DNA of 64,000 nt, from the NCBI GenBank assembly GCA_030427805.1, contig JAUICP010000007.1:62001-126000 (forward strand), in the 5' to 3' direction. A program made the position numbers and the translations under genes. The stretch is from Bdellovibrionia bacterium. Lineage in GTDB: Bacteria; Bdellovibrionota; Bdellovibrionia; Bdellovibrionales; JAGQZY01. Below, in pieces: positions 1-64,000 of this stretch (within the stretch, counting starts at the first letter, position 1; each line of letters starts with the position of its first letter). The notes below the pieces were generated by a model. It saw nothing but the letters and a program-made list of their open reading frames with translations. It had not been told where the DNA came from and ran no database searches.

Positions 1-963
1 GATCTGCAGAAAGAAAGCGACTTCAGCAAGCTGCCTGCCCTTTCAGTCTATGCGATGAAGCATCACCTTCTTTTATCAATGGAAGAGTCGAAAGCGGTTT
101 TGAAAATGACTTCCAGTGGAACTTCGGGACAAAAGACTTGGGCATGGATGGACCAAGAGTCTTTAGACCGCGGACAGAAGATGTTGCGCAGTCTCTGGCA
201 GCAAGAAGGCTTGATCAGCGCAGCTGAAACAAACTATATGCTCTTTGTGTACAATCAATCCCAGGCTAAGGATTTGGGCGTCGCCTTTTCGGCAAAAAAT
301 CGAACTCAATTTGCCCCTCCTCACCGGATTGAGTACGCCATTAATCAAAATCCCTCGGGATATTGGGAATTTCAAAAATCAAAAGTTTTAGAGAACCTAC
401 TGCAATTCATCGAAGAGAAAAAGCCAGTTCGTGTGCTTGGTATTACCGGGTTTATTTATGAATTTATTCAAGAGTTAAAAGACAAAAAGACCAAGCTAGA
501 GCTTCCCAAGGGAAGTTTTCTATTTACCACTGGTGGTTGGAAGGCTGCAGAAGCAAAGAAGGTGGATCGTTCTGTTTTTCAGAAGGAAGCCTCTGAATAT
601 TTTGGCATCCAGTTACAGAATATAAGGGATGGCTACGGTATGGCCGAGCACGGAGCCCCCTACTGGCAGTGCAAGGATCATCACTTTCACGTACCCGCTT
701 ACGCTCGTATTCTGAGTTTGGATCCAGTGACTCTGACGGAAAGAGAGCCTGGTGAACCCGGTCTCCTGAAGTTAATAACGCCTTTTAATCGAATGATGCC
801 CAATCTCGCTATTTTATCGACCGATCTGGGTCGACTCATTACTGAGCCATGCTCCTGTGGTTGGAACTCTCCACGATTTGAAATTTTAGGCCGAGCGGGC
901 CTTTCGAAAAATAAAGGATGTGCCATCCAAGCCGATGAAATCGTTAAGCGGGTGAAGTCATGA
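1..963 (+). CDS. LuxE-like acyl-protein synthetase, 5' partial
   Basis: The reading frame is open from base 1, so the true start lies before the window; about 320 residues are visible. It resembles the LuxE family, adenylate-forming enzymes that activate a fatty acid and load it on a protein thiol for reduction by LuxC. The sequence shows a phosphate-binding SSGTSGQK motif near the beginning, a FTTGGWK block, a GYGMAEHG block like the family's A5 motif, and a C-terminal CSCGW motif followed by FEILGRAG. The stop overlaps the next start by 4 bp (ATGA at 960-963), so it is translationally coupled to the LuxC fusion. No luciferase genes accompany it in the window. The family call is from motifs; the substrate is unknown. 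Confidence 0.85.
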   Translation, partial: DLQKESDFSKLPALSVYAMKHHLLLSMEESKAVLKMTSSGTSGQKTWAWMDQESLDRGQKMLRSLWQQEGLISAAETNYMLFVYNQSQAKDLGVAFSAKNRTQFAPPHRIEYAINQNPSGYWEFQKSKVLENLLQFIEEKKPVRVLGITGFIYEFIQELKDKKTKLELPKGSFLFTTGGWKAAEAKKVDRSVFQKEASEYFGIQLQNIRDGYGMAEHGAPYWQCKDHHFHVPAYARILSLDPVTLTEREPGEPGLLKLITPFNRMMPNLAILSTDLGRLITEPCSCGWNSPRFEILGRAGLSKNKGCAIQADEIVKRVKS

Positions 964-3557
964 TGAACTTTGTTTTTGGTGAATACTTTCAAAAGTCACA
1001 AATCTCCCCCGATGACGCTTTAGTTATCCTTGAAAAGGCCAATCAAAGAAAAAAAGAATTCGCTGAGGTTCCACTCGATGCCATATACTTGGTACTCGAT
1101 CGCTTGCAAGAACGCTGGAGTGACCCTAATTACGAGCGTCGAATTCGCCTACAGAAAATTCTTCCACATGAACTTAACTTCTCTTCTGAGATGGTTGACC
1201 TGGGACTCAGCCGAGTGGCATTGATTTTAAACAGCGAAGTTCTTCACAAAAAGGTCGAAACTGAGTTGGGTTCGATTCCTCGCCATAGTGAATTTAAAAT
1301 ACAGGCTCAATCGGCTACGGCATTAAAGTGGGAGCCACTTGGCACTCTCTTTCACGTTCTTGCGGGTAATGGCTTTTTGGGGGCTTTAAGTAGTCTCCTC
1401 GAAGGTCTATTGACTTCGAACATTAACATTTTAAAGCTGGCCCAGGGTAAATCGAGCTTTATGGCAGAGTTTATTGAATCCCTTGAAGAAGTCGATAGCG
1501 ATGGGGTTATTTATAAAAATATCGCAGTCGTTCAGGTCCCCTCTTCTGACAAAGAGACTCTCAATGTTTTCAAAAAGAACGCCGATGGCATCGTCGTTTG
1601 GGGGGGCGAGGCGGCCATCCAAGCCTATAGACACGATCTGCCAGCGAGGACTCGCCTCATCGGCTTTGGACCTAAATTGAGTTTTGCCTACGTCAGTCGA
1701 CTCGGTTTATCCAACATGGGAACCACTTCAGCGGCCGATGCCCTGGCGTTAGAAATTAGTACTTGGGATCAGTCGGCCTGTACGGCTCCCCAGTTTTGTT
1801 ATGTTGAGGGCCTTGAGGGAGCAAGGAGTTTTTTAAAAGAACTCGAAAAATCCATGTTAAGAATGAATAATGAATTACCGCCAGGACCGGCTTCTGAAGC
1901 CGCAGCCAGTGAGATTCAAAAATGGCGTGGTCTTGCGCTCGTAGAAGAAAGTCTCGATCAAGGGCAGCTTCGAGCCAGCACTGACGACCTATCTTATAGT
2001 TTAATTCTAAGTCACGATAAACAGCCTCTTCCTTCACCTCTTCATAGAACAATAAGAGTGATTCCAGTGGAGGGGCCGCAAGATGTGGTTGCAGAAATTT
2101 CTGATATTTCTGGGTATTTACAAACTCTGGGCCTTTATTCCTGTAGCTCGGAATTTGCGGAACTGTCCTTGCTGTTCAGCAAAGCCGGAGTTTTAAGAGT
2201 TTTAGAACTCGGTAAAATGTCATTTGGCGAAGTCGATGATCCCCATGATGGAGCTTACGATTTACCTCAATTTATGAAACTTTGCCACTACCGGATGAAT
2301 CCAGCTAACAGAGAATTGTCAATTAACGATACGATTCCACCGCAGCAACTCAAAGAGACGATTGAATATAAATTGAAGACGATGAACTTAAAGAAATCCC
2401 ATTACCCTGAACTCAAGCGAAGACTGGAATCCTATAGTCTCAATAGTCTCGATGATTTGAAGAAAGTTCCTCCGCAAAAGGACTTTGAATTCAATTTTGA
2501 TTGTGCAAGAGATGGATATGTCGCTCGGAGTGGTGGAACGACTGGTGAACCAAAGTACTCGATTTACTCCGAAAAGGAATGGCAGCGTTTAATTGATCGA
2601 AGTATCCAAGTTTTTCTGGCCAGCGGAATCGTTAAAGGCGATCGCATTGCCAATTGTCTTTCGGCGGGCGATCTTTACGGTGGCTTCGTTTCTTTTGACC
2701 ATATCAATCAGCACATGGGGACATTACAGTTTAATTTTTCTAGTAATGCCAGCGTGGATTCTTTTGTCTCTACTTGGAAGAAGTTTCGCTTTAATGTGAT
2801 TCAAGGAATCCCGAGTTATATCCTTCCATTTTTAGAGAAGGTTAAAGAAGTTTGTCCGGAGTTTGAATTTGAAAAATTCCTTTTTGGTGGCACGACCTTG
2901 AACGCGGGTGCCCGAAAGCTCCTAAAAGACCAGTTCAATGTTCGTCGATTTTCTGCGATTTATGGCGCAAATGATGGTGGTCCCATAGGATATCAATGTC
3001 AAAGCTTAGAGGGCAACTTATATCACGTTCTGGATGACTACAATTATATCGAGCTATTGGATGACCATGGTCACGATGTATCTCCGGGACAGATTGGAAA
3101 TCTTCACTTAACAGCCCTTGAAAAGTATAGCTATCCATTGATTCGCTATCCGCTTGGCGACAGGGCTCGGGAAGTTTTAGCTAAATGTTCCTGTGGGCGA
3201 TCAGCTCGAACAATAGAATGGCTCGGGCGCGAAACGGACTTCTTTGAAGTTCGTGGGAAAGTATTTTCGGCCCATGAATTTGAGACTCTTTTAACACCAC
3301 TGGAAAGTCTCGAATATCAGGTTAAGATCCTAACCCAGTCCATTCAGTTTTTGGTAGAAGTTGAGTCGAAGCGTTTTGACAAGCCTCTAATCGATTCCGT
3401 CCGAGAACAATTGCGAAGTCATCTTGGCCTTGTTGAAAGTGGACAAGAACAAACTTTTAATGTGGAAATAAAGCTCTTTTCTCCGGGGGAAATACCGAGA
3501 AAAACGAGAAGTACAAAGCTTGAGAAACTCATTGTTTCTGCGGGGGAGTCCGAGTGA
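960..3557 (+). CDS. LuxC acyl-CoA/acyl-protein reductase fused to a PaaK/LuxE-type adenylation domain
   Basis: This is an 865-residue fusion. Residues about 1-450 match LuxC, the NADPH-dependent acyl reductase of the aldehyde dehydrogenase superfamily. The catalytic cysteine is Cys274 in the SACTAPQ motif, and the cofactor side shows VVWGGEAA and IGFGPK. Residues about 455-865 form a phenylacetate-CoA-ligase-like adenylation domain with SGGTTGEPK at 524 onward, YGANDGG, RYPLGDRA and a CSCGR motif. LuxC is normally a stand-alone protein of about 480 residues, so the fused activating domain is unusual. It could couple acyl activation to reduction to an aldehyde. It overlaps its neighbours by 4 bp on each side, giving a tight three-gene operon. 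The acyl substrate cannot be read from sequence. Confidence 0.85.
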   Translation: MMNFVFGEYFQKSQISPDDALVILEKANQRKKEFAEVPLDAIYLVLDRLQERWSDPNYERRIRLQKILPHELNFSSEMVDLGLSRVALILNSEVLHKKVETELGSIPRHSEFKIQAQSATALKWEPLGTLFHVLAGNGFLGALSSLLEGLLTSNINILKLAQGKSSFMAEFIESLEEVDSDGVIYKNIAVVQVPSSDKETLNVFKKNADGIVVWGGEAAIQAYRHDLPARTRLIGFGPKLSFAYVSRLGLSNMGTTSAADALALEISTWDQSACTAPQFCYVEGLEGARSFLKELEKSMLRMNNELPPGPASEAAASEIQKWRGLALVEESLDQGQLRASTDDLSYSLILSHDKQPLPSPLHRTIRVIPVEGPQDVVAEISDISGYLQTLGLYSCSSEFAELSLLFSKAGVLRVLELGKMSFGEVDDPHDGAYDLPQFMKLCHYRMNPANRELSINDTIPPQQLKETIEYKLKTMNLKKSHYPELKRRLESYSLNSLDDLKKVPPQKDFEFNFDCARDGYVARSGGTTGEPKYSIYSEKEWQRLIDRSIQVFLASGIVKGDRIANCLSAGDLYGGFVSFDHINQHMGTLQFNFSSNASVDSFVSTWKKFRFNVIQGIPSYILPFLEKVKEVCPEFEFEKFLFGGTTLNAGARKLLKDQFNVRRFSAIYGANDGGPIGYQCQSLEGNLYHVLDDYNYIELLDDHGHDVSPGQIGNLHLTALEKYSYPLIRYPLGDRAREVLAKCSCGRSARTIEWLGRETDFFEVRGKVFSAHEFETLLTPLESLEYQVKILTQSIQFLVEVESKRFDKPLIDSVREQLRSHLGLVESGQEQTFNVEIKLFSPGEIPRKTRSTKLEKLIVSAGESE

Positions 3558-4897
3558 AACATTTTGTGAGTCTTTTTGACCAAGCCCAAAACTTTGAATT
3601 TTTTGACGCCTGGGAATCCAAGTCGGATGACGAACGCATTGTGAGACAAAGAAAGATGTTAGCAGAGTACCTTGAATGGGCCTCTCATCTTGGTTTCTAC
3701 AAATCTCGCCTTGAAGCCGTAGACTTTAAAAAAGACGATCCTCTTGAAGAAGTTCCCTTTTTAACGGCTGAAATGGCTAAGGAGCACCTTCCTCCAGTTA
3801 ATGAGGATCTCGTTCACCCCGGACAGCGGGGCTATAGTATTTTTCAAAGCGGAGGAACGACGGGATACCCCAAAACAGTGGTATTTTCCGCATCAGAGAT
3901 GGATGCCTTAGACCTACCTAATGGTCGCGGCTATTATGCTTGTGGTCTCAAACCAGAGGACCGTGTGGCCAATCTCTTTGCCGGTGGCTCTCTTTATATG
4001 ACCTTTATTCATATTAACGAAATGCTTGAACGTTATGGATGCATTAATTTTCCGTTTGCACATACAGCCGATTTCAATTTGTTTGCGCAAAGTATCGAAA
4101 AATTCAATATTAACGTTGCCACGGGCGTGGGTAGCACCATTTTTAACTTGATGGCCAAGCTCAAAGAGCAGGGTTATACTTACCAATTCGAGAAAATATT
4201 TTACGGAGGCGAGCACGTCTTTGAAGAAGATAAGAAAAAAATTGCCGATGTCTACGGAACTCAGGAAATCCGTTCCCTTGGCTACGGTACGGTCGATACT
4301 TGGTATATCGGTTACCAGTGTAACCAGGCCGACTCCGGTGTTTTTCATCTTCATGACGATCAAGTTTATGCCGAAATTATCGATGAAGTGAGTGGCAAGG
4401 TTCTTCCTCCTGGTGAAGTGGGACATTTACTTGTCACGAGTTTTCCTCGTCGAGCGACCCCAATTATCCGTTACCGCGTTGGCGATAAGGCCATGATGCT
4501 CAAAGAGAAATGTTGCTGTGGCAGGCAGACACCCCTTTTTAAGTTGTTTGGCCGAGGCGACGACAGTTTTAGAGTGGGGTTTGATACACTCGATTACTTG
4601 GAACTCAAGAACATTCTCTCTGTCTTTGCTGGGGATATTGTGAATTTTCAAATGGAGAAAAGAAAGTTCGACGTCAAAGATCAGTTAGTACTCAATATTG
4701 AAACCGCAAAAGAGGGTCAAAGTTCTGAGTTGGCGGAACGAATTATTGGTCAAGTCCTCAAAAACAGGACGACCCTCGCTAAAAACTTAAAAGAAGGAAG
4801 TGTCCACCGACCGATCGTTGAGTTCTACCTACCGGGTGAAATTCCTCTCAATCCGCGAACGGGTAAATTTATTAAGGTCAAAGATCTGGACAAATAA
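3554..4897 (+). CDS. PaaK/LuxE-like adenylate-forming ligase
   Basis: A 447-residue protein starting at GTG, which overlaps the previous stop by 4 bp (GTGA) behind a GGGGGAG ribosome-binding site. Motifs follow the order of the upstream fusion's C-terminal half: QSGGTTGYPK (P-loop), FYGGEHVFEE, GYGTVDTW, IRYRVGDKA and CCCGRQTP with LFGRGDD. It is therefore a tandem paralogue of that domain, most like the phenylacetate-CoA ligase family and lacking a LuxC part. It probably activates a carboxylic acid as an acyl-adenylate for transfer to CoA, a carrier or a protein thiol. The operon thus encodes three adenylate-forming domains and one reductase. A bidirectional hairpin terminator follows immediately. 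Confidence 0.8.
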   Translation: MKHFVSLFDQAQNFEFFDAWESKSDDERIVRQRKMLAEYLEWASHLGFYKSRLEAVDFKKDDPLEEVPFLTAEMAKEHLPPVNEDLVHPGQRGYSIFQSGGTTGYPKTVVFSASEMDALDLPNGRGYYACGLKPEDRVANLFAGGSLYMTFIHINEMLERYGCINFPFAHTADFNLFAQSIEKFNINVATGVGSTIFNLMAKLKEQGYTYQFEKIFYGGEHVFEEDKKKIADVYGTQEIRSLGYGTVDTWYIGYQCNQADSGVFHLHDDQVYAEIIDEVSGKVLPPGEVGHLLVTSFPRRATPIIRYRVGDKAMMLKEKCCCGRQTPLFKLFGRGDDSFRVGFDTLDYLELKNILSVFAGDIVNFQMEKRKFDVKDQLVLNIETAKEGQSSELAERIIGQVLKNRTTLAKNLKEGSVHRPIVEFYLPGEIPLNPRTGKFIKVKDLDK

Positions 4898-4918
4898 AAA
4901 GGCCACTGTGTGGCCTTT
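4898..4918. terminator. Bidirectional intrinsic terminator
   Basis: The arms AAAGGCCAC and GTGGCCTTT pair perfectly around a 3-nt loop (TGT). It lies between the convergent ligase and SleB-like genes. The run of Ts is better on the minus strand (TTTTTATTT), so it probably serves both operons. Confidence 0.75.
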
Positions 4919-4958
4919 GTAGAATTCATTATTATTGAATCGAAAAACAATTTAGAGC

Positions 4959-5660
4959 TTATAATTCAACAGTTCTTCCCGGTCGAGCCAGAGCTGCAGG
5001 GGATCTCTCACCCTGTTGGAGTTCAGCAATCTGTGTTTGCTCTCCGTTTCCACAATGGGGACTTCGATAGAAGTTATGGGCATAGCCACTACTATTAACT
5101 AGTGCATAGTCATTTCGCCACCTTGGTGGACTAGGATCCGACTTCGCATAAAAATGTGTTATACATGCGTAGTTTTCATAATTGTTTACCGCATGCTGAG
5201 CGGCTCTATAAAGACTAGAAAGTTGGGCATCTGTTAAGTGGTGTACGTCCGCATTTCCACAGGCAGTCCAGCTAAATTGCGACCAACAACGAGGATGGTT
5301 AGATCCCTGGTACACGACACTACATATATCATTGGGCCAAGCCGAAGAGTTCACGCGATTGACAACTGCGAGACTGACTCGCATTTGCTCTTGGTAGCCT
5401 TGTCCACCGGCTTCTTCCATATTATTACAGATCATGCACATCATTGGGTCGCGATGCCTTGTGCGACAGTCCAAAACTCTTCTACCGCTGTTGTCTCTTG
5501 GCAAATTGAGTGTGCTCGCTATATCAGAAGCATTTCTATTTGGATTGTAGGCTGCAGGCGTGAAATCCGATTGATCGCTAAAGCTCCGAACCGTGCCTAA
5601 ACAACCTGTGAGTTGAAATAGTACAAATAAACCAAATGCAATTTTGAGATAAGATCTCAC
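4959..5660 (-). CDS. SleB-family cell-wall hydrolase, predicted lipoprotein
   Basis: A 233-residue protein with a signal peptide ending in the lipobox LTGC (Cys20). Its domain resembles SleB/CwlJ-type cell-wall hydrolases (Hydrolase_2), known as peptidoglycan lytic transglycosylases or amidases. The recognisable core runs from MEEAGGQGYQEQ through VSLAVVNRVN to QFSWT, with a candidate catalytic Glu at 82 or 83. Several cysteines suggest disulfides in the periplasm. The start is GTG at 5660 behind a strong GGGAGG site. It stands alone, convergent to the Lux-like operon. The spore context of SleB is not implied, as this family is common in Gram-negatives for wall remodelling. Confidence 0.8.
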   Translation of the reverse strand: MRSYLKIAFGLFVLFQLTGCLGTVRSFSDQSDFTPAAYNPNRNASDIASTLNLPRDNSGRRVLDCRTRHRDPMMCMICNNMEEAGGQGYQEQMRVSLAVVNRVNSSAWPNDICSVVYQGSNHPRCWSQFSWTACGNADVHHLTDAQLSSLYRAAQHAVNNYENYACITHFYAKSDPSPPRWRNDYALVNSSGYAHNFYRSPHCGNGEQTQIAELQQGERSPAALARPGRTVEL

Positions 5661-5822
5661 CTTGTCCTCCCTTACTGTACCCTTAGCCCTATTAAGAGCA
5701 AAGCTGGCACCAGTGGGAGCAAAAATATTAGTATTTGAACATTGGTTTCAGTAAATAAGCCGAACACCTATTCAACAAAATGACGCTCATCTAATGATTC
5801 GACACCTATCAAAAGCTTAGAC

Positions 5823-5845
5823 AGTCGTTTTATTCTGAAACGGCT
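5823..5845 (-). terminator. Weak hairpin after the nitroreductase stop
   Basis: An 8-bp stem (AGTCGTTT with AAACGGCT, including one G-U pair) around a 7-nt loop lies directly after the stop codon at 5846-5848. It lacks a clear T-run in the minus direction, so it is only a weak terminator candidate. Confidence 0.35.
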
Positions 5846-6472
5846 TTAAATGCGTTTAAAGATCTCATCAAAGGGTTTTTTACTGATTTCAGGAAGGCTT
5901 AAAGGGAGTTTCGGGTAGCCCGTTACAAGGAGAATATAGGGCTTAAACCGTTTTTCTACATTGAGAAGGTCGTTGAGAAAGTTCATTGGGGCCGGCGTGT
6001 GAGTGAGGGTAGCCAGGCCAGCAAAGTGGAGGTGAGAGATCAAAAAGCCCGTGGCAATCCCCACCGACTCTTTAACATAGTAGTTGGGTTTAGTGGTTCC
6101 CTTTTGAAATTCTCTTTTGGTTTCGGCAAAGATTGCGATCAGGCAGGGTGCTTTTTCAAGAAAGGGCTTAAACTCGTTGGTTCCAAAGGGAGCAAGATCT
6201 TTTAAAAACTCATCACTCGCCCTTTTGTGGTAGAAATCATATTCTTCCTTTTCGGCAGCCTCGCGAATCTCTAATTTTTTTTGTGGGCTGGTAACGGCCA
6301 CAAACTTCCAGGGTTGAAGGTTTGCTCCACTTGGAGCTCAGGCAGCGGATCGAATAGCGTTTTCGATGATTTGGAAGTCGACAACGTGATCGCTGAAATT
6401 TCGGACCGTTCGCCGCGTTTGAATCTTCTCTAGGTATCGATAGCTTTCTTGTATATCAGTTAAGCCGTCCAC
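5846..6472 (-). pseudogene. Nitroreductase-family protein, interrupted by one in-frame TGA
   Basis: The frame encodes an FMN-dependent nitroreductase of about 208 residues, with an RRTVRNFSD N-terminal flavin-contact motif, then the APSGAN and QPWKF core motif, then YYVKESVGIATGF and LVTGYP toward the C-terminus. A TGA at 6338-6340 splits it between IRSAA and APSGAN without any frame change, so one substitution (for example CGA or TGG to TGA) explains it. The start chosen is GTG at 6470-6472, 7 nt after a GGAGG site; a GTG at 6533-6535 lacks one. The rest of the protein looks intact, which suggests recent loss, a sequence error, or readthrough. It is divergent from the LysR gene across a perfect operator. 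Confidence 0.7.
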
Positions 6473-6539
6473 TTCTCTTCCTCCACTATTTTGTTGTACA
6501 TTTTTCTTAGGGGGAGATCCAATACCATAATTCACTTGC

Positions 6540-6562
6540 TGTAATAGATTTTATCTATTACA
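6540..6562. promoter_or_regulatory. LysR-type operator, perfect 23-bp dyad
   Basis: The 10-bp arms TGTAATAGAT and ATCTATTACA are perfectly inverted around TTT. The site contains the T-N11-A pattern of LysR-family binding sites and lies between the divergent nitroreductase and LysR starts, 8 bp before the LysR ATG. It is probably the autoregulatory and target operator. Confidence 0.75.
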
Positions 6563-6570
6563 CATAGGCC

Positions 6571-7443
6571 ATGGATTTAGCGGTTCACCTCGAAAAGTTA
6601 AAGGGATTTCAGGCAGTTGCTAAGCATGGTAGCTTCCATGGGGCGGCCAGTGAGCTCAATATTTCTCAGCCCAGCCTCTCTCACTCGATAAAAGTACTCG
6701 AACAGTCCATGAATATTCAGTTATTCCATAGAAGTCCCAAGGGGGTTCGTCTCACGGCTCAAGGTAAACACCTGTTGGAGTTTTCAAATCGTCTTTTCAA
6801 AGAAGTCGAAGACATCGAGGTAAAGATTAAGGGTCAATGGGATGAACTCAATGCCCTCCGCCGGGTCGGTATCTATGAATCGATCGCCGTTCAATTTTGG
6901 CCCCACTTCTTTCGCACTTTTAAGAAGAATTATCCGCAAACAAGGATTCACCTACTCACCGGGCGCTCACAAAATTTAATAAAAAAACTGCGCAATAACG
7001 ATATTGATTTAGCCATCAGTGTAGAGCCCAGTGAAGATCGGTCCCTAAAAAACATCATGCTTTACAGTGACGAGTTCGCATTTTATCGAGGGACACGGCA
7101 AGAGATGGACAAGCGACCTCTCATTTTATTTTCTTCAGCTCTGGCCCGAGGAAATAGTCTTTTACTTGAGGAAATCCATAAGCTCGAGAATAGAGAAATT
7201 ATTGAAGTGGAATCTTTTGAGGCGGCAAGGGAATTTGCCATCCAGGGTATGGGAGCGGCATTGCTTCCCAAGAGGATTGCTCGCTCCTACGTGGAAGGGG
7301 ATCAGTTAAAAATTCTAAGCATCAAAGAAGTTCATTTAAAGAAGCAGAAGCCTCACAGGATTTTTGCCTCCTATAACAGCTCCGACGAAGGAGATCCGGT
7401 GATCGATCGCATGGTTTCGCAGCTAAAATCTTATTTTTCATAA
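6571..7443 (+). CDS. LysR-family transcriptional regulator
   Basis: A 290-residue protein with the standard layout: N-terminal winged helix-turn-helix (about residues 8-66, with QAVAKHGSFHGAA, ISQPSLSHSIKVLE and RLTAQG) and a periplasmic-binding-like effector domain (about 92-290). It probably senses a small molecule and controls the divergent nitroreductase through the dyad at 6540-6562. The stop codon TAA at 7441-7443 is the first three bases of the downstream insertion sequence, so the last residues or the stop may have been created by that insertion. Length is still normal for the family. Confidence 0.9.
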   Translation: MDLAVHLEKLKGFQAVAKHGSFHGAASELNISQPSLSHSIKVLEQSMNIQLFHRSPKGVRLTAQGKHLLEFSNRLFKEVEDIEVKIKGQWDELNALRRVGIYESIAVQFWPHFFRTFKKNYPQTRIHLLTGRSQNLIKKLRNNDIDLAISVEPSEDRSLKNIMLYSDEFAFYRGTRQEMDKRPLILFSSALARGNSLLLEEIHKLENREIIEVESFEAAREFAIQGMGAALLPKRIARSYVEGDQLKILSIKEVHLKKQKPHRIFASYNSSDEGDPVIDRMVSQLKSYFS

Positions 7444-7654
7444 ACTGACCCAAATTCCTGTGTTTTTGGAACGAGGAGAATCAAATTCTACTTGTTCCAA
7501 GTATCCTGGGAGTCCATTTTTAGGGCCGGGCTCCTGCCCTTCTTGCCCGGGTCGCATCCGACTGGCAAGAGCCCTAAAAATGAACCCCCATAACACTTTC
7601 CACAAAGAATGATTCTCCTCGTTCCAAAAACACAGGAATTTGGATTCAGTTTAT
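7440..7654. repeat. Nested fold-back (long inverted repeat), MITE-like
   Basis: The outer arms at 7440-7483 and 7610-7654 are inverted copies about 44 bp long, differing only by a 1-nt indel and a neighbouring base near the ends. An inner pair follows: CATTTTTAGGGC at 7515-7526 with its exact complement at 7571-7582, then CTTGCC and GGCAAG. Both outer ends begin with TAAACTGA, the terminal sequence of the insertion sequence. The whole segment could extrude as one long stem-loop, act as a terminator behind the LysR gene, or represent a short element nested in the larger one. Confidence 0.75.
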
Positions 7655-7662
7655 AAAGTGAA

Positions 7663-8547
7663 CTAAGAGTGGGCTGCGATCTTTCGGCTTTTCAATAGGA
7701 AGTTGTTGTGAAAGTATGTGTAGATATCAAGACGATCCTGAAGGTGGTGAATTGTTTTAGATGTGCACCAGGTCCTTCTGACTAGACAACCTAAGTTATC
7801 TCGAATCATGGCACACGTGTGATTGAGATAAAAAAGAGGGTCGAAACCTCCTTCTTTGAGTTCACCTTGGCCAACGACACATCCTCTTCTTCCGCGATAC
7901 TGGATGTAGTCGGCTTTAGGGAAATGCCGAGTAACACTTTTAATGTAATGGGGATTTTGGTCGGATTCGATCGTAACCGGAGGTCCAATTGTGTTTTTAA
8001 GGTCCTGGAAAAGTTGCTCTCTCGTTTTGCGTCTCTGGTCTTTTCTTCTGCCATATTTTTTTCGAGACCTTTTAGCAAGTAAGCCTTTGGCGGGCATGAT
8101 AGAGGCTCTGGCCCCCAAAATTCTTTGAGTGTACTTTTCAACGACTACAGTAATGCTCAAGGGCTTCATTTTGCTGTGTTCGAAGGTTTCCATATCATCG
8201 AAAATAATTTCTTTGATTGACGAACTTTGCTTTAGCATTTGTCGATTTTTTTCTCGGGCCATCCTGGCTAGAAATTGAATTTTCGAGGCGACTGTATTTT
8301 TACTAATGCCTAGAAGAAGTGCGATTCGTCTTTGGGAGTTCTTGCTGGCAATGAGTTTGAGGATGATTGAATTTAGGTGTCTTTTGTTTTGATGGATACA
8401 CTTTTGTGTTGAGGCTTTGGAAAAAGTGGTATTACAACGTATGCATTTAAATCGTTGGATAGTTTTGTAGTCGGATTTTCGTTTGAAAAATCCGTGTTTT
8501 CGAATTTCGCTGTGTTGTTGGGGACATTTCGTGCAGTATCTCTTCAT
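7663..8547 (-). CDS. Transposase with zinc ribbon and helix-turn-helix (IS1-like)
   Basis: A 294-residue protein, or 300 if it starts at the upstream GTG at 8565. The N-terminus has a CTKC and CIRC zinc ribbon, then a helix-turn-helix at about residues 60-85 (SQRRIALLLGISKNTVAS), then a DDE-type catalytic core. Candidate acidic residues are in IIFDDMETFEH, ESDQNPHY and the GELKEGG segment. This single-ORF arrangement resembles IS1-family or related transposases; I cannot assign the family with certainty. The ATG at 8545-8547 lies in the loop of a perfect 14-bp hairpin, suggesting translational control. No frameshift or stop is visible, so the element may be active. Confidence 0.75.
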   Translation of the reverse strand: MKRYCTKCPQQHSEIRKHGFFKRKSDYKTIQRFKCIRCNTTFSKASTQKCIHQNKRHLNSIILKLIASKNSQRRIALLLGISKNTVASKIQFLARMAREKNRQMLKQSSSIKEIIFDDMETFEHSKMKPLSITVVVEKYTQRILGARASIMPAKGLLAKRSRKKYGRRKDQRRKTREQLFQDLKNTIGPPVTIESDQNPHYIKSVTRHFPKADYIQYRGRRGCVVGQGELKEGGFDPLFYLNHTCAMIRDNLGCLVRRTWCTSKTIHHLQDRLDIYTYFHNNFLLKSRKIAAHS

Positions 8548-8565
8548 TGACAAGAGATACTGCAC
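8531..8565 (-). promoter_or_regulatory. Hairpin enclosing the transposase start codon
   Basis: Perfect 14-bp arms (GTGCAGTATCTCTT and AAGAGATACTGCAC) flank a 7-nt loop, and the transposase ATG is the minus-strand reading of 8545-8547 inside that loop. In RNA this would bury the start region. Such structures in other insertion sequences block transposase translation from read-through transcripts; that role here is an inference. Confidence 0.65.
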
Positions 8566-8632
8566 TTAAGATACCTATTCGTGACTATCTGGATTCCACA
8601 ATATTTTGGGTCAGTTTAAAATTCCCAGGGAG

Positions 8633-9046
8633 CTAGGCAGCTGATTGTGAGTTAAGACTTTGTTCGAGAAAGAGTTTTATTTGGGCTCCCAACCGGAAAT
8701 AGCCCTGGGGCTTGGTTAGAATAATGGTATTCTCGTTTTCCATATTCCGAACCATATCTGGTTGTCCCGTTAAGATAATAACCTTAGTCTCTGGGGTTAG
8801 AACTTTCTCTTCTCTCGAGCTCTTAATCAAATCAGCACCATAGCCACCGGGAAGGTGATTATCGACAATAATAATGTCGTAAGTATTTGATTTGAGTGCT
8901 TCTGCAGCAAGTGGATAGTTGGTGCGAATATCAGCTCCTATGCTACTGATATTGAGGTCTCGCGAGAGACTTTCTAGTCGCTCTACGATGACAGCACATT
9001 GATCAAGTTGGTCTTCTACGATTAGCAATTTTATTGAGTTTTTCAT
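8633..9046 (-). CDS. Single-domain response regulator receiver
   Basis: A 137-residue protein made only of a receiver (REC) domain. The acidic pocket is Glu11-Asp12, the phosphoacceptor is Asp62 in IIIVDNHLPGG, the switch Thr is Thr93 in ILTGQ, and the conserved Lys is Lys112 in TKPQ. With no output domain it would act as a phosphorelay or CheY-like protein. No kinase gene is adjacent; the nearest orphan histidine kinase in the window is at 16826. Its stop lies 14 bp from the insertion-sequence end, but the domain is complete. A 12-bp palindrome (TGAAGATCTTCA, 9080-9091) lies upstream of its start. Confidence 0.88.
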   Translation of the reverse strand: MKNSIKLLIVEDQLDQCAVIVERLESLSRDLNISSIGADIRTNYPLAAEALKSNTYDIIIVDNHLPGGYGADLIKSSREEKVLTPETKVIILTGQPDMVRNMENENTIILTKPQGYFRLGAQIKLFLEQSLNSQSAA

Positions 9047-9079
9047 AATATAGCTTTTCGTCAGTCACAATCCCCGACT

Positions 9080-9091
9080 TGAAGATCTTCA
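9080..9091. promoter_or_regulatory. 12-bp palindrome upstream of the receiver gene
   Basis: TGAAGATCTTCA is a perfect palindrome about 35 bp before the receiver start. It could be a regulator site, but a palindrome this short can occur by chance. Confidence 0.25.
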
Positions 9092-9169
9092 CAAAACAAA
9101 AACAATTTTACGAAATCTAGACAGGAATGTCCCTTTTGTGGACATAACTCTAAAGGGATCAAAATGAGT

Positions 9170-10234
9170 CTAAAGACCGTAGGCTTTACCAAACTCGGGA
9201 TAGATAAAGGCCTCTTTGTCGAAGCCCTCATCTTTTAGGGCTTTTTCAAGATCTCTTTTGGGTCGGTCAATACCCTCGTCGGTTAATTTGAACGTTCCAA
9301 AGTGAATCCCAATATTAAACTTCGAGCCCAAGACAACGGCAGCTTGTACAGCCTCTTGTGGATTCATGTGAGCTGGCTTCATAAACCAGCGAGGTTCATA
9401 GGCACCAATTGGTAAAAGGGAGATATCGGGTGAACCCAGGTTGGCTTGTATCAGTCTAAAAAACTTTCCCCAGCCAGTGTCGCCTGCAAAATAGACGCGA
9501 TGGGACCCCTCGATATAAAATCCCCCCCAAAGGGTTTCACGCTTGTCAAATAATCCACGGGCTGACCAATGTTGAGCGGGAACAAAGTGAATCTTTAAAT
9601 TTTTATAGGTATGAGTTTGCCACCAATCCATTTCGACAATGCGTTTAGGGTCAATATCCTCCGACTCAAGAAGGTCTTTGTTTTTTAGGCCCACTAAAAA
9701 TAGAGGTTTATACTTTTTTTCTAATTGCTTGAGACTATCGAGATCTAAGTGATCGTAGTGATTGTGGCTTATCACTACAACATCAACCGGGGGTAGATCT
9801 TTAAACGCAATGGCTGGTGGTCTGACGCGCTTGGGGCCAGCAAAGGATACGGGCGAAGCCCGATCAGAAAAAATTGGATCTGTTAGAATGTTTATGGAGT
9901 CCATTTGAATGAGAACCGAAGCATGATTGACAACGGTTACTTTAACATCTCCCGATCTATCGTATTCTGGCTTGTATGTTTGAGCCTCGACTTTTTCTGG
10001 CCAGGGCACAGAGTTTGATGATCCTCGAACCCGCCATTTGAGAAGCTGAAAAAACGACTTGTCGGGAAAAGGTTCAATATTGTCGAATTTTTCACCGTCA
10101 AAAGGAGCATTACTCGGATCTTCCTGGCCAATACTGAAAGGAATCAAAACTCCATAAAAGAGGACTCCCAGAAGAAAGCTTGCAAAGAAGATTGCTTTTA
10201 GAGGCCAGTATTTAGGATTTAAATTACGGGGCAT
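9170..10234 (-). CDS. Metallo-beta-lactamase-fold hydrolase, NAPE-PLD/RomA-like
   Basis: About 354 residues, with a GTG at 10237 immediately before the ATG at 10234 as an alternative start. An N-terminal hydrophobic segment (about residues 13-35) probably anchors it in the membrane facing the periplasm. Metal ligands fit the metallo-beta-lactamase fold: HNHYDH at 158-163, His223 in PAQHW, Asp253 in AGDTGW and His312 in GIHFGTF. The arrangement resembles the NAPE-hydrolysing phospholipase D-like and RomA families, which act on phosphodiester or lipid substrates. It overlaps the upstream coiled-coil gene at the start/stop, so the two form an operon. Substrate not determinable. Confidence 0.82.
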   Translation of the reverse strand: MPRNLNPKYWPLKAIFFASFLLGVLFYGVLIPFSIGQEDPSNAPFDGEKFDNIEPFPDKSFFQLLKWRVRGSSNSVPWPEKVEAQTYKPEYDRSGDVKVTVVNHASVLIQMDSINILTDPIFSDRASPVSFAGPKRVRPPAIAFKDLPPVDVVVISHNHYDHLDLDSLKQLEKKYKPLFLVGLKNKDLLESEDIDPKRIVEMDWWQTHTYKNLKIHFVPAQHWSARGLFDKRETLWGGFYIEGSHRVYFAGDTGWGKFFRLIQANLGSPDISLLPIGAYEPRWFMKPAHMNPQEAVQAAVVLGSKFNIGIHFGTFKLTDEGIDRPKRDLEKALKDEGFDKEAFIYPEFGKAYGL

Positions 10235-10908
10235 CACGATTCTTTGAAAACCTTTTCAAGGCAGCCTGCCCGGTTAATAATTTTCAGATGTTCAAATTCA
10301 CTTTGCGATCTAATACGTGCATCTCGCATTTGTCTTTGCAAGGAATCCAACTCACTTGAAGGAATAAAGCCCTTTTCATTGAGGCGATCGAGCTTGCTAA
10401 TGCGATTTTTCAGATGAGCCATCTCAAGATCAAAAATCTCTTTCTGCGTTTTTACTTCATCAAAGTTTAAGGCCCAAAAACGTTTGGAGTAGTCTTTGGC
10501 TAGATCATTGGAAGTCTCGTCGTTTTCTTGGGATCTGGCTTTGTTCCAAAGCTTCCTGAGATGACTTTTTTCAAGGGACCACTGAGCCTTTTTTACTTGA
10601 AGGCGAGTTTTCTCCAACTCATAGCGCTTTTCTTCATATTGGCTTTGTGTTCGAATTCCTCGGTTAAAAAGTTGCTCCTCTTCAATGAAATCAGTTTCTA
10701 AATCTCTAAGGCGATTTTGATCGATTTTTAGCTGAGTTCCCAATCTCAAAGACTCCATCGAAGAAAAAACGTCTTGAAAAGAAGGGTTTAATCCCGGCCC
10801 ACCTCGACCTGAACCAAAGCTTCCGAAAACTGAAGCCGGAGAACACTCTGAATTGGCATGTCCCGGTATACTCAAGAAAATAATTGCTGAAAAAATAATG
10901 AACTTCAT
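10234..10908 (-). CDS. Secreted coiled-coil protein, unknown function
   Basis: I chose ATG 10906-10908 because AAGGGAGT lies just upstream (10913-10920) and it begins a clean signal peptide (MKFIIFSAIIFLSIPGHA). The longer frame back to 10998 has no such site. The mature protein, about 200 residues, is mostly charged helix with heptad-like spacing. The pattern RTQSQYEEKRYELEKTRL faintly recalls the coiled-coil hairpin of periplasmic adaptor proteins, but no lipoyl or barrel domains are present. It is probably periplasmic. It overlaps the metallo-hydrolase start, so the two are co-translated and may work together. Confidence 0.65.
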   Translation of the reverse strand: MKFIIFSAIIFLSIPGHANSECSPASVFGSFGSGRGGPGLNPSFQDVFSSMESLRLGTQLKIDQNRLRDLETDFIEEEQLFNRGIRTQSQYEEKRYELEKTRLQVKKAQWSLEKSHLRKLWNKARSQENDETSNDLAKDYSKRFWALNFDEVKTQKEIFDLEMAHLKNRISKLDRLNEKGFIPSSELDSLQRQMRDARIRSQSEFEHLKIINRAGCLEKVFKES

Positions 10909-11154
10909 TTTTACTCCCTTGCCCCTGAAGAAAAATCTTATCGAGGGTGAGTTAAAGTACAAGAAAAGCTTTGTAAATGAATTAATTTTGCCGTGCATTA
11001 GGTCCCTTTCTAGTGATGTCTTAAATTGAGACAGAGGAACGTCGAGAACCTGATAAAGACGGTCAGTTAGGGCTTATTTCAGAGGGAAGATGTAACATTT
11101 TCCGTTATTTTGCGAATTCATCACCGCGGGGCACACGAAAAGAAAGGAAATATC

Positions 11155-11904
11155 GTGAGAACACGTCCGTTACTCTTTTTTTATGTGATTATTTTGTGGG
11201 GGATTTATCCGGGACTCGCCGCTAAGAACAACTTTCATGAAAGTCCTGAAACTCAGGTACAACTTCTTGAACTCTATAGTACTCAGAGCTGTTCCAGCTG
11301 TCCTCCAGCGCAAAAATGGGTTTCTAATTTAAAGAACCACCCAGATTTGTACAAAAAGTTTATACCGATCGTTATGCACGTCGATTACTGGGACTATTTG
11401 GGTTGGAAAGATCCTTTTTCTAAATCTGAATTCACCCATCGTCAGCGCAAGTACGCAAAAATTTGGTCTGCACGAACAGTTTACACTCCCATGTTTGTCC
11501 TCAATGGAATGGAATGGCGAAGCAGAAATTCAGGGCAGTTAACTCAAAGTCATAGTCGAGTCGGAAAAATTCGCGTTAGTGAAGAGTCTTCTGATATAGA
11601 GGTTCAATTTCTTTCGACACAGGACCTGGGCCCCCATGTTAGAGTGAACTATGCTCTGATCTCTAACGATATAACAACCAATGTTCGTGCGGGAGAGAAT
11701 TCAGGTCGCGCTCTTAAACAAGATTTTATCGTCTTAGATATGCAAAGTTCCAGTCTTGTTCGCACCGCTCAAAAATCGGGACGCACAATCTACAAAGCTA
11801 AAATCAAGAAAATGAGTGCACCAAAAGGTGCAAGAAATCTAAAGCAGGTTGTTTGGGTTTCTCAACCGAAAAACCAAAAACCCATTCAGGCTCTATCCTT
11901 TTAA
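11155..11904 (+). CDS. DUF1223 family secreted thioredoxin-like protein
   Basis: About 250 residues from GTG 11155, which follows AAAGGAAA; a TTG at 11110 would only add a charged, non-signal leader. A signal peptide (VRTRPLLFFYVIILWGIYPGLA) is followed by a domain matching DUF1223. The pattern is ELYSTQSCSSCPPA with a CxxC motif, then HVDYWDYLGWKDPF and YTPMFVLNG. The fold is thioredoxin-like and the protein is probably periplasmic; the family has no firmly established biochemical role. The gene stands alone between divergent and convergent neighbours. Confidence 0.83.
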   Translation: MRTRPLLFFYVIILWGIYPGLAAKNNFHESPETQVQLLELYSTQSCSSCPPAQKWVSNLKNHPDLYKKFIPIVMHVDYWDYLGWKDPFSKSEFTHRQRKYAKIWSARTVYTPMFVLNGMEWRSRNSGQLTQSHSRVGKIRVSEESSDIEVQFLSTQDLGPHVRVNYALISNDITTNVRAGENSGRALKQDFIVLDMQSSSLVRTAQKSGRTIYKAKIKKMSAPKGARNLKQVVWVSQPKNQKPIQALSF

Positions 11905-11909
11905 CTGAA

Positions 11910-12848
11910 TTATTTTAAGCGAGTCAGTTCGAGAGCACTACTCTCATTGGGATTTGTGTCTAGGTATATTTGGGTCGTAGCTAGTGAGCTGTGGCCCAAT
12001 GTTTTTTGGATGAGTCTTAAATTGACCCCGGCACTCGCAGAATGGCTGCCATGGCTATGCCTGAGCCAATGGGGTGATGCCTCTTTCGGAGCTCCGACTT
12101 CTTTAAGCATACTCTTTACAATATCGTAGATTCGATCGGCCGACAGAGCTTTGATATTCGACCCTTTAACTCTAAAAACAGGAGATTCCCCATCGAGAAT
12201 ATTTCCTTCGTCATCAAACATCAAAGGTGCGATGATTTCTTTATAAAAATCTAAGTTTAGGGGTATTGTTCGTATTTTCTGTCCTTTTCCGATAACCGTT
12301 AAAAAGACGAGTTGGTTTTCAATTCGAAGGTGTTTAAAACGAATTTTTGTGACTTCTTGCCGTCGAAGACCAGTGACATAAAGAAAGCGAACCAAACTTC
12401 GATCGCGAAAACAGCGATCTAATCTAAAAAGCTTTTGAATCATTTCTCGAGAAAGACTGCGGTAGGCGCGCATGTCCTCTTGTTTGACCGAATCGAGAGC
12501 TTGAGCTGGATTGTAACTTAAAAACCCAGATCGAACGAGAAAACTCAAAAGGCTAGATATAGCGTGAAGGCTTCGCCGGATCGATGACGATTTTAGGTGA
12601 GCTCTTCGGTTCAAGTATTCTGCAATGTGAGAGGTTCTACAGCTCTTCAAGGTCCAGATCTGTTTTTCAGCGAGAAACTCGATGAATTGACCTATTTCTT
12701 TTTTGTAGGCACGTTGGGTATTTGTCGATTTTTGAATGAGAAACGAAACAATGAGTCGCTCTTCTTCGATGAGTTCTGCTTCTTCTGAATTAAAGTAAAG
12801 AAAGTGAGAGGCTGAAAAAGACTTTTTGCGTTGACTCAAAAAAGACAT
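11910..12848 (-). CDS. Tyrosine recombinase, XerC/XerD type
   Basis: A 312-residue site-specific recombinase with the complete catalytic set: Arg162 in TGLRRQE, Lys188 in IGKGQK, His260-x-x-Arg263 in PHWLRHSHGSH, His286 in LGHSS and the nucleophile Tyr295 in TQIYLD. The N-terminal SAM-like core-binding domain spans about residues 30-115. The length fits XerC/D, which resolve chromosome dimers at dif, but I see no dif site or integrative element nearby, so a housekeeping role and an integrase relic are both possible. No clear ribosome-binding site precedes the ATG. Confidence 0.88.
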   Translation of the reverse strand: MSFLSQRKKSFSASHFLYFNSEEAELIEEERLIVSFLIQKSTNTQRAYKKEIGQFIEFLAEKQIWTLKSCRTSHIAEYLNRRAHLKSSSIRRSLHAISSLLSFLVRSGFLSYNPAQALDSVKQEDMRAYRSLSREMIQKLFRLDRCFRDRSLVRFLYVTGLRRQEVTKIRFKHLRIENQLVFLTVIGKGQKIRTIPLNLDFYKEIIAPLMFDDEGNILDGESPVFRVKGSNIKALSADRIYDIVKSMLKEVGAPKEASPHWLRHSHGSHSASAGVNLRLIQKTLGHSSLATTQIYLDTNPNESSALELTRLK

Positions 12849-12911
12849 AATTTATTCAAGCAAAATTAGTGATGCTGGTCTAGCTCTTTTTATAAGGCCA
12901 AGTCGTGTTTA

Positions 12912-13637
12912 TTAAAACCAATATTGAAGACCGAGGCTGATTGATGGAGCGAGACCATATTCTAGAACAACGGCTTCAAGGTCAGACTCAGAGTCGTTGA
13001 GAAGACTCGAACCAAAGCTGGAAGCATCGAAGTTGGGCAACTCTGTCGTCATATCGGTATCAACCTGAAGAACAAAACTAAAACCAAAACTGGCGAAGAG
13101 ATGTAAATGCCCCCCCAAAGGGACTCGATACCCGCCATAAACTTCTCCGATAAACATCTCCCCGTCGAGGGTAATTTTGTCTTCCTTGTTGGCTAGATTC
13201 AAAAGGTTTTGCAAGATAGTATAGTCCCGCCCTGTTGCTACTGCTAGCGTATTTGTCAAAGAGGAGGAACCCTGGCTTTCTAAGTAAATGAGACTCGTCC
13301 CGATGAACCAGCGCTTCTTGCTCGAAAAATGATATTGAGACTTCAAATGGAGAAGCCAGTTTTTTTCGAGGGCATCTTCAACAAGATTTTGATAGCCACC
13401 ATTTCCCGAGGAACTGGCGGTAAAAGAGCCGATCGCTTGAGAGTAGGTAGAAGGTAGAATGCCTAGGCCTGCGAACACTATAACTCCACTGGTTGACCGC
13501 ATGCTGACGCCGAGGCTCGCCTGTGTGGGAAAAGAGGTTTCTAGGCCCAAACCAAATCGGATCTCGGCCTGAACCAAACAAGGTGTCATTATGGCAATGA
13601 TAAAAAGAAGCCTATAAAGCATAGCTTTTTTTATCAC
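12912..13637 (-). CDS. Predicted outer-membrane beta-barrel protein
   Basis: A 241-residue protein with an N-terminal signal peptide ending near VQA. The mature part alternates polar and hydrophobic residues as in beta strands and ends in LQYWF, an aromatic C-terminus as used for BAM-dependent insertion. Internal ATGs at 13637 and 13622 give similar starts. I recognise no family. It is about 50 bp downstream of the Met-rich lipoprotein gene on the same strand and may share its transcript. Confidence 0.65.
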   Translation of the reverse strand: MIKKAMLYRLLFIIAIMTPCLVQAEIRFGLGLETSFPTQASLGVSMRSTSGVIVFAGLGILPSTYSQAIGSFTASSSGNGGYQNLVEDALEKNWLLHLKSQYHFSSKKRWFIGTSLIYLESQGSSSLTNTLAVATGRDYTILQNLLNLANKEDKITLDGEMFIGEVYGGYRVPLGGHLHLFASFGFSFVLQVDTDMTTELPNFDASSFGSSLLNDSESDLEAVVLEYGLAPSISLGLQYWF

Positions 13638-13690
13638 AGCTTCTTGTCAAAAGATAAGTACTTTTAGAGTTCGCCAGGATGACTCAGTAC

Positions 13691-15322
13691 CTATTCAGCC
13701 TCAGAGCCTGATTGAGGGGCTGGGGCAGCCACTTCCTCTGGGGTTTCCACGTAGGACTCTCCAGTGAACGCACTCTTAATCGTTCTTAGATTTTCGTAGA
13801 GTGTATCGACCAGCGCCGGGTTTTGCGGAAGCACTTCAGTTTTAACTCGTTCGACTTCTGAATTTGAAACTTTCATGAGTCGAATGATATCAGAAATACT
13901 AATAACTCCATCGTCAGAATTGGTGACCGGATTAATTTGCAAATTCATCAGATCCTGGTAGACCTTGAGAATAACTTTAGTAATTTTTATGGCGTATTCA
14001 ACCTGTGCCTCGTTAGTAACGACTGTATGAGAAAGTCCCCATGGGTTTTCATTGTAGTAAATTCCAATCAAGTTATTGATCGGAGCCTGTTCCGGGATAT
14101 CAGAAATTGTGTTTACGAGTTGACCGAGGAGTGCGATAAATCGCAGTTGCATAATATAGGTCGCCTTTTGATAGTGAACGAGAACCTCTTTAACCCACTG
14201 GGGTTCCTCTTGAATCGATCGACCAGCTTCTCGAGCCTGGTGATTTCTTTGCAAAGCTTCCATTATGAGTGAGTAGATGGACTCCTGTTGATAACTGTCT
14301 TGCTGTTCTTCTTGGAACATTTGCTGAATCGAGTTGATCTTGTGCATGGCAAGAGCCATGGCATAAAGGTTAATGGTTCGATCAATAGCTGAACGTCGTT
14401 GGGTCGTTTCAAACTCATTTCCACGGCCTTCGGGGCGAGGAAAATCTTCGCGGTCGACTATGTATTCGGATATATCTCTGAAAAAGTCCTCCATGGCTTC
14501 TTTAAACATGGTCTCTCTTCGCTCTAGAGAGTCATAGCCGTACCCCTGACTCTCGCGAAATACTTGAAATTCAAAGGCGTAGTAGTAGTGGACCGCGTAC
14601 TTAACTTTTCTTTGCAGTGACACCGCTTCTTCCATTTTTGAAATCGAATCATTTCTAATCGAAGCGGCAGCGCCTTGCCGAACAATCGGTACAGCGCTAA
14701 CGGCAAGATCAGTGAGAATATTCATTTGCGCCGACAGAAGATCCATTTTGCTGACGAGGATATCCATCGAGGCTTTCATTGAATCCAACTTATTCGACAT
14801 GGATTGAATATCGGTTTGCATCGATGACATTTTATCAGCCAATTCTGCTGTATCTTCACTCATTTTTTCCATTGTCGTCATCATGGTCGAGAGGTTGGAT
14901 GACATTTCAGTTGTCTGCGCAATCATACTATCCATACGCGTGGTAAGAGCTTGAGTTTCGGATAACATTTGCGTCATCTTGGTTCCTAAACCTCGGGTTT
15001 CTCCGAGCATCGTTTCAAGATTTCCGCCCATCCCGCGAGTTTCTTCAAGCATCTGCACCAAGTGTTCACGCATCATCTGCGTCTCAGTCATCATTGTTTC
15101 CATTTTTTGACTGAGCTTTTCAGAAACTTCAACCGTGGCTTCTACATTGTCAGCCATGTCATCTGAAGTATAGCGGATGCTTCGCGAGTGATCTTCGATT
15201 TGATTGGTTTTGGTGTGCATCTCATCAAGATTTTTCATTTTCTCGCAGGCGACAAGAAAAGGAACTAGCAAACAAGCTAGTGTAATATATGAAAAGACTC
15301 GCTTTATAAGTACAAGCGCCAT
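13691..15322 (-). CDS. Lipoprotein with long Met-rich coiled coil, unknown function
   Basis: A 543-residue predicted lipoprotein: signal sequence with lipobox LVAC (Cys26), start ATG preceded by GAGGGAG. Residues about 30-205 are a continuous coiled coil in which methionine occupies many repeat positions, with blocks such as TMMTETQMM and SSNLSTMMTTMEKM about every 7 residues. The C-terminal half (about 215-520) is a helical domain with no family I know. The end is acidic and proline-rich. A Met-rich periplasmic rod could be a spacer or signal transducer, or a target for oxidation; this is inference. Confidence 0.65.
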   Translation of the reverse strand: MALVLIKRVFSYITLACLLVPFLVACEKMKNLDEMHTKTNQIEDHSRSIRYTSDDMADNVEATVEVSEKLSQKMETMMTETQMMREHLVQMLEETRGMGGNLETMLGETRGLGTKMTQMLSETQALTTRMDSMIAQTTEMSSNLSTMMTTMEKMSEDTAELADKMSSMQTDIQSMSNKLDSMKASMDILVSKMDLLSAQMNILTDLAVSAVPIVRQGAAASIRNDSISKMEEAVSLQRKVKYAVHYYYAFEFQVFRESQGYGYDSLERRETMFKEAMEDFFRDISEYIVDREDFPRPEGRGNEFETTQRRSAIDRTINLYAMALAMHKINSIQQMFQEEQQDSYQQESIYSLIMEALQRNHQAREAGRSIQEEPQWVKEVLVHYQKATYIMQLRFIALLGQLVNTISDIPEQAPINNLIGIYYNENPWGLSHTVVTNEAQVEYAIKITKVILKVYQDLMNLQINPVTNSDDGVISISDIIRLMKVSNSEVERVKTEVLPQNPALVDTLYENLRTIKSAFTGESYVETPEEVAAPAPQSGSEAE

Positions 15323-15448
15323 GAACTACTCCCTCAAGTATTTACGTGCAGATTTTTTAGGGGGAATTTGCAAGAAAAATGCCCCGGAGAAAACTAATGC
15401 AGGCTCTAAGAGACTCTAATCCACTAAATATGCCTTAAAATTGAAATT

Positions 15449-15470
15449 TAAGGGCCCATTTGGGCCTTTA
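15449..15470. repeat. Imperfect 10-bp inverted repeat between divergent genes
   Basis: TAAGGGCCCA and TGGGCCTTTA pair around two bases (one G-U pair) in the 187-bp gap between the Met-rich lipoprotein and channel genes. It has no downstream T-run on the plus strand, so an operator or an overlapping regulatory element is as likely as a terminator. Confidence 0.4.
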
Positions 15471-15509
15471 GTCCAGGGGGTTTTGCGCTAAATAATCCGA
15501 TAAAAAACT

Positions 15510-16760
15510 ATGGGTTTAGTCGTTTTTCATGTCATTTCTGTATTGGGAGCAGTACTGGCAGGTATATTGGTTCCACTTTACTGGCTCGGATACTTCGTTG
15601 AGCCCGGTAGCATTCACTCAATTGAAATCATTTTTTCATTTATTGCCTTATCCAATATTTTTACCTACTTCAAAGCCAAAAAGAAATGCTGGAAAAACCC
15701 TCTGCATTGGCTCGCGCCGGGACTATTTTTAGAACTTCTCTGTTTTCTACCCACATCGGCTTGGTTTATAGCTCTTAGTCATCAAAGCGAAGCGAATCTT
15801 TTGCTCTTTAACTTAATTCTTCTAAGACACTTAATAAAGGTTCCAAAAATTTTGGACTATTTTTCGGAGATCAAACCTCTCACCTACCGCATTATTCCTC
15901 TCGTTCTTTTACTCCCCCTGCTTTTACATATTATTACCTGTGGTTGGTTGGCATTGGGAGGAGGAAATGGCGGTACCGAAGGTAGCCAATTCGATCTCTA
16001 TGTACGAGCCATGTACTGGGCCTTTGCCACCTTAACGACGGTTGGTTACGGCGATATTACTGCACAAAACAACTGGCAGATGCTTTACTCATGTTTTGTG
16101 GGCCTTGCGGGCGTTGGCTTTTACGGTTACATGATCAGTAATATAGCCAGTCTTCTCGCGAGACAAGATGCCGCGAGAGAGCGGCATATGACTCAACTCG
16201 AAAACATGGTTCATTATTTGGATTACCACCAAATTCCAAAAGACCTTCGCAAGCAAGTGCGCGATTATTATCGATATCTTTGGGCTAATAAGAAAACCTT
16301 GGATCAACTTGAAGATATCGAATTATTACCCATACCCCTGCAATCGCAGCTTTTTTACCATATCAACCGCAAAAGTCTGGATCGAATCCCGTTCTTAAAA
16401 TCGGCTAGTGAAGAGATTTTTAAGGACTTGATGGCAAGTCTCGAAACCCAAATCGTAATTCCCGGGGAGTGTATTTTCAAAAAGGGGGAGGAGGGCGAAT
16501 ATCTCTTTTTGATTCACTCTGGGAAAATCGACATTAAAACCGATGATGGTCAGATCATTGCCACCCTGGGCAAGGGTGATTTCTTCGGTGAACAAGCCCT
16601 TCTTTCGAGTGAAATGCGAAATGCTACAGCGGTAGCTAGGGGCTATTCTGACCTATTTAAGCTCAGTAAAAGGTCCTTTCATGATGTTCTAGTCAAGTAT
16701 CCCGATTTTAGAGATTATATTGAAAGTCTCAATATCGAACGACAAATCAGCGCTGATTAA
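15510..16760 (+). CDS. Potassium channel with cyclic-nucleotide-binding domain
   Basis: A 416-residue membrane protein. Hydrophobic segments span about residues 5-210. The selectivity filter TTVGYGD is at 176-182 with the pore helix before it. A C-linker-like helical region (about 215-285) leads to a cyclic-nucleotide-binding domain (about 290-400) whose phosphate cassette has FGEQALLSSEMRNATA with the key Glu and Arg. It is a prokaryotic CNG/HCN-type channel, presumably K+-selective and cAMP-gated. The S4-like segment has few basic residues, so strong voltage sensing is doubtful. The histidine kinase gene starts 65 bp downstream and may share a transcript. Confidence 0.88.
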   Translation: MGLVVFHVISVLGAVLAGILVPLYWLGYFVEPGSIHSIEIIFSFIALSNIFTYFKAKKKCWKNPLHWLAPGLFLELLCFLPTSAWFIALSHQSEANLLLFNLILLRHLIKVPKILDYFSEIKPLTYRIIPLVLLLPLLLHIITCGWLALGGGNGGTEGSQFDLYVRAMYWAFATLTTVGYGDITAQNNWQMLYSCFVGLAGVGFYGYMISNIASLLARQDAARERHMTQLENMVHYLDYHQIPKDLRKQVRDYYRYLWANKKTLDQLEDIELLPIPLQSQLFYHINRKSLDRIPFLKSASEEIFKDLMASLETQIVIPGECIFKKGEEGEYLFLIHSGKIDIKTDDGQIIATLGKGDFFGEQALLSSEMRNATAVARGYSDLFKLSKRSFHDVLVKYPDFRDYIESLNIERQISAD

Positions 16761-16825
16761 CCGAAATATAAAGATTCACTTAAGTCATTAGTATTACTCC
16801 CCTTAATACCGATAACGATACTGGT

Positions 16826-18655
16826 ATGGGCGATCTAAAAAACGAACTCAAATTTGAACGAGAAGTGCTAAAGCCCGTTCGCTCGCGCTATGTCCTAGTG
16901 TTTCTCTCAATTTTTCTCGTCACAACTCTCGCCCAAGCCATCATTCAATTTTACATTTTACAAGAGCAAGACAATTCTACGAGCATTAATGTTGCTGGAC
17001 GCCAGCGAATGCTCTCACAGAGACTCTTAAAGCAAATTTATAACTTCCACAATAGTCGCGAAGATCTTTCTCCTTCGGATACGGAAGTCGCGAAATTAGA
17101 AATTGATTATTTAGCTGATACCATTAAAAACTCCCATTACGATCTGATCAACGGTAACCAAGAAAAACATCTGCCTCAACCATTTAACAAAGAAATCAAA
17201 GCCGAACTCGAAAAGCTTTCGTCTCTCATAGATAGGCTTTCAAAATTTTCTAAGTGTAGTCACAAAGATTGCGAAGAGAATATATCTTTGGCTCAATTAG
17301 ATGAGCTGAGTAACGACTACCTGACTCTTATGAATAACTTGGTCTATAAAATGGATCAGGTAGCTCATAAAAGAATGAAGCGATTATCGCAAATCGAAAT
17401 CGCTTTATACCTTTTGATTATTGGTTTTATGGCTTTTGAAATTTTTAAGGTAATTTTACCCGCCAATCGAATGCTCTATGAGAGTTCCTTGCGGAACATA
17501 CAAAAAGATAATCTTATTAAGCAATCAGAAAAAATTGGCTCCCTTGGAAGTTTCGAATACTATCCGATCACCGGAGAGATGTTTTGGACCGATGGTCTCT
17601 TTGAGATTTTTTCATTAGAACGAGCCCATACCCAACAACTGAATCTCAATTTTCTTCTTTACCTTTTTCACAAAGAGGACCGAGAAAAACTGAGTGAGCA
17701 AATTAACCAAGCCATAGAAAAAGGCTTGAGAGTAGCCAATGAATACATAATCACCGATAGTCTTGAGCTTGAGCGAACAATTAAGCTTACTATTCTTCGC
17801 GAAGAAATTGATGAAACAACCTTGCGAATTATTGGTTTGGCCCAAGATATAACTACGCAGAAAGCGATGCAAGCAGAACTCGATCAAGAACGAAGTATGG
17901 CCCATCAAAATGTGCGCATGGAAATGGTCAGTCGATTGGCCGGCGGAGTTTCCCACGAAATCAATAATCCCATTGCCATAATTAGTGGACTTCTTCGCCA
18001 AGCGAAGATCCTATTGGCAAAATTAGAATCCGGTGAGGGCGATTCGCAGAAGTCCAGTGAACAGTTACTCGAGAGACTGGATCGGATTGAGTCGGCCTCT
18101 CAGCGAATAACAAAAACCATTAAGGGCTTAAAGTCATTTTCTTCATTCGATCAGGGTAAAGTCGAAGAGTTTGATGCTGTTGATGCAGTGTCTGAAGCTG
18201 TCAGTCTTAATTTTCCGTGCTTTAGGGTCAATGAAAAGTGGGGTCTAATACAAAATAGAATCGATGGCCAAATTAAACTCAAGGGCGAACGTCACCGCTT
18301 TCAAGAAGTGATAATTAATTTATTGAGTAATGCAAGAGCCGCCGTTGAGAGCGACGAAAATAAAGAAATATCCATTCATCTTGAAAATGATGAGCACAGT
18401 TTAAGAGTGACTGTCAGGGATGAAGGCCGGGGTATTTCCGAAGAGAATTTACCCCGTATTTTTGATCCATTCTTTACAACCAAAGATGTTAACGAGGGCT
18501 CTGGCCTTGGCCTGAGTCTTGCCTATACCATTGCCAAAGAAATGAACGGGAGAATTGAAGTTCAATCGGTAGAGGGCCGTGGGAGCGAATTCACGGTAAT
18601 ACTCCCCTATCAACAGCATATTGTGGTGCCCAAAGAAGATAAAAAGGCCGCTTAA
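16826..18655 (+). CDS. Sensor histidine kinase with PilJ-type periplasmic sensor and PAS domain
   Basis: A 609-residue membrane kinase. Two transmembrane segments (about 22-45 and 190-210) bracket a helical sensor with NVAGRQRMLSQRL, the signature of the PilJ/NarX-like methyl-accepting sensor family. A PAS-like domain (about 225-350) is followed by the HisKA helix pair with His377 in SHEINNP and a HATPase domain with N-box NLLSNA, DEGRGIS and GSGLGLSL. It should autophosphorylate and pass phosphate to a receiver; no response regulator lies next to it, though a lone receiver is at 8633. No clear ribosome-binding site precedes its ATG. Confidence 0.87.
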   Translation: MGDLKNELKFEREVLKPVRSRYVLVFLSIFLVTTLAQAIIQFYILQEQDNSTSINVAGRQRMLSQRLLKQIYNFHNSREDLSPSDTEVAKLEIDYLADTIKNSHYDLINGNQEKHLPQPFNKEIKAELEKLSSLIDRLSKFSKCSHKDCEENISLAQLDELSNDYLTLMNNLVYKMDQVAHKRMKRLSQIEIALYLLIIGFMAFEIFKVILPANRMLYESSLRNIQKDNLIKQSEKIGSLGSFEYYPITGEMFWTDGLFEIFSLERAHTQQLNLNFLLYLFHKEDREKLSEQINQAIEKGLRVANEYIITDSLELERTIKLTILREEIDETTLRIIGLAQDITTQKAMQAELDQERSMAHQNVRMEMVSRLAGGVSHEINNPIAIISGLLRQAKILLAKLESGEGDSQKSSEQLLERLDRIESASQRITKTIKGLKSFSSFDQGKVEEFDAVDAVSEAVSLNFPCFRVNEKWGLIQNRIDGQIKLKGERHRFQEVIINLLSNARAAVESDENKEISIHLENDEHSLRVTVRDEGRGISEENLPRIFDPFFTTKDVNEGSGLGLSLAYTIAKEMNGRIEVQSVEGRGSEFTVILPYQQHIVVPKEDKKAA

Positions 18656-18813
18656 ATCCTGAAAAAATTACAGGTCCCATGGACTACTTACTTCACTATA
18701 AAGTCCCTATTTCTCACGCTTTAAATAGCAACAATGAATTTTTTTATCAGAAACTAGAGAATATTTATCCTCGTTATCAATTGAATTTGACCATTTATGA
18801 CATAGTGCCTAAA

Positions 18814-18840
18814 AGGAACCGGAAAGGTTAGGAGGTTCCT
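18814..18840 (+). promoter_or_regulatory. Hairpin occluding the ribosome-binding site
   Basis: The 7-bp arms AGGAACC (18814-18820) and GGTTCCT (18834-18840) pair across a 13-nt loop. The Shine-Dalgarno AGGAGG (18830-18835) overlaps the 3' arm, and the ATG follows at once. It may limit translation of the small secreted protein until opened. Confidence 0.45.
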
Positions 18841-19122
18841 ATGAAATCACTATTAATCGTATTAGCTACACTTTTTTCTGTTTCGATGGCTTCTGCAAAT
18901 AACCCTGCAGACTTTCCTTCGGATTTTCCAAAAGATTGGGCTGTTGCCATGACTTCTTTAGCTTGTGATATGGAAGTAACTGAAGACATGTACGGACAAA
19001 CTACTCGAAGTGGTAAAAAAGAGCGTGTTTACACGGTATACAACGGTCAAGGTCAAGTAGTTGCTAAGTCTTGGGCTAGCAGCGGAATGGTTTGGGCAAA
19101 GAAAGTTTGTTTGTCTAACTAA
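18841..19122 (+). CDS. Small secreted protein, unknown
   Basis: A 93-residue protein with a signal peptide (about residues 1-19, ending SMASA) and a mature part of about 74 residues containing two cysteines. I recognise no family. It has a strong AGGAGG site partly buried in a hairpin and its own strong terminator, so it is a self-contained monocistronic unit. The pattern VYTVYNGQGQVVAKSW suggests a small beta domain. Abundant small envelope proteins often look like this, but no role is assigned. Confidence 0.7.
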   Translation: MKSLLIVLATLFSVSMASANNPADFPSDFPKDWAVAMTSLACDMEVTEDMYGQTTRSGKKERVYTVYNGQGQVVAKSWASSGMVWAKKVCLSN

Positions 19123-19151
19123 TAGAACACTTCAAAAATTATGTTTTTGAC

Positions 19152-19183
19152 AAAACCACAGTCTATTTGACTGTGGTTTTTTT
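19152..19183 (+). terminator. Strong intrinsic terminator
   Basis: AAAACCACAGTC and GACTGTGGTTTT form a perfect 12-bp stem around a 5-nt loop followed by a T-run. It ends the small secreted protein gene. Confidence 0.9.
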
Positions 19184-19242
19184 ATTGGACTCTTGAACTT
19201 CGCTCTCGCCTGGGTCATTCTCAGCCCAACGAAAGGAAGTCC

Positions 19243-20016
19243 GTGAAAAAGTTGGCTTTGATTACAGGTGCATCCAGTGGCTTAGGATACGAATTTGCGA
19301 AACTCTGTGCGCAAGATTCCTACGAACCGATACTAGTGGCTCGTCGTAAAGAGAGACTGGATTCTCTGAAAGAGGAAATTGAACGGGAGTTTTCAGCAAC
19401 GTGCCACGTGATTCCTTTGGACTTGTTGGAACCTGATTGTGGTGAGGCTCTCTTTGCGGCCTGCAAGCAGATCGAGGGTTCCCTCGAAATCGTAATTAAC
19501 AATGCTGGTTTCGGAGAGTTTGGTGATTATGGCTCGACCGATGGAATGAAAGAAGCTAATTCGATCAAAGTGAATGTATTGGCGTTAACGAATATCACAA
19601 AATCCCTCCTTCCCCTCCTCAAAGAAAATGGCTCGGGATACATTTGTAATGTTGCTTCGACAGCAGCCTTCCAGCCACTCCCACGATTTAGTGTCTATGG
19701 TGCTTCTAAAGCTTATGTCTTATCCTATTCTCAAGCCATTGGTGCTGAATTAGAGGAGTTTAATATCAAGGTCTCCTGTCTTTGCCCTGGGCCTACAGAT
19801 ACTGAATTCTTTAGCTCTAATAATATGGAAGACTCAACGATTGCCCATCGAAAACTACCTACTTCGTCGGAAGTCGCCGAGTATGGTTATCGCGCCATGA
19901 AAAAGGGAAAGCCCGTAGCCATTCACGGGAGTTTTAATTGGATCATGGCCGTTTCCGGAAGATTTGCCCCTCGAAGATTGGTGGTCCAATTGGCTAAAAA
20001 AATGATGACCTCCTAG
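19243..20016 (+). CDS. Short-chain dehydrogenase/reductase (SDR)
   Basis: A 257-residue classical SDR. The nucleotide-binding TGASSGLG is at 8-15, NNAG at 86-89, and the catalytic triad fits Ser139, Tyr152 and Lys156 (YGASK). Basic residues near the end of the second strand (VARRKERL) favour NADP(H). The start is GTG after AAAGGAAG. The substrate is not evident. It is monocistronic, bounded by intrinsic terminators on both sides. Related enzymes act on fatty acyl or steroid-type alcohols, but no such claim can be made here. Confidence 0.87.
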   Translation: MKKLALITGASSGLGYEFAKLCAQDSYEPILVARRKERLDSLKEEIEREFSATCHVIPLDLLEPDCGEALFAACKQIEGSLEIVINNAGFGEFGDYGSTDGMKEANSIKVNVLALTNITKSLLPLLKENGSGYICNVASTAAFQPLPRFSVYGASKAYVLSYSQAIGAELEEFNIKVSCLCPGPTDTEFFSSNNMEDSTIAHRKLPTSSEVAEYGYRAMKKGKPVAIHGSFNWIMAVSGRFAPRRLVVQLAKKMMTS

Positions 20017-20067
20017 AGTCGACTTAAGCCTTGCTTACAATTAATATGTTTCATTCCCAAAACCTAT

Positions 20068-20101
20068 AGATCTATGCAAAAAAGGCATAGATCTTTTTTT
20101 T
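20068..20101 (+). terminator. Strong intrinsic terminator
   Basis: AGATCTATGC and GCATAGATCT form a perfect 10-bp stem around a 7-nt loop, then a run of Ts. It ends the SDR gene. Confidence 0.9.
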
Positions 20102-20164
20102 GTAACAGCTCCAAGATCCCCACGAAGTACTTAATGAGAATTAAACTTTAACAAAGGATCTAAA

Positions 20165-20845
20165 ATGAAATTCAATCTTCTCTTGCGAATTGGAATGATA
20201 CTGGCTGCTGTGTTTTCTTTCACTCAAGCTCAGGCAACCTACGGTCATACAAAGAACGCAGAGTACGAAATTACCGTGCAAAATATCACAAAAGGACAAC
20301 CTTTTAGTCCAGCTCTTATTGCTATTCACTCCCGAAGTATGAAGCTGTTCTCTCTTGGTGAGCCAGCTTCGGATGCCTTGGCTAAGCAGGCTGAAGATGG
20401 TGACATTAGTGAACTTCAAAAAATGCTCGAAGCCAGTCCACAGGTTCTTGCAGTCGCTAGTGGTTCCGGAATTATTGCGCCGACAGCCGGTGAAACGATT
20501 ACGATTTCGGCGAAGAAAGTTCACGGGGCAGTTCTAACTGTGACCGGTATGTTAGTGCGAACTAACGATGGGTTTTACGCATTGAACTCCTTACCACTTC
20601 CGAGAAGAAAAGGAGCCGCCTATAAAACAACGGCGATGGTTTACGATGCCGGAAGTGAAGTAAACACAGAAAGTTGTGATCACATTCCCGCTCCACCATG
20701 TAATAACCCTGGTCAACGGGTTACTGAAGGAGCCGAAGGAATCGTTACGCAACATCCAGGTTTGCAAAATGTCGGTGATTTATCGGGGCTTGATTACGCA
20801 TTCGCTGCAAAAGCTGCATTAATCACTGTAAAAAGAGTCAAATAG
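20165..20845 (+). CDS. Secreted spondin-N-like domain protein
   Basis: A 226-residue protein with a signal peptide ending near AQA. The mature domain matches the spondin_N pattern: YEITVQNITKGQPFSP, then AIHSRSMKLFSLGEPAS, LAKQAEDGD and a later block with LTVTGMLVRTNDGF. Spondin_N is an extracellular beta-sandwich found in eukaryotic matrix proteins and many bacterial secreted proteins; its bacterial role is mostly unknown. Metal or lipid contact has been suggested for eukaryotic members. Two cysteines (ESCDHIPAPPC) sit near the C-terminus. It is separated from the radical SAM genes by a hairpin. Confidence 0.75.
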   Translation: MKFNLLLRIGMILAAVFSFTQAQATYGHTKNAEYEITVQNITKGQPFSPALIAIHSRSMKLFSLGEPASDALAKQAEDGDISELQKMLEASPQVLAVASGSGIIAPTAGETITISAKKVHGAVLTVTGMLVRTNDGFYALNSLPLPRRKGAAYKTTAMVYDAGSEVNTESCDHIPAPPCNNPGQRVTEGAEGIVTQHPGLQNVGDLSGLDYAFAAKAALITVKRVK

Positions 20846-20892
20846 GCGATTAAGTACTTCTTCGAATTGTGTTTTTTCACCCTATAACAATC

Positions 20893-20920
20893 AGCTTTGC
20901 TTCTAGTCGGGAGCAAAGCT
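20893..20920 (+). terminator. Hairpin after the spondin-like gene
   Basis: AGCTTTGCT and AGCAAAGCT form a perfect 9-bp stem around a 10-nt loop, followed by ACTTTTG. The T-tract is short, so termination is plausible but incomplete. Confidence 0.5.
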
Positions 20921-21008
20921 ACTTTTGCGCCGCAGCAGTTTTCGCTACAAAGGGCTTTTAGGCTCAGCTTGCTTGGCTCTTCCAGTAAACAGCTGTTACT
21001 CTCAAACA

Positions 21009-22283
21009 ATGGGTAAAGCCGAGCTAAAGCATTCTAAAGATCATTATATTAACAAATCAAAGCACTTTTGCATTCTACCCTGGGTTCACTTTCACCTGTG
21101 GCCAAATGGTAATTTTTTACCTTGCTGTATATGGGACTCGTCGTTTCCTATGGGGAACGTCAATACCAATACTCTAAAAGAGGTTTGGAACTCGCAAAAG
21201 ATGCGCGATTTGCGCCTTAAAATGATCGAAGATGAGGCCATTGAACAGTGCAAGACTTGTTACTTTTTTGAACAGGATCTTTCCTTTGAAAGTCTGCGAT
21301 CCTCGGCGAATCTTCAATATCAACACCTTTTTAATCGTGTCGAGGAGACTTTAAAAGACGGTACATCTGAAGACGTCCATATGGCTTATATGGATATTCG
21401 TTTTTCAAATGTTTGTAATTTTAAATGTCGAAGTTGTGGTCCAGATTTAAGTACTAAGTGGTACGAAGATGCAGCCGTTTACGATCCGGGTGGTGGCCCT
21501 CAACTACCCTTGCGCTTGAGAGATAACGATCGCCTTTTTGAAGAACTAGAACCTTTACTCGGTCAAGTTGAAGAAGTGTACTTTGCCGGTGGTGAAGTTT
21601 TCATTATTCCTGAACATTACGAGATTTTAGAAAAGTGGGTTCAATCAGGGCATACCAAAGTAAGGTTGAACTATACAACAAACTTGAGCCAACTCAGTTA
21701 CGGCCGTCATAAAGCACTTGATTATTGGAAACACTTTGATGAGATCCATATTAATGGCAGTCTCGATGCTTCGGGAGCTCGCGGTGAACTGATCCGCAAA
21801 GGAACGAATTGGAAAAAGGTTGAAGAAAACCGTAGAACAATTCTCGAAAAAGCACCTAATGTTAGTTTTACTTTGAATCCTACAATTGGGATTCTCAACG
21901 TCATTCATTTTCCTGATTTTCATCGCGACTGGATAGAAAAGGGCCTTCTCAAACCCCACGAATTAAGGGTTAATCTTCTTAGACAACCACTTTCATTGCG
22001 CAGTGAAATTTTGCCTTTTAAGTTTCGACAAAAATTAAAACAGAAATACGAAGACCATTATCAGTATTTGATCGGCAAAGTTGATAATGAGAATGATGTA
22101 AAACAGATTCGAAGTAATATTGATGCTGTTTTGCAAGTCCTTGACCACCCAGAAGAGCCCGAGAATCTCCCTAAATTCAAGGAATACATGGGACTCCTCG
22201 ATATGATCCGCAAGGAAAAACTCATTGATGTGATTCCCGAATTAAAATTTCTTTACCAAGACCCGGAGAAGGTCTATGGATAA
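21009..22283 (+). CDS. Radical SAM protein with N-terminal twitch/SPASM-like cysteine domain
   Basis: About 424 residues from ATG 21009; a TTG at 20925 would add an unlikely leader. The N-terminus carries an auxiliary-cluster-like region (FCILPW, FLPCC, EQCKTC), and the radical SAM motif CxxxCxxC is at Cys136, Cys140 and Cys143 (CNFKCRSC). FAGGEVFI is the GGE-type SAM-binding motif. Enzymes of this layout cleave S-adenosylmethionine to start radical chemistry on peptides, sugars or cofactors. It is the first of three tandem radical SAM genes (8-bp and 4-bp overlaps), which suggests sequential or complexed action. Substrate unknown. Confidence 0.83.
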   Translation: MGKAELKHSKDHYINKSKHFCILPWVHFHLWPNGNFLPCCIWDSSFPMGNVNTNTLKEVWNSQKMRDLRLKMIEDEAIEQCKTCYFFEQDLSFESLRSSANLQYQHLFNRVEETLKDGTSEDVHMAYMDIRFSNVCNFKCRSCGPDLSTKWYEDAAVYDPGGGPQLPLRLRDNDRLFEELEPLLGQVEEVYFAGGEVFIIPEHYEILEKWVQSGHTKVRLNYTTNLSQLSYGRHKALDYWKHFDEIHINGSLDASGARGELIRKGTNWKKVEENRRTILEKAPNVSFTLNPTIGILNVIHFPDFHRDWIEKGLLKPHELRVNLLRQPLSLRSEILPFKFRQKLKQKYEDHYQYLIGKVDNENDVKQIRSNIDAVLQVLDHPEEPENLPKFKEYMGLLDMIRKEKLIDVIPELKFLYQDPEKVYG

Positions 22284-23307
22284 AGCTCTCATCGGCATTG
22301 TTCCGGGCAAAGAAAAGTATGTTCATATCATTTGGCAGGTGAATGATACCTGCAATTATAAATGTTCCTACTGTAATGAAGGTAATTGGGGAGGTCGTTA
22401 TAAAAACGATAACTTCGAGCAGTTTGAGCCAATATTACAAAAAATCGTTTCTCATTTTAAGGACCAAAATTACAATAACTTTAAAATCTTCTTTTCGGGT
22501 GGAGAACCCAGCCTTTGGAAGCCTCTTATTCCGGTCATCGAATTTTTTCGTGAGAATACGCAAAACCCACGAATTGCCATTAATACGAATCTAAGTCGAT
22601 CTTTGGACTGGTGGAAGAAAAACTATCATTACTTTCAAGATATCATTGCTAGCTTCCATGTTGAATTTGCTGATAAAGATCGTTATCTAGATAATTTTAA
22701 ATTTTTACAGTACCGGATTCCTTATTTGGTGTCTCGAGTTCTCTTGCACGATAAACGCTTTAAAGAGGTCGTTGAATTTGCTGAACGTTTGAAATCAGAG
22801 TCTGACAACTATTATGTTGAATACGCCCCCTTGATGAGTGAGTTGAACTCACATTCTGAAGACCATTATTATGAAGAAGAATGGAAACGAAAGTTCATTG
22901 CAGATCATCAGTTAGATCGACAAAAAGAAGTAGATTTTTGTAATACCTATCGACCCAAAGAAACCTATCACGAAGAACTGCGCGAGGGTGGTCGCAAAGA
23001 ATCTCTAAACTCCAATCGTCTCGTGGCCTTGGGGGAAAATCGCTTTAAAGGCTGGCAGTGCTGGGTTCAGGAGTGTATCTATATTCACCCCAGTGGCGAT
23101 ATCACTATGGGTAGCTGTCGCGTGACTGATAGTATTGGACACTTAAGTACTGGTGAAATTTCTATCCCAAAGGAGTCGGTTATTTGTCCTTTTGAACGAT
23201 GTAATTGCGGAACCGATATCTCAGTGACAAAGCTCCATCCAGAACATCTAAATGACTACATTGATTCTTTTTCCAATCCAATCACTTCTTCGGAGGGATC
23301 ACTTTGA
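22276..23307 (+). CDS. Radical SAM protein with C-terminal cysteine-rich region
   Basis: A 343-residue protein overlapping the previous gene by 8 bp. The radical SAM cluster is at Cys26, Cys30 and Cys33 (CNYKCSYC) and the SAM motif is FFSGGEPSLW. A C-terminal group of cysteines (CWVQEC, GSCRV, CPFERCNCG) probably binds an auxiliary iron-sulfur cluster, as in SPASM-type enzymes. This layout is the reverse of its two neighbours, whose extra cysteines are N-terminal, so the trio is not simple recent duplication. It is probably cytosolic and oxygen-sensitive. Confidence 0.83.
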   Translation: MDKALIGIVPGKEKYVHIIWQVNDTCNYKCSYCNEGNWGGRYKNDNFEQFEPILQKIVSHFKDQNYNNFKIFFSGGEPSLWKPLIPVIEFFRENTQNPRIAINTNLSRSLDWWKKNYHYFQDIIASFHVEFADKDRYLDNFKFLQYRIPYLVSRVLLHDKRFKEVVEFAERLKSESDNYYVEYAPLMSELNSHSEDHYYEEEWKRKFIADHQLDRQKEVDFCNTYRPKETYHEELREGGRKESLNSNRLVALGENRFKGWQCWVQECIYIHPSGDITMGSCRVTDSIGHLSTGEISIPKESVICPFERCNCGTDISVTKLHPEHLNDYIDSFSNPITSSEGSL

Positions 23308-24326
23308 GTGAAGCCATTAAAAAAGAAGATCTCGATAGACTCTTGGACGAAGGAAAATTTTGTCCCCTTCCCTTCCTGCAACTTCAATTGAATCCCTTTG
23401 GAGACATCTCAGCTTGTTGTTTTTCTGGAGAGCACAAAGTCGGCGACATTCAAACAGATTCAATCAAGGATATTTGGAATGGGTCCGAGATTAAAAAATG
23501 GCGCCAGGAGTTTCTTGATGGCAATATTGGAATTTGCAAAAATGCCATTCATGATTTTCAATGCCATAAACAGTACAAACATCTCAATCAATTCGTTGAA
23601 TTAAAGAGTCATCAAGACGACCTACCTCGCATGCTCGATGTGAGACTCAATGGCAAGTGTAATTTAGAGTGTGTTATGTGCGAGGTATGGAAGCAACCGA
23701 ATCAGCTCTACGATAAAAGCGATTTTTGGGAGCTTGGCAAAACGGAAATTTTTCCGAAGCTCTTAGAGGTCATGGTACTCGGAGGAGAACCTTTTATACA
23801 AAAAGACACATTTAGACTTATAGATGAGGTCAGTGAAGTTAATGACCAAGTAAGATGGGCTTTTATTACCAATGCCCACTACAAGTTTAATGAGAAGCTA
23901 AAGTCCTCTCTCGATAAAATTAAAATCAATTCGATTCACATATCCCTGGATAGTATCGATCCCGAGACCTATCCAAAAATCCGACTTCGAGGACGACTTT
24001 CACTGGTTCTTGAAACACTAGATGCCTTTGTAAACTACAAAAAAAGTCGACTTAGAATAGATGATCGCCCTATTGAACTATTCGCTTCGATGACATTTCA
24101 GAAGTTAAATTGGCGGGAAATCCCCGCTTTTCTCGAGTTCTGTATCGAAAAAGGACTCATACCTATTTTTCAGGATGTCGTTGAAAGAGACCACTTAAAT
24201 ATCCGCGGATTGAGTGACGAAGAAAAAGACGAACTGAGAAAAGGCATAGAAAAGTACCGAGAAGGTCACTTCTGGGAGCACCTTAGGGCCGTGCGAATGG
24301 CTTTAGGAGAAGATGGGCTATCTTAG
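23304..24326 (+). CDS. Radical SAM protein with N-terminal twitch/SPASM-like cysteine domain
   Basis: A 340-residue protein starting at TTG, overlapping the previous stop by 4 bp (TTGA) behind a CGGAGGG site. The N-terminal cysteines (FCPLPF, SACCFS, ICKNAI, QCHK) form the auxiliary-cluster-like part, and the radical SAM motif is at Cys119, Cys123 and Cys126 (CNLECVMC) with VLGGEPFI after it. Its layout matches the first gene of the trio. The C-terminal part has the SLDS and LRGR patterns of the family barrel. Its end overlaps the convergent methyltransferase gene by 9 bp. Confidence 0.83.
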   Translation: MSEAIKKEDLDRLLDEGKFCPLPFLQLQLNPFGDISACCFSGEHKVGDIQTDSIKDIWNGSEIKKWRQEFLDGNIGICKNAIHDFQCHKQYKHLNQFVELKSHQDDLPRMLDVRLNGKCNLECVMCEVWKQPNQLYDKSDFWELGKTEIFPKLLEVMVLGGEPFIQKDTFRLIDEVSEVNDQVRWAFITNAHYKFNEKLKSSLDKIKINSIHISLDSIDPETYPKIRLRGRLSLVLETLDAFVNYKKSRLRIDDRPIELFASMTFQKLNWREIPAFLEFCIEKGLIPIFQDVVERDHLNIRGLSDEEKDELRKGIEKYREGHFWEHLRAVRMALGEDGLS

Positions 24327-25025
24327 TTTAAAAATTTCGAAATAGTTGCCCGAGTAATCCCTGGTCAGATAGTCAGCAATTTCGTGGAGCCGGTAAAAAT
24401 TCGGAAAGTGTTTCTTGCCGTTGTTCTTATAAATAATGTAGGCCTTGTGCTTTGACTCTTTCAATACTGGGATGAGCTGATCCATAAAGGGTTTCATAAC
24501 CTCATCCGAAAAGGGGTCATTCATAAAAATAATTTGATCATCTGCTGTATATTCGTAGGTACAGGCATCTTGATCGAGGACTGCGAACTCGACATCACGA
24601 TATTGGGGATTTTTGTCTTGGAAGATTTTAATGTTCTCGCGCGCAACAACATTGAGCTCTTCAAAGAGCTCTATTCCAATTATTTTTTTAAACCCAAACT
24701 CGGCAGCCAAGACGAGAGCCTTTCCCTTGCCCGATCCAATATCGATAAAACGCCCCTCGGGTACTATATCGAGGTCTGAAAAGAGATTATTGAAAGGCCG
24801 ATAGCGAACAGGTTGATAGAAATTGGCAAAATCCTTATTATCCAAGTTTTTTTCGCAGTCTTTTGGGTCATAAAAACCGCTGACCTCGAGCCCTTGAGTG
24901 CGGTTATAATATTCGTCAATGATGGCTTCTTTGCACATACCTAGGGTTTTAATGAGTCCGCGATTCTTGATTCCTGAGGCAAAAGAGTAGTAGCCGATTC
25001 TCATTGTTTCCATAAACTGTCGCAT
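24318..25025 (-). CDS. Class I SAM-dependent methyltransferase
   Basis: A 235-residue protein with the Rossmann SAM motif IDIGSGKGKALVLA followed by an acidic residue in IIGIELFEEL. Motif IV is FMNDPFSDEV. It has no membrane segment. It starts at ATG after GGGGGAGG. It is convergent with the radical SAM trio and divergent from the carbamoyltransferase gene, so it may belong to the same modification cluster. The acceptor atom and substrate are not evident, although a glycan or small-molecule role fits the neighbours. Confidence 0.78.
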   Translation of the reverse strand: MRQFMETMRIGYYSFASGIKNRGLIKTLGMCKEAIIDEYYNRTQGLEVSGFYDPKDCEKNLDNKDFANFYQPVRYRPFNNLFSDLDIVPEGRFIDIGSGKGKALVLAAEFGFKKIIGIELFEELNVVARENIKIFQDKNPQYRDVEFAVLDQDACTYEYTADDQIIFMNDPFSDEVMKPFMDQLIPVLKESKHKAYIIYKNNGKKHFPNFYRLHEIADYLTRDYSGNYFEIFKLR

Positions 25026-25155
25026 TCAGACCTCCCCCATCTCTGACGATAGTTTTCCATAGCTCAGTTCAACTGTCCCCTGGCCAAAAGTCGCTAACGC
25101 CTCTTGTCTTCTTAGGAACCTCCACTCTCGGAATTCTATAAGTTACAATTTAATC

Positions 25156-26874
25156 ATGATTATTTTGGGAATCGTTGCCTACACTCACGATAGTGCTGCC
25201 TGCCTTCTAAAAGATGGAGAAGTGCTCGCATTTATCGAAGAAGAACGCCTCAATCGTGAGAAACATACCACGGCCTTTCCCTATAAAGCTATTTCCGCCA
25301 TTTTAGAAATGGTACCCATTGAATTTAGTGATATTGATCATATCTGCTACTTCTCTCAGCCCTGGCGCGAAATTAGTCAAAACTTAGGGCACTTTATTCG
25401 GTACTTCCCGAAGACATTAAATCTCTTCAGTAACAGTGCCTCTGGTGCCATGGAATCTGGCTTTCTTAGTGCTATAAAAGAGCAAATGAAACTTCGCTCT
25501 CTTCTCGCAAAAAAATTTCCGATTGATGAGCGCCAGAAAATTAGTTTTTTCCCCCACCACCTTTGTCACGCAGCGAGTGCGTATTATATGAGTCCCTTTC
25601 AAGACGCTGCGATCTTGACTCTCGACGGACGAGGCGAGTCAACCACCACACTGATGGCTGAAGCCCATGGTGGCAAAATTGAAGTTCTAAAATCGATTTC
25701 AGTACCCCACTCTCTGGGGCACCTTTACGCGGCGATCACCGAATATTTGGGATTTAAATCTTTCAATGACGAGTGGAAGGTCATGGGGCTTTCTGCCTAC
25801 GGTGGTCCGTCTCAAGTGAAATTTTTCGAAAAGCTTATTGAATACAAGGGACGAGGAAACTTTGAACTGAATTTGGACTATTTTCAGTTTCATACCCACG
25901 GGCAAGATCAATGGTTGAGTGACCTTTTCTACGAAGAATTTGGGCCAAAGCGAAATCCCGATGATGAGATCACGCCTTTACATCAAGACTATGCTTTTGC
26001 TCTACAGTATATGACAGAACTCATTGGATTAGAGCTATCGAGGTACCTGAAAGATCGAACAGGACAGGATCGGCTCTGCCTTGCCGGTGGAGTTGCATTA
26101 AATTGTTTGATGAATTCTCGAATTATCGAAGAGTCAGGGTTTTCTGAGGTTTTTGTGCAACCGATTGCAGGGGATGCTGGTACGGCACTCGGAGCTTGTC
26201 TTCTCAAGTACCAAGAAGGTCAGGATTCAAAGATAAGCCCGCCATTGGCCGATTTATACTGGGGACCTTCTTATAAAGACGAGCAGCTTGAAGAAGCTCT
26301 AAAAACGAATAACCTCAATTTTACTCGACCGGAATCGATCGAAGAAGCGGTTGCCGAAGAAATCGATAAAGGACAAGTGATCTGCTGGTTTCAAGGTAAA
26401 ATGGAAGCGGGGCCAAGGGCCCTTGGCAATCGTTCGATTTTAGCGGACCCCCGGCGCAAAGATATGAAAGACATCCTCAATGAAAAAGTTAAAAAGCGAG
26501 AATACTTTCGTCCCTTCGCTCCCTCTGTCTCCGAGGAGGATTATAAGGACTATTTCGAAATCCCGGGAGACCAACTCTCGCCCTACATGATCCTCACGGG
26601 AAAGGTTAAAAACGAAGCTGCCCCTAAGATTCCGGCCGTTACCCATGTTGACCAAACGGCTCGTATTCAAACCGTGAATGAAAAGCAAAATCCGAAATAT
26701 CACAAACTTATTAAAGCCTTTCAGGCTAAAACGGGGGTTCCCGTTCTTTTGAATACTTCATTCAACGAAAACGAACCCATTGTCTGTAGTCCTCAAGACG
26801 CTATTGACTGTTTTTTGAGAACAGAAATTGACGTTCTCGCGCTCGGTCCCTACCTAGTGATGAGAAAGAAATAG
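25156..26874 (+). CDS. NodU/CmcH/TobZ-family carbamoyltransferase
   Basis: A 572-residue enzyme of the carbamoyltransferase family. The N-terminal Kae1-like part has AYTHDSAACLL, EEERLNR and the metal-binding HHLCHAASAYY, then LTLDGRGE and GGVALNCLMN. The C-terminal YrdC-like part has FQGKMEAGPRALGNRSILADPR at about 411-432 and FRPFAPSV. The family uses carbamoyl phosphate and ATP to O-carbamoylate sugars, Nod factors or antibiotics. The full set of motifs indicates an active enzyme of normal length. It fits a role in modifying a surface sugar or secondary metabolite made by the surrounding genes. Confidence 0.92.
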   Translation: MIILGIVAYTHDSAACLLKDGEVLAFIEEERLNREKHTTAFPYKAISAILEMVPIEFSDIDHICYFSQPWREISQNLGHFIRYFPKTLNLFSNSASGAMESGFLSAIKEQMKLRSLLAKKFPIDERQKISFFPHHLCHAASAYYMSPFQDAAILTLDGRGESTTTLMAEAHGGKIEVLKSISVPHSLGHLYAAITEYLGFKSFNDEWKVMGLSAYGGPSQVKFFEKLIEYKGRGNFELNLDYFQFHTHGQDQWLSDLFYEEFGPKRNPDDEITPLHQDYAFALQYMTELIGLELSRYLKDRTGQDRLCLAGGVALNCLMNSRIIEESGFSEVFVQPIAGDAGTALGACLLKYQEGQDSKISPPLADLYWGPSYKDEQLEEALKTNNLNFTRPESIEEAVAEEIDKGQVICWFQGKMEAGPRALGNRSILADPRRKDMKDILNEKVKKREYFRPFAPSVSEEDYKDYFEIPGDQLSPYMILTGKVKNEAAPKIPAVTHVDQTARIQTVNEKQNPKYHKLIKAFQAKTGVPVLLNTSFNENEPIVCSPQDAIDCFLRTEIDVLALGPYLVMRKK

Positions 26875-26921
26875 AGCCAACCGGAATATAAATTACATTT
26901 CATATTCTTTGAATTTGATAT

Positions 26922-28028
26922 CTAACTTGAGGGAATTTTCTCGAAATATTTATAGAGAAGGTTAGTTTCGACCTGACAGTTCCAATAACATTCTCTGCAG
27001 TCCCTGATGCCATCTCGTTTTTCTTTTAAGTCCTGTGAATGCCAATAATTTGCCAGTCCTCCAGTGTCTCTAATATTGGCGAAGGCTCTCTTTGTTTCGT
27101 AGAACGTAAAACAGGGGAAGATATCGCCATAGCAATCAACCAGCAAAGTTGTATAACCCGCGTAGCATTTTATGGGCAAAGGTTTACCGAGAAAAAATGA
27201 TTCAAACATCTCTAAGTATTCTATAGATGATTCAATGAAGTCATCTTTGCGTTTTTCTTCGCAGAGTCGATCTAAGCTTCTCTTTAATTTCTCTTCGCGA
27301 TCTTTTTTTAATTCTGGATTAGAAGTTTTATCACTTCCGATGGTGTGCACTGGCATAAAGCCAATACTATCAGCACCGGACTTCTTGGCCATTTCAATAA
27401 TCGCTGGGAAATCACCGATATTATCTTCTGAAAGTACCGTGTTTATATTCACTTTGTAGTTTCGATTGGCCCAATTCGCCACCAAATCAATACCGTGTAG
27501 AGCGCGATCAAAAGACCCAGGAATTCCCCGAATCTTATCGTGGATCTCAGCTTTGTGGCCGTCCAGAGAAACAGTAATTGAGTCAATTCCAGTATCGATG
27601 AACTCCTCAAAATTTTTCTCCCTTATAAACCAGCCATTAGTCGTGATCTGGGCAATCATTTTATTGTCTTTGATTTCACGGATGATCGGAAAGAGGTCTT
27701 TGTGCAGAAACGGCTCTCCACCGGAAATTCCGACTCCAGAGGTTCCGATTTTTCGATAATCACGAATTATTTGTTTGTAGTCTTCAAGACCGAGAATCTC
27801 TCGCCCCTCTTTAACAAAACCCTGATGGCGTTGGGGTAAATCACACATAATACAGCGAAGATTACAGTTGTAGGTCAAACAGAGGTCCCCTTCAATGGGG
27901 CCAGAAAGGGATTTCTTAAGGAAATAGGAGGCCAAGGTCCCCAAATAACGGGAAGGATACTGATATATAGATTTCAGTCCGTTTTGTTGAATTCCTTGTT
28001 TTAGGTACTGTAAATAGGTTTTTCTCAA
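26922..28028 (-). CDS. Radical SAM/SPASM protein
   Basis: A 368-residue protein. The radical SAM cluster is at Cys55, Cys59 and Cys62 (CNLRCIMC), the SAM motif is ISGGEPFLH, and a C-terminal SPASM-type region has CYAGY, DCYGDIFPC and CRECYWNC. This is the classical layout of enzymes that modify peptides or carry out sugar radical chemistry. It is the fourth radical SAM gene here but is divergent from the two membrane glycosyltransferases, with which it shares a 126-bp intergenic region. Substrate unknown; I found no obvious peptide precursor nearby. Confidence 0.87.
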   Translation of the reverse strand: MRKTYLQYLKQGIQQNGLKSIYQYPSRYLGTLASYFLKKSLSGPIEGDLCLTYNCNLRCIMCDLPQRHQGFVKEGREILGLEDYKQIIRDYRKIGTSGVGISGGEPFLHKDLFPIIREIKDNKMIAQITTNGWFIREKNFEEFIDTGIDSITVSLDGHKAEIHDKIRGIPGSFDRALHGIDLVANWANRNYKVNINTVLSEDNIGDFPAIIEMAKKSGADSIGFMPVHTIGSDKTSNPELKKDREEKLKRSLDRLCEEKRKDDFIESSIEYLEMFESFFLGKPLPIKCYAGYTTLLVDCYGDIFPCFTFYETKRAFANIRDTGGLANYWHSQDLKEKRDGIRDCRECYWNCQVETNLLYKYFEKIPSS

Positions 28029-28153
28029 AGTTTGCTTCCCTTAATATCTCTACTTAAAGTCTGACAAAAAACGGGGTGGTTTTCAATGTGAACCCGTATT
28101 ATACTGAAGTTCGTCTAATTTTGGTAAATATATGAATTAATTGAGTAATTCGA

Positions 28154-30127
28154 ATGAAGTTTCAGCTCGTTTTAATCACCTTTGTCTACTTGGTCATCGC
28201 CCTTATTTTTCAAGGAGTGGACTTTTTCTATCAACCAGTCCCCTCTGAGCCGCGAAAAATAGATCCCTACACCTATTATAATTTACCACTAATGATTTTT
28301 ATGACGGGTTTACTCGGGTATCGCCTTTGGCAAAGCAAAGTAAACTTGGAAAGTTTTTTTCAGCTTCCCAATTTCAAAAGTATAAAGATTTGGTTTCTTC
28401 TACTTGTAGGTGGCTTATTAATCGGTTTGAGTATTTACGAATTTTCAGATCGATCCATTTGGCTTGATGAGTATACGCAAATAAAATTCATGGAAATTCG
28501 TTCTGTCTTACTTTATTCAGCGAAATCTCAACAAACTCCGCTGGATTACTTCTATTCATTGGGTGTTTTAGTTTTGTTCGGTTTTTCTGAGGTAGCCCTT
28601 CGCTGCGTGCCCATTATTAGCTTTGTATTGGGAGGCTTGCTTTTAACGTCCTATGGGCTCAAGAAGTCCAAATCCTACGTATTCAGTTCCTCGATCGCTA
28701 TCGCCTACGCTTTAAATCCTCTCATCTTTTATCTAAGTATCGAGGCTCGACCAACGCATTTGGCAGCCCTATTTAGTATCATCTTTATTCTCTACCTCGG
28801 CGAGAGCCTTTTTAAAGACGGCGACTTTGATTGGAAAGAGTTTTTCCCGATCTCGATGACGTTAAATCTCTCTGCCGGGCTACAACCACTGTGGCTTTTT
28901 TGCTCAATGGCACCATTTATTCTCGTTTGGTTGTTCAGAAGAGATAAAGAAGTGGCAAAAAAATGGTTTCTCGTCAATTTAGCAAGCTTCGTTTGTATGA
29001 TTCCTTTTCTCTATAACATTCATTATCGAAGCTCACTCGCCTTTCAATTTAAAGAAAGTTTCGCAGGTGGCGTTGCCGAGTATTTTAAGAACTTCTCTAT
29101 AGCTACCTACGAACTCTATTGGATTGCATTTTCCCAATCTCTAATTCTCATAATAAGCACAATTATTTTGTTTTTTATTTCTTTTCGAAAAGAAAAATCT
29201 TTTTTATCTCGATACTTTATGTTCCTCGGTATTCTCGTGTTCTTCGTTGTCAGTTTTGATTTGTTTTTTAAAAGCTATATCAATTGGAATCTTTTTATTA
29301 GATATGTTGTCGTCCTACCGATTGCCGCCCTTTCTTTTATTGCGCTCCAAGGACAGTATCTTTATCAAGCTCAACGTAAAATGTTTTCAAGTCTTCTTTT
29401 TCTTGTAATTTGTTTGGCTAGTACCGGATTTGTTTTTTCTGAGAGATACCATGAGCATCATCGTATCCAGGCCGGAGATGTCCCTAAAAAACAACAATAT
29501 CATTATATTCAACATACATCGTCTGATTATGATCTCATTTCAAATATGGTAGTCGGTGCGATTAGTAAATGGAATCCCGATATTTTCGTTGCTTGGGAAT
29601 TTTACTATAATCAAGAGGGTCGCGCTCAATTCGTGACCACGTATAATAAAAATAATCCTGAACCTTTTTACGAAATGGACTTAATTGTCGAGCCCATGGA
29701 GTTTTTCGAGCGAGGGGTTCCCTTTAAGATATACTTCTTTGTCGATGTGAATAATGCCTATAAAATCGAGGATTTCTGGACAGAAGCAGGACTCGACTAC
29801 GAACACCACTTTTTCAAGAATGCCCACCAAATGTTTGTTATAAATATCCCGGCGGAAAATGGTTTAGAACATTATTTTAAATACCTCTATACAATCATTG
29901 AAAAAGCCCCTGATAAACGGATGATTCCTCAAATCTATGACCGGCTTCTTTTTTACTACTACTACCTAAAAGACGAAGAAAAGGTAAAAGAAATTTTTAA
30001 GTATTATACCGAAGATCTTCTTGATGTCGGCGACCAGAAATTTAGAAACGTCGCTGAATACCAACTCGAAGTTCGAAAGCGCATTGAGGAAAAGATTTTC
30101 ACGGAAGAGGAATACAAAATCAAATGA
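28154..30127 (+). CDS. Membrane glycosyltransferase-like protein (GT39/ArnT-like), copy 1
   Basis: A 657-residue protein with about a dozen hydrophobic segments up to about residue 430 and a soluble C-terminal part. The WLDEY at 103-107 is an acidic pair in the first external loop, as in GT-C enzymes such as ArnT and protein mannosyltransferases, which use polyprenyl-phosphate sugars. Other shared blocks are SQQTPLDYFYS, SIEARPTHLA and SAGLQPLWLF. It overlaps copy 2 by 4 bp. The C-terminal tail (about 550-657) is helical and charged, TPR-like in pattern. The fold call rests on topology and the DE motif. Confidence 0.72.
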   Translation: MKFQLVLITFVYLVIALIFQGVDFFYQPVPSEPRKIDPYTYYNLPLMIFMTGLLGYRLWQSKVNLESFFQLPNFKSIKIWFLLLVGGLLIGLSIYEFSDRSIWLDEYTQIKFMEIRSVLLYSAKSQQTPLDYFYSLGVLVLFGFSEVALRCVPIISFVLGGLLLTSYGLKKSKSYVFSSSIAIAYALNPLIFYLSIEARPTHLAALFSIIFILYLGESLFKDGDFDWKEFFPISMTLNLSAGLQPLWLFCSMAPFILVWLFRRDKEVAKKWFLVNLASFVCMIPFLYNIHYRSSLAFQFKESFAGGVAEYFKNFSIATYELYWIAFSQSLILIISTIILFFISFRKEKSFLSRYFMFLGILVFFVVSFDLFFKSYINWNLFIRYVVVLPIAALSFIALQGQYLYQAQRKMFSSLLFLVICLASTGFVFSERYHEHHRIQAGDVPKKQQYHYIQHTSSDYDLISNMVVGAISKWNPDIFVAWEFYYNQEGRAQFVTTYNKNNPEPFYEMDLIVEPMEFFERGVPFKIYFFVDVNNAYKIEDFWTEAGLDYEHHFFKNAHQMFVINIPAENGLEHYFKYLYTIIEKAPDKRMIPQIYDRLLFYYYYLKDEEKVKEIFKYYTEDLLDVGDQKFRNVAEYQLEVRKRIEEKIFTEEEYKIK

Positions 30128-32112
30128 CCAATACGCCAAATCGCTTTAATTTCATTATAGGCATTTATGGTTTTGTTATTTGCCTGTTTATTTTGGCGAT
30201 TGGAATCTATGAGCTCTTCACTATAAACGAAGAATTTATACCCACGTTTACCTACGCCCACCTCTCAATGATACTCGTTTTCTTACTCATAGCCTCTTAC
30301 GCAATTTTCACGTATCGCGCGCCCATCACTACGATTTTCAGAGATTTTAATGGCAAAGAATTGATTCTATACGTACTCACACTTTCTTGTGGCGCTTTTT
30401 GTTTGTATTACGAAAATTCCATGCGTTCCATTCGGCTCGATGAATTCACCCAGTTCTTTAATATTTTACAGGAAACCTATTCCATCTCGCGATATGCCGC
30501 CGAATCTCAACAAACTCCGATGGACTATTACTTTGGACTTTTTGCCGGAACTCTTTTTGATCTTGAACTCATCTCGTACCGCCTATTTCCTTGCCTCTTC
30601 TTTCTTTTGACTATCGTCTTTATTAATATCTTCACAAGAGAGGTGAGAATTGGGCTATCACTGCGGTTTCTAATACCTTTACTCTATGTATCCTTCCCGC
30701 TGATTTCCTATCAAAGTGTTGAGGCAAGACCTATTTACTTAGTAATGCACTTTGCAGTGCTTTTTCTTTCGACGGTATATATTTTTCTGCAAAAAAAAAT
30801 GTGGTCGTGGCCCATATTTTCTCTCGTGGCCTTTCTCTTTACATTTTCGGCAGGACTACAACCGATAATGATATTCTTTATTTTCATGTTCTATCTGTTA
30901 GTAACGGGACTTCTCAGTTTTAGGAGCGAGAAGAAGATAATAGCCTCCTTTGTTTTTGTTTCGGTTTTGGGCTTGGCTAATAGTCTCTATATTAGGCATG
31001 TCAGCCTACCGATGAATCAATTCCACAGTAATTGGCTCGACAAGTTCACTCTTTATTTAGAGCGCCTAAACTACGAACACTTAGAGCCCTATTTTAGAAG
31101 TTTTAATCCCTACGTTCTTCTTTTTCCGGTTCTCTTGATAGGAACCTTAATCTTTTTAAAGAAATTAAAGGGGCCATCCTTAAGATTTTATCTTGCATTA
31201 ATACTCTCAATCATTAGCTTCACGGTCATCTATGACACCTTCTACTACACCTATATCAATTGGTTCCCGATCGTTGACCGCTACGTCATTGTCGTTCCCC
31301 TATTTGGCTTTTTCTTGTTTGTAATTATAGCCAAGGACTTGGTTGCGATTACTAGGAAGAAGCTCGTAACCCATGGGATCAACCTCGTACTTGGTTTCTC
31401 AATTGTTTTGTCGACTGTTCGACATGAGGCCTATGTTGAACATTATCGAATTCATGAATCTCTACCGACACGTGAAATTTACGAAGATATAAAACGCCTT
31501 ATGACTGACCAGTCCGGGGCTCAGATGATGGTTCCCAGGTCCATAAAAACAAATCAATTGAGCCTTTGGATTGCGCCAAGGGTTTATCTCAACAAAAAGG
31601 AATTTAGCTACCTCAGTAAATATTCAAATGTTTTGCACGATATTAGTCATTATCAACTCGTACTTGATAAGGATGACCTCGAAAATAGAAGGGCAAATAA
31701 ATTTATTCTCGTATTGTTTCAGGAGGCAGACGGCAGCATATTTACCTTTTTAAGAGAGCGCTTTCCAGACTCTTGGGTCGACCCATCAGATAATAGATAT
31801 ACCCTTTTCCAATTTGACCTTAATCCAGAAGACCCCACGGGGAGTATTGTAGAACTCTTTAAACAAGTTGTTGAAAACACCGAAGCACAGTTTAGCTTTT
31901 CATTCTTCAAAGTCATTCTTCACTACGCCTTGGTGCGAGAAGATATTGATCTTATAGACAACGTCGCCGACTACTATACAAGGGATCACTTTTGGGTGGA
32001 TAAAGATGAACCCATGGCCATTGATGAAAACGCCTATAAAGATTTGAAAGCAAAAGCCCTCGAGGCTCTAAGGTTGAGAAAAGAAGAACTCATGGGACTT
32101 GCCAACGAGTAG
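30124..32112 (+). CDS. Membrane glycosyltransferase-like protein (GT39/ArnT-like), copy 2
   Basis: A 662-residue paralogue of copy 1, with IRLDEFTQF, SQQTPMDYYFG, SVEARPIYLV and SAGLQPIMIF in the same order. The tandem arrangement with a 4-bp overlap indicates co-expression. Copy 1 and the distant copy 3 at 44901 share more of these blocks with each other than with copy 2, so the tandem neighbour is the more diverged one. It has the same multi-pass topology and soluble C-terminal tail. Presumed donor and acceptor are unknown. Confidence 0.7.
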   Translation: MTNTPNRFNFIIGIYGFVICLFILAIGIYELFTINEEFIPTFTYAHLSMILVFLLIASYAIFTYRAPITTIFRDFNGKELILYVLTLSCGAFCLYYENSMRSIRLDEFTQFFNILQETYSISRYAAESQQTPMDYYFGLFAGTLFDLELISYRLFPCLFFLLTIVFINIFTREVRIGLSLRFLIPLLYVSFPLISYQSVEARPIYLVMHFAVLFLSTVYIFLQKKMWSWPIFSLVAFLFTFSAGLQPIMIFFIFMFYLLVTGLLSFRSEKKIIASFVFVSVLGLANSLYIRHVSLPMNQFHSNWLDKFTLYLERLNYEHLEPYFRSFNPYVLLFPVLLIGTLIFLKKLKGPSLRFYLALILSIISFTVIYDTFYYTYINWFPIVDRYVIVVPLFGFFLFVIIAKDLVAITRKKLVTHGINLVLGFSIVLSTVRHEAYVEHYRIHESLPTREIYEDIKRLMTDQSGAQMMVPRSIKTNQLSLWIAPRVYLNKKEFSYLSKYSNVLHDISHYQLVLDKDDLENRRANKFILVLFQEADGSIFTFLRERFPDSWVDPSDNRYTLFQFDLNPEDPTGSIVELFKQVVENTEAQFSFSFFKVILHYALVREDIDLIDNVADYYTRDHFWVDKDEPMAIDENAYKDLKAKALEALRLRKEELMGLANE

Positions 32113-32129
32113 CATAACCTAGAGGGCCT

Positions 32130-32564
32130 CTAATAACTCGTTTTGTGGGATTTTTTTAAATCTTTAAGCCCTGTTTTTATAAGCTTTGTCAGAATTTTCT
32201 CATCAACCTCAGACAGCTTCTTTAAGTATAAACAGGACTTCCCCAATTTATGGGGTCCAAGTTTTTTTAACAACGGAGCATAGCTTTTGTATCCGGGCAT
32301 AATATAAATAGTAGGTCCACTTTTTCGGGGGCTAAATCCCGTGGCCATAAACTGCCCCTCATCGCCGTTGGAGCGATAATAGGTGTACTCTCCAAAACCA
32401 ATAATTGAACTACCCCACATTTTAGCTCTTAATCCACTGGCGTCCTTGAAGATCTTTAAGAGTTTTTTACAGTCTTTTCTTAAATCATCATCTTTTATGG
32501 ACTTTACAAATTCACTGACACTCTTATTGTTTTTAGATGTTTTTAGTTTTACTTTTTTTGCCAT
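32130..32564 (-). CDS. DUF1801 domain protein
   Basis: A 144-residue soluble protein with the DUF1801 pattern: lysine-rich N-terminus, MWGSSIIGFGEYTYYRS, then TGFSPRKSGPTIYIMPGY and LGPHKLGKSCLYLKKL. The family is small and widespread with no agreed function; some members are thought to bind small molecules or nucleotides. Its ATG overlaps nothing and its 3' end is 17 bp from the convergent glycosyltransferase-like gene. Confidence 0.83.
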   Translation of the reverse strand: MAKKVKLKTSKNNKSVSEFVKSIKDDDLRKDCKKLLKIFKDASGLRAKMWGSSIIGFGEYTYYRSNGDEGQFMATGFSPRKSGPTIYIMPGYKSYAPLLKKLGPHKLGKSCLYLKKLSEVDEKILTKLIKTGLKDLKKSHKTSY

Positions 32565-32620
32565 AACGACCCACCTCGAATTACTGAACTTATCTTATGT
32601 GAGTCTATTCGGCGTTTCAA

Positions 32621-32657
32621 ATAAAAGAATCCCCCAACATAAAAATGCTGAGGGATT
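32621..32657 (-). terminator. Intrinsic terminator of the porin-like gene
   Basis: On the minus strand AATCCCTCAGCA pairs with TGTTGGGGGATT (12 bp with two G-U pairs) and is followed by CTTTTATTT. It lies just downstream of the porin-like gene. Confidence 0.8.
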
Positions 32658-32684
32658 GAATGTATACGGTCGGCTACAATAAAA

Positions 32685-33653
32685 TTATCGAATTCGTCCT
32701 TTTTGGATAGGAATTCTAAGCATAGCTTCAAGGCCTTCAGATTGGTTAGATTGACCAACATTTCTTACAAAGACACCACCAGAAGCGATCATGCCATTTC
32801 TAAGAGTGTGGTCCACTCCTACGTAGAGCTTATCTTCATCGTTAAAGCTCTCGTAAGATCCACCAACAGTAGTGTTTTCAGTCCAGTCGTAGTCGAGACC
32901 AACTTCCCAACCTGTTTCAGAACCAAAAATACCTGAGTAGTTATCGTAGTGAGTGATTGAACCATAGGCAGAAAGGTCGTCAGTAACATCATACTGAACT
33001 CCACCAGAAACGGCATAGCCATTGTCGCCAGTAGAGTTGTTTTCGAAACCAACAGAACCAACAACTGTCAAAGAGTCAGTAAGTGCTTTTCTCATTGAAG
33101 CAGTCATTCTTACTTGATCGTCATTGAAGTTGAAATCTCCACCTTCTGTCTCTGTGATTGAGAAGTTAAGCTCACCAAGAGTTTCAGTTGGCACAGTTAC
33201 CCAAACACCGATGATTCCACGATCATCATGTGGCATAAGGGAAGTGTCAGAAGCTCTTTGAAGAGAAGAAAGAACCTGTTGAAGACGAGGTGAACGATCT
33301 CTCTTACCGAATTGAACTTCAGCAACTACTTGACCTAAAGACAAATCAAGAGTGATGTTAGCTTCACTAATGATTTTCTCCCACTCAGCATCACTTAAAT
33401 CGCCAGCCTGAGCTTCGTCAGTAAGGTGCTTTAATTGCATAGCAAGGTTTGCTCTGAAGCTTTCAGTCATTTGCAATTCAAGACCAGCTAGGCCTTCTGC
33501 AGTGTTGTTACCATCTTGATTGATGATAGCGTCGCCAGAAATATAGGCGGAAAGACTTTGCGAATTTTCTTGGCCATTTGCCATTACAAATGAACCACCT
33601 GCAAGCAAAGAAATTGCAGCTAATGTCGTTATAAGTTTATTCAACTTAATCAT
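32685..33653 (-). CDS. Porin-like outer-membrane protein
   Basis: A 322-residue protein with a signal peptide ending VMANG and a strongly beta-strand-like mature part (alternating residues, Gly-, Asn- and Asp-rich turns). Its N-terminal third contains a more helical segment (about 65-130). It resembles the general Gram-negative porin type, but I cannot name a family. It has a GGGGGG ribosome-binding site, a hairpin in the presumed 5' leader, and its own terminator, as is common for abundant outer-membrane proteins. The C-terminus is RIR, lacking the terminal Phe of classical porins. Confidence 0.62.
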   Translation of the reverse strand: MIKLNKLITTLAAISLLAGGSFVMANGQENSQSLSAYISGDAIINQDGNNTAEGLAGLELQMTESFRANLAMQLKHLTDEAQAGDLSDAEWEKIISEANITLDLSLGQVVAEVQFGKRDRSPRLQQVLSSLQRASDTSLMPHDDRGIIGVWVTVPTETLGELNFSITETEGGDFNFNDDQVRMTASMRKALTDSLTVVGSVGFENNSTGDNGYAVSGGVQYDVTDDLSAYGSITHYDNYSGIFGSETGWEVGLDYDWTENTTVGGSYESFNDEDKLYVGVDHTLRNGMIASGGVFVRNVGQSNQSEGLEAMLRIPIQKGRIR

Positions 33654-33670
33654 AGACCCCCCAATTTGTT

Positions 33671-33696
33671 ATTCTTCAAATTTTTGAATGAAGAAT
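33671..33696 (-). promoter_or_regulatory. Hairpin in the porin-like 5' leader
   Basis: ATTCTTC and GAAGAAT form a 7-bp inverted repeat around an AT-rich centre, 18-43 bp before the porin-like start. It could stabilise the leader or be a regulator site. The remaining roughly 250 bp up to 33948 shows nothing else that I recognise. Confidence 0.35.
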
Positions 33697-33947
33697 GTTA
33701 ATTTGCCCTTCCATAGAGCAGAGTTTGTGCCAAAAACTCTTAGCAGGCGCATCATTATTTTTGTTGCATAACTTCCAGGATTTAGAGGCTTGATACTTTT
33801 TTTTGAAAAAATCTTTTCAATTAATACCACGAAAGAATTATAGATTTTCCGAAGAAATTGTAAGATGAAATTGCAAATAGTCGAATTAACGAAGCAACCT
33901 TGCGCTCAATCACAACCAATGTGTAGCTTTTGGAGCCTAATGTGCCC

Positions 33948-34685
33948 ATGTTGATATGTAAAAATGACTTTGGAACCATTGCCCTTAATGAGTCCGACTT
34001 TACGAGAGCCCAAGAGGAACTCCTCAAACCGCAGTCGAGCTATTTGAATTTGCGTGTCTATATAAATAGTCGAATGAAATGCCCTTTTAAAATAGATGAA
34101 CTTTCATTCGATATAGATTCTCTCCCCGAGGAAGGGGAATTCATTGTAAAAACTAAGGCCTACCAACCCTACCGCTTGGCCCGAGTCAAAGATCATAAAA
34201 TCCTAACCTCGGAGGCTTTTTCTTACGGTGATTTGGATTTGCTTTATTCCTATTTTAGTCGACAAGTCGCCGATGGTTTTGGCTCCTTAGAAATGGGAAT
34301 TTGCCGCTTTTATTTTGAACAATTCGACAACTCTGTTTTAATTGATGACGATTTAATTGCCTCTTCATTCAAGTCCTACTTAGAACCGGGAGCAAAACCC
34401 CTAATTTCTCCAGCAATTGAACTACCCCCTGATGAGGTTATTGCCCGATCCTGGTGCCTCAATAGTGAAGACGAAATCACATTTGATCGCTGGGGTAGTC
34501 TTATCAAAATTGAAAAGATAGAGGCAAAGTATCGAGTCGTAGAGATTGGTGAGCGTGGCGGAATTGAATCCGATAATGAATTTTCAGGATTAGACCAAGC
34601 CCGCGTTCATTTTTTTAAAACGATTTTCTATCTGGATGGTTCTTTAAACCGAGACATCTCCCTGACTTACTATAAGATCAATTAA
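33948..34685 (+). CDS. Hypothetical cytoplasmic protein
   Basis: About 245 residues from ATG 33948; a TTG at 33930 would overlap the GGAG that probably serves as the ribosome-binding site. There is no signal peptide or membrane segment. It is acidic and appears to have two parts split near residue 150. I recognise no family and no catalytic motif. It stands alone, with AT-rich upstream sequence and a weak hairpin terminator downstream. Confidence 0.55.
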   Translation: MLICKNDFGTIALNESDFTRAQEELLKPQSSYLNLRVYINSRMKCPFKIDELSFDIDSLPEEGEFIVKTKAYQPYRLARVKDHKILTSEAFSYGDLDLLYSYFSRQVADGFGSLEMGICRFYFEQFDNSVLIDDDLIASSFKSYLEPGAKPLISPAIELPPDEVIARSWCLNSEDEITFDRWGSLIKIEKIEAKYRVVEIGERGGIESDNEFSGLDQARVHFFKTIFYLDGSLNRDISLTYYKIN

Positions 34686-34777
34686 ACTAAATTCTTGAAT
34701 TTCCTATCAAGAAGTTACACTTGTACTGCCAATTTGATGTTTAAAATGACAATACACGGTGTTTACATAGTTTACAG

Positions 34778-34800
34778 TGGTTTCAATTTGGAACCATTTT
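34778..34800 (+). terminator. Weak hairpin terminator
   Basis: TGGTTTC and GGAACCA form a 7-bp stem (one G-U pair) around AATTT, followed by TTTT. It may end the transcript from 33948 or sit in the leader of the next gene. Confidence 0.4.
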
Positions 34801-34861
34801 GGTCTGCGCCTTGCACTAAGCAATGACAGCTTGCTTTTGAATTAAAATTTTTGGAGATGAA

Positions 34862-36154
34862 ATGAAACGCTGCTTGATTACATTAAGCTTATGTCTATTC
34901 CTTTGTCCAATTTCTGAGTTAAGGGCAGAAACTGAAGTCCTTGAATCTGGACCGAGCGCAGAAGAACCTATCAGTGATGACCGACTTGCCCTTAGAGAGC
35001 AACTTTCAACGGAAGCTCCATCTGGGATTCCCCAACTCCTCGAACAAATGAGATCATTCATAGGAGAAGAGGCACCCTCGGGTGCAGGTCTGGTGGGAAT
35101 AGGTCAGGAATACCACTACACAATTTGGAATAAGTTGAATGGTACTATTTATCCCATTCTCCTTCGCCTGAGTGAATCGGGAATGGGAATGGATCACCAA
35201 AGTGAAGATTACCTACAGCTTTTACAGAGAGTCTGGAGCGTCGCCAGGCAATGGCACGTCCAGATGGGAGAGGACTTCGATATGGATAGCCTCTTTAGAG
35301 ATGAGGTCAATACACTCGAACAACAGGTCGTGCTTTTGAGAAACCAAATTGTTGAGGGCCTTATTTTTGAGCGCGACAGCATCAACGCTTCGATATCAGC
35401 TGAAACAGCAAGGTCCCAGTCTTTAAATATTATACTGAGGCAATTGTTGAGAGCAAAAGCCCAGGGTAGCAATCAACTGGATCGATTGCTCGCAGAAACA
35501 GGAGACAATATTGAAGAGGCCATCGGTCGCCAAAACGAACTTCAGGTAGAAATCGTTCAAGAAGTCGTTGCCAGAGTTTGTGAAATGGTACCAGTTCATC
35601 AGACTATTCTCGAAGGATCGAGTTGCGATCATGCCATAGGTATACTTGGAGAGATCGTCTCAGCTATCGAAGAAAACATCAATTACATAGATAATTTCGA
35701 TGTTGAAGCGGAACTCCCCGTCAGTTTCGATACTGAACTCTTTGGACTCGACAGGGAAAATGCTCGTTTTCAAGAGGAACTTGCCGATTTTCTAGAGTCT
35801 TGGAAGAGACGGTTGAATCGAAAGCTAGAACAAGCACGTGGTATGCTCGAAATGTACGAAGCTCGATTGGTCGCTGTAACAAATGCCAATGAAGCCGCAG
35901 AAAGGGCTCGTATTGAGAATAATGCAAGAGTCGATCGCCAGCTAGAATACCTCTTGGAAGTCCTCAACCGACTTCAAGATGATCGAGTTAATTTACGGGC
36001 ACAAAGGGACGCCCTTGAGAGTGGTGAAAGTGAATATGATCAAAGAATTGCAATTATTGAAGGCCTTATTAACACCGCCAGCACCCTAACTAGCGATTTG
36101 GATGAACAAGTACAGAGTATCAACGAAAGAATAAGTAGCTTAAATGATGTTTAA
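34862..36154 (+). CDS. Secreted coiled-coil protein, unknown
   Basis: A 430-residue protein with a signal peptide (about 1-22) and TTGGAGATGAA before the ATG. The mature protein is largely helical and strongly acidic, with two long coiled coils, one in the middle (about 130-230) and one at the C-terminus (about 290-425). The C-terminal repeat spacing is heptad-like. No family is recognised. It overlaps the following lipoprotein gene by 11 bp, so the two are an operon and probably act together in the periplasm or at the outer membrane. Confidence 0.65.
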   Translation: MKRCLITLSLCLFLCPISELRAETEVLESGPSAEEPISDDRLALREQLSTEAPSGIPQLLEQMRSFIGEEAPSGAGLVGIGQEYHYTIWNKLNGTIYPILLRLSESGMGMDHQSEDYLQLLQRVWSVARQWHVQMGEDFDMDSLFRDEVNTLEQQVVLLRNQIVEGLIFERDSINASISAETARSQSLNIILRQLLRAKAQGSNQLDRLLAETGDNIEEAIGRQNELQVEIVQEVVARVCEMVPVHQTILEGSSCDHAIGILGEIVSAIEENINYIDNFDVEAELPVSFDTELFGLDRENARFQEELADFLESWKRRLNRKLEQARGMLEMYEARLVAVTNANEAAERARIENNARVDRQLEYLLEVLNRLQDDRVNLRAQRDALESGESEYDQRIAIIEGLINTASTLTSDLDEQVQSINERISSLNDV

Positions 36155-37577
36155 TATTTTAAGTGTCGTTGCGAACTTTAAGTTTGCACTTCTTATACTA
36201 CTGACTCTCACGGCTTGTGAAAACAAAGACCCAGCTGAGTCAATGATTCGTGGAACCCAGTTTGAACGAGAACTTCATACGGATGAGGTTGAAGTTCCCA
36301 TCGCGGACGATTCCGAAGAAGAGCCGGAACCAGTTCTGGCACCCGAGGCAACCCCGATTGTTCTTCGCGCTCCCGAAGCTGATCCAGTAGTTGTAGAAGA
36401 ATCCACATTTGAAGAAAAAACTGAAGAACCGCTAATTTCAGACGAAATCGAGGAAAGAGCAATTCTAACCCCGATTGTCGAGGATCAATCCGAGTTAGAA
36501 CCCCCTACCGAGGATGATTTTGTAGAAGAAGAGCCGGTCCTACCAGAGGTCCTTGAAGGAGAAACAGAACCTTCAATTATAAGTACCCCCGTCGTTCCAG
36601 ACGAATACTTAGAAATCAGAGATTTAGTGAGAGAACTCACACTGAATTTACAAGATGAAACAAGCATTGAAAGTGAAATCGAAAGTGGGGAATCGACCTA
36701 TTGGTTGGTTCATTTTTGGCTTCCGGTGAACGTTGAGGGAGAAGAGGAATCTTTTAATAGCCTAGGGATAGGGCTCGATCGAACCCTTTCTGAGCGGGGG
36801 CTTCGGCTTCTCGCTCAGGAAGAGGTACGATTTGGAAGTTTTCGTGGCTTAAGAGCTCTCATTCACAACCCCAATCAAGAGTCATGGAATCCATTCCTTC
36901 TAGACCTCGAGATCGAGAATTTGCAAATTCAGTGGCTTCCATTCGTCCATTTTCGAATTGATTACTATCTAAGCCTACGTATTTCAGGAGAAACAAGGGG
37001 ACCATTTTTTTTAGGAAACATCCCTCAACTTAACAGCCAAAGACTGGGCCAATTTCATCTCGATCATCCCCTTTCAATTCTTGAAACTTTAAGTCGTGGA
37101 AATCTCTCCTGCACGTCCATAGATGCTCCCTGTCTAAGCGCTCTCGCCGGTCTTGCTGAAACTGGAGAACTGAATCTCTTTAGTATTCAAGGAAGCCAGA
37201 GAGAAATCAATGTATTCGACTGGCTCGCATTGGTGTCCCGATCAAACATAGATGAGCTAGAAAACCCACTGACCGAGTCAAGAGAAGACCTTCTCGAAAA
37301 TATCATAATTGATGCACGAATATGGCTTCCCATGGATCAGCAAATTCTACCGGTAGATCCTTCGGCTTTAATTCCAGGCCCTGTTCTTTCTGAAAACCTA
37401 GAGACTGATAATTTCATTGTAGATGGAGAAAACGGAAAACTAGGTATATCGGTACCCATGGCTCAATCACGCTCAGAAATCAGCCCTGAATTACAAAGGG
37501 CGAGAACGGAGTCCTTGCCCAATTGGATTAATTTTCTACGACTGGTGAGCAGCCTAGGCGCTCTACCAAGTGAGTAA
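36144..37577 (+). CDS. Acidic-repeat lipoprotein, unknown
   Basis: A 477-residue predicted lipoprotein with lipobox LTAC (Cys25). Residues about 30-160 are a low-complexity, Glu- and Pro-rich linker (EEEPEPVLAPEA-type segments), which would reach away from the membrane. The C-terminal domain (about 165-470) is probably a folded beta-rich module without recognisable motifs. It overlaps the coiled-coil gene by 11 bp. The long acidic tether plus a distal domain suggests an envelope-spanning or cell-surface role; function unknown. Confidence 0.65.
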   Translation: MMFNILSVVANFKFALLILLTLTACENKDPAESMIRGTQFERELHTDEVEVPIADDSEEEPEPVLAPEATPIVLRAPEADPVVVEESTFEEKTEEPLISDEIEERAILTPIVEDQSELEPPTEDDFVEEEPVLPEVLEGETEPSIISTPVVPDEYLEIRDLVRELTLNLQDETSIESEIESGESTYWLVHFWLPVNVEGEEESFNSLGIGLDRTLSERGLRLLAQEEVRFGSFRGLRALIHNPNQESWNPFLLDLEIENLQIQWLPFVHFRIDYYLSLRISGETRGPFFLGNIPQLNSQRLGQFHLDHPLSILETLSRGNLSCTSIDAPCLSALAGLAETGELNLFSIQGSQREINVFDWLALVSRSNIDELENPLTESREDLLENIIIDARIWLPMDQQILPVDPSALIPGPVLSENLETDNFIVDGENGKLGISVPMAQSRSEISPELQRARTESLPNWINFLRLVSSLGALPSE

Positions 37578-37578
37578 C

Positions 37579-38355
37579 CTACATCGATTCTAAGGATGAA
37601 ATTGTAAAGTCACCTTCATTGAGATTTTCAAAAGAAATGTTTTTCACGGTTAGAATAGTCTGACTTCTGGTTCTAAGGTTCTTCACCTTGAGCTTCTGTG
37701 CGCGCCAAACCTTACCGTACTTTTTGTAGTTACTAAATTGCACCTTCTTGCTGAGCTTTCCCCGTTTATTGTAGTAACTCACTTTCATAATTCGGTAATT
37801 TTTGACATCAATCCAAGTTTTAATCTTACTGTAAGAGGAAGCCGACTTATCCTTGACCTTGCTCAGAATAATAGCAATCTTCTTACCCGACTTCTCATAG
37901 ACTTTTTCGACCTTGTTTTCGAAGTTCTTATAGGTCGAGGTGCTCAGATCTTCGTAACTCAAATCAGAATCTAAAAAATTGCCGCCCTTTCCTGAAGAGG
38001 TAATTCGACGAGATCGCCGTTCAGAGGGTAAGAAAAGCCATTGATTTTCTTCTGATCCTTTTTCATCAATACTCAGAAATCCAACTCCGCGTAAATCTTC
38101 TGGCGCTTGGAGTTTGACCAGAGCTTTTTTGGTCGATTGATTCTGCTTTTTAATGGTGAGCTCACGTTCCTTTTCAGAACCATCTCTACCCTTTATCAAC
38201 ATCTTCAACTGAGCAACCTCGTTGGAGGCACGAGTATTTACCTCGACCTTTTCGAGAATTTCATCGGCTGTCATTTCGCCAGCTTGGACATTCGAAACCA
38301 AAATGAATGAACCAATGGCGAGCCCTATTAGTAATTTATTTGCTAAATTAAGCAT
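37579..38355 (-). CDS. LolA-like outer-membrane lipoprotein-sorting family protein
   Basis: A 258-residue protein with a signal peptide ending VQA. Its pattern (EILEKVEVNTRA, KALVKLQAPEDLRGVGFLS, WLFLPSERRSRRI, then YEDLS, TWIDVKNYRIMKVSYY) matches the LolA-like family that often partners RND/MMPL pumps. These proteins have a hydrophobic pocket that shuttles lipidated molecules across the periplasm. It overlaps the MMPL transporter gene by 8 bp and is encoded after it. It is likely the periplasmic carrier for the pump's cargo, which the sequence does not reveal. Confidence 0.8.
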   Translation of the reverse strand: MLNLANKLLIGLAIGSFILVSNVQAGEMTADEILEKVEVNTRASNEVAQLKMLIKGRDGSEKERELTIKKQNQSTKKALVKLQAPEDLRGVGFLSIDEKGSEENQWLFLPSERRSRRITSSGKGGNFLDSDLSYEDLSTSTYKNFENKVEKVYEKSGKKIAIILSKVKDKSASSYSKIKTWIDVKNYRIMKVSYYNKRGKLSKKVQFSNYKKYGKVWRAQKLKVKNLRTRSQTILTVKNISFENLNEGDFTISSLESM

Positions 38356-40633
38356 GTTTAGCGTCCTTTCCTAAGCTATCAAAACTTTTGAATATATATT
38401 TTTCTTTTAAAACTTTTATACCTAATATGAGTCTCGGCAATAAATAGAGATCTGCGAATAGACCACTCAATATGGCTACGACCATAAATATGCCAAAACT
38501 TTGGCTGACACCAAATTGACTAAATACGAAAATTGAAAATCCCGCCATACTAGTCAGACTAGAAAGCAAACATCCCCCTCGTTCTCTTCGGAAGATTGTC
38601 AGAATGTCAACATTGCTTGTCTTGTTTGCCAGTTGCTCTCTGAGGGAGTTTAGGAGATAAATTGTATTATCAAAGGCGAGCCCTAGCGAAATAGAAAATA
38701 CAATGGCAATTCCGGGCTTTATGGGAATTTGAAAAATAAGCAGTAGGGACAAAAGAGAAACTGCGGGCACAAGGTTGGGAAGAATCGCCAACAGTGACCA
38801 GCTTAAAGAGCGAAACTGAAGAAGAATCAGTAAGAAAATAAAACCGAGTGCACTAAAAAAACCGAATATCAGGCGCTCTGAGAGTTCTCGATTGATTTGA
38901 TGATGGCTGAGAGCCTGACCCGCAACTAAGACTTCAGACTCTGAAAAACTGTTTTGAGCTTGCTCCTTAATTTGTGAAACGAGTGAAATTATCTCGGCTG
39001 AATTTTTATCTTTCAAGTAAAGGGCTACACGCGTCGATTGACCACTGGGGCTAATAAAGTAGTCAATGGGATTTTCTTCGCTCGTTCCATACAAAAACAA
39101 AGTCTCTTTAATTTTTGCATCGTCTTCAATTCTACGTTCTTTATGACTTGCTAGGTTGATAAAGTCTGAAAGCGCTAAAGCACTTCCTACTTCATTTTGT
39201 TTACGGAGCCAACCTAAAAAACCCTCTAGTCGTAATAGTTGATCTGATTGCTTAAAACTATTTTTAGCACTTTTGCTATTGATCACTAAATTGAGAGGCA
39301 ATAGACCTCCCATGTTTTCGTCAATATATGAGTTGGCTAACTGAATTCGATTCCCCTGGGGTAGATCATCCATAAGACGGGTCGACCAGTTGAGACCCTT
39401 AGAAAGTTGAAGTGACGTCGCAACAACAAGGCCAATTAATAATCCCAAGGCAAGAACTGGGAATACTCTCTTTGTTCTTTGCAACTGAGTTGTTATGGAG
39501 GCGAAAAAACTGAAATTGCGTGGTTCTGGAAGCCTAATATGGGCGTAAAGTAGAGGAAGAAAAACCAAAGAAAGCAAGGTAACAAGACTGACACTCAAGC
39601 AAACTCCAAGACCGAATTGGCTAATCACGGGCACTGATGAAGGTATCAGACAAGCAAAACCTATGATCGTAGTTAGGCTCGCTAAAATTTGCGATCTAAA
39701 AAGCCTCCTACTGGTTTGATGAATTAATTCAGTATGATTCGTTTGATTGTATTGAGAGCCTTTCCAAAGATTAATCTGGTAGTGTGAGGCGATGGAGATA
39801 TATGTTATCGCGATCAATATTGGAATACTAGAAGTCAGGACTGTAAACGGAAGATCCAGGATATTTAATATCCCGAGAGACAGAATATTGAGTACAAGAA
39901 GCGAGAAAAAACAAATTATTGGAGCAGCAATGCCCTTGAACACGATCGAAATAACGAGAAGAGCAAGGATCAATGATAACAAGGTAAAGAGCGCAATTTC
40001 AGAATTCAACATGCGGCTCATTTCGTTGCCAAATACTGGGATACCACTCAAGTAGAATTCTTCAGAGAAGTTTTCTTCGAGAATCCTATTCAGTTCAGAA
40101 ATAAGTACTGACCGATTCTCCTTGCTGAGCGGTTCCGTATGCAAAAGAATGTTAGTCGCCCTTCCATCTTGAGAGAGAAACTGTGGAACTATAGTAGGGT
40201 TCTCGAGAACTCTCGCCTTATCTTCGAGGTCGGATATCGAGCCTAGATTAAAATGATTGGCACCAAGTATGACAATGGGTAAGTTTTGAATAGTGGTTAA
40301 ATACTCTACACTTTCTAATTCTTCCAGCTGCTCTGTCAGTTCGCTGAGCTTATGCAGTGAATCATCTTCAAGCCATGTCTCGCTTTCTGGATGGGTCAAA
40401 CTGATGAGAATAGGGCTCGTCTCTGTTAAAAGAAAATTATTCCTAATTTTTTCCTGAAGGTCGATACTCGGATGATTTTTTGGTTGAAATTGTTTTATAG
40501 AGTATTTCGTTTGGATACGGTTTAAAAAGAGCGCAAAAAAGATGGTCACTAATAGCAAAAGGCTAAAAGAAACTATGAGAGCTTTTTTCCCAAGAATTTG
40601 ATATTTAAATTTTTTCGAAAAAGAACTTTCCAT
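38348..40633 (-). CDS. MMPL/RND-family transporter
   Basis: A 761-residue membrane protein in two homologous halves, each with one helix, a large periplasmic domain and a cluster of about five helices (helices near residues 20-40, 200-350, then 390-410 and 600-740). The length and paired layout fit MMPL- and HpnN-type exporters, which move lipids, hopanoids or sterols. Conserved blocks GLAFDNTIYLLNSLRE and RLMDDLPQGN are in the usual places. The gene is followed by the LolA-like gene, with the outer-membrane barrel a few kb away. Substrate unknown; lipid export is an inference. Confidence 0.87.
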   Translation of the reverse strand: MESSFSKKFKYQILGKKALIVSFSLLLLVTIFFALFLNRIQTKYSIKQFQPKNHPSIDLQEKIRNNFLLTETSPILISLTHPESETWLEDDSLHKLSELTEQLEELESVEYLTTIQNLPIVILGANHFNLGSISDLEDKARVLENPTIVPQFLSQDGRATNILLHTEPLSKENRSVLISELNRILEENFSEEFYLSGIPVFGNEMSRMLNSEIALFTLLSLILALLVISIVFKGIAAPIICFFSLLVLNILSLGILNILDLPFTVLTSSIPILIAITYISIASHYQINLWKGSQYNQTNHTELIHQTSRRLFRSQILASLTTIIGFACLIPSSVPVISQFGLGVCLSVSLVTLLSLVFLPLLYAHIRLPEPRNFSFFASITTQLQRTKRVFPVLALGLLIGLVVATSLQLSKGLNWSTRLMDDLPQGNRIQLANSYIDENMGGLLPLNLVINSKSAKNSFKQSDQLLRLEGFLGWLRKQNEVGSALALSDFINLASHKERRIEDDAKIKETLFLYGTSEENPIDYFISPSGQSTRVALYLKDKNSAEIISLVSQIKEQAQNSFSESEVLVAGQALSHHQINRELSERLIFGFFSALGFIFLLILLQFRSLSWSLLAILPNLVPAVSLLSLLLIFQIPIKPGIAIVFSISLGLAFDNTIYLLNSLREQLANKTSNVDILTIFRRERGGCLLSSLTSMAGFSIFVFSQFGVSQSFGIFMVVAILSGLFADLYLLPRLILGIKVLKEKYIFKSFDSLGKDAKHA

Positions 40634-40722
40634 TTAATGTGCTACTTTCTAATACCCAGGCCTTTTTTACGGACAATAGTCCTTTAAACTTTAGTCCATA
40701 AGAACTCTGCCGATAGAAAAAT

Positions 40723-42192
40723 ATGAATCGATTGTTACTTGTTCTTTTTCTTTTCTGGAGCGGCTTTGCGAGATCTGAGACTCTGTACTCAGACTTCGTA
40801 TTTGTTATGAAAAATGTCGATTTTATAGAGACTCTACCAAAGTCCATAAAAGGGTCCCACTTTGATCAAATTGAGGACATACAGATCAAAGAACCACTCA
40901 ATACTAAGATTGAAGGAATTACTTATAGTCTCGCCTACTCCGTAGACTATAATTTAGATCAGCTCAATCTTAGCAATTCTCCGATAAGAGTCGTTATAGA
41001 AAATTTCAATTTAAATATCGGAAAGATCACGACTGATGACATTGTCGAAAAACAACGGGGAAACATTCTGCTGCGTACAAGAGTTCAAGGTCAGTGCAAA
41101 AAGCTCAATATCACCTCTAAAGATTCTAAACTTGCGGTAAATGCGAACGTAACTCTTGTCGATGACGCCGGCCTTTTTAATCCCTCGATTCGTCTCGAAA
41201 ATATCGATCTATCAACGGAACTGGATATCTTCGTCGATTCTTGTGAAGGCTTTAAAGATTACGAAAACGAACTTCGCGAAGCAATTTTCAGCTGGATCAA
41301 AGAGGAATCTGATGTCATTAAAGACACCGAAAAACAAGTTCAGCAAGTCTTTAGGCAAAAGGTTCAAGAGGCCCTTGCGGTCGCTCTAAAAACCCAAGAA
41401 GATTCACTATTAGAAAATGGAAAAGTAACTCTTATTCCCTACTATCTGAAGGCCCATACGAACAACAAAGATCTATTTGTGCATGGTCGAATCTTTGCGC
41501 AAATAGACAATCAAATAAGTCGTATTGAGTACATACCCATGCAAATTAACCCCTTTCAATTGCCGAACAGTAGTAGCTTGATCCTCTCTTTGGACTACCT
41601 AAAGAGACTTTCGAGTCTGGTTTATCGCAACGGAGGCTACTTAAAAGATTTCTACAGCCAAGAAATCCCAGCCTTGCGCGATCTACACCAAAATCGGTTT
41701 GCCCAGGCCTTTGTCTTCCCGGATATGTCAAATTTTCCGACGAGTGCGAATTTCGTACTACGAAGTTATCTCGTTCAAGACCCTGCTATGAATTTCTCTC
41801 AAGGTCAGGAACAACTCATGGCACGAATCGTCAGCCGAGCACGAATTGATAATTGGGTTCCGCGGGATGGCGAATATCAAAAACAACTGAGTATTAACTC
41901 CAATTTTGAAGTGGATGCATCGGTGAAAATCCTTGGCAACCAACTGATTCTTGATTTTGGCGAACCAACTTTTGATTTACAGGGTGTTTGGGATAACGAT
42001 TATATTGCCAAATACGATCCCAACACCTTTGTTGATCTTTCTCGATTTAGAGAGGGAATTGAATCAAGCCTCTCGGAGCTCGATTTTGAATTCACTCTCC
42101 CAGAGCTCAAACTTCGAATCGACAAAAAAATGGGTCCAGACTTTATTGAACTCAAACAAAATTATATCTTTATTAATTACGTTCAAAAATAG
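40723..42192 (+). CDS. Secreted protein next to the RND pump, unknown fold
   Basis: A 489-residue protein with a signal peptide ending ARS. It is divergent from the pump and convergent with the outer-membrane barrel gene (10-bp overlap). The mature part is rich in amphipathic strands at both ends and helical in the middle (about 165-225). The wide, repeated hydrophobic-strand pattern could be consistent with a lipid-binding tube (TULIP-like), but I have no motif to prove it. Position suggests a periplasmic or outer-membrane partner for lipid transport. Function unknown. Confidence 0.55.
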   Translation: MNRLLLVLFLFWSGFARSETLYSDFVFVMKNVDFIETLPKSIKGSHFDQIEDIQIKEPLNTKIEGITYSLAYSVDYNLDQLNLSNSPIRVVIENFNLNIGKITTDDIVEKQRGNILLRTRVQGQCKKLNITSKDSKLAVNANVTLVDDAGLFNPSIRLENIDLSTELDIFVDSCEGFKDYENELREAIFSWIKEESDVIKDTEKQVQQVFRQKVQEALAVALKTQEDSLLENGKVTLIPYYLKAHTNNKDLFVHGRIFAQIDNQISRIEYIPMQINPFQLPNSSSLILSLDYLKRLSSLVYRNGGYLKDFYSQEIPALRDLHQNRFAQAFVFPDMSNFPTSANFVLRSYLVQDPAMNFSQGQEQLMARIVSRARIDNWVPRDGEYQKQLSINSNFEVDASVKILGNQLILDFGEPTFDLQGVWDNDYIAKYDPNTFVDLSRFREGIESSLSELDFEFTLPELKLRIDKKMGPDFIELKQNYIFINYVQK

Positions 42193-43487
42193 ATCTTGAG
42201 TTGACCGCGAATCCGGTCATTTTTAGAAAAACTTCCTAAAAAACTCTCTTGCGGGCCACCAATAGTTTCAATAGACACTAGAAAACTAAAATACTTATTT
42301 AATTTGGATTCGCTAGTAAACTGAATAAAATAGGCCGAATCTTCAAGGCTGAAAAGCCCACCCAGACTCATTGAACTCTGGGATGTTAGACTGAGCCGAG
42401 AACCGAACCCCAAACTATTCTGAAAGAAGTTTCCACTACCACTGACTAAGTTGTCAGCCACTTCATTACTTCTTCCAAAATAGTAATTAAGAATTAAACT
42501 CAACTGTTTACCAAAGGGTCTAAACGAATATTCAAGTCCCATAGCATTTTGATGGGACCAAGCGGGAATTCCTAGGACCGAACCCAAAGTGTCCGAATAA
42601 AGGGTTTCGAGTCGAAAAATAAGTGGACCAATGAGTTGCGTGAGCTGAAAGGACGAGTGCCTCTGTTTATAATAGATGGCTCGCAAATCAACATCCGAAT
42701 CGATTAATACGGTATTTGCTTCGACGGGACTTAAAACACCGGAAACACTAATGAAAAAATTAGGAGTGGAGGCCAAGCCCTCATAAAAGGAAAGTCCAAT
42801 ATCGGAGCGATCGAGACGCAGTGTCAATCTTCCGCCATAATTGTGTCTAAAGGCATCTTTGAGAACCTCTTCACGAGAATAGACATAAGCAAATTCATCT
42901 GGAAGCTTTAACTTTAAATCTTCGGTACTGGTATCTAAAAGAACCTCTCGAGGAAGCCAACGGCTGTCTTCGGCTGGTAAAACCGGGTGACTTTGATAGG
43001 GAATGTAAATCATCTGAAACGACCAATTCATTTGCTCATAAAGAACATCGACAACGGGACTACCAATTCGTTGACTATTAAACAGATCGAGATAGGATTT
43101 CGGGCTTAAATTGTCCGCAGGACTATAAAGGTCAAAGATTCCCCAATTGTAAGTATTAAAACCAACTAGAAGTTGCCAAGGATAGGAGCGATACTTCCAA
43201 AAAGCTTCTTTTGGATTAATAAATAATTTTTCGCTTTCAACGTTAGACTGGGGGTTTGAGCGAGCATTGATACGCAACTTAAATTCACTGCTCTGCCATT
43301 TCTTAGCGGCAAATGCTTCAGACTCCAAGATGATATCACTTTTACGGGTTGGATCCTTCAGTTCAGAAAAATAGTTTTGGTAGTCGATTCCCAGCTCTAA
43401 ACCATAACTTGTTGATGAAGCGCGAGCATTAAGACTAACTCCATAAACCATGATAATAAATGTAAGAAATTTAAAGACCCCGCCCAT
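42183..43487 (-). CDS. Outer-membrane beta-barrel protein, DUF1302-like
   Basis: A 434-residue protein with a signal peptide (residues about 1-23, ending ARA). The mature sequence has barrel strands throughout, aromatic girdles, a W-x-x-P-like region (FDLYSPADNLSPKSYLD) and ends IYF. This resembles the DUF1302-type barrels found next to LolA-like proteins and RND pumps. In such operons the barrel is thought to provide the outer-membrane exit. That it is near the pump and LolA-like genes here supports a transport set, though a secreted-protein gene on the opposite strand lies between. Confidence 0.6.
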   Translation of the reverse strand: MGGVFKFLTFIIMVYGVSLNARASSTSYGLELGIDYQNYFSELKDPTRKSDIILESEAFAAKKWQSSEFKLRINARSNPQSNVESEKLFINPKEAFWKYRSYPWQLLVGFNTYNWGIFDLYSPADNLSPKSYLDLFNSQRIGSPVVDVLYEQMNWSFQMIYIPYQSHPVLPAEDSRWLPREVLLDTSTEDLKLKLPDEFAYVYSREEVLKDAFRHNYGGRLTLRLDRSDIGLSFYEGLASTPNFFISVSGVLSPVEANTVLIDSDVDLRAIYYKQRHSSFQLTQLIGPLIFRLETLYSDTLGSVLGIPAWSHQNAMGLEYSFRPFGKQLSLILNYYFGRSNEVADNLVSGSGNFFQNSLGFGSRLSLTSQSSMSLGGLFSLEDSAYFIQFTSESKLNKYFSFLVSIETIGGPQESFLGSFSKNDRIRGQLKIYF

Positions 43488-43526
43488 AGAAAAATAATGT
43501 CATAGGCTTAATAAATTGTCAGGGCC

Positions 43527-43558
43527 AAAAAAAAAGGACTCCTCAACTATGGGAGTCC
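43527..43558 (-). terminator. Intrinsic terminator on the minus strand with no gene before it
   Basis: GGACTCC and GGAGTCC pair (7 bp) around a 9-nt loop, and in the minus direction nine Ts follow (43527-43535). No minus-strand gene lies within 3 kb upstream of it, so it probably ends a short RNA. Confidence 0.75.
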
Positions 43559-43620
43559 AGAACACGCACTCAAATAACGTACACTTTCAGATCTAGAAGC
43601 AAAGCGACAGTACTACTCCG
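43527..43620 (-). ncRNA. Candidate small RNA
   Basis: On the minus strand a promoter-like pair lies upstream: TTGGTA (43650-43655) and TATTTT (43627-43632), spaced 17 bp. Transcription would start near 43620 and stop at the strong terminator, giving an RNA of about 94 nt with no good coding frame. This is a prediction from promoter and terminator geometry only. Confidence 0.4.
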
Positions 43621-43770
43621 ACTACTAAAATACGTTCCTTCTAACTACTTACCAAGACATTCTCAGAATAGGTGAAGAAGGGCCCAGGGAATGTCACGTA
43701 CCACACTGACACATTTAGGGGCTTTGCATCGGTCAGATCTAAAATAAGCCCTCCAGAACTGGTACCTAAT

Positions 43771-44835
43771 ATGCAAAATGCTTTTCATATGATGCGATAT
43801 ATCCGTCTGATCACATGTAAAGCTATAGTTAGTGCCCTCCTATTGAGCGGACTCTGCTGGCCCCAAGTCAGTTCTGCAATGACCTGCGAACAGTCCCTTA
43901 ACTCCGAACCTATTGCCCCTCGCTTAGCTCAATCAAAATTGGCAGGCCTCATTGCGGCTGAGATCGCACTAGGAAATATCAAAGTTCAACAAGATCTTGA
44001 TAAATCGCAAGTTTTAGAAATTCAGGGCAAAAATTTACACCGAGAGCTTCTCTATCACCTAGGCGTGTTAAGAGAAGAGACCTTCCGTCAAGCCAACGAA
44101 GGCACGGGAAAGCCCTATGATTACAACACCAACATTGATTTAAAATATGACCATATCCTTGTTTGGAATAAGGCAGATAAAGAGATTGAGGGAGCTTACC
44201 GAATTCTAGACACCTCTCAATATGTAATAGAAAATGACCTAAACAGCATCTATTCCCATGAATTTTTGCGCTTCAAATCGGGCTTTTTCAAAGCTCTAAA
44301 TGGTGAAGTCCTAGAACTGGGAAGATCTTTTATCGTACCTAAATACCAACGGACTACCACTTTAAACCAACTCTGGAGTGGAATCGGTCACTATTTGATG
44401 GATCGACCTCACCTTAAATACATGATGGGTCTCGTAAGTTTGAGTAGCTCCTACTCAAATGACTTTAAGGCGACCCTTGTGAGATACATGCTCGAAAACC
44501 ACCAAGTTGAAGATAGCAAACTCCTGCAAAATATTTCTCCAACAATGTCCTTTAAGCCCATCACACTGAAAAACCCAGATCTAATAGCACTCCTTGAGGA
44601 GTCTCCGAAAGTCGGAGTCTTTTCAAAAAAAATTGAGACCATTACTGGAGAGAAAGTTCCGCCACTCTACAAATTCTACGTCAATCTCGTCGGTGCGCGA
44701 TTTATAAATTTCAACTTCGATCCCGACTTCAATACTGTTGACGGCTTTATTCTTGTCGAAATTAGTCAAATTTCAGAACGGACCGCAGCAGCATTTGTCG
44801 GATCAGACTTAGCTCCGAAACTCATCAATCGCTAA
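43771..44835 (+). CDS. OlsB-type N-acyltransferase, predicted secreted
   Basis: About 355 residues. The core matches the hemolysin/OlsB-like GNAT acyltransferase family: KYDHILVWNK, EGAYRILDTSQY, LELGRSFIVPKYQR, LNQLWSGIGHYL and MMGLVSLSSSYS. OlsB makes lyso-ornithine lipid from acyl-carrier protein; related enzymes make autoinducers. The start is uncertain: GTG 43672, ATG 43771, or ATG 43792. The last two give a signal peptide (RYIRLITCKAIVSALLLSG, ending VSSA). A secreted N-acyltransferase is unexpected because acyl-ACP is cytosolic. It precedes a glycosyltransferase-like gene by 65 bp. Confidence 0.68.
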   Translation: MQNAFHMMRYIRLITCKAIVSALLLSGLCWPQVSSAMTCEQSLNSEPIAPRLAQSKLAGLIAAEIALGNIKVQQDLDKSQVLEIQGKNLHRELLYHLGVLREETFRQANEGTGKPYDYNTNIDLKYDHILVWNKADKEIEGAYRILDTSQYVIENDLNSIYSHEFLRFKSGFFKALNGEVLELGRSFIVPKYQRTTTLNQLWSGIGHYLMDRPHLKYMMGLVSLSSSYSNDFKATLVRYMLENHQVEDSKLLQNISPTMSFKPITLKNPDLIALLEESPKVGVFSKKIETITGEKVPPLYKFYVNLVGARFINFNFDPDFNTVDGFILVEISQISERTAAAFVGSDLAPKLINR

Positions 44836-44900
44836 ATACCGCTGGCACAAAGTCTATTTAAACCGTTGGGTTCACCATTGAATTTTGATAGCATAGTGAA

Positions 44901-46868
44901 ATGCGAAACCTTCTGTTCATTCTCTGCTTTATTTACTCATTCATCGCACTGCCTGCGGTTTTAGCAGAAGTATTTATTAAACCCAGTGACCTTTTTGACG
45001 GCTTCACCTATTACTTTATTTTTATATTTCTCATCGCATTTATGCTACTCGCAAAACAAATTCCTGGTCACTTCCTAGGATTTAAAGAATCTCTTAAAAA
45101 TGAAGGTATCTTTAATAAAAATAATCTTTGGCTTTTTTCTTTGGCGGCACTTTCTTTAATTGGAGTCATATTTTTCAACATTGACTACCGTTCTATTTGG
45201 ATTGATGAATACTCCCAGATTTTTGACCTTAAAGAGAGATCGATTGTCACCTATGCCGCCTATTCTCAGCAAACTCCTCTGGATTACTACTACTCTTATA
45301 TCGTTTTCAATTTATTCGGCTACTCAGAGTGGGCCGTTCGATTTGTACCCAGCTTAAGCTACTTACTTTCAGGTCTATTAATTACTGGATTTGCTTTAAA
45401 ATATTCGAAGTCTTATTTGGTAAGTCTTTTTATACTTCTTCTTTTTATTGGCCATCCCCTGGTCTTTTACTACAGCATCGAAGCCCGACCGACCCACCTG
45501 GCATCACTTTTTTCGATCATCTATCTCAGCTACGTACTTGAAGTCATAAAATCCGAAAAAGACTTCAACTGGAAGGACTTTCTACCACTCAGCTTTTTCT
45601 TTTTAATCTCGGCAGGCCTACAGCCGATTTGGCTTTTCTGCGCCATCCTCCCTTGGCTGTTGATGCAAGCACTTAAAAATAAAAACCAGGCCCCGGCTCG
45701 GCTCATTTTACTCCACTCAATCAGTCTTCTAGTGATGACTCCACTTCTTATAAACATCTACCTTGAGTCGACAAAGATCACGCAGTTTCACGAGAGTTTT
45801 TTAGGTGGCGTAAAAAATTACTTAGAAAATATGAGTTTCCACAACTTTGAAGTCTATTTTAGGAATATAGTTTTCCTCCTTCTCGGAATGATTCTCCTAT
45901 TTTCTTTTAAATTCACAAAGAAATATCTAAAAGAAGCGGTCTTCAATCTTACGACTCTAATTCTCTTTGTGGCCTTCTTTATATTTAGCTTTGACCTCTT
46001 TTTTCGAAGCTACATTAATTGGGATCTTTATGATCGCTACTTTATCGTCCTCCCTTATTCACTCATTCTGTTTCTTTGTTTTCATTCACCCAGCGATCTC
46101 CTCCCATCAAAATCGATAGTCAGTAAGAAAACTGTTCTGTTTACACTGCCCGCCCTTCTGATAATTACATTTCAAGTCAGTGACCCCTTTCATGTCAGTG
46201 CGGTGTTAGATCAAAGCTTTCCACTTCGCGAACGCTATAAGATCATAAAAGACCATTCCTCTGCTGACGACGTCATTGAGTTCTTTGATCTAGGGACCTT
46301 CAAAATGTGGAACCCAGGACTCTTGACGGCCCGCGAGTTTTACTACAGCGAAAAAGGGGCTGCTAAATTTCCCTTCCCAAAAAATGGAGCACTCAATGGG
46401 GACCCATTTGAAGAGATCGATTTAGCGATACTTCCCATGAAGGTTTTTGAAAGAGACTTATCTTTCAAAGTGTTTATGATTTTGGAATCCGATAATAAAA
46501 TTAATTTCCTCAATATTTGGAAAGAAGAAGGACTTGATTTTAGAAGTTTTCCCATTAGAAACGGCCATAAAGTCGTCGAAATTCAAATCCCCGCCGAAGA
46601 TAGCCTCGAAATTTATCTCAACTATCTGGAATCCATAGCCGAACGCCACGATGCTTCCGAAGCGGTACAACTCTACGATCGCCTTCTTTACTATTATTAT
46701 CACCAAGATGAATCAGAAAAAGTTGAAGAAATTCTCAAGGAATTTGACAAGCACTACTTTTCTAAGCGAGACGATTTCGAAGAAAACATTTTTCAGTTTA
46801 AAATTGATCGCCGTCTTCGCCTGCGGGATAAAATCAATCAGGACGCCCCAATCAAACCGGGGTCCTAA
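44901..46868 (+). CDS. Membrane glycosyltransferase-like protein (GT39/ArnT-like), copy 3
   Basis: A 655-residue paralogue of the tandem pair at 28154 and 30124, with IWIDEYSQI, SQQTPLDYYYS, SIEARPTHLAS and SAGLQPIWLF. It is closer to copy 1 than copy 2 is, yet lies 15 kb away and next to an N-acyltransferase. Multi-pass N-terminal part (about 1-430) and helical soluble tail. It may transfer a sugar to a lipid or glycan. A dispersed duplication with conserved tail implies functional specialisation. Confidence 0.7.
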   Translation: MRNLLFILCFIYSFIALPAVLAEVFIKPSDLFDGFTYYFIFIFLIAFMLLAKQIPGHFLGFKESLKNEGIFNKNNLWLFSLAALSLIGVIFFNIDYRSIWIDEYSQIFDLKERSIVTYAAYSQQTPLDYYYSYIVFNLFGYSEWAVRFVPSLSYLLSGLLITGFALKYSKSYLVSLFILLLFIGHPLVFYYSIEARPTHLASLFSIIYLSYVLEVIKSEKDFNWKDFLPLSFFFLISAGLQPIWLFCAILPWLLMQALKNKNQAPARLILLHSISLLVMTPLLINIYLESTKITQFHESFLGGVKNYLENMSFHNFEVYFRNIVFLLLGMILLFSFKFTKKYLKEAVFNLTTLILFVAFFIFSFDLFFRSYINWDLYDRYFIVLPYSLILFLCFHSPSDLLPSKSIVSKKTVLFTLPALLIITFQVSDPFHVSAVLDQSFPLRERYKIIKDHSSADDVIEFFDLGTFKMWNPGLLTAREFYYSEKGAAKFPFPKNGALNGDPFEEIDLAILPMKVFERDLSFKVFMILESDNKINFLNIWKEEGLDFRSFPIRNGHKVVEIQIPAEDSLEIYLNYLESIAERHDASEAVQLYDRLLYYYYHQDESEKVEEILKEFDKHYFSKRDDFEENIFQFKIDRRLRLRDKINQDAPIKPGS

Positions 46869-46873
46869 GTATT

Positions 46874-48565
46874 TTAGGTATCATTGTCTCCGGCTTCTCC
46901 AGTGCGCGTGTATTGAGATGGATTGATAATCGGCCCTTGTGGCTCATAACAACCGTCCATGTGTCTTGCTTGAGACGTGCCCTGCCTAAAGTGGGCGATG
47001 TTACCACTGCTCAATGTAGAACCTGATAAATTCCCGGTACCATTATCGAGTAGATCACGGAGATCTCTCGGTTGACCGTCAACAAAAGCCACCTGGCTTA
47101 CAAATCGAATGCCACTACTATAATCCGAGTAATTCGCCTCGTGACAGGTTGCAGCTGGTTGTATAGGATTACCGACTGACCGGTGCCACCCATAAATCAC
47201 TAGGCGCTCCATCCTCGCCTGGGGACAAAATCGCGCACCCGGCATCGCTATCTGCTCACCTAAGCGATGAGCAGTCACATCTTTTTTATGTCCCGCCACC
47301 AACTGTCCAGGTTGGTAACCTGCTGATCGACGTTGCCCATCAACAGTAGCATCATGTTGTACAAAATAGTTAGTACCCGTCATTGCGCCACCTGCTGTTC
47401 TAGGACTCGGGTTGAGAGTCACCTGTGAAGCTGCGTAAATGGCATCTACCATATTTACGGTGGGTAGCATAAAGCCGGTTTCTCTTGCAAACTCGACAGC
47501 TGCATGGGCACCCATGGGTAGCATCACATTATCAGAATCTGAACCGGCAGAAATATAGTCAGGCATCACACAGATAGTTACGTTGCCCATTCTTACAGGG
47601 ACAAGATTTCTTAAGTGTGGAGGTAGAGTATATGTTCCATCTGAAAAATTATTAAGAATCGAACAATCTCGGTTTCTTCCGCCACCCTCTCCTAGGTTTG
47701 CGACAGAAGGAACACTCCCTCCATTTCCAGAGGGTAGGCCAGCAACCAGGCTTGGGTCACTACAAGGGTTATTCGGGTCTATAGCGCCCTCTAAACCTAA
47801 ACTTTCTTCTGCATCGGCCGCGGCGACTTCTTCTGCAGGATCTTCTTCGGTGGCATCATCGGGCGCCTCAACTGGGGCCGTTGTTCCACGGTTTTCTTCA
47901 GAAATAACGGCGTAAGTATTTAAGGAACGCTGGCTATTGAGAGCCGTTTGTCTCTCGACCATACGGCACGCCTCTTGACGAAAATAAAGGCGTTCTTGAA
48001 CTGTGGCCGAACCCGAACAAATACTATCGATATTTGTCTTTAACTCATTATAGGCTGTCTGTGCTTCTTCAGACTGAAACCATTCATCGGTAAAGAACGA
48101 GTTTCGACCCGTTACTAAGGAATTATAGCAAAGACTAGTCGTTGCGTTATCATAACAATGGGGCTGGCCATTGGCTTTTAATCCAAAAATAAGTGGATTA
48201 CACATTTCTTGACCTGGGCAACTGAATCCCATGAATTCAGAGACACCGCAATTAGTTTGAGTCCCTTCCACGGGGAATCCACCACCGATACAGCGAAATT
48301 GATAGCCATCGGCATTGGCTACAGATAGGACCATATCAAGCCACGAAAGCTCACCACTACTGGATTTACTCAAGTGAACGAAAATTCGCGCCACTGATTT
48401 GAGGTAGTGAACCCTCTGCTTCTTAGGCAGTTTTTGCAGTTGTTCGAAACTCAAGAGGTAGTTTTTTTGGTGCTTGTTAAACATTCGTGCTTGGCTCTCA
48501 CTGAGGCCCAGAAAGCTCAAACCAAAAAAACTAAGTACGAAAATCAATAGATTCACTCTACGCAT
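46874..48565 (-). CDS. Large secreted two-domain protein, unknown
   Basis: A 563-residue protein with a signal peptide ending SQA. The N-terminal domain (about 30-210) has a cysteine pattern including FRCIGGGFPVEG, TNCGV, FSCPGQEMCNPLIFG and HCYD. A low-complexity acidic linker (about 215-270) leads to a C-terminal domain (about 310-560) containing VMLPMGAHAAVEF, PTVNMVDAIYAA and CHEANYSDYSSG. I recall the N-terminal cysteine pattern from secreted proteins of predatory bacteria, but cannot confirm it. The C-terminal domain has several His residues but no assigned catalytic motif. It is convergent with the third glycosyltransferase-like gene (5 bp apart). Confidence 0.6.
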   Translation of the reverse strand: MRRVNLLIFVLSFFGLSFLGLSESQARMFNKHQKNYLLSFEQLQKLPKKQRVHYLKSVARIFVHLSKSSSGELSWLDMVLSVANADGYQFRCIGGGFPVEGTQTNCGVSEFMGFSCPGQEMCNPLIFGLKANGQPHCYDNATTSLCYNSLVTGRNSFFTDEWFQSEEAQTAYNELKTNIDSICSGSATVQERLYFRQEACRMVERQTALNSQRSLNTYAVISEENRGTTAPVEAPDDATEEDPAEEVAAADAEESLGLEGAIDPNNPCSDPSLVAGLPSGNGGSVPSVANLGEGGGRNRDCSILNNFSDGTYTLPPHLRNLVPVRMGNVTICVMPDYISAGSDSDNVMLPMGAHAAVEFARETGFMLPTVNMVDAIYAASQVTLNPSPRTAGGAMTGTNYFVQHDATVDGQRRSAGYQPGQLVAGHKKDVTAHRLGEQIAMPGARFCPQARMERLVIYGWHRSVGNPIQPAATCHEANYSDYSSGIRFVSQVAFVDGQPRDLRDLLDNGTGNLSGSTLSSGNIAHFRQGTSQARHMDGCYEPQGPIINPSQYTRTGEAGDNDT

Positions 48566-48755
48566 GAAGAAACCCTTATTGTCTATTAATCAAAACTTAG
48601 AGGACATCTATTCATTAACGAACAAATGCTAGTTGAAGATACGCCACCACTCACTTTTATTTGTCACTCTCACAGAATTACTGTTACAAACCTAATGCCA
48701 CTAAAACACTGATAATTTACAGATGATGTCTAGTTGTTGGCCAGAATCGTAAGGC

Positions 48756-48774
48756 CTGTCAAAAGTTTTGACAG
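48756..48774. repeat. Perfect 19-bp palindrome
   Basis: CTGTCAAAA and TTTTGACAG are exact inverted arms around one G. It lies between two minus-strand genes, 17 bp beyond the stop of the lipoprotein gene and about 190 bp before the start of the large secreted protein. No T-run follows, so an operator is more likely than a terminator. The rest of the 225-bp gap shows no gene. Confidence 0.45.
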
Positions 48775-48790
48775 CTCTAAAAATGGCCAC

Positions 48791-49891
48791 TTAATCGATC
48801 GCTATTAAGTCATTATCGATAAGACAAGTGATGCCTAAAACACCCTGACTGGTGATATTAGTAAATTCACCTGACAACACCCCCTGATCAGCATTCAATG
48901 TGATATTTGGTGCTATTTGCCCAGTGGTAGCGCCATTCACGCAGGCATTAAATAGGGCGTTTGTCGTAACGGTCCAATCGGCATCGGACGAAACGACCAC
49001 ATCGGTGAAATTACTGCCATTCAAAGCAAATGGAAAAAAGGCAGAAACATAAACATCATTGGATTCGGTAACATCGATTTGCGAATCAAAGACATCCACG
49101 TTGTTAATCACTCCATTGGCCCCGAGAACACCGGCGATCAATCCCACCAAGTGAACTTCATTGAGTGACTCTGAAAAATTATGTTGCACTATCGTTGAGT
49201 CAAAAACCAGGTCCTGCATTCCACCATCATAGATTGTAAAAAGAGCCGTGGTTTTTGCTGTGCTCTCTAACTTCATATTAGTGAGTGAGAACCCTTGACC
49301 ATCAAGCGAACCGAAAAAGTACTTGGCTTTGCGGATCACTTTAGCCTCGAAGTCGATGGAATTAGCCAACTGAAAGTTTCCGAACATGTTTCGATGGAGC
49401 TTGTACCAATCCAAAGGCCCACGAAGCTGATTGTCCTCTATCAGAACTTGGGCCGGATGGAGCCAGTAAGTATTTTCATCAGTAGAAATTTCTAGCTCGT
49501 GGTTCCCCAATGAGAGTTCTGGTAATACGCAAGACACTGCCTCGGTCGCGCCCCGGGAAAATATCTCGTCCATGGCACTATTTACGATATCAACGGTTTC
49601 AATTTGGATGTCCTCGCAGTCTTTGCCGGAAACTTTAATGGCCCCAATATTGGGAAAGTTAAGGCCATAAATTTTAATGCGCGACCCTCCTTCAGGAGCG
49701 TTCCCTAAAGGGTAATGATGACTGGACTTGGCACTGATTAATTCTGGACCAGGGTTTTCCAGGGAACCATCATTTTCTGATTGTTCTTGATTTGCAGGCG
49801 AAGAATTTTGCGAAGTCTCTTTATTTTCTTCGGAACAAGACGCAAGACCTAGCACCAGAAGGCATAGAATGCCTATTCGAAACAAACCCAT
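48791..49891 (-). CDS. Lipoprotein with IPT/TIG and GLUG-like beta repeats
   Basis: A 366-residue predicted lipoprotein with lipobox LASC (Cys19) followed by a Ser/Asn/Glu-rich linker. An IPT/TIG-like immunoglobulin-fold domain (about 50-140) has GSRIKIYGLNF and VSCVLPELSLGNHELEI. A second region (about 155-340) resembles GLUG-type repeats with SLDGQGFSLTNM and VGLIAGVLGANGVINNVDV, which form beta-solenoid stalks in adhesins. This architecture is typical of surface-exposed adhesion or filament proteins; a specific role is not proven. Confidence 0.68.
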   Translation of the reverse strand: MGLFRIGILCLLVLGLASCSEENKETSQNSSPANQEQSENDGSLENPGPELISAKSSHHYPLGNAPEGGSRIKIYGLNFPNIGAIKVSGKDCEDIQIETVDIVNSAMDEIFSRGATEAVSCVLPELSLGNHELEISTDENTYWLHPAQVLIEDNQLRGPLDWYKLHRNMFGNFQLANSIDFEAKVIRKAKYFFGSLDGQGFSLTNMKLESTAKTTALFTIYDGGMQDLVFDSTIVQHNFSESLNEVHLVGLIAGVLGANGVINNVDVFDSQIDVTESNDVYVSAFFPFALNGSNFTDVVVSSDADWTVTTNALFNACVNGATTGQIAPNITLNADQGVLSGEFTNITSQGVLGITCLIDNDLIAID

Positions 49892-49983
49892 TATTCCCCC
49901 ATACCCGAGACTTATTTAAAAAAGCAAAGCCCATACCGCCGAGAGACCATTCTGTTTTGCATAAGCGTTTAAGCTTTTAAAGG

Positions 49984-50000
49984 CGTCTACTAGATAGACG
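49984..50000 (-). terminator. Hairpin downstream of btaB
   Basis: CGTCTA and TAGACG pair around CTAGA (6 bp perfect). In the minus direction CCTTTAAAAG follows. It could end the bta transcript or lie in the leader of the next gene. Confidence 0.4.
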
Positions 50001-50053
50001 TGAGTTCATGCCTCAGTTTGAGACGCAATATGGGAGCGAACCTCCTTTTGCAC

Positions 50054-50782
50054 TCAAATTTTGACGCCCACGAAGCGATAGTAAGGGACTCGATCGAGCG
50101 GAAGATAGGGAACTTTTGCAAACCCCTCAATCAGATCTTTTTGTTGAAATCGATACTTGAGATAAGGCAAATGATCAGGGCTGAGGTTAACGTTATCAAA
50201 GCCAAACCACATGGGCCAGAAATGTCTCTTCCACCAATTATGGGTCCGACTATCTGGATTAAATTTTCTGCTTGAATAAAAATCTACAACTGCAATTTGA
50301 CCACCTGGAATTAATAATTCATAGGCTCTATCAATAGCCCGAAACCAATCTGGGATCATAGTTAGCGAATATGAAAAGGTGACAAGGTCATATTTCTGGG
50401 GACTCTCGAAATCGCTTACATCTTTTTCGTGTGTTTTGACGTTTTTAAAGCCTTCAAGAGAAATTTTCTTTTCAGCTTGGGCCAATAAAGACCCTGATAA
50501 ATCGACCAAATCAATTTCTGAAAAATTACGGGTATCGACAAAATCGAGGTTTGACCCAGTACCAGCGCCCAGGTCGAGCCATCGACAAGACCCTGGCAAC
50601 TCGAGAGAAGCCATCAGGTCTCTGCGCCCCTGAAGTAGACGTTCTCTAAAAGAATCGTAGTCTTCGGCTTGGGATGAATAAAACGATTCTAAGCGATCTT
50701 GATGACTCACTCCTCGGACCGGCTGCATGGTTAATTTATAAAGTGTTTTTAAATCTCTAATGAATTCTTTTGCTTTCATCAT
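50054..50782 (-). CDS. btaB: BtaB-like betaine-lipid N-methyltransferase
   Basis: A 242-residue SAM methyltransferase. The SAM motif is WLDLGAGTGSN, the acidic loop follows in IDLVDLSGS, and later TFSYSLTMIPDWF and PGGQIAVVDFYS fit the class. Alone this would be generic, but it overlaps btaA by 4 bp (ATGA), and the bacterial pathway for diacylglyceryl-N,N,N-trimethylhomoserine uses exactly this BtaA-BtaB pair. BtaB would methylate the homoserine amine three times. The motif RYRFQQKDLIEGFAKVP near the end agrees with BtaB-type tails. No membrane segment. Confidence 0.8.
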   Translation of the reverse strand: MMKAKEFIRDLKTLYKLTMQPVRGVSHQDRLESFYSSQAEDYDSFRERLLQGRRDLMASLELPGSCRWLDLGAGTGSNLDFVDTRNFSEIDLVDLSGSLLAQAEKKISLEGFKNVKTHEKDVSDFESPQKYDLVTFSYSLTMIPDWFRAIDRAYELLIPGGQIAVVDFYSSRKFNPDSRTHNWWKRHFWPMWFGFDNVNLSPDHLPYLKYRFQQKDLIEGFAKVPYLPLDRVPYYRFVGVKI

Positions 50783-51963
50783 GCAAGTTGTCCAATAAAA
50801 AAGTTTCCATAGGTGTGAACCCGATCTTTTTTGTGAAGACTCTGGGCCAAGTCTTTATTGTAATTCAAGAGCTCACCCAATTGTGCATAAACCCCCTGAT
50901 AGGCAACTTCAATAGGATCGATAAAATCACACCGAGTTCCAGCCGTTCGCCAGAGGAACTGAGCTGAATCACAGGCTCGATTGATCATTGCCTGCCACTC
51001 TTGAACCAGCACGGGATACTTCTTATAAGAAAGCCAATCCATATGGTCTAAGAGTACATATTTACTAATTTGACCCGAAAAATTATTTAGAAAATCCAAG
51101 ATTGATGTCGTCTGAGGTTTAATGACATCAACCTTTCCTGCTTTTAACTCATTGAAATGGTTTTCTTGCAAATAACGAGGGCAACGACTTTCTGAGTAAC
51201 TTCCATGAAAGTAGAGCCACCAAAAATAATTATCGTGAAGCGGGAGCTTAGTGAATACATACTCGATACAATCTTTAGCGAATTCCACAATGCCGCCTGA
51301 GTAGGTCTTATCGATTTGTTGCCTTTGTGGCCTGGGCACCCCCAGCATGGCCAGGCTCGCATCCCAGCTCATTATCCAGTCCACAGATTTATTCCAAATC
51401 AAATCTTTAACGTATCGATCATAAATTTCTTTCTGTTCTTGGATACTCTGACTTGCAAACAATTGGTAACCAAGATCTCGCATCTTCTTAAAACCAAGAT
51501 AGTAATACATGCCTCGGGCAAAGCGCCCCGATGTACCGCGAAAATAAAATCCACTCCCCTCAGTGAAATACTCTTTTTTGCCGTCCCAAAACTTTCGAGA
51601 TTCCATACTTAAAAATGGACGCAACTTCTCTTTGTAAACTTGATCGAATCCAGGGTAATAACCCTTGCCGAAAATATCAAAAAAGAGATCGTAGTCCAAG
51701 TTGCGGATGCCGGCGATTTTCAATTCGATCAGTGCTGTTTGAGCTGGATTAACATCTACACAGTAAATTGACTTCGGACTTTCAATGGCGTAGTCGAGGG
51801 CGTTACACCCCGCCGAAGTGATCATTAAAACTTCATCTTCTGGAGTTAAGTTCATGGCCTCTCGATCCAATCGAGGATCTTCCCAACATTGGTTGTAAAC
51901 CAAATTTTTTTGATGAACTAAATCAAATAGCCGCTGACTGCCCCAATTTACAAGACTTGCCAT
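50779..51963 (-). CDS. btaA: BtaA, SAM:diacylglycerol 3-amino-3-carboxypropyltransferase
   Basis: A 394-residue enzyme of the DUF3419 (BtaA) family. I chose ATG 51961-51963 after AAGGGGCG; the frame runs to 52026 but those residues look non-coding. The family pattern is clear: YNQCWEDPRLDREAM, TSAGCNALDY, VDVNPAQTALIELK, GRFARGMYYYLGF and GVPRPQRQ. It transfers the 3-amino-3-carboxypropyl group of SAM to diacylglycerol, giving the precursor of betaine lipid, which BtaB then methylates. Betaine lipids replace phospholipids when phosphate is scarce. It is co-translated with btaB. Confidence 0.88.
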   Translation of the reverse strand: MASLVNWGSQRLFDLVHQKNLVYNQCWEDPRLDREAMNLTPEDEVLMITSAGCNALDYAIESPKSIYCVDVNPAQTALIELKIAGIRNLDYDLFFDIFGKGYYPGFDQVYKEKLRPFLSMESRKFWDGKKEYFTEGSGFYFRGTSGRFARGMYYYLGFKKMRDLGYQLFASQSIQEQKEIYDRYVKDLIWNKSVDWIMSWDASLAMLGVPRPQRQQIDKTYSGGIVEFAKDCIEYVFTKLPLHDNYFWWLYFHGSYSESRCPRYLQENHFNELKAGKVDVIKPQTTSILDFLNNFSGQISKYVLLDHMDWLSYKKYPVLVQEWQAMINRACDSAQFLWRTAGTRCDFIDPIEVAYQGVYAQLGELLNYNKDLAQSLHKKDRVHTYGNFFIGQLA

Positions 51964-52206
51964 TATCGCCCCTTCCCACTTGCATTTAAACACTGCCAGT
52001 CCATCACGCAGCCTCACTTCGGGCAAGGCCAGACGTCAAAAAATGAATAATTACAAATAGATAAGTCAGGATTCCGTCAAGTTTTAGACAGTCTTTGTTT
52101 GGCAAGTTGATGCAATCGCCAAAAAGCGATCTATGGAACAAAGCATATAGTGAAAGCATTTTCGCTTCTTTTTTGACTTAGGGTTCTAGATAGGAAAAAA
52201 AGAGTC

Positions 52207-53250
52207 ATGGAAAATTTAAAAAATAAATCAAGTTTTGTTGGTGGACTTCTTGTAAGTCTTAGTCTGTTAATCCTTACTTCAACTCCTTGGGCCTACGCGC
52301 AAGAGACGAATCTCGTTCCCGATAAAGTCGAATCGGCTAACAAAGATAAAAAAGAGGGATGGATTCCCAAGTTGTCCTTGGGTCTTAACTATTCATTAAC
52401 TGCGACTAACAAAGTAATTGGGCAAAAAGATGGTGATACGACCACAATTGGACTCAACCTCGACGCCGGCTATGATTATTTTTCTAAATGGAATGAGTGG
52501 CGCAACTCTTTAAAGATTAAGCAATCTTCGACCAAGACTCCGACAATCCCTGTCTATGTAAAAAGCGCCGATGAGATGATTCTTGAGAGCGTTTATCTCT
52601 ACAACCTGCAGGATCCAAAGTGGCTTTCAGTTTTTGCTTCAGTAAAATTAAACACACCTATTTTTGCGGGTCGAGATGCCCAGGCCGATCCATCGACCTA
52701 TGTAGACACAGACGGCAATAATCTCGCCACGAATTCAACTGAATTTAAACTGACCGATGGCTTTAAACCCATGACTCTTAAAGAAGCCGTCGGTGGTCTC
52801 GCAAAAATCATCGATAAGAAAACCCATAAAATGGAAGCTCGAATGGGTTACGGTGCCCAGCAAATTTTTGCCGATGGTCAATTCTCTATTGATAAATCAG
52901 AAGGTGGAATCATTACACTGAAAGCCCTCAACGACGTCAGACAGTCTGGTTTAGAGCTTGGATTCGATTACTTTATTCAACTCGATAAGAAAACCAATTT
53001 TGTTTTCAAAACTGAGGCACTGGTTCCCTTTGAAAATCAAGATAGCCAAAACCGAGATGCATTGGAGCTAACGAACCTCGACCTCACGGCAAAAATTACT
53101 ACGAAGCTTTACGAACTCTTGGCTCTTTCTTACGAGCATCGCCTTGTTAGACAACCGCAGCTTCTTGATGCGACACAAACCACGGACCTCTTACTTCTTA
53201 ATTTGAGCTACGATTTCTTTTCTGGTGATGAAAAGAAGAAGGCTGAATAA
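52207..53250 (+). CDS. Predicted outer-membrane beta-barrel protein, DUF3078-like
   Basis: A 347-residue protein with a signal peptide ending AYA and a mature part with repeated amphipathic strands and a W/Y/F-rich pattern. Blocks such as KLSLGLNYSLTATNKVIGQKDG and WNEWRNSLKIKQ resemble DUF3078 barrel proteins, which are mostly known from Bacteroidetes and other Gram-negatives without assigned function. The last strand LLNLSYDFF is followed by a short charged tail. It is divergent from btaA and ends at a good terminator. Confidence 0.62.
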   Translation: MENLKNKSSFVGGLLVSLSLLILTSTPWAYAQETNLVPDKVESANKDKKEGWIPKLSLGLNYSLTATNKVIGQKDGDTTTIGLNLDAGYDYFSKWNEWRNSLKIKQSSTKTPTIPVYVKSADEMILESVYLYNLQDPKWLSVFASVKLNTPIFAGRDAQADPSTYVDTDGNNLATNSTEFKLTDGFKPMTLKEAVGGLAKIIDKKTHKMEARMGYGAQQIFADGQFSIDKSEGGIITLKALNDVRQSGLELGFDYFIQLDKKTNFVFKTEALVPFENQDSQNRDALELTNLDLTAKITTKLYELLALSYEHRLVRQPQLLDATQTTDLLLLNLSYDFFSGDEKKKAE

Positions 53251-53282
53251 GTAAACAAAGTATTATGTTTCATAACAATGGG

Positions 53283-53310
53283 CTTGGGAGAATGAAACAC
53301 TCCCAAGTTT
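53283..53310 (+). terminator. Intrinsic terminator between convergent genes
   Basis: CTTGGGAG and CTCCCAAG form a perfect 8-bp stem around a 9-nt loop, followed by TTT. It ends the DUF3078-like gene. Confidence 0.75.
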
Positions 53311-53893
53311 ATAAATGAACGCCATCTTTTCTTTGGGCCATGAGGACCTTTATCCGACGGCTCTTAGGACATACGCTGGGTCGACCCAGTACTTTCGCTC
53401 CTAAATTTTCGTAGGCCAAAAACTGCTGATCCCCGGCACTCTCACAATCTTTGTAAATCCACTTCTTAGAAGCATCAAACTCAATATGGGGCTCTGCGAG
53501 GCTCTCTACTGGCCAGTCTCTTTGGGCCGCGAATCGCGGCGAAATCGATAGAATTCCGTAGAGTAAATCAGAACCTTGCCCTAAATCATTCATCAAAGAA
53601 AACACCATAGGCAGCACTTTCTCTGTTTTCTGCCCTCGACTCCACAGTTCGTTGATAGATATTCCAGACAAATCCGCTTCAAGGCACCAAAATTTTCTAA
53701 TGAGCGAGTCATCGATCAAGGACTTTTTAATCTGAAATTGAGCGCCACCAATTCGCTCGCCATTCTCACTGATATTAATCTGAAAGATATGATGGGGGCT
53801 GAAATGCTTTTTCTCTAGCATTTTGTAATAGGCATCTTTTGAGTTTTCAGATTGCCCGATATTATTTTGATCGCACTCAAGATTTATGAGCAT
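53309..53893 (-). CDS. Hypothetical protein, possible GNAT-like acyltransferase
   Basis: A 194-residue soluble protein with GGGGTAAAG before its ATG. No family is certain. Its middle (INELWSRGQ, LLYGILSISPRF) lines up loosely with the OlsB-type core of the enzyme at 43771 (LNQLWSGIG, YMMGLVSLSSSY), and the end LGAKVLGRPSVCP resembles the C-terminal end of that family. This is a weak but suggestive similarity. If true, it would be a second N-acyltransferase in the window. A hairpin lies just upstream. Confidence 0.45.
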   Translation of the reverse strand: MLINLECDQNNIGQSENSKDAYYKMLEKKHFSPHHIFQINISENGERIGGAQFQIKKSLIDDSLIRKFWCLEADLSGISINELWSRGQKTEKVLPMVFSLMNDLGQGSDLLYGILSISPRFAAQRDWPVESLAEPHIEFDASKKWIYKDCESAGDQQFLAYENLGAKVLGRPSVCPKSRRIKVLMAQRKDGVHL

Positions 53894-53914
53894 CTTTACC
53901 CCATGGTTCTTGGT

Positions 53915-53931
53915 CTTTCACTGGGTGAAAG
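53915..53931 (-). promoter_or_regulatory. Hairpin upstream of the hypothetical acyltransferase-like gene
   Basis: CTTTCAC and GTGAAAG form a perfect 7-bp stem around TGG, 22-38 bp before the start at 53893, probably in its 5' leader. A regulatory role is only inferred. Confidence 0.35.
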
Positions 53932-54005
53932 GACTCCATTAATCTATATAAGACAATTCGCAAAATAGCTGCCTTTCTTTAAACCCTTCTAAACTATTCA
54001 AAACG

Positions 54006-54038
54006 GCGCCCAAATGCGGAAAAACGCAATTTGGGCCA
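54006..54038. repeat. Strong hairpin between divergent genes
   Basis: GCCCAAATGCG pairs with CGCAATTTGGGC (one bulged base) around a 6-nt loop. No T-run follows on either strand, so it is more likely an operator or structural element than a terminator. The 243-bp gap between the genes at 53893 and 54137 holds no other feature I could support. Confidence 0.4.
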
Positions 54039-54136
54039 AACCAAGTAATTTATCCAAGCAAACCCGTCCCTATATATAGGCCGCGGTGGTACACAAATTG
54101 CCCTTTAAAGCCTGCAAATCTTATTTGGGAGAAATT

Positions 54137-56755
54137 ATGTTCAGGCAGTTGCTTGTATGGTCCTTACTTTTGTCATTTTTTATGATTGGTTGCGAGGGAG
54201 ATGGTCTCGGATGTTCCGAAAAAAAGAGCGATCCGACCCCAGAATTCCAATTACAGCTGGGTGCTCTCGGTGAAACGACCTATGAAAATCAACTCCCAAA
54301 AAATGAGAACACCCACGTCCTCGAAGCGGGTGAAACCATAGAGTTTTTATCCGATGATGGCCAAGCCTTAATAAGACACTCCGATACTCGTGATATTCAA
54401 GAGGGTGATGTGGTCATTGCAAATGAAGACCAAGGGTATCTACTTAAAGTGAAGGAAATCATCGATTTGACAGCCACTGAAACGGAGGTTGTATTTCAAC
54501 AGGCTCGAATTGCCGACATTGTCGGAGATGACACTGGTTCTTTTAGCTTTGAGACGACACCACTTTTCAAAAAAGACGATCCCGAAACCGCTACCGAAGA
54601 GATGAGTTTTAATCTCGACGATCAAGGTCGCCTTCTCATAGAAGATCTTGAACTCTTTAAAATCGAAGTCAATCAAGAGCGTAGGGTGGTTCGCAGACGA
54701 AGTAATATTATGGGCCAATCACGACTTAATTTTCGTAGACAGGGTATCCACTTCAATGCTGGTGCAGCTGGAACCTACTCTGCCACAATCAATAGTGCTG
54801 AAATTCAGATCATTCCCACCATTCGCTCCCAGAGCGACTGGAATCGAGGACGTTTAGAAGAGTCTCACACCCGTCTTGATACTCTAGTTAAATACCGAGT
54901 AGATATTAGCTTCAAAACTTCAGGCTCACTTAGTTTTAATGCTCTCATAAAAAACTTTTTGCCCAAAAAGAAAATTCCAATTCGTATACCCGGAGCGGTA
55001 CCCGTTTATCTCGACATCGAACTAGCGATTCCTGCGGGAGTCAGTGTGAATACTGAAAATGAAGGAACCACTCGAATTGTCTATGAAGCGGATTACGAGT
55101 TTTATTCGATGATGCTCTACAATCGGGGCCAAGGCATAAAGGTCGACAAAAACCAAAATGTCAGGGTTCTCAGACAAGAGCTCATCTCCCAAGAAACGAG
55201 CAATAAGGTCAATGCTGAACTCTTTTTACAACCGAAGATCGTAACCCGCATTTATCGAGTTCTTGGACCTTATGCCTATCTTCGCCCGTATATCAAAGGT
55301 GACCTGGATTGGCCTTCTGAAGAACTCAGCGACGACCTCTTTGTGGGCATCACTGGGGGCGTCGGTCTCGAAGTCTCCGAGCCAATTTTGACATCAGAAA
55401 TTCTCAATTTTGATTCTGGAAAAATTTTTGAATTCCAAAAATCGTTTGATATCGATGGCGCAGGTCGAAGAAGCGAAAATCGTGGTGAAATCGCCTACGA
55501 TGCAAGAGAAGAGATTGACCTCACTCATTTAACAAATGAAGGTTTTATTTTGCTCGATCTTAAGGCGAGCGCTGACAACTCAGAGGTTTTGCGCTTTGAA
55601 ATGATCGAATTTGCAAAAAACCACCTCATCGTTCCGTCCGATAATTTTTATTACGATGGCAGGCTCTTTTTCTATCCCCTCAGTAAAGAGGCTAGAGACC
55701 AATTCTCTTATAAGGTCATAAGTCCCTCTGGAGAGACAAAAGACCTTTCCGTAGAAGTTCAATTGTCGCAAAATGTTCTCGATAGTGCGAACCAAGAGCG
55801 CTTCGGTTTAACAACAAATTCCCATGAAGTCGCATCAACCTCTCCTGGGAATTTCGCAGAACAAGTTCCCCGGGTCTCAGTAGGGCTCGGAGGTCATCGA
55901 ATCGCTGCAGCGGAATGCTACACTCCCGCGCCCAGCGGTAATTACGATCCGTTGAACCCCATGGGTGGTCTCAGGGCTGGTGATTGCGAAAGTCCCGATG
56001 AAGACGAATTTAATGGGCCGAGCTTCTTGTTAAATGGCGAGCGGGATCAATTTAGGCAAGACGTCAGTCGACGATTTAGCAATCTTCTCACACTTGAAGC
56101 GGGATACTTTCAAAGGTCCGCTATTATTGATCTACAAAATGATGTATTTGAAACGAGAGTCATCTCTAACACAGAAGTCGGAGTTCTTAACCGACTTCGG
56201 CAAAGTGGGTTTCTTGCAAGCTTTGATAAGGACGCTTGTATTCCGCGAATGAAATTTGAAGGTATTGAGTCTGTAGAGAATCCAGAAATCAAAATTTCTC
56301 TGGAGACTTGCGAAAATCAATACGATATTCCGCAAACCATTGTTCACGATTTAGGACGACCCAGTTACCAAACTGAACCCTCAGGTGAAATTTTACTAGA
56401 AAGCTATTACCTCAACCGTTGGCTTTATCAAGGATACGATTCAGGGACCAACTATAGTCGTGAGGGTGAAGTCGAACTCTGTGTTTATTTTCCATTTGAC
56501 CACAAAGAAGAACGAGTTCTCATCAGTCCAAGTTGCCCTTCATCGAGAGATATCTCTGCCCGGGAACAATGGAGTAAAGATGAACTCCCAAGATATCTTC
56601 TGCCTCAGTTCAAAGTTAAAGTGACTGAAGAAATTCAATATAATGACTATGAACAGAAAATGATTAAACCAGTGATCGAAGTGCTACCCCTCAATTGGAA
56701 CTCTTCGCGTCCCAATCACGCCATCAACGGCGGAGGTTGGGACTCTCCTATTTAA
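54137..56755 (+). CDS. Large lipoprotein, unknown
   Basis: About 872 residues from ATG 54137, which follows TTTGGGAG and starts a lipoprotein signal (lipobox MIGC, Cys19); the GTG at 54086 has no site. The mature protein is soluble-looking, with many acidic and Arg-rich segments and repeated beta-type patches. Cysteines cluster toward the C-terminus (CYTPAPSG, DCESPDEDEF, CIPRMKF, ETCENQYD, SPSCPSS). I recognise no domain. It has no terminator before the convergent lipoprotein gene (8-bp overlap at the ends). Size and anchoring suggest a surface protein. Confidence 0.6.
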   Translation: MFRQLLVWSLLLSFFMIGCEGDGLGCSEKKSDPTPEFQLQLGALGETTYENQLPKNENTHVLEAGETIEFLSDDGQALIRHSDTRDIQEGDVVIANEDQGYLLKVKEIIDLTATETEVVFQQARIADIVGDDTGSFSFETTPLFKKDDPETATEEMSFNLDDQGRLLIEDLELFKIEVNQERRVVRRRSNIMGQSRLNFRRQGIHFNAGAAGTYSATINSAEIQIIPTIRSQSDWNRGRLEESHTRLDTLVKYRVDISFKTSGSLSFNALIKNFLPKKKIPIRIPGAVPVYLDIELAIPAGVSVNTENEGTTRIVYEADYEFYSMMLYNRGQGIKVDKNQNVRVLRQELISQETSNKVNAELFLQPKIVTRIYRVLGPYAYLRPYIKGDLDWPSEELSDDLFVGITGGVGLEVSEPILTSEILNFDSGKIFEFQKSFDIDGAGRRSENRGEIAYDAREEIDLTHLTNEGFILLDLKASADNSEVLRFEMIEFAKNHLIVPSDNFYYDGRLFFYPLSKEARDQFSYKVISPSGETKDLSVEVQLSQNVLDSANQERFGLTTNSHEVASTSPGNFAEQVPRVSVGLGGHRIAAAECYTPAPSGNYDPLNPMGGLRAGDCESPDEDEFNGPSFLLNGERDQFRQDVSRRFSNLLTLEAGYFQRSAIIDLQNDVFETRVISNTEVGVLNRLRQSGFLASFDKDACIPRMKFEGIESVENPEIKISLETCENQYDIPQTIVHDLGRPSYQTEPSGEILLESYYLNRWLYQGYDSGTNYSREGEVELCVYFPFDHKEERVLISPSCPSSRDISAREQWSKDELPRYLLPQFKVKVTEEIQYNDYEQKMIKPVIEVLPLNWNSSRPNHAINGGGWDSPI

Positions 56756-57227
56756 GGATCTTTTCTTTTAGATCTGAATCCTTTGGAATTCCCAGGCCAG
56801 AAAGAATGTTTTCGACTTCATCTGGCCCTACTTTGTGAAAGTGTTTTGAAAAAACACCGACTAGAAAAGCTGTCTCTTTGGCATTTTCACTCATGATCAT
56901 AAAACGATTCTGACTCATGGGCTCCAATGTTTTGATGATTAAATCTTTATCGGCCTTTTCGAGGCTTGTTAGCTGAATGGTCTGGCAGGTCATCGCCATA
57001 TCCTGACAGAGAGTTTCTGCTTCTTTCAACTTCTCTTTGGCATTTTCGCCTCTGTAGTTGTCGAGAATGATGACCTGACGAGTCCCCTCTTTTTTAAAAT
57101 GGGAAACTTCAAACTCAGAAATATTCTCAGTCGTATAGGCTTGCTTACGATAGATGTAGATCCCTTCATGGGGATTGGTACACGAAGATAAAATGAGTAT
57201 TCCGATCAACAATACAATAAGACGCAT
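56748..57227 (-). CDS. Small lipoprotein, possible degenerate tyrosine-phosphatase-like fold
   Basis: About 159 residues from ATG 57227 after GGAG, giving signal and lipobox LSSC (Cys16). The soluble part resembles dual-specificity-phosphatase-like (DUF442-like) proteins: RQVIILDNYRGENAKEKLKEAE and a later FMIMSENAKETAFLVGVF in place of the HCxxGxxR loop. The usual Cys and Arg of that active site are absent, so catalysis would be lost; ligand binding is possible. This is a weak structural analogy. It is convergent with the large lipoprotein gene. Confidence 0.5.
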   Translation of the reverse strand: MRLIVLLIGILILSSCTNPHEGIYIYRKQAYTTENISEFEVSHFKKEGTRQVIILDNYRGENAKEKLKEAETLCQDMAMTCQTIQLTSLEKADKDLIIKTLEPMSQNRFMIMSENAKETAFLVGVFSKHFHKVGPDEVENILSGLGIPKDSDLKEKILK

Positions 57228-57357
57228 AAACTTACTCCAGAAATGACACACCCATTTTCTCGTTCTTTTTCTTTTAGGTCAAAAAAAGCTGTGAGAGAAT
57301 CGAATCTACAGAGTATATTCAGTAAGGAACTATACGAAAGTCAGTGGAGCATCGGAC

Positions 57358-58239
57358 ATGGATTCTTGGCAGGACCTCTTTAAAATTGTAAATGATATCT
57401 GGAAATTCAAGATTGTGACTCTTCCAGAAGGAGAAGTCACCACTGGCTCCATTGTCATAAGCCTTCTCATTTTTATCGCCGGACTATTAATATCACGAAT
57501 GTTTAGTCGACGGGTTTCAAAACTGATCGACAAGCATTTTGATATCGAAAAGAGTGTTGTTTTCATTCTCGAAACTCTTTCGTTCTACGTTCTGCTAGTT
57601 ATCTCATTATTTTTTGCACTACGATTTGCCCATATCCCTTTGACTATATTTACGGTTATTGGTGGTGCGGTGGCCATCGGGGTCGGTTTTGGTTCACAAA
57701 ATTTAGTGAACAATTTTCTCAGCGGTCTGATCATGATGTTCGAGCAGCCCGTTAAGGTGGGTGATTTTGTCGAGGTCGACAATACCTATGGCGAAGTTGA
57801 AGAGATTGGTTTTAGAAGTACGAATATACGCACAGTAGGAAATCATCATATTATCGTGCCCAATAGCTCGTTTCTCGAAAAAAACGTGCTCAATTGGACC
57901 CGCAAAGACAATCAAATTGTAATTAAAATTACCGTCGGTGTTGCCTATGGTTCTGATACTGAGAAGGTCAAAGAGGGCCTCATCGAAGCCGTAAAGGCCC
58001 ATCCACGAGTTCTGCAAGGCAAAGAAATCATGGTTTACTTTGAGGAGTTCGCTGACAATTCGCTTAATTTTGAAGTCGTGTTTTGGTCCCGAGTTTATAA
58101 ACTGAAGGATCAGAAGAAAATCTCTTCTGATATACGCTTTTCAATCGATAAGATATTTAGAGAAAAAGGGATCGTCATCGCCTTTCCCCAGCGAGATCTT
58201 CACGTGGACTTTACTTCTCCACTGCGCATCGAAAAGTAA
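57358..58239 (+). CDS. MscS-family mechanosensitive channel
   Basis: A 293-residue small-conductance mechanosensitive channel. Three transmembrane segments (about 28-50, 67-88 and 95-120) precede the beta domain. The pore-lining TM3 and its start are seen as GGAVAIGVGFGSQNLVNNFLSGLIMMFEQPVKVGDFV, with the Gly-Ala packing of the family. The soluble part has EVEEIGFRSTNIRT and VPNSSFLEKNVLNW. It opens under membrane tension and protects against hypo-osmotic shock. It starts with ATG and ends 2 bp before the convergent oxidase gene. Confidence 0.92.
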   Translation: MDSWQDLFKIVNDIWKFKIVTLPEGEVTTGSIVISLLIFIAGLLISRMFSRRVSKLIDKHFDIEKSVVFILETLSFYVLLVISLFFALRFAHIPLTIFTVIGGAVAIGVGFGSQNLVNNFLSGLIMMFEQPVKVGDFVEVDNTYGEVEEIGFRSTNIRTVGNHHIIVPNSSFLEKNVLNWTRKDNQIVIKITVGVAYGSDTEKVKEGLIEAVKAHPRVLQGKEIMVYFEEFADNSLNFEVVFWSRVYKLKDQKKISSDIRFSIDKIFREKGIVIAFPQRDLHVDFTSPLRIEK

Positions 58240-58241
58240 GC

Positions 58242-59462
58242 TTAAGGCTCTACCAACTCGGCGGCCATCTGACCAGCCCGTAGTGACCCTTGAATCGAAG
58301 GACTGGTCGCCCAATCTCCTGTCATTATCAGGTCTGATTCATCCAACTTGGTGGCGCCCTGAAAGCGAGGATGGTCGGGCAAAGCATGCTTTATTGGATA
58401 TTCTTTTAGGAGTTCGAATTTTGAAGATTCAGAACCAAACCACTCTTTGAGTTGAGCATTTATCTCACTGGGTTTGGGATCTAAAGACAGACAATTCACC
58501 GAAAAAAGATCATCATCCATTGACGAATAAGAAGCTTGCACCGCTGAAAGACAGGCCACATGGTTAATAGGCCCCTTGCCCGAGGCATTTAAGTATAAAT
58601 ATTTCTTTGCCGCCTTTAAACCTTTAGGGGCTTTAAAATAAACGGTCAATACCCCTCGACTGCCAATGTCGTCTTCTTTAATTTTGGTCAAACGCACTAA
58701 TTCGGTATTGGGAAGGGCGAGTATTACTTGATCAAAAGCATTGCGACCGCTTGCCGTAATGACCGCTTTTGATTCAACTTCTTGTACGGGAGTTTTCAAA
58801 TGCACCTTAGTTTTTTTAAAGCTTTTTTGAATCTGTTTTGGAAGTGCACCCATTCCGTCACGAGGTAGACTCGCAAGGGAGCTCGAAAACATCTTAAAAA
58901 GAAATTTAAAAAAATGTGCGGGCGACTCTAACTCTTTGTTTAAATAGATTCCCGAGAAAAAGGGTTTAAAAAACTCATCGATAAACTCGCTACTAAATCC
59001 AAAGCTCTCAAGAAATTCAGCACTTGTTTGCTTTTCTTCAGAATTATTCTTCATTTCAATGTCGTCGTCTAAGGCTAAACAATAGTTCCGTAGGCTAAGA
59101 ACTTTCATCTTGTCCGATAACTTCCCAACACCCGAAAAAAGCGTCGAAAATAAGCTCAAGGGCTCCCGCAAAGGATCAGATACTAACTTTTGACTTTGGG
59201 ACTTTAGAATAATTGCCCCAGGTCTAAAACTCTTCAAACTCAACCGTTGATAATCAAAATACTCGGAGGCCAGGGGATATGAAGGAAGGAAAACTTGAAA
59301 ACCTCGATCCAGCATAAAGGCTCCGACGCGATCAGTGGTGACTCTTCCTCCGACACGGTCTTGTGCCTCGAAAATTTCAACATGGTGACCCTTTTTTTCA
59401 AGTTCAAGGGCAGCAACTAGCCCAGATAATCCCGCACCAACAATACCTATAGATTTAGCCAT
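58242..59462 (-). CDS. FAD-dependent amine oxidase/protoporphyrinogen oxidase-like protein
   Basis: A 406-residue flavoprotein. The FAD dinucleotide-binding motif GAGLSGLVAALELEKKG is at about 8-24 with the acidic end of strand 2 in EIFEAQDRVGGR. The C-terminal FAD contact is MTGDWATSPSIQGSLRAG. This is the amine-oxidase/phytoene-desaturase superfamily; the middle part does not identify the substrate. There is no signal peptide. It is convergent with mscS at a 2-bp gap. Confidence 0.82.
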   Translation of the reverse strand: MAKSIGIVGAGLSGLVAALELEKKGHHVEIFEAQDRVGGRVTTDRVGAFMLDRGFQVFLPSYPLASEYFDYQRLSLKSFRPGAIILKSQSQKLVSDPLREPLSLFSTLFSGVGKLSDKMKVLSLRNYCLALDDDIEMKNNSEEKQTSAEFLESFGFSSEFIDEFFKPFFSGIYLNKELESPAHFFKFLFKMFSSSLASLPRDGMGALPKQIQKSFKKTKVHLKTPVQEVESKAVITASGRNAFDQVILALPNTELVRLTKIKEDDIGSRGVLTVYFKAPKGLKAAKKYLYLNASGKGPINHVACLSAVQASYSSMDDDLFSVNCLSLDPKPSEINAQLKEWFGSESSKFELLKEYPIKHALPDHPRFQGATKLDESDLIMTGDWATSPSIQGSLRAGQMAAELVEP

Positions 59463-59543
59463 GGACTCCTCTTCGTAACACTTTTATACCAAAGCTTGGT
59501 ACTCAAGAAAAGGGAGATTTCGGCCATAAGTACTTATTTATAC

Positions 59544-60893
59544 TTAATTAATGCACTTCTCTAATTCACCAATTGGAACTTCATCTCCCAAAGAGCGTTG
59601 AAACCGCGGCACGAGCACTGAAAGTGTATTTCTCGATTCACAGAGCACCATGCGTCGCCATTCCTTGGACCGCGGATAAAAGAGTTCTGCGAATCTGTTT
59701 TTTACAGCTTTCTGCAAATAGGAGTCCTCATATCCGAATTGATAACCTTGATTCTCTTTGATGATACGATTCATGGTCGAAATTCGATGCTTTAAAGATT
59801 CGCCAAGAGTTCCAAATTCTAATGTCGCTGAATAAACTCGTTTTTTAGGAAATGCCAAATAGGTGTAGTCCACAAAGTCACCTAAAGCCGTGTAGGCAGA
59901 ATTAGGAGTTAAAAAGAATCCATCAAACATTTTCTTGTAGTCTTCTAATTTTTCTTCTGAGAGATAGGCCGGCTTCATGTATTGCAGCCGTGTTTTTCCG
60001 AGCCCAGTGTGTAAGTCAAAAACCATTAGGGACTCGTAGTTCTTTGCGAGAGTATTTAGCTTTTCAACTATGTATGCAACTTGAGGCTCTTTCTTCTGGC
60101 CTCCGAAATAAATTCCTTTATTATGTTCATACTGACCTCCAGCAAAAATCTCTCCCACAGAAACCGAACCAAATACGGACTGCCAGAGTAACTTCAAAAA
60201 AGAAAAGACCGGCCAATTCAAAGAATCCACTGATCCCGGGGGGTTCAATACCGAATAGAAATCGGCATAGGCGGGCCTTTTTATTTCGTATTGATCATCT
60301 TTGACGGGGTAGTTTCGATTGAGGTCGACATTGTTTTCAGTCGGTCTCCGCATGTATTTCATACCAAAAGGATTCAAACTGTGCACTACGAGAATACCTA
60401 AGGAATCATTCATCTGACTCTGCAAAAGCTGTGGCAGAAAGTCTTTAAGAAATAATTCTTGAAAGGCAGCGCCCACAAATGCCTCGGCTCCATGGGTTCC
60501 GCTGACTATAACCAGTAGACCCTTCTCCTCCTTACGCGGTGGAATATAAATACTATCAACCGTCAGATCGGTATCACCGTAAATGGGACTCGGCACAAGG
60601 AACCGATCGGTTTTCGCCTCTTTGACCTCTGAAGCCAATCTATTGATATGCTGCAGAAAACGTCCGCGAGACTCCTCATAACTCTTAGGGAAATAGGCTA
60701 ATTCACCCGAATAGAGGTCAGAAAACGAAGGACTGACAATGAGTTTCTTCAAATCCTCGTGGGCGTGAACCTCGCCAATAAAGACTTCTTCGTCAAAGGG
60801 CTTTAGATCCTTCTCGGCCCCATGTGTGACTCCAAAGAAGAGAATCAAAGTACTGAGTACAAAAAAGAATTTAAGCCTGCGCTGCAAAATCAA
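59544..60893 (-). CDS. DUF2817 family secreted M14-like metallopeptidase
   Basis: A 449-residue protein with a signal peptide ending THGA. The core matches DUF2817, a branch of M14-type zinc carboxypeptidases: zinc ligands His and Glu in SGTHGAEAFVGAAF, substrate region LNPFGMKYMRRPTENNVDLNRNYP, a further His in FDLHTGLG, and catalytic Glu in ATLEFGTLGE. It may trim peptidoglycan or other peptides outside the inner membrane. It is longer than minimal members by a C-terminal extension of about 60 residues with two cysteines. Divergent from the Mpo1-like gene. Confidence 0.82.
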   Translation of the reverse strand: MILQRRLKFFFVLSTLILFFGVTHGAEKDLKPFDEEVFIGEVHAHEDLKKLIVSPSFSDLYSGELAYFPKSYEESRGRFLQHINRLASEVKEAKTDRFLVPSPIYGDTDLTVDSIYIPPRKEEKGLLVIVSGTHGAEAFVGAAFQELFLKDFLPQLLQSQMNDSLGILVVHSLNPFGMKYMRRPTENNVDLNRNYPVKDDQYEIKRPAYADFYSVLNPPGSVDSLNWPVFSFLKLLWQSVFGSVSVGEIFAGGQYEHNKGIYFGGQKKEPQVAYIVEKLNTLAKNYESLMVFDLHTGLGKTRLQYMKPAYLSEEKLEDYKKMFDGFFLTPNSAYTALGDFVDYTYLAFPKKRVYSATLEFGTLGESLKHRISTMNRIIKENQGYQFGYEDSYLQKAVKNRFAELFYPRSKEWRRMVLCESRNTLSVLVPRFQRSLGDEVPIGELEKCIN

Positions 60894-60982
60894 AACGGTC
60901 CCCTTTGCGAGTCATCATGTATTTATCCCGTTTACCACAAAATATTGGACTTATAAAAGACATCTATAATAAGGTCATTAGT

Positions 60983-61438
60983 ATGAATAGAGATCTCAAT
61001 GTGTGGCTTGATAATTACTCTCAAGACCACCAAAACAAAGTCAATCAGCGGATTCATTTCATATGTGTTCCGACAATCTTTTTATGCGTTCTCGGGCTCC
61101 TCTGGGTTATTCCCGCACCCGATATTCACGGACTTGAACTGAAATGGACATATGCTCTCGTGCTTGGTGGAACGGTTTTCTACCTCTTGTTGAGCTTTTT
61201 CTACGCAAGTCTCATGCTCGCATTATCAGGTCTCATCTGTTGGCTTTTGTATTACATGGAAGAAAGTACCAATTTACCCATGCTATGGATTTTTGGAACT
61301 CTCTTTGTCGTCGCCTGGATAGGTCAGTTTTATGGTCATAAAGTCGAAGGTAAAAAACCCTCGTTCTTTACCGATTTGACATACCTATTTATTGGACCGA
61401 TTTGGACCATGGACAAATTGTTTCGCAAGCGCAACTAG
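60983..61438 (+). CDS. Mpo1-like (DUF962) membrane protein
   Basis: About 151 residues from ATG 60983, chosen because NRDLNVWLDNYSQDHQN is the expected family start; ATG 60905 would add an unlikely leader. Four membrane segments span about 30-125. Conserved histidines occur in DHQNKVNQRIHF and QFYGHKVEGKKPSF, matching the Mpo1/DUF962 family. The yeast member Mpo1 is an iron-dependent dioxygenase that shortens 2-hydroxy fatty acids. A related lipid role fits the neighbourhood but is not proven. Confidence 0.78.
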   Translation: MNRDLNVWLDNYSQDHQNKVNQRIHFICVPTIFLCVLGLLWVIPAPDIHGLELKWTYALVLGGTVFYLLLSFFYASLMLALSGLICWLLYYMEESTNLPMLWIFGTLFVVAWIGQFYGHKVEGKKPSFFTDLTYLFIGPIWTMDKLFRKRN

Positions 61439-61561
61439 AATCCCATAAGCTCAATGGTTGTGTCGGCGAGAAAGCGCAATTAATTTTCTTTCAGTTGACT
61501 TAGGTCCGAGTCCACTAGCTCTTCTCAATATCCTTGGGTAATATTTAAGTAGGGTATTTAT

Positions 61562-62059
61562 ATGGCAGAATGGCAGTTTAATTTTCCTAAAGAACAATAT
61601 GGCTTTTCGGCAGAAGCTCTTAAGGAGCTCGAACAAAGGGAAGAGATCAAACTCCCCATTGAATTTGTCAATTTCATTTCAAAGTATCACGGCTGCCGAC
61701 CCGAACCCAATTTCTACAAACTCAATTACATCCTTCTGTGCAATCAATCGCCTTTAAAAGGCAAAAATCATATTCTCACGGCAAAAGAGTTTCTGCGATC
61801 CCAACTCTCAAAAAAGAAAATTTGGTCAAATCAGTTTAACAATACCAAGTTAGTACCATTTGCCCATAATCACTCAAGCGGTTACTACTGCCTCGATTTC
61901 ACTAAAAACCCAGAGAATCCCACTGTCTGCCTATTGGTTTATGCCGATCTCGACGAAACCGATGAACCCATTTTTCACTTCGACAAACCGATTCATTTTA
62001 ATTCTTTTATCGATTGGTTGTTCCAAGAAGATCAAATCGAAGTAACTCACACGCGATAA
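61562..62059 (+). CDS. SMI1/KNR4 (SUKH) superfamily protein
   Basis: A 165-residue soluble protein. The SUKH signature is visible as EAALKELE-like helix 1, IKLPIEFVNFISKYHGCRPE, LVPFAHNHSSGYYCLDF and VCLLVYAD, ending in SFIDWLF. Bacterial SUKH proteins are often immunity proteins to polymorphic toxins, but others are standalone. No toxin gene lies next to it. It is separated by 124 bp from the Mpo1-like gene and 49 bp from the hydrolase gene. A specific role cannot be assigned. Confidence 0.8.
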   Translation: MAEWQFNFPKEQYGFSAEALKELEQREEIKLPIEFVNFISKYHGCRPEPNFYKLNYILLCNQSPLKGKNHILTAKEFLRSQLSKKKIWSNQFNNTKLVPFAHNHSSGYYCLDFTKNPENPTVCLLVYADLDETDEPIFHFDKPIHFNSFIDWLFQEDQIEVTHTR

Positions 62060-62108
62060 TTTCGATCACTTTAATAAGTAGGCATTGCGCCACCAAGGGG
62101 AATAAAGA

Positions 62109-63398
62109 ATGAAACTAAAATTTTTTTTCAAAATATCGATCCTGGTTTCTATTGGCCTCTCTTCGGCTTTCGCTTTGAACGAAGACGTCGTCTATGAGCA
62201 AGTTGTCGAGCAAATCGAGAGCAAAAAGCAATGTGTTGACGAACAAAACGATTCCTCGGATTTTTGGAAGCTTCGAAAAGTAAAAGGAGTCTTCAATGCT
62301 CTTGCTGGAGATAATTCTCCCTACTGGGTTCGCTACAGCAAGTTTGGCTGTACACTCGGAAAAAAAGGAAGTCTTGTCGTCGCCCCAGGCAGAAGCGAGT
62401 CCTCAGCCGAGTACTACGAAACGGCTCTCGACTATATCAACCTTGGGTATTCTCCAGTTTATGTGATCGATCATAGAGGCCAGGGATTTTCTCCAAGACT
62501 TCTAGAGAATAAACACAAAGGTCACGTCCATTACTTCGAAGAGTTTATCGATGATTTCGAGTTAATTGTAGAGGAGGTCATCGCAGAGGTTCAAGCTCAA
62601 GCGCAGGACCTGGGCAAGAAAAAGCAAAAAATGTTTTTAACGACCAACTCCATGGGTGGAGGCTTAGCCGTTGCCTACCTCGAAAGAGTTGGCGAGAAAA
62701 ATCCTTTTGAAAAAGTGGTGATTCTCGGTTCTATGATAAAGGTCAATTATGCAAGCTTCGTAAAGGGTAAAGCTTTAAAGACTGCACTCATTCTCTTTGG
62801 TGAACCCTTCGGTTACCTGAGAGCAAATTTTAATTGTTTAATCGGAAAGTGTGAAGATTTTGCCACCGAAACATTTGCCGAGTTCGATCGGAATTCAAGG
62901 GTTTTTAAAGAGAATGAAATCTCTATGATGACCCACTCTAAGAATCGATACGAACTGAGAAACTACCTTTGGGATAAAGATTGGAAAGCCTATTTTGGTC
63001 CCGAAGCCTACGGTGAAAATGAAAACTGGGAAAGCTTAGTTCTCGGCGGAGCGACTAATCAATTTTCTCGTTCGACTCTAGCAATCAACTTGCGAATGAG
63101 GCGAGCTAAAAATATTCGCAAAATGAGTGACGTCCCTCTTATGATTATGACCGGTGAAAAGGACTTTAGAGCCTACCGAGAAAACTTTGATGGGACGACT
63201 GATCTCTCACCGCACAGTGATTTTTGCAAAAAAATTAATCGAGTTCGCGGAACCAATCAATGTCAGTTTGTCGAAATCAAAAAGTCTTTCCATGAGATTT
63301 ATAAAGAAAGCGATATCTATCGCGACTTCGCATTCAAAACGATTGATGCGTTCTTTATGGACAAAGAGACTGGTGATAAAAGTCAGGGTCTTAACTAG
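62109..63398 (+). CDS. Secreted alpha/beta hydrolase, lysophospholipase-like
   Basis: A 429-residue protein with a signal peptide ending AFA. The hydrolase core resembles monoacylglycerol lipases and PldB-type lysophospholipases: VVAPGRSESS (oxyanion side), IDHRGQGFS, the nucleophile elbow NSMGG with Ser181, Asp in MTGEKDFRAY and His in KSFHEIY. The elbow has Asn where GxSxG has Gly, which is tolerated in this family. It probably hydrolyses membrane lipids in the periplasm or outside. It ends at a terminator and stands apart from the next gene. Confidence 0.82.
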   Translation: MKLKFFFKISILVSIGLSSAFALNEDVVYEQVVEQIESKKQCVDEQNDSSDFWKLRKVKGVFNALAGDNSPYWVRYSKFGCTLGKKGSLVVAPGRSESSAEYYETALDYINLGYSPVYVIDHRGQGFSPRLLENKHKGHVHYFEEFIDDFELIVEEVIAEVQAQAQDLGKKKQKMFLTTNSMGGGLAVAYLERVGEKNPFEKVVILGSMIKVNYASFVKGKALKTALILFGEPFGYLRANFNCLIGKCEDFATETFAEFDRNSRVFKENEISMMTHSKNRYELRNYLWDKDWKAYFGPEAYGENENWESLVLGGATNQFSRSTLAINLRMRRAKNIRKMSDVPLMIMTGEKDFRAYRENFDGTTDLSPHSDFCKKINRVRGTNQCQFVEIKKSFHEIYKESDIYRDFAFKTIDAFFMDKETGDKSQGLN

Positions 63399-63414
63399 CA
63401 AAAAGTAATGAATC

Positions 63415-63442
63415 AAGCCTGGCCTTAACTCTGGGCTTTTTT
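63415..63442 (+). terminator. Intrinsic terminator
   Basis: AAGCCTGG pairs with CTGGGCTT (8 bp with two G-U pairs) around an 8-nt loop, followed by six Ts (63437-63442). It ends the hydrolase gene. Confidence 0.7.
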
Positions 63443-63560
63443 ATTATATCCAAAATTAAATCTTAAAACGCAAAGTTTTTACAATTTCAATACAGTTGCC
63501 TAGTAGCCGAGCACTTTGCTTCTCCTTTAAATTTAAGTCTAAAGCAAAAAGGAGAGCACC

Positions 63561-64000
63561 ATGGGCCGATTTCTAGTCGTAATTTTAGCAATATTTTTTT
63601 CGATAGGTACACTGCAAGCAGAAACGTTCGAAGACTTGGGATATGATCTTCCAGACGAAACAGAAGTTTTTGATATTCCCCACCCCGATGATGTTAAAGC
63701 GGCTCAAGAAGAAGTCGAGAAACTCTTTCCTTTAAGAAATGTCAAAGTTTCTAAGATGCAAACTCCAACAATTCTCGCCAAATACTCCCATATTTATCCA
63801 AGCCAAGTAATCCCTAATGATCTATTAGAAGATGCCCTCGTATTTTTTGACATGAACAAGGCTGGCTTTACCAATCAAAATTACATCACTATTGTAGATT
63901 TTGAAAAGCACTCGTGGAAAAAACGTCTTTTCATTATCGATATGAAATCCGGAGAAGTCCTCTCCAAGCACATGGGTCATGGATCCGGTGGCGACCGTGA
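63561..64000 (+). CDS. YkuD_2-type murein L,D-transpeptidase, 3' partial
   Basis: The gene begins at ATG after AAGGAGAG and runs off the window; 146 residues are visible. A signal peptide ends near LQA. The visible domain start fits the YkuD_2 family: AFFDMNKAGFTNQ-like segment read as VFFDMNKAGFTN, then YITIVDFEKHSWKKRLFIIDMKSGEVLSKHMGHGSGG. The catalytic His and Cys lie beyond the edge. These enzymes cross-link or remodel peptidoglycan or anchor lipoproteins. It reinforces the cell-wall theme of the SleB-like gene at 4959. Confidence 0.75.
   Translation, partial: MGRFLVVILAIFFSIGTLQAETFEDLGYDLPDETEVFDIPHPDDVKAAQEEVEKLFPLRNVKVSKMQTPTILAKYSHIYPSQVIPNDLLEDALVFFDMNKAGFTNQNYITIVDFEKHSWKKRLFIIDMKSGEVLSKHMGHGSGGDR

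Follow-up and report, generated by a model that had tools for sequence, protein, structure and literature searches.

The stretch of DNA analysed here (the window; 64,000 nucleotides from a Bdellovibrionia bacterium) contains, between positions 21009 and 32112, four genes for radical SAM enzymes (catalysts of difficult chemical changes that proceed through free radicals), together with genes for a carbamoyltransferase, a methyltransferase and two large membrane proteins. The features are as follows.

21009..22283, + strand: A, radical SAM enzyme with an N-terminal SPASM/twitch domain, N_Twi family (Pfam SPASM and Radical_SAM; NF033640)
22276..23307, + strand: B, radical SAM enzyme with a C-terminal cysteine domain absent from Pfam and NCBIfam (Radical_SAM, 32.7 bits)
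23008..23235 (limits approximate), + strand: C-terminal auxiliary domain of B (alignment)
23304..24326, + strand: C, radical SAM enzyme with an N-terminal SPASM domain, of a separate subfamily close to N_Twi
24318..25025, − strand: MT, class I SAM methyltransferase with a DOT1-type fold (Pfam DOT1)
25156..26874, + strand: NodU/CmcH-type O-carbamoyltransferase, called NodU below (Pfam Carbam_trans_N and Carbam_trans_C)
26922..28028, − strand: D, radical SAM/SPASM enzyme (Radical_SAM core, then C-terminal SPASM)
28154..30127, + strand: GT1, putative GT-C-like multi-pass membrane glycosyltransferase (motifs; PMT_2 match of a homologue)
30124..32112, + strand: GT2, paralogue of GT1 (24% identity, motifs in common)
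44901..46868, + strand: GT3, third membrane protein of the GT1 family (38% identity to GT1)

Open reading frames and domains placed all eight genes from A to GT2 where the original prediction had set them, including the fourth SPASM-type gene, the NodU/CmcH enzyme, the methyltransferase and the two membrane proteins; GT3 lies 12.8 kb away from the cluster, and its belonging to the system is uncertain. The prediction of three overlapping radical SAM genes, two with N-terminal and one with C-terminal auxiliary cysteines, likewise agreed with the domains of A and C on the one hand and B on the other. A and B overlap by 8 nt, with GGAGAAGG preceding the start of B, and 4-nt overlaps join B to C and GT1 to GT2. 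The ATG at 21009 was preferred as the start of A over the longest-ORF start at 20925, because the trio orthologues align from 21009. Since MT and D are encoded on the minus strand, the eight genes are not a single operon, which is also ruled out by the conservation pattern; judged by gene direction, the set comprises at least five transcription units.

A, B, C and D all exceeded the Pfam Radical_SAM cut-off (29.5 bits) and carry the CxxxCxxC motif (4/4). A is a full member of the N_Twi family, with 383.6 bits against the NCBIfam model NF033640 (curated cut-off 170 bits), whereas C has the domain order of the family (N-terminal SPASM, then radical SAM), yet scores 128.8 bits, below the cut-off, and forms its own group. 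An assigned reaction was looked for in the case of NF033640, and none was found. Unlike this family, B is devoid of the N-terminal domain and matched no such model over its cut-off; its cysteine region gave no SPASM match, and no library domain of Pfam or NCBIfam was matched by the C-terminal cysteines. The cysteines of B that are invariant among the trio orthologues are C26/C30/C33, C262, C281, C304, C309 and C311, and B combines five conserved auxiliary cysteines with twitch-like fold matches. The best PDB matches of its AF2 model (pLDDT 81) were BlsE (top), anSME, BtrN, SuiB and SpeY; these fold matches were weak (TM ~0.5 or less), and MoaA and the peptide maturases SuiB and SkfB were also among them. 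The substrates of BtrN and SpeY are sugars or aminocyclitols. BlsE, BtrN and SpeY give twitch/SPASM-type fold matches to B but differ from the trio in being single enzymes of antibiotic pathways, with ~14% identity to B; by sequence BlsE is closest to D, whose nearest solved chain is this cytosylglucuronate decarboxylase (64 bits).

The auxiliary domain is C-terminal in B, N-terminal in the relatives at loci L086 and L124, and a separate protein of 114–118 aa at L032, L036 and L040; judging by these sequences, it is a mobile module. In the last three genomes the B-like enzyme is encoded by two overlapping ORFs, one for the radical SAM core and one for the auxiliary domain (L032:9295-10400, L036:9834-10939, L040:9075-10120). 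Other B relatives of ~650 aa have the auxiliary-domain motif repeated at the C-terminus (L126:9862-11805, L129:3413-5377, L129:9968-11929).

The two Carbam_trans domains, at 231.9 and 246.2 bits, together span the full length of the carbamoyltransferase, as in TobZ, GdmN and NodU/CmcH; the PDB carbamoyltransferase 7xb6 matched at 340 bits, and GdmN and TobZ were matched as well. The enzyme is unlike the nodulation NodU, scoring 171.7 bits against the equivalog NF041651, far under its cut-off of 1000 bits. MT exceeded the Pfam DOT1 cut-off (28.8 against 23 bits), with a histone H3K79 methyltransferase as the nearest solved chain (E=8.6e-7). No Pfam or NCBIfam model was matched directly by GT1 or GT2; both keep the motifs RSI..DE and EARP, and a GT1 homologue (L207:5329-7287) matched PMT_2 at 28.3 bits (cut-off 26.1). 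The structure model of GT1 was poor (pLDDT 57), and its GT-C fold matches, to OST catalytic chains and AftA, were weak (E 0.016–0.1).

The genes A, B and C form a real, co-inherited unit, conserved across distant lineages of a single phylum. First searches outside the genus yielded only distant B relatives (~28% identity), nearly all from Bdellovibrionota; at 15 of 25 such loci, B and an N_Twi gene are at most 2 kb apart. C relatives occur in 43 of the 369 genomes of the phylum (E<=1e-30). A-B-C are adjacent in five genomes of four families, among related genomes that are mostly draft MAGs: the window genome (G000), its sister species G001, G076 (L197), G254 (L230) and G357 (L229). The search with C revealed L197, which has the order A, B, C of the window and the same 8-nt A/B overlap, and phylum-wide searches revealed L230, with the gene order and strand of the window, and L229, where A is divergent from B-C. 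The five genomes form one clade in each of the three gene trees (SH-aLRT 99 for A, 100 for B and 98 for C). The trees of A and B are concordant in branching and at odds with kinship, pairing G076 with G357, although G076 is of the same order as the window genome (moderate support, 81–97). Their agreement against kinship suggests that the trio was probably transferred as a unit. A phage origin was rejected: among phages, C matched nothing, and A matched no more than two Vibrio phages, at 65 bits.

The overlapping genes and concordant trees of the trio, along with purifying selection, argue against ordinary accretion, i.e., the gathering of independent genes in a variable genomic island, even though N_Twi enzymes are abundant in these genomes and searches in the same-family species G002–G004 gave no orthologue of the trio. 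We consider accretion highly improbable as an account of the locus, and for the trio itself it is unlikely.

Outside the window genome, the full eight-gene set was found in one genome only, G001 (Bdellovibrionia bacterium 2_bin.24), which represents the other species of the genus; identity is 92–98%, and the flanks of the set are also syntenic between the two genomes. In comparison with this sister species, dN/dS was 0.03–0.14 for all eight genes, corresponding to purifying selection, so that all eight are maintained. These flanks are not common to the same-family species, and no empty insertion site is therefore visible. The condition set for refuting the original proposal, a lack of any joint conservation of the genes, does not hold for the trio, whose members are neighbours in five genomes and four families; the eight-gene set is confined to one genus. 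A literature search, with most subscription papers beyond its reach, found no published study of this gene set.

This restriction to one genus with syntenic flanks, together with the opposite gene directions and the trio neighbours that vary between families, would fit a trio that works alone on a small molecule or cofactor, with the genes for the carbamoyltransferase, MT, D and GT-C proteins as chance neighbours. We regard this explanation as distinctly unlikely, since bystanders should not recur, and the pairs C with NodU, GT-C with MT, and GT-C with N_Twi do recur in unrelated genera. C and the carbamoyltransferase occur together in six loci outside the trio (L200, L231, L232, L239, L243 and L244; domains checked in two). 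GT1 homologues, present in 15 of the 369 genomes of the phylum, lie beside N_Twi-type genes (L106, L108, L207, L216) and beside MT homologues (L203, 150 bits; L208, 248 bits), and several of these stretches hold UDP/GDP-sugar dehydrogenases, GT2-type genes, AsnB-type amidotransferases or GDP-mannose 4,6-dehydratase. Within the order, 32 of the 37 NodU-bearing genomes have N_Twi above the cut-off, against 45 of 141 overall; shuffles within families gave a mean of 14.5 and a maximum of 24, and none of the 20,000 reached 32. The physical proximity of NodU and N_Twi in the order, at about seven loci, is not clearly above chance.

The chief rival to a glycan substrate is a peptide one: the trio would mature a ribosomally synthesized peptide, or a protein, encoded elsewhere, and the glycan-type neighbours would be extra tailoring enzymes or bystanders. 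The closest relatives of B within the plasmid collection belong to a peptide-type operon of Photobacterium/Vibrio plasmids, where they directly follow an ORF that is rich in glycine and has a double-glycine leader (L...EIxxVDGG), and precede HlyD and a C39-peptidase ABC transporter; C relatives are found beside PqqD-like, S74 and signal-peptidase-like ORFs, and many of the curated SPASM models close to A-C represent peptide maturases. On the other hand, no precursor candidate was found in the gaps of the window, L197, L230 and L229, no C39 exporter was seen beside any trio, and whole-genome searches gave no PqqD match in G000, G001 and G076 (three of the five trio genomes) and no S74 match in G000 and G001; PqqD is present in G254 and G357, on contigs other than that of the trio. 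We hold a peptide substrate to be rather unlikely. None of the trio loci examined contradicts the original statement that no peptide precursor is encoded, and the lack of PqqD in three trio genomes adds to it; B and C relatives elsewhere, however, do lie in peptide-type settings, so that a sugar is no more than the likelier substrate. Two narrower versions were rejected, namely a RiPP with a local precursor, as the trio loci have no candidate ORF, and PqqD-dependent maturation in this genus, as PqqD is absent from the genome.

The RiPP-looking operon of the Photobacterium and Vibrio plasmids (L245:11132-19401, L246:8224-16345) comprises genes for an acyltransferase, a SelO-family protein, a GT2-type protein, the Gly-rich ORF with the double-glycine leader, the B-like radical SAM enzyme, HlyD and the C39 ABC transporter. 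At L231, L232, L241, L244 and L200, C relatives are accompanied by a carbamoyltransferase, signal-peptidase-like ORFs, and PqqD-like proteins, S74-only proteins or both (as a fusion in L200 and L244), possibly a separate peptide- or protein-linked system.

The reading that we favour, with a probability of roughly 0.47, is that the A-B-C trio tailors the sugars of a surface glycan. It draws on the co-inheritance of the trio, on the neighbourhoods in which GT1, C, N_Twi and carbamoyltransferase genes accompany glycan genes, on the co-occurrence of NodU with N_Twi, on the fold matches of B, and on loci of Azospirillum, Methylomagnum and Brachyspira. A plasmid of Azospirillum brasilense (NZ_CP059454.1) brings together an N_Twi-like enzyme (121 bits, below the cut-off), a carbamoyltransferase, FkbM methyltransferases and epimerases, but unlike the window it has FkbM instead of DOT1-type methyltransferases and no A-B-C trio. 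A Methylomagnum plasmid locus holds glycosyltransferases and AsnB. Plasmid pBHWA1 of Brachyspira hyodysenteriae shares with the window tandem radical SAM genes, located there in a surface-sugar locus with rfbF and rfbC, and four genes of this region have been suggested to act in LOS synthesis or glycosylation (PMC4267127). These radical SAM genes are not orthologous to those of the window (matches of 19–59 bits), and the stretch examined has neither a carbamoyltransferase nor a GT-C gene, unlike the window. Against the glycan reading, no sugar-nucleotide enzyme was identified inside the window cluster, and around the trio loci of G076 and G254 neither carbamoyltransferase nor MT nor GT-C turned up; the peptide-type settings of B and C relatives and the weakness of the fold matches of B also count against it.

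According to the glycan reading, A, B and C would change sugar residues of a surface glycan by radical chemistry, with dehydrogenation, epimerisation, deoxygenation or a C-C change as candidate reactions, probably at the stage of precursors linked to a nucleotide or a lipid. In this genus, the O-carbamoyltransferase and the methyltransferase would decorate these sugars too, D would be a fourth radical SAM enzyme accompanying the trio, and GT1 and GT2, as putative GT-C enzymes, would carry out the transfer of lipid-phosphate sugars at the outer side of the inner membrane. We infer the sugar substrate, the order of the steps and the participation of the flanking genes in the same pathway. The original proposal of carbamoylated, methylated and radical-modified sugars is strengthened by the recurrent links with glycan genes. 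The eight genes are not evident as one system, being intact within one genus only, where unrelated flanks are conserved too. A stronger version, in which A-B-C is an obligate multi-enzyme machine performing successive radical steps on one surface-glycan sugar, spread in Bdellovibrionota as a mobile cassette, is doubtful.

If the sugars of surface glycans are indeed the substrate, radical SAM chemistry would extend to the envelope glycans of Bdellovibrionota. The phylum is known for predators, and its surface structure could bear on recognition or self-protection. The phylum has many N_Twi radical SAM enzymes, and the compact co-inherited cassette, with three genes and bounded likely substrates, provides a tractable way into them.

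Bdellovibrionota genomes hold many more such radical SAM enzymes in tandem arrays. In the window genome, ~13 N_Twi-type radical SAM ORFs are located within ~30 kb (G000:C1:745469-774899, L032 and L218) with AspH-like and other genes; this array is denser than the A-B-C cluster, and much of it is also present in G001 (L036) and part in G044 (L040). A second phylum-wide set (L033, in the window genome at C7:145-150 kb; L027; L138-L148) consists of a B-like enzyme (371–393 aa), a radical SAM enzyme (~364 aa) and an N_Twi enzyme (~465 aa), often with a methyltransferase-like ORF of 230 aa. Elsewhere in the window, LolA-like and MMPL-type genes (37579-40633) may form an export pair for a lipid or lipoprotein, and DUF3419 (BtaA-like) and methyltransferase (BtaB-like) genes (50054-52026) suggest betaine lipid synthesis.
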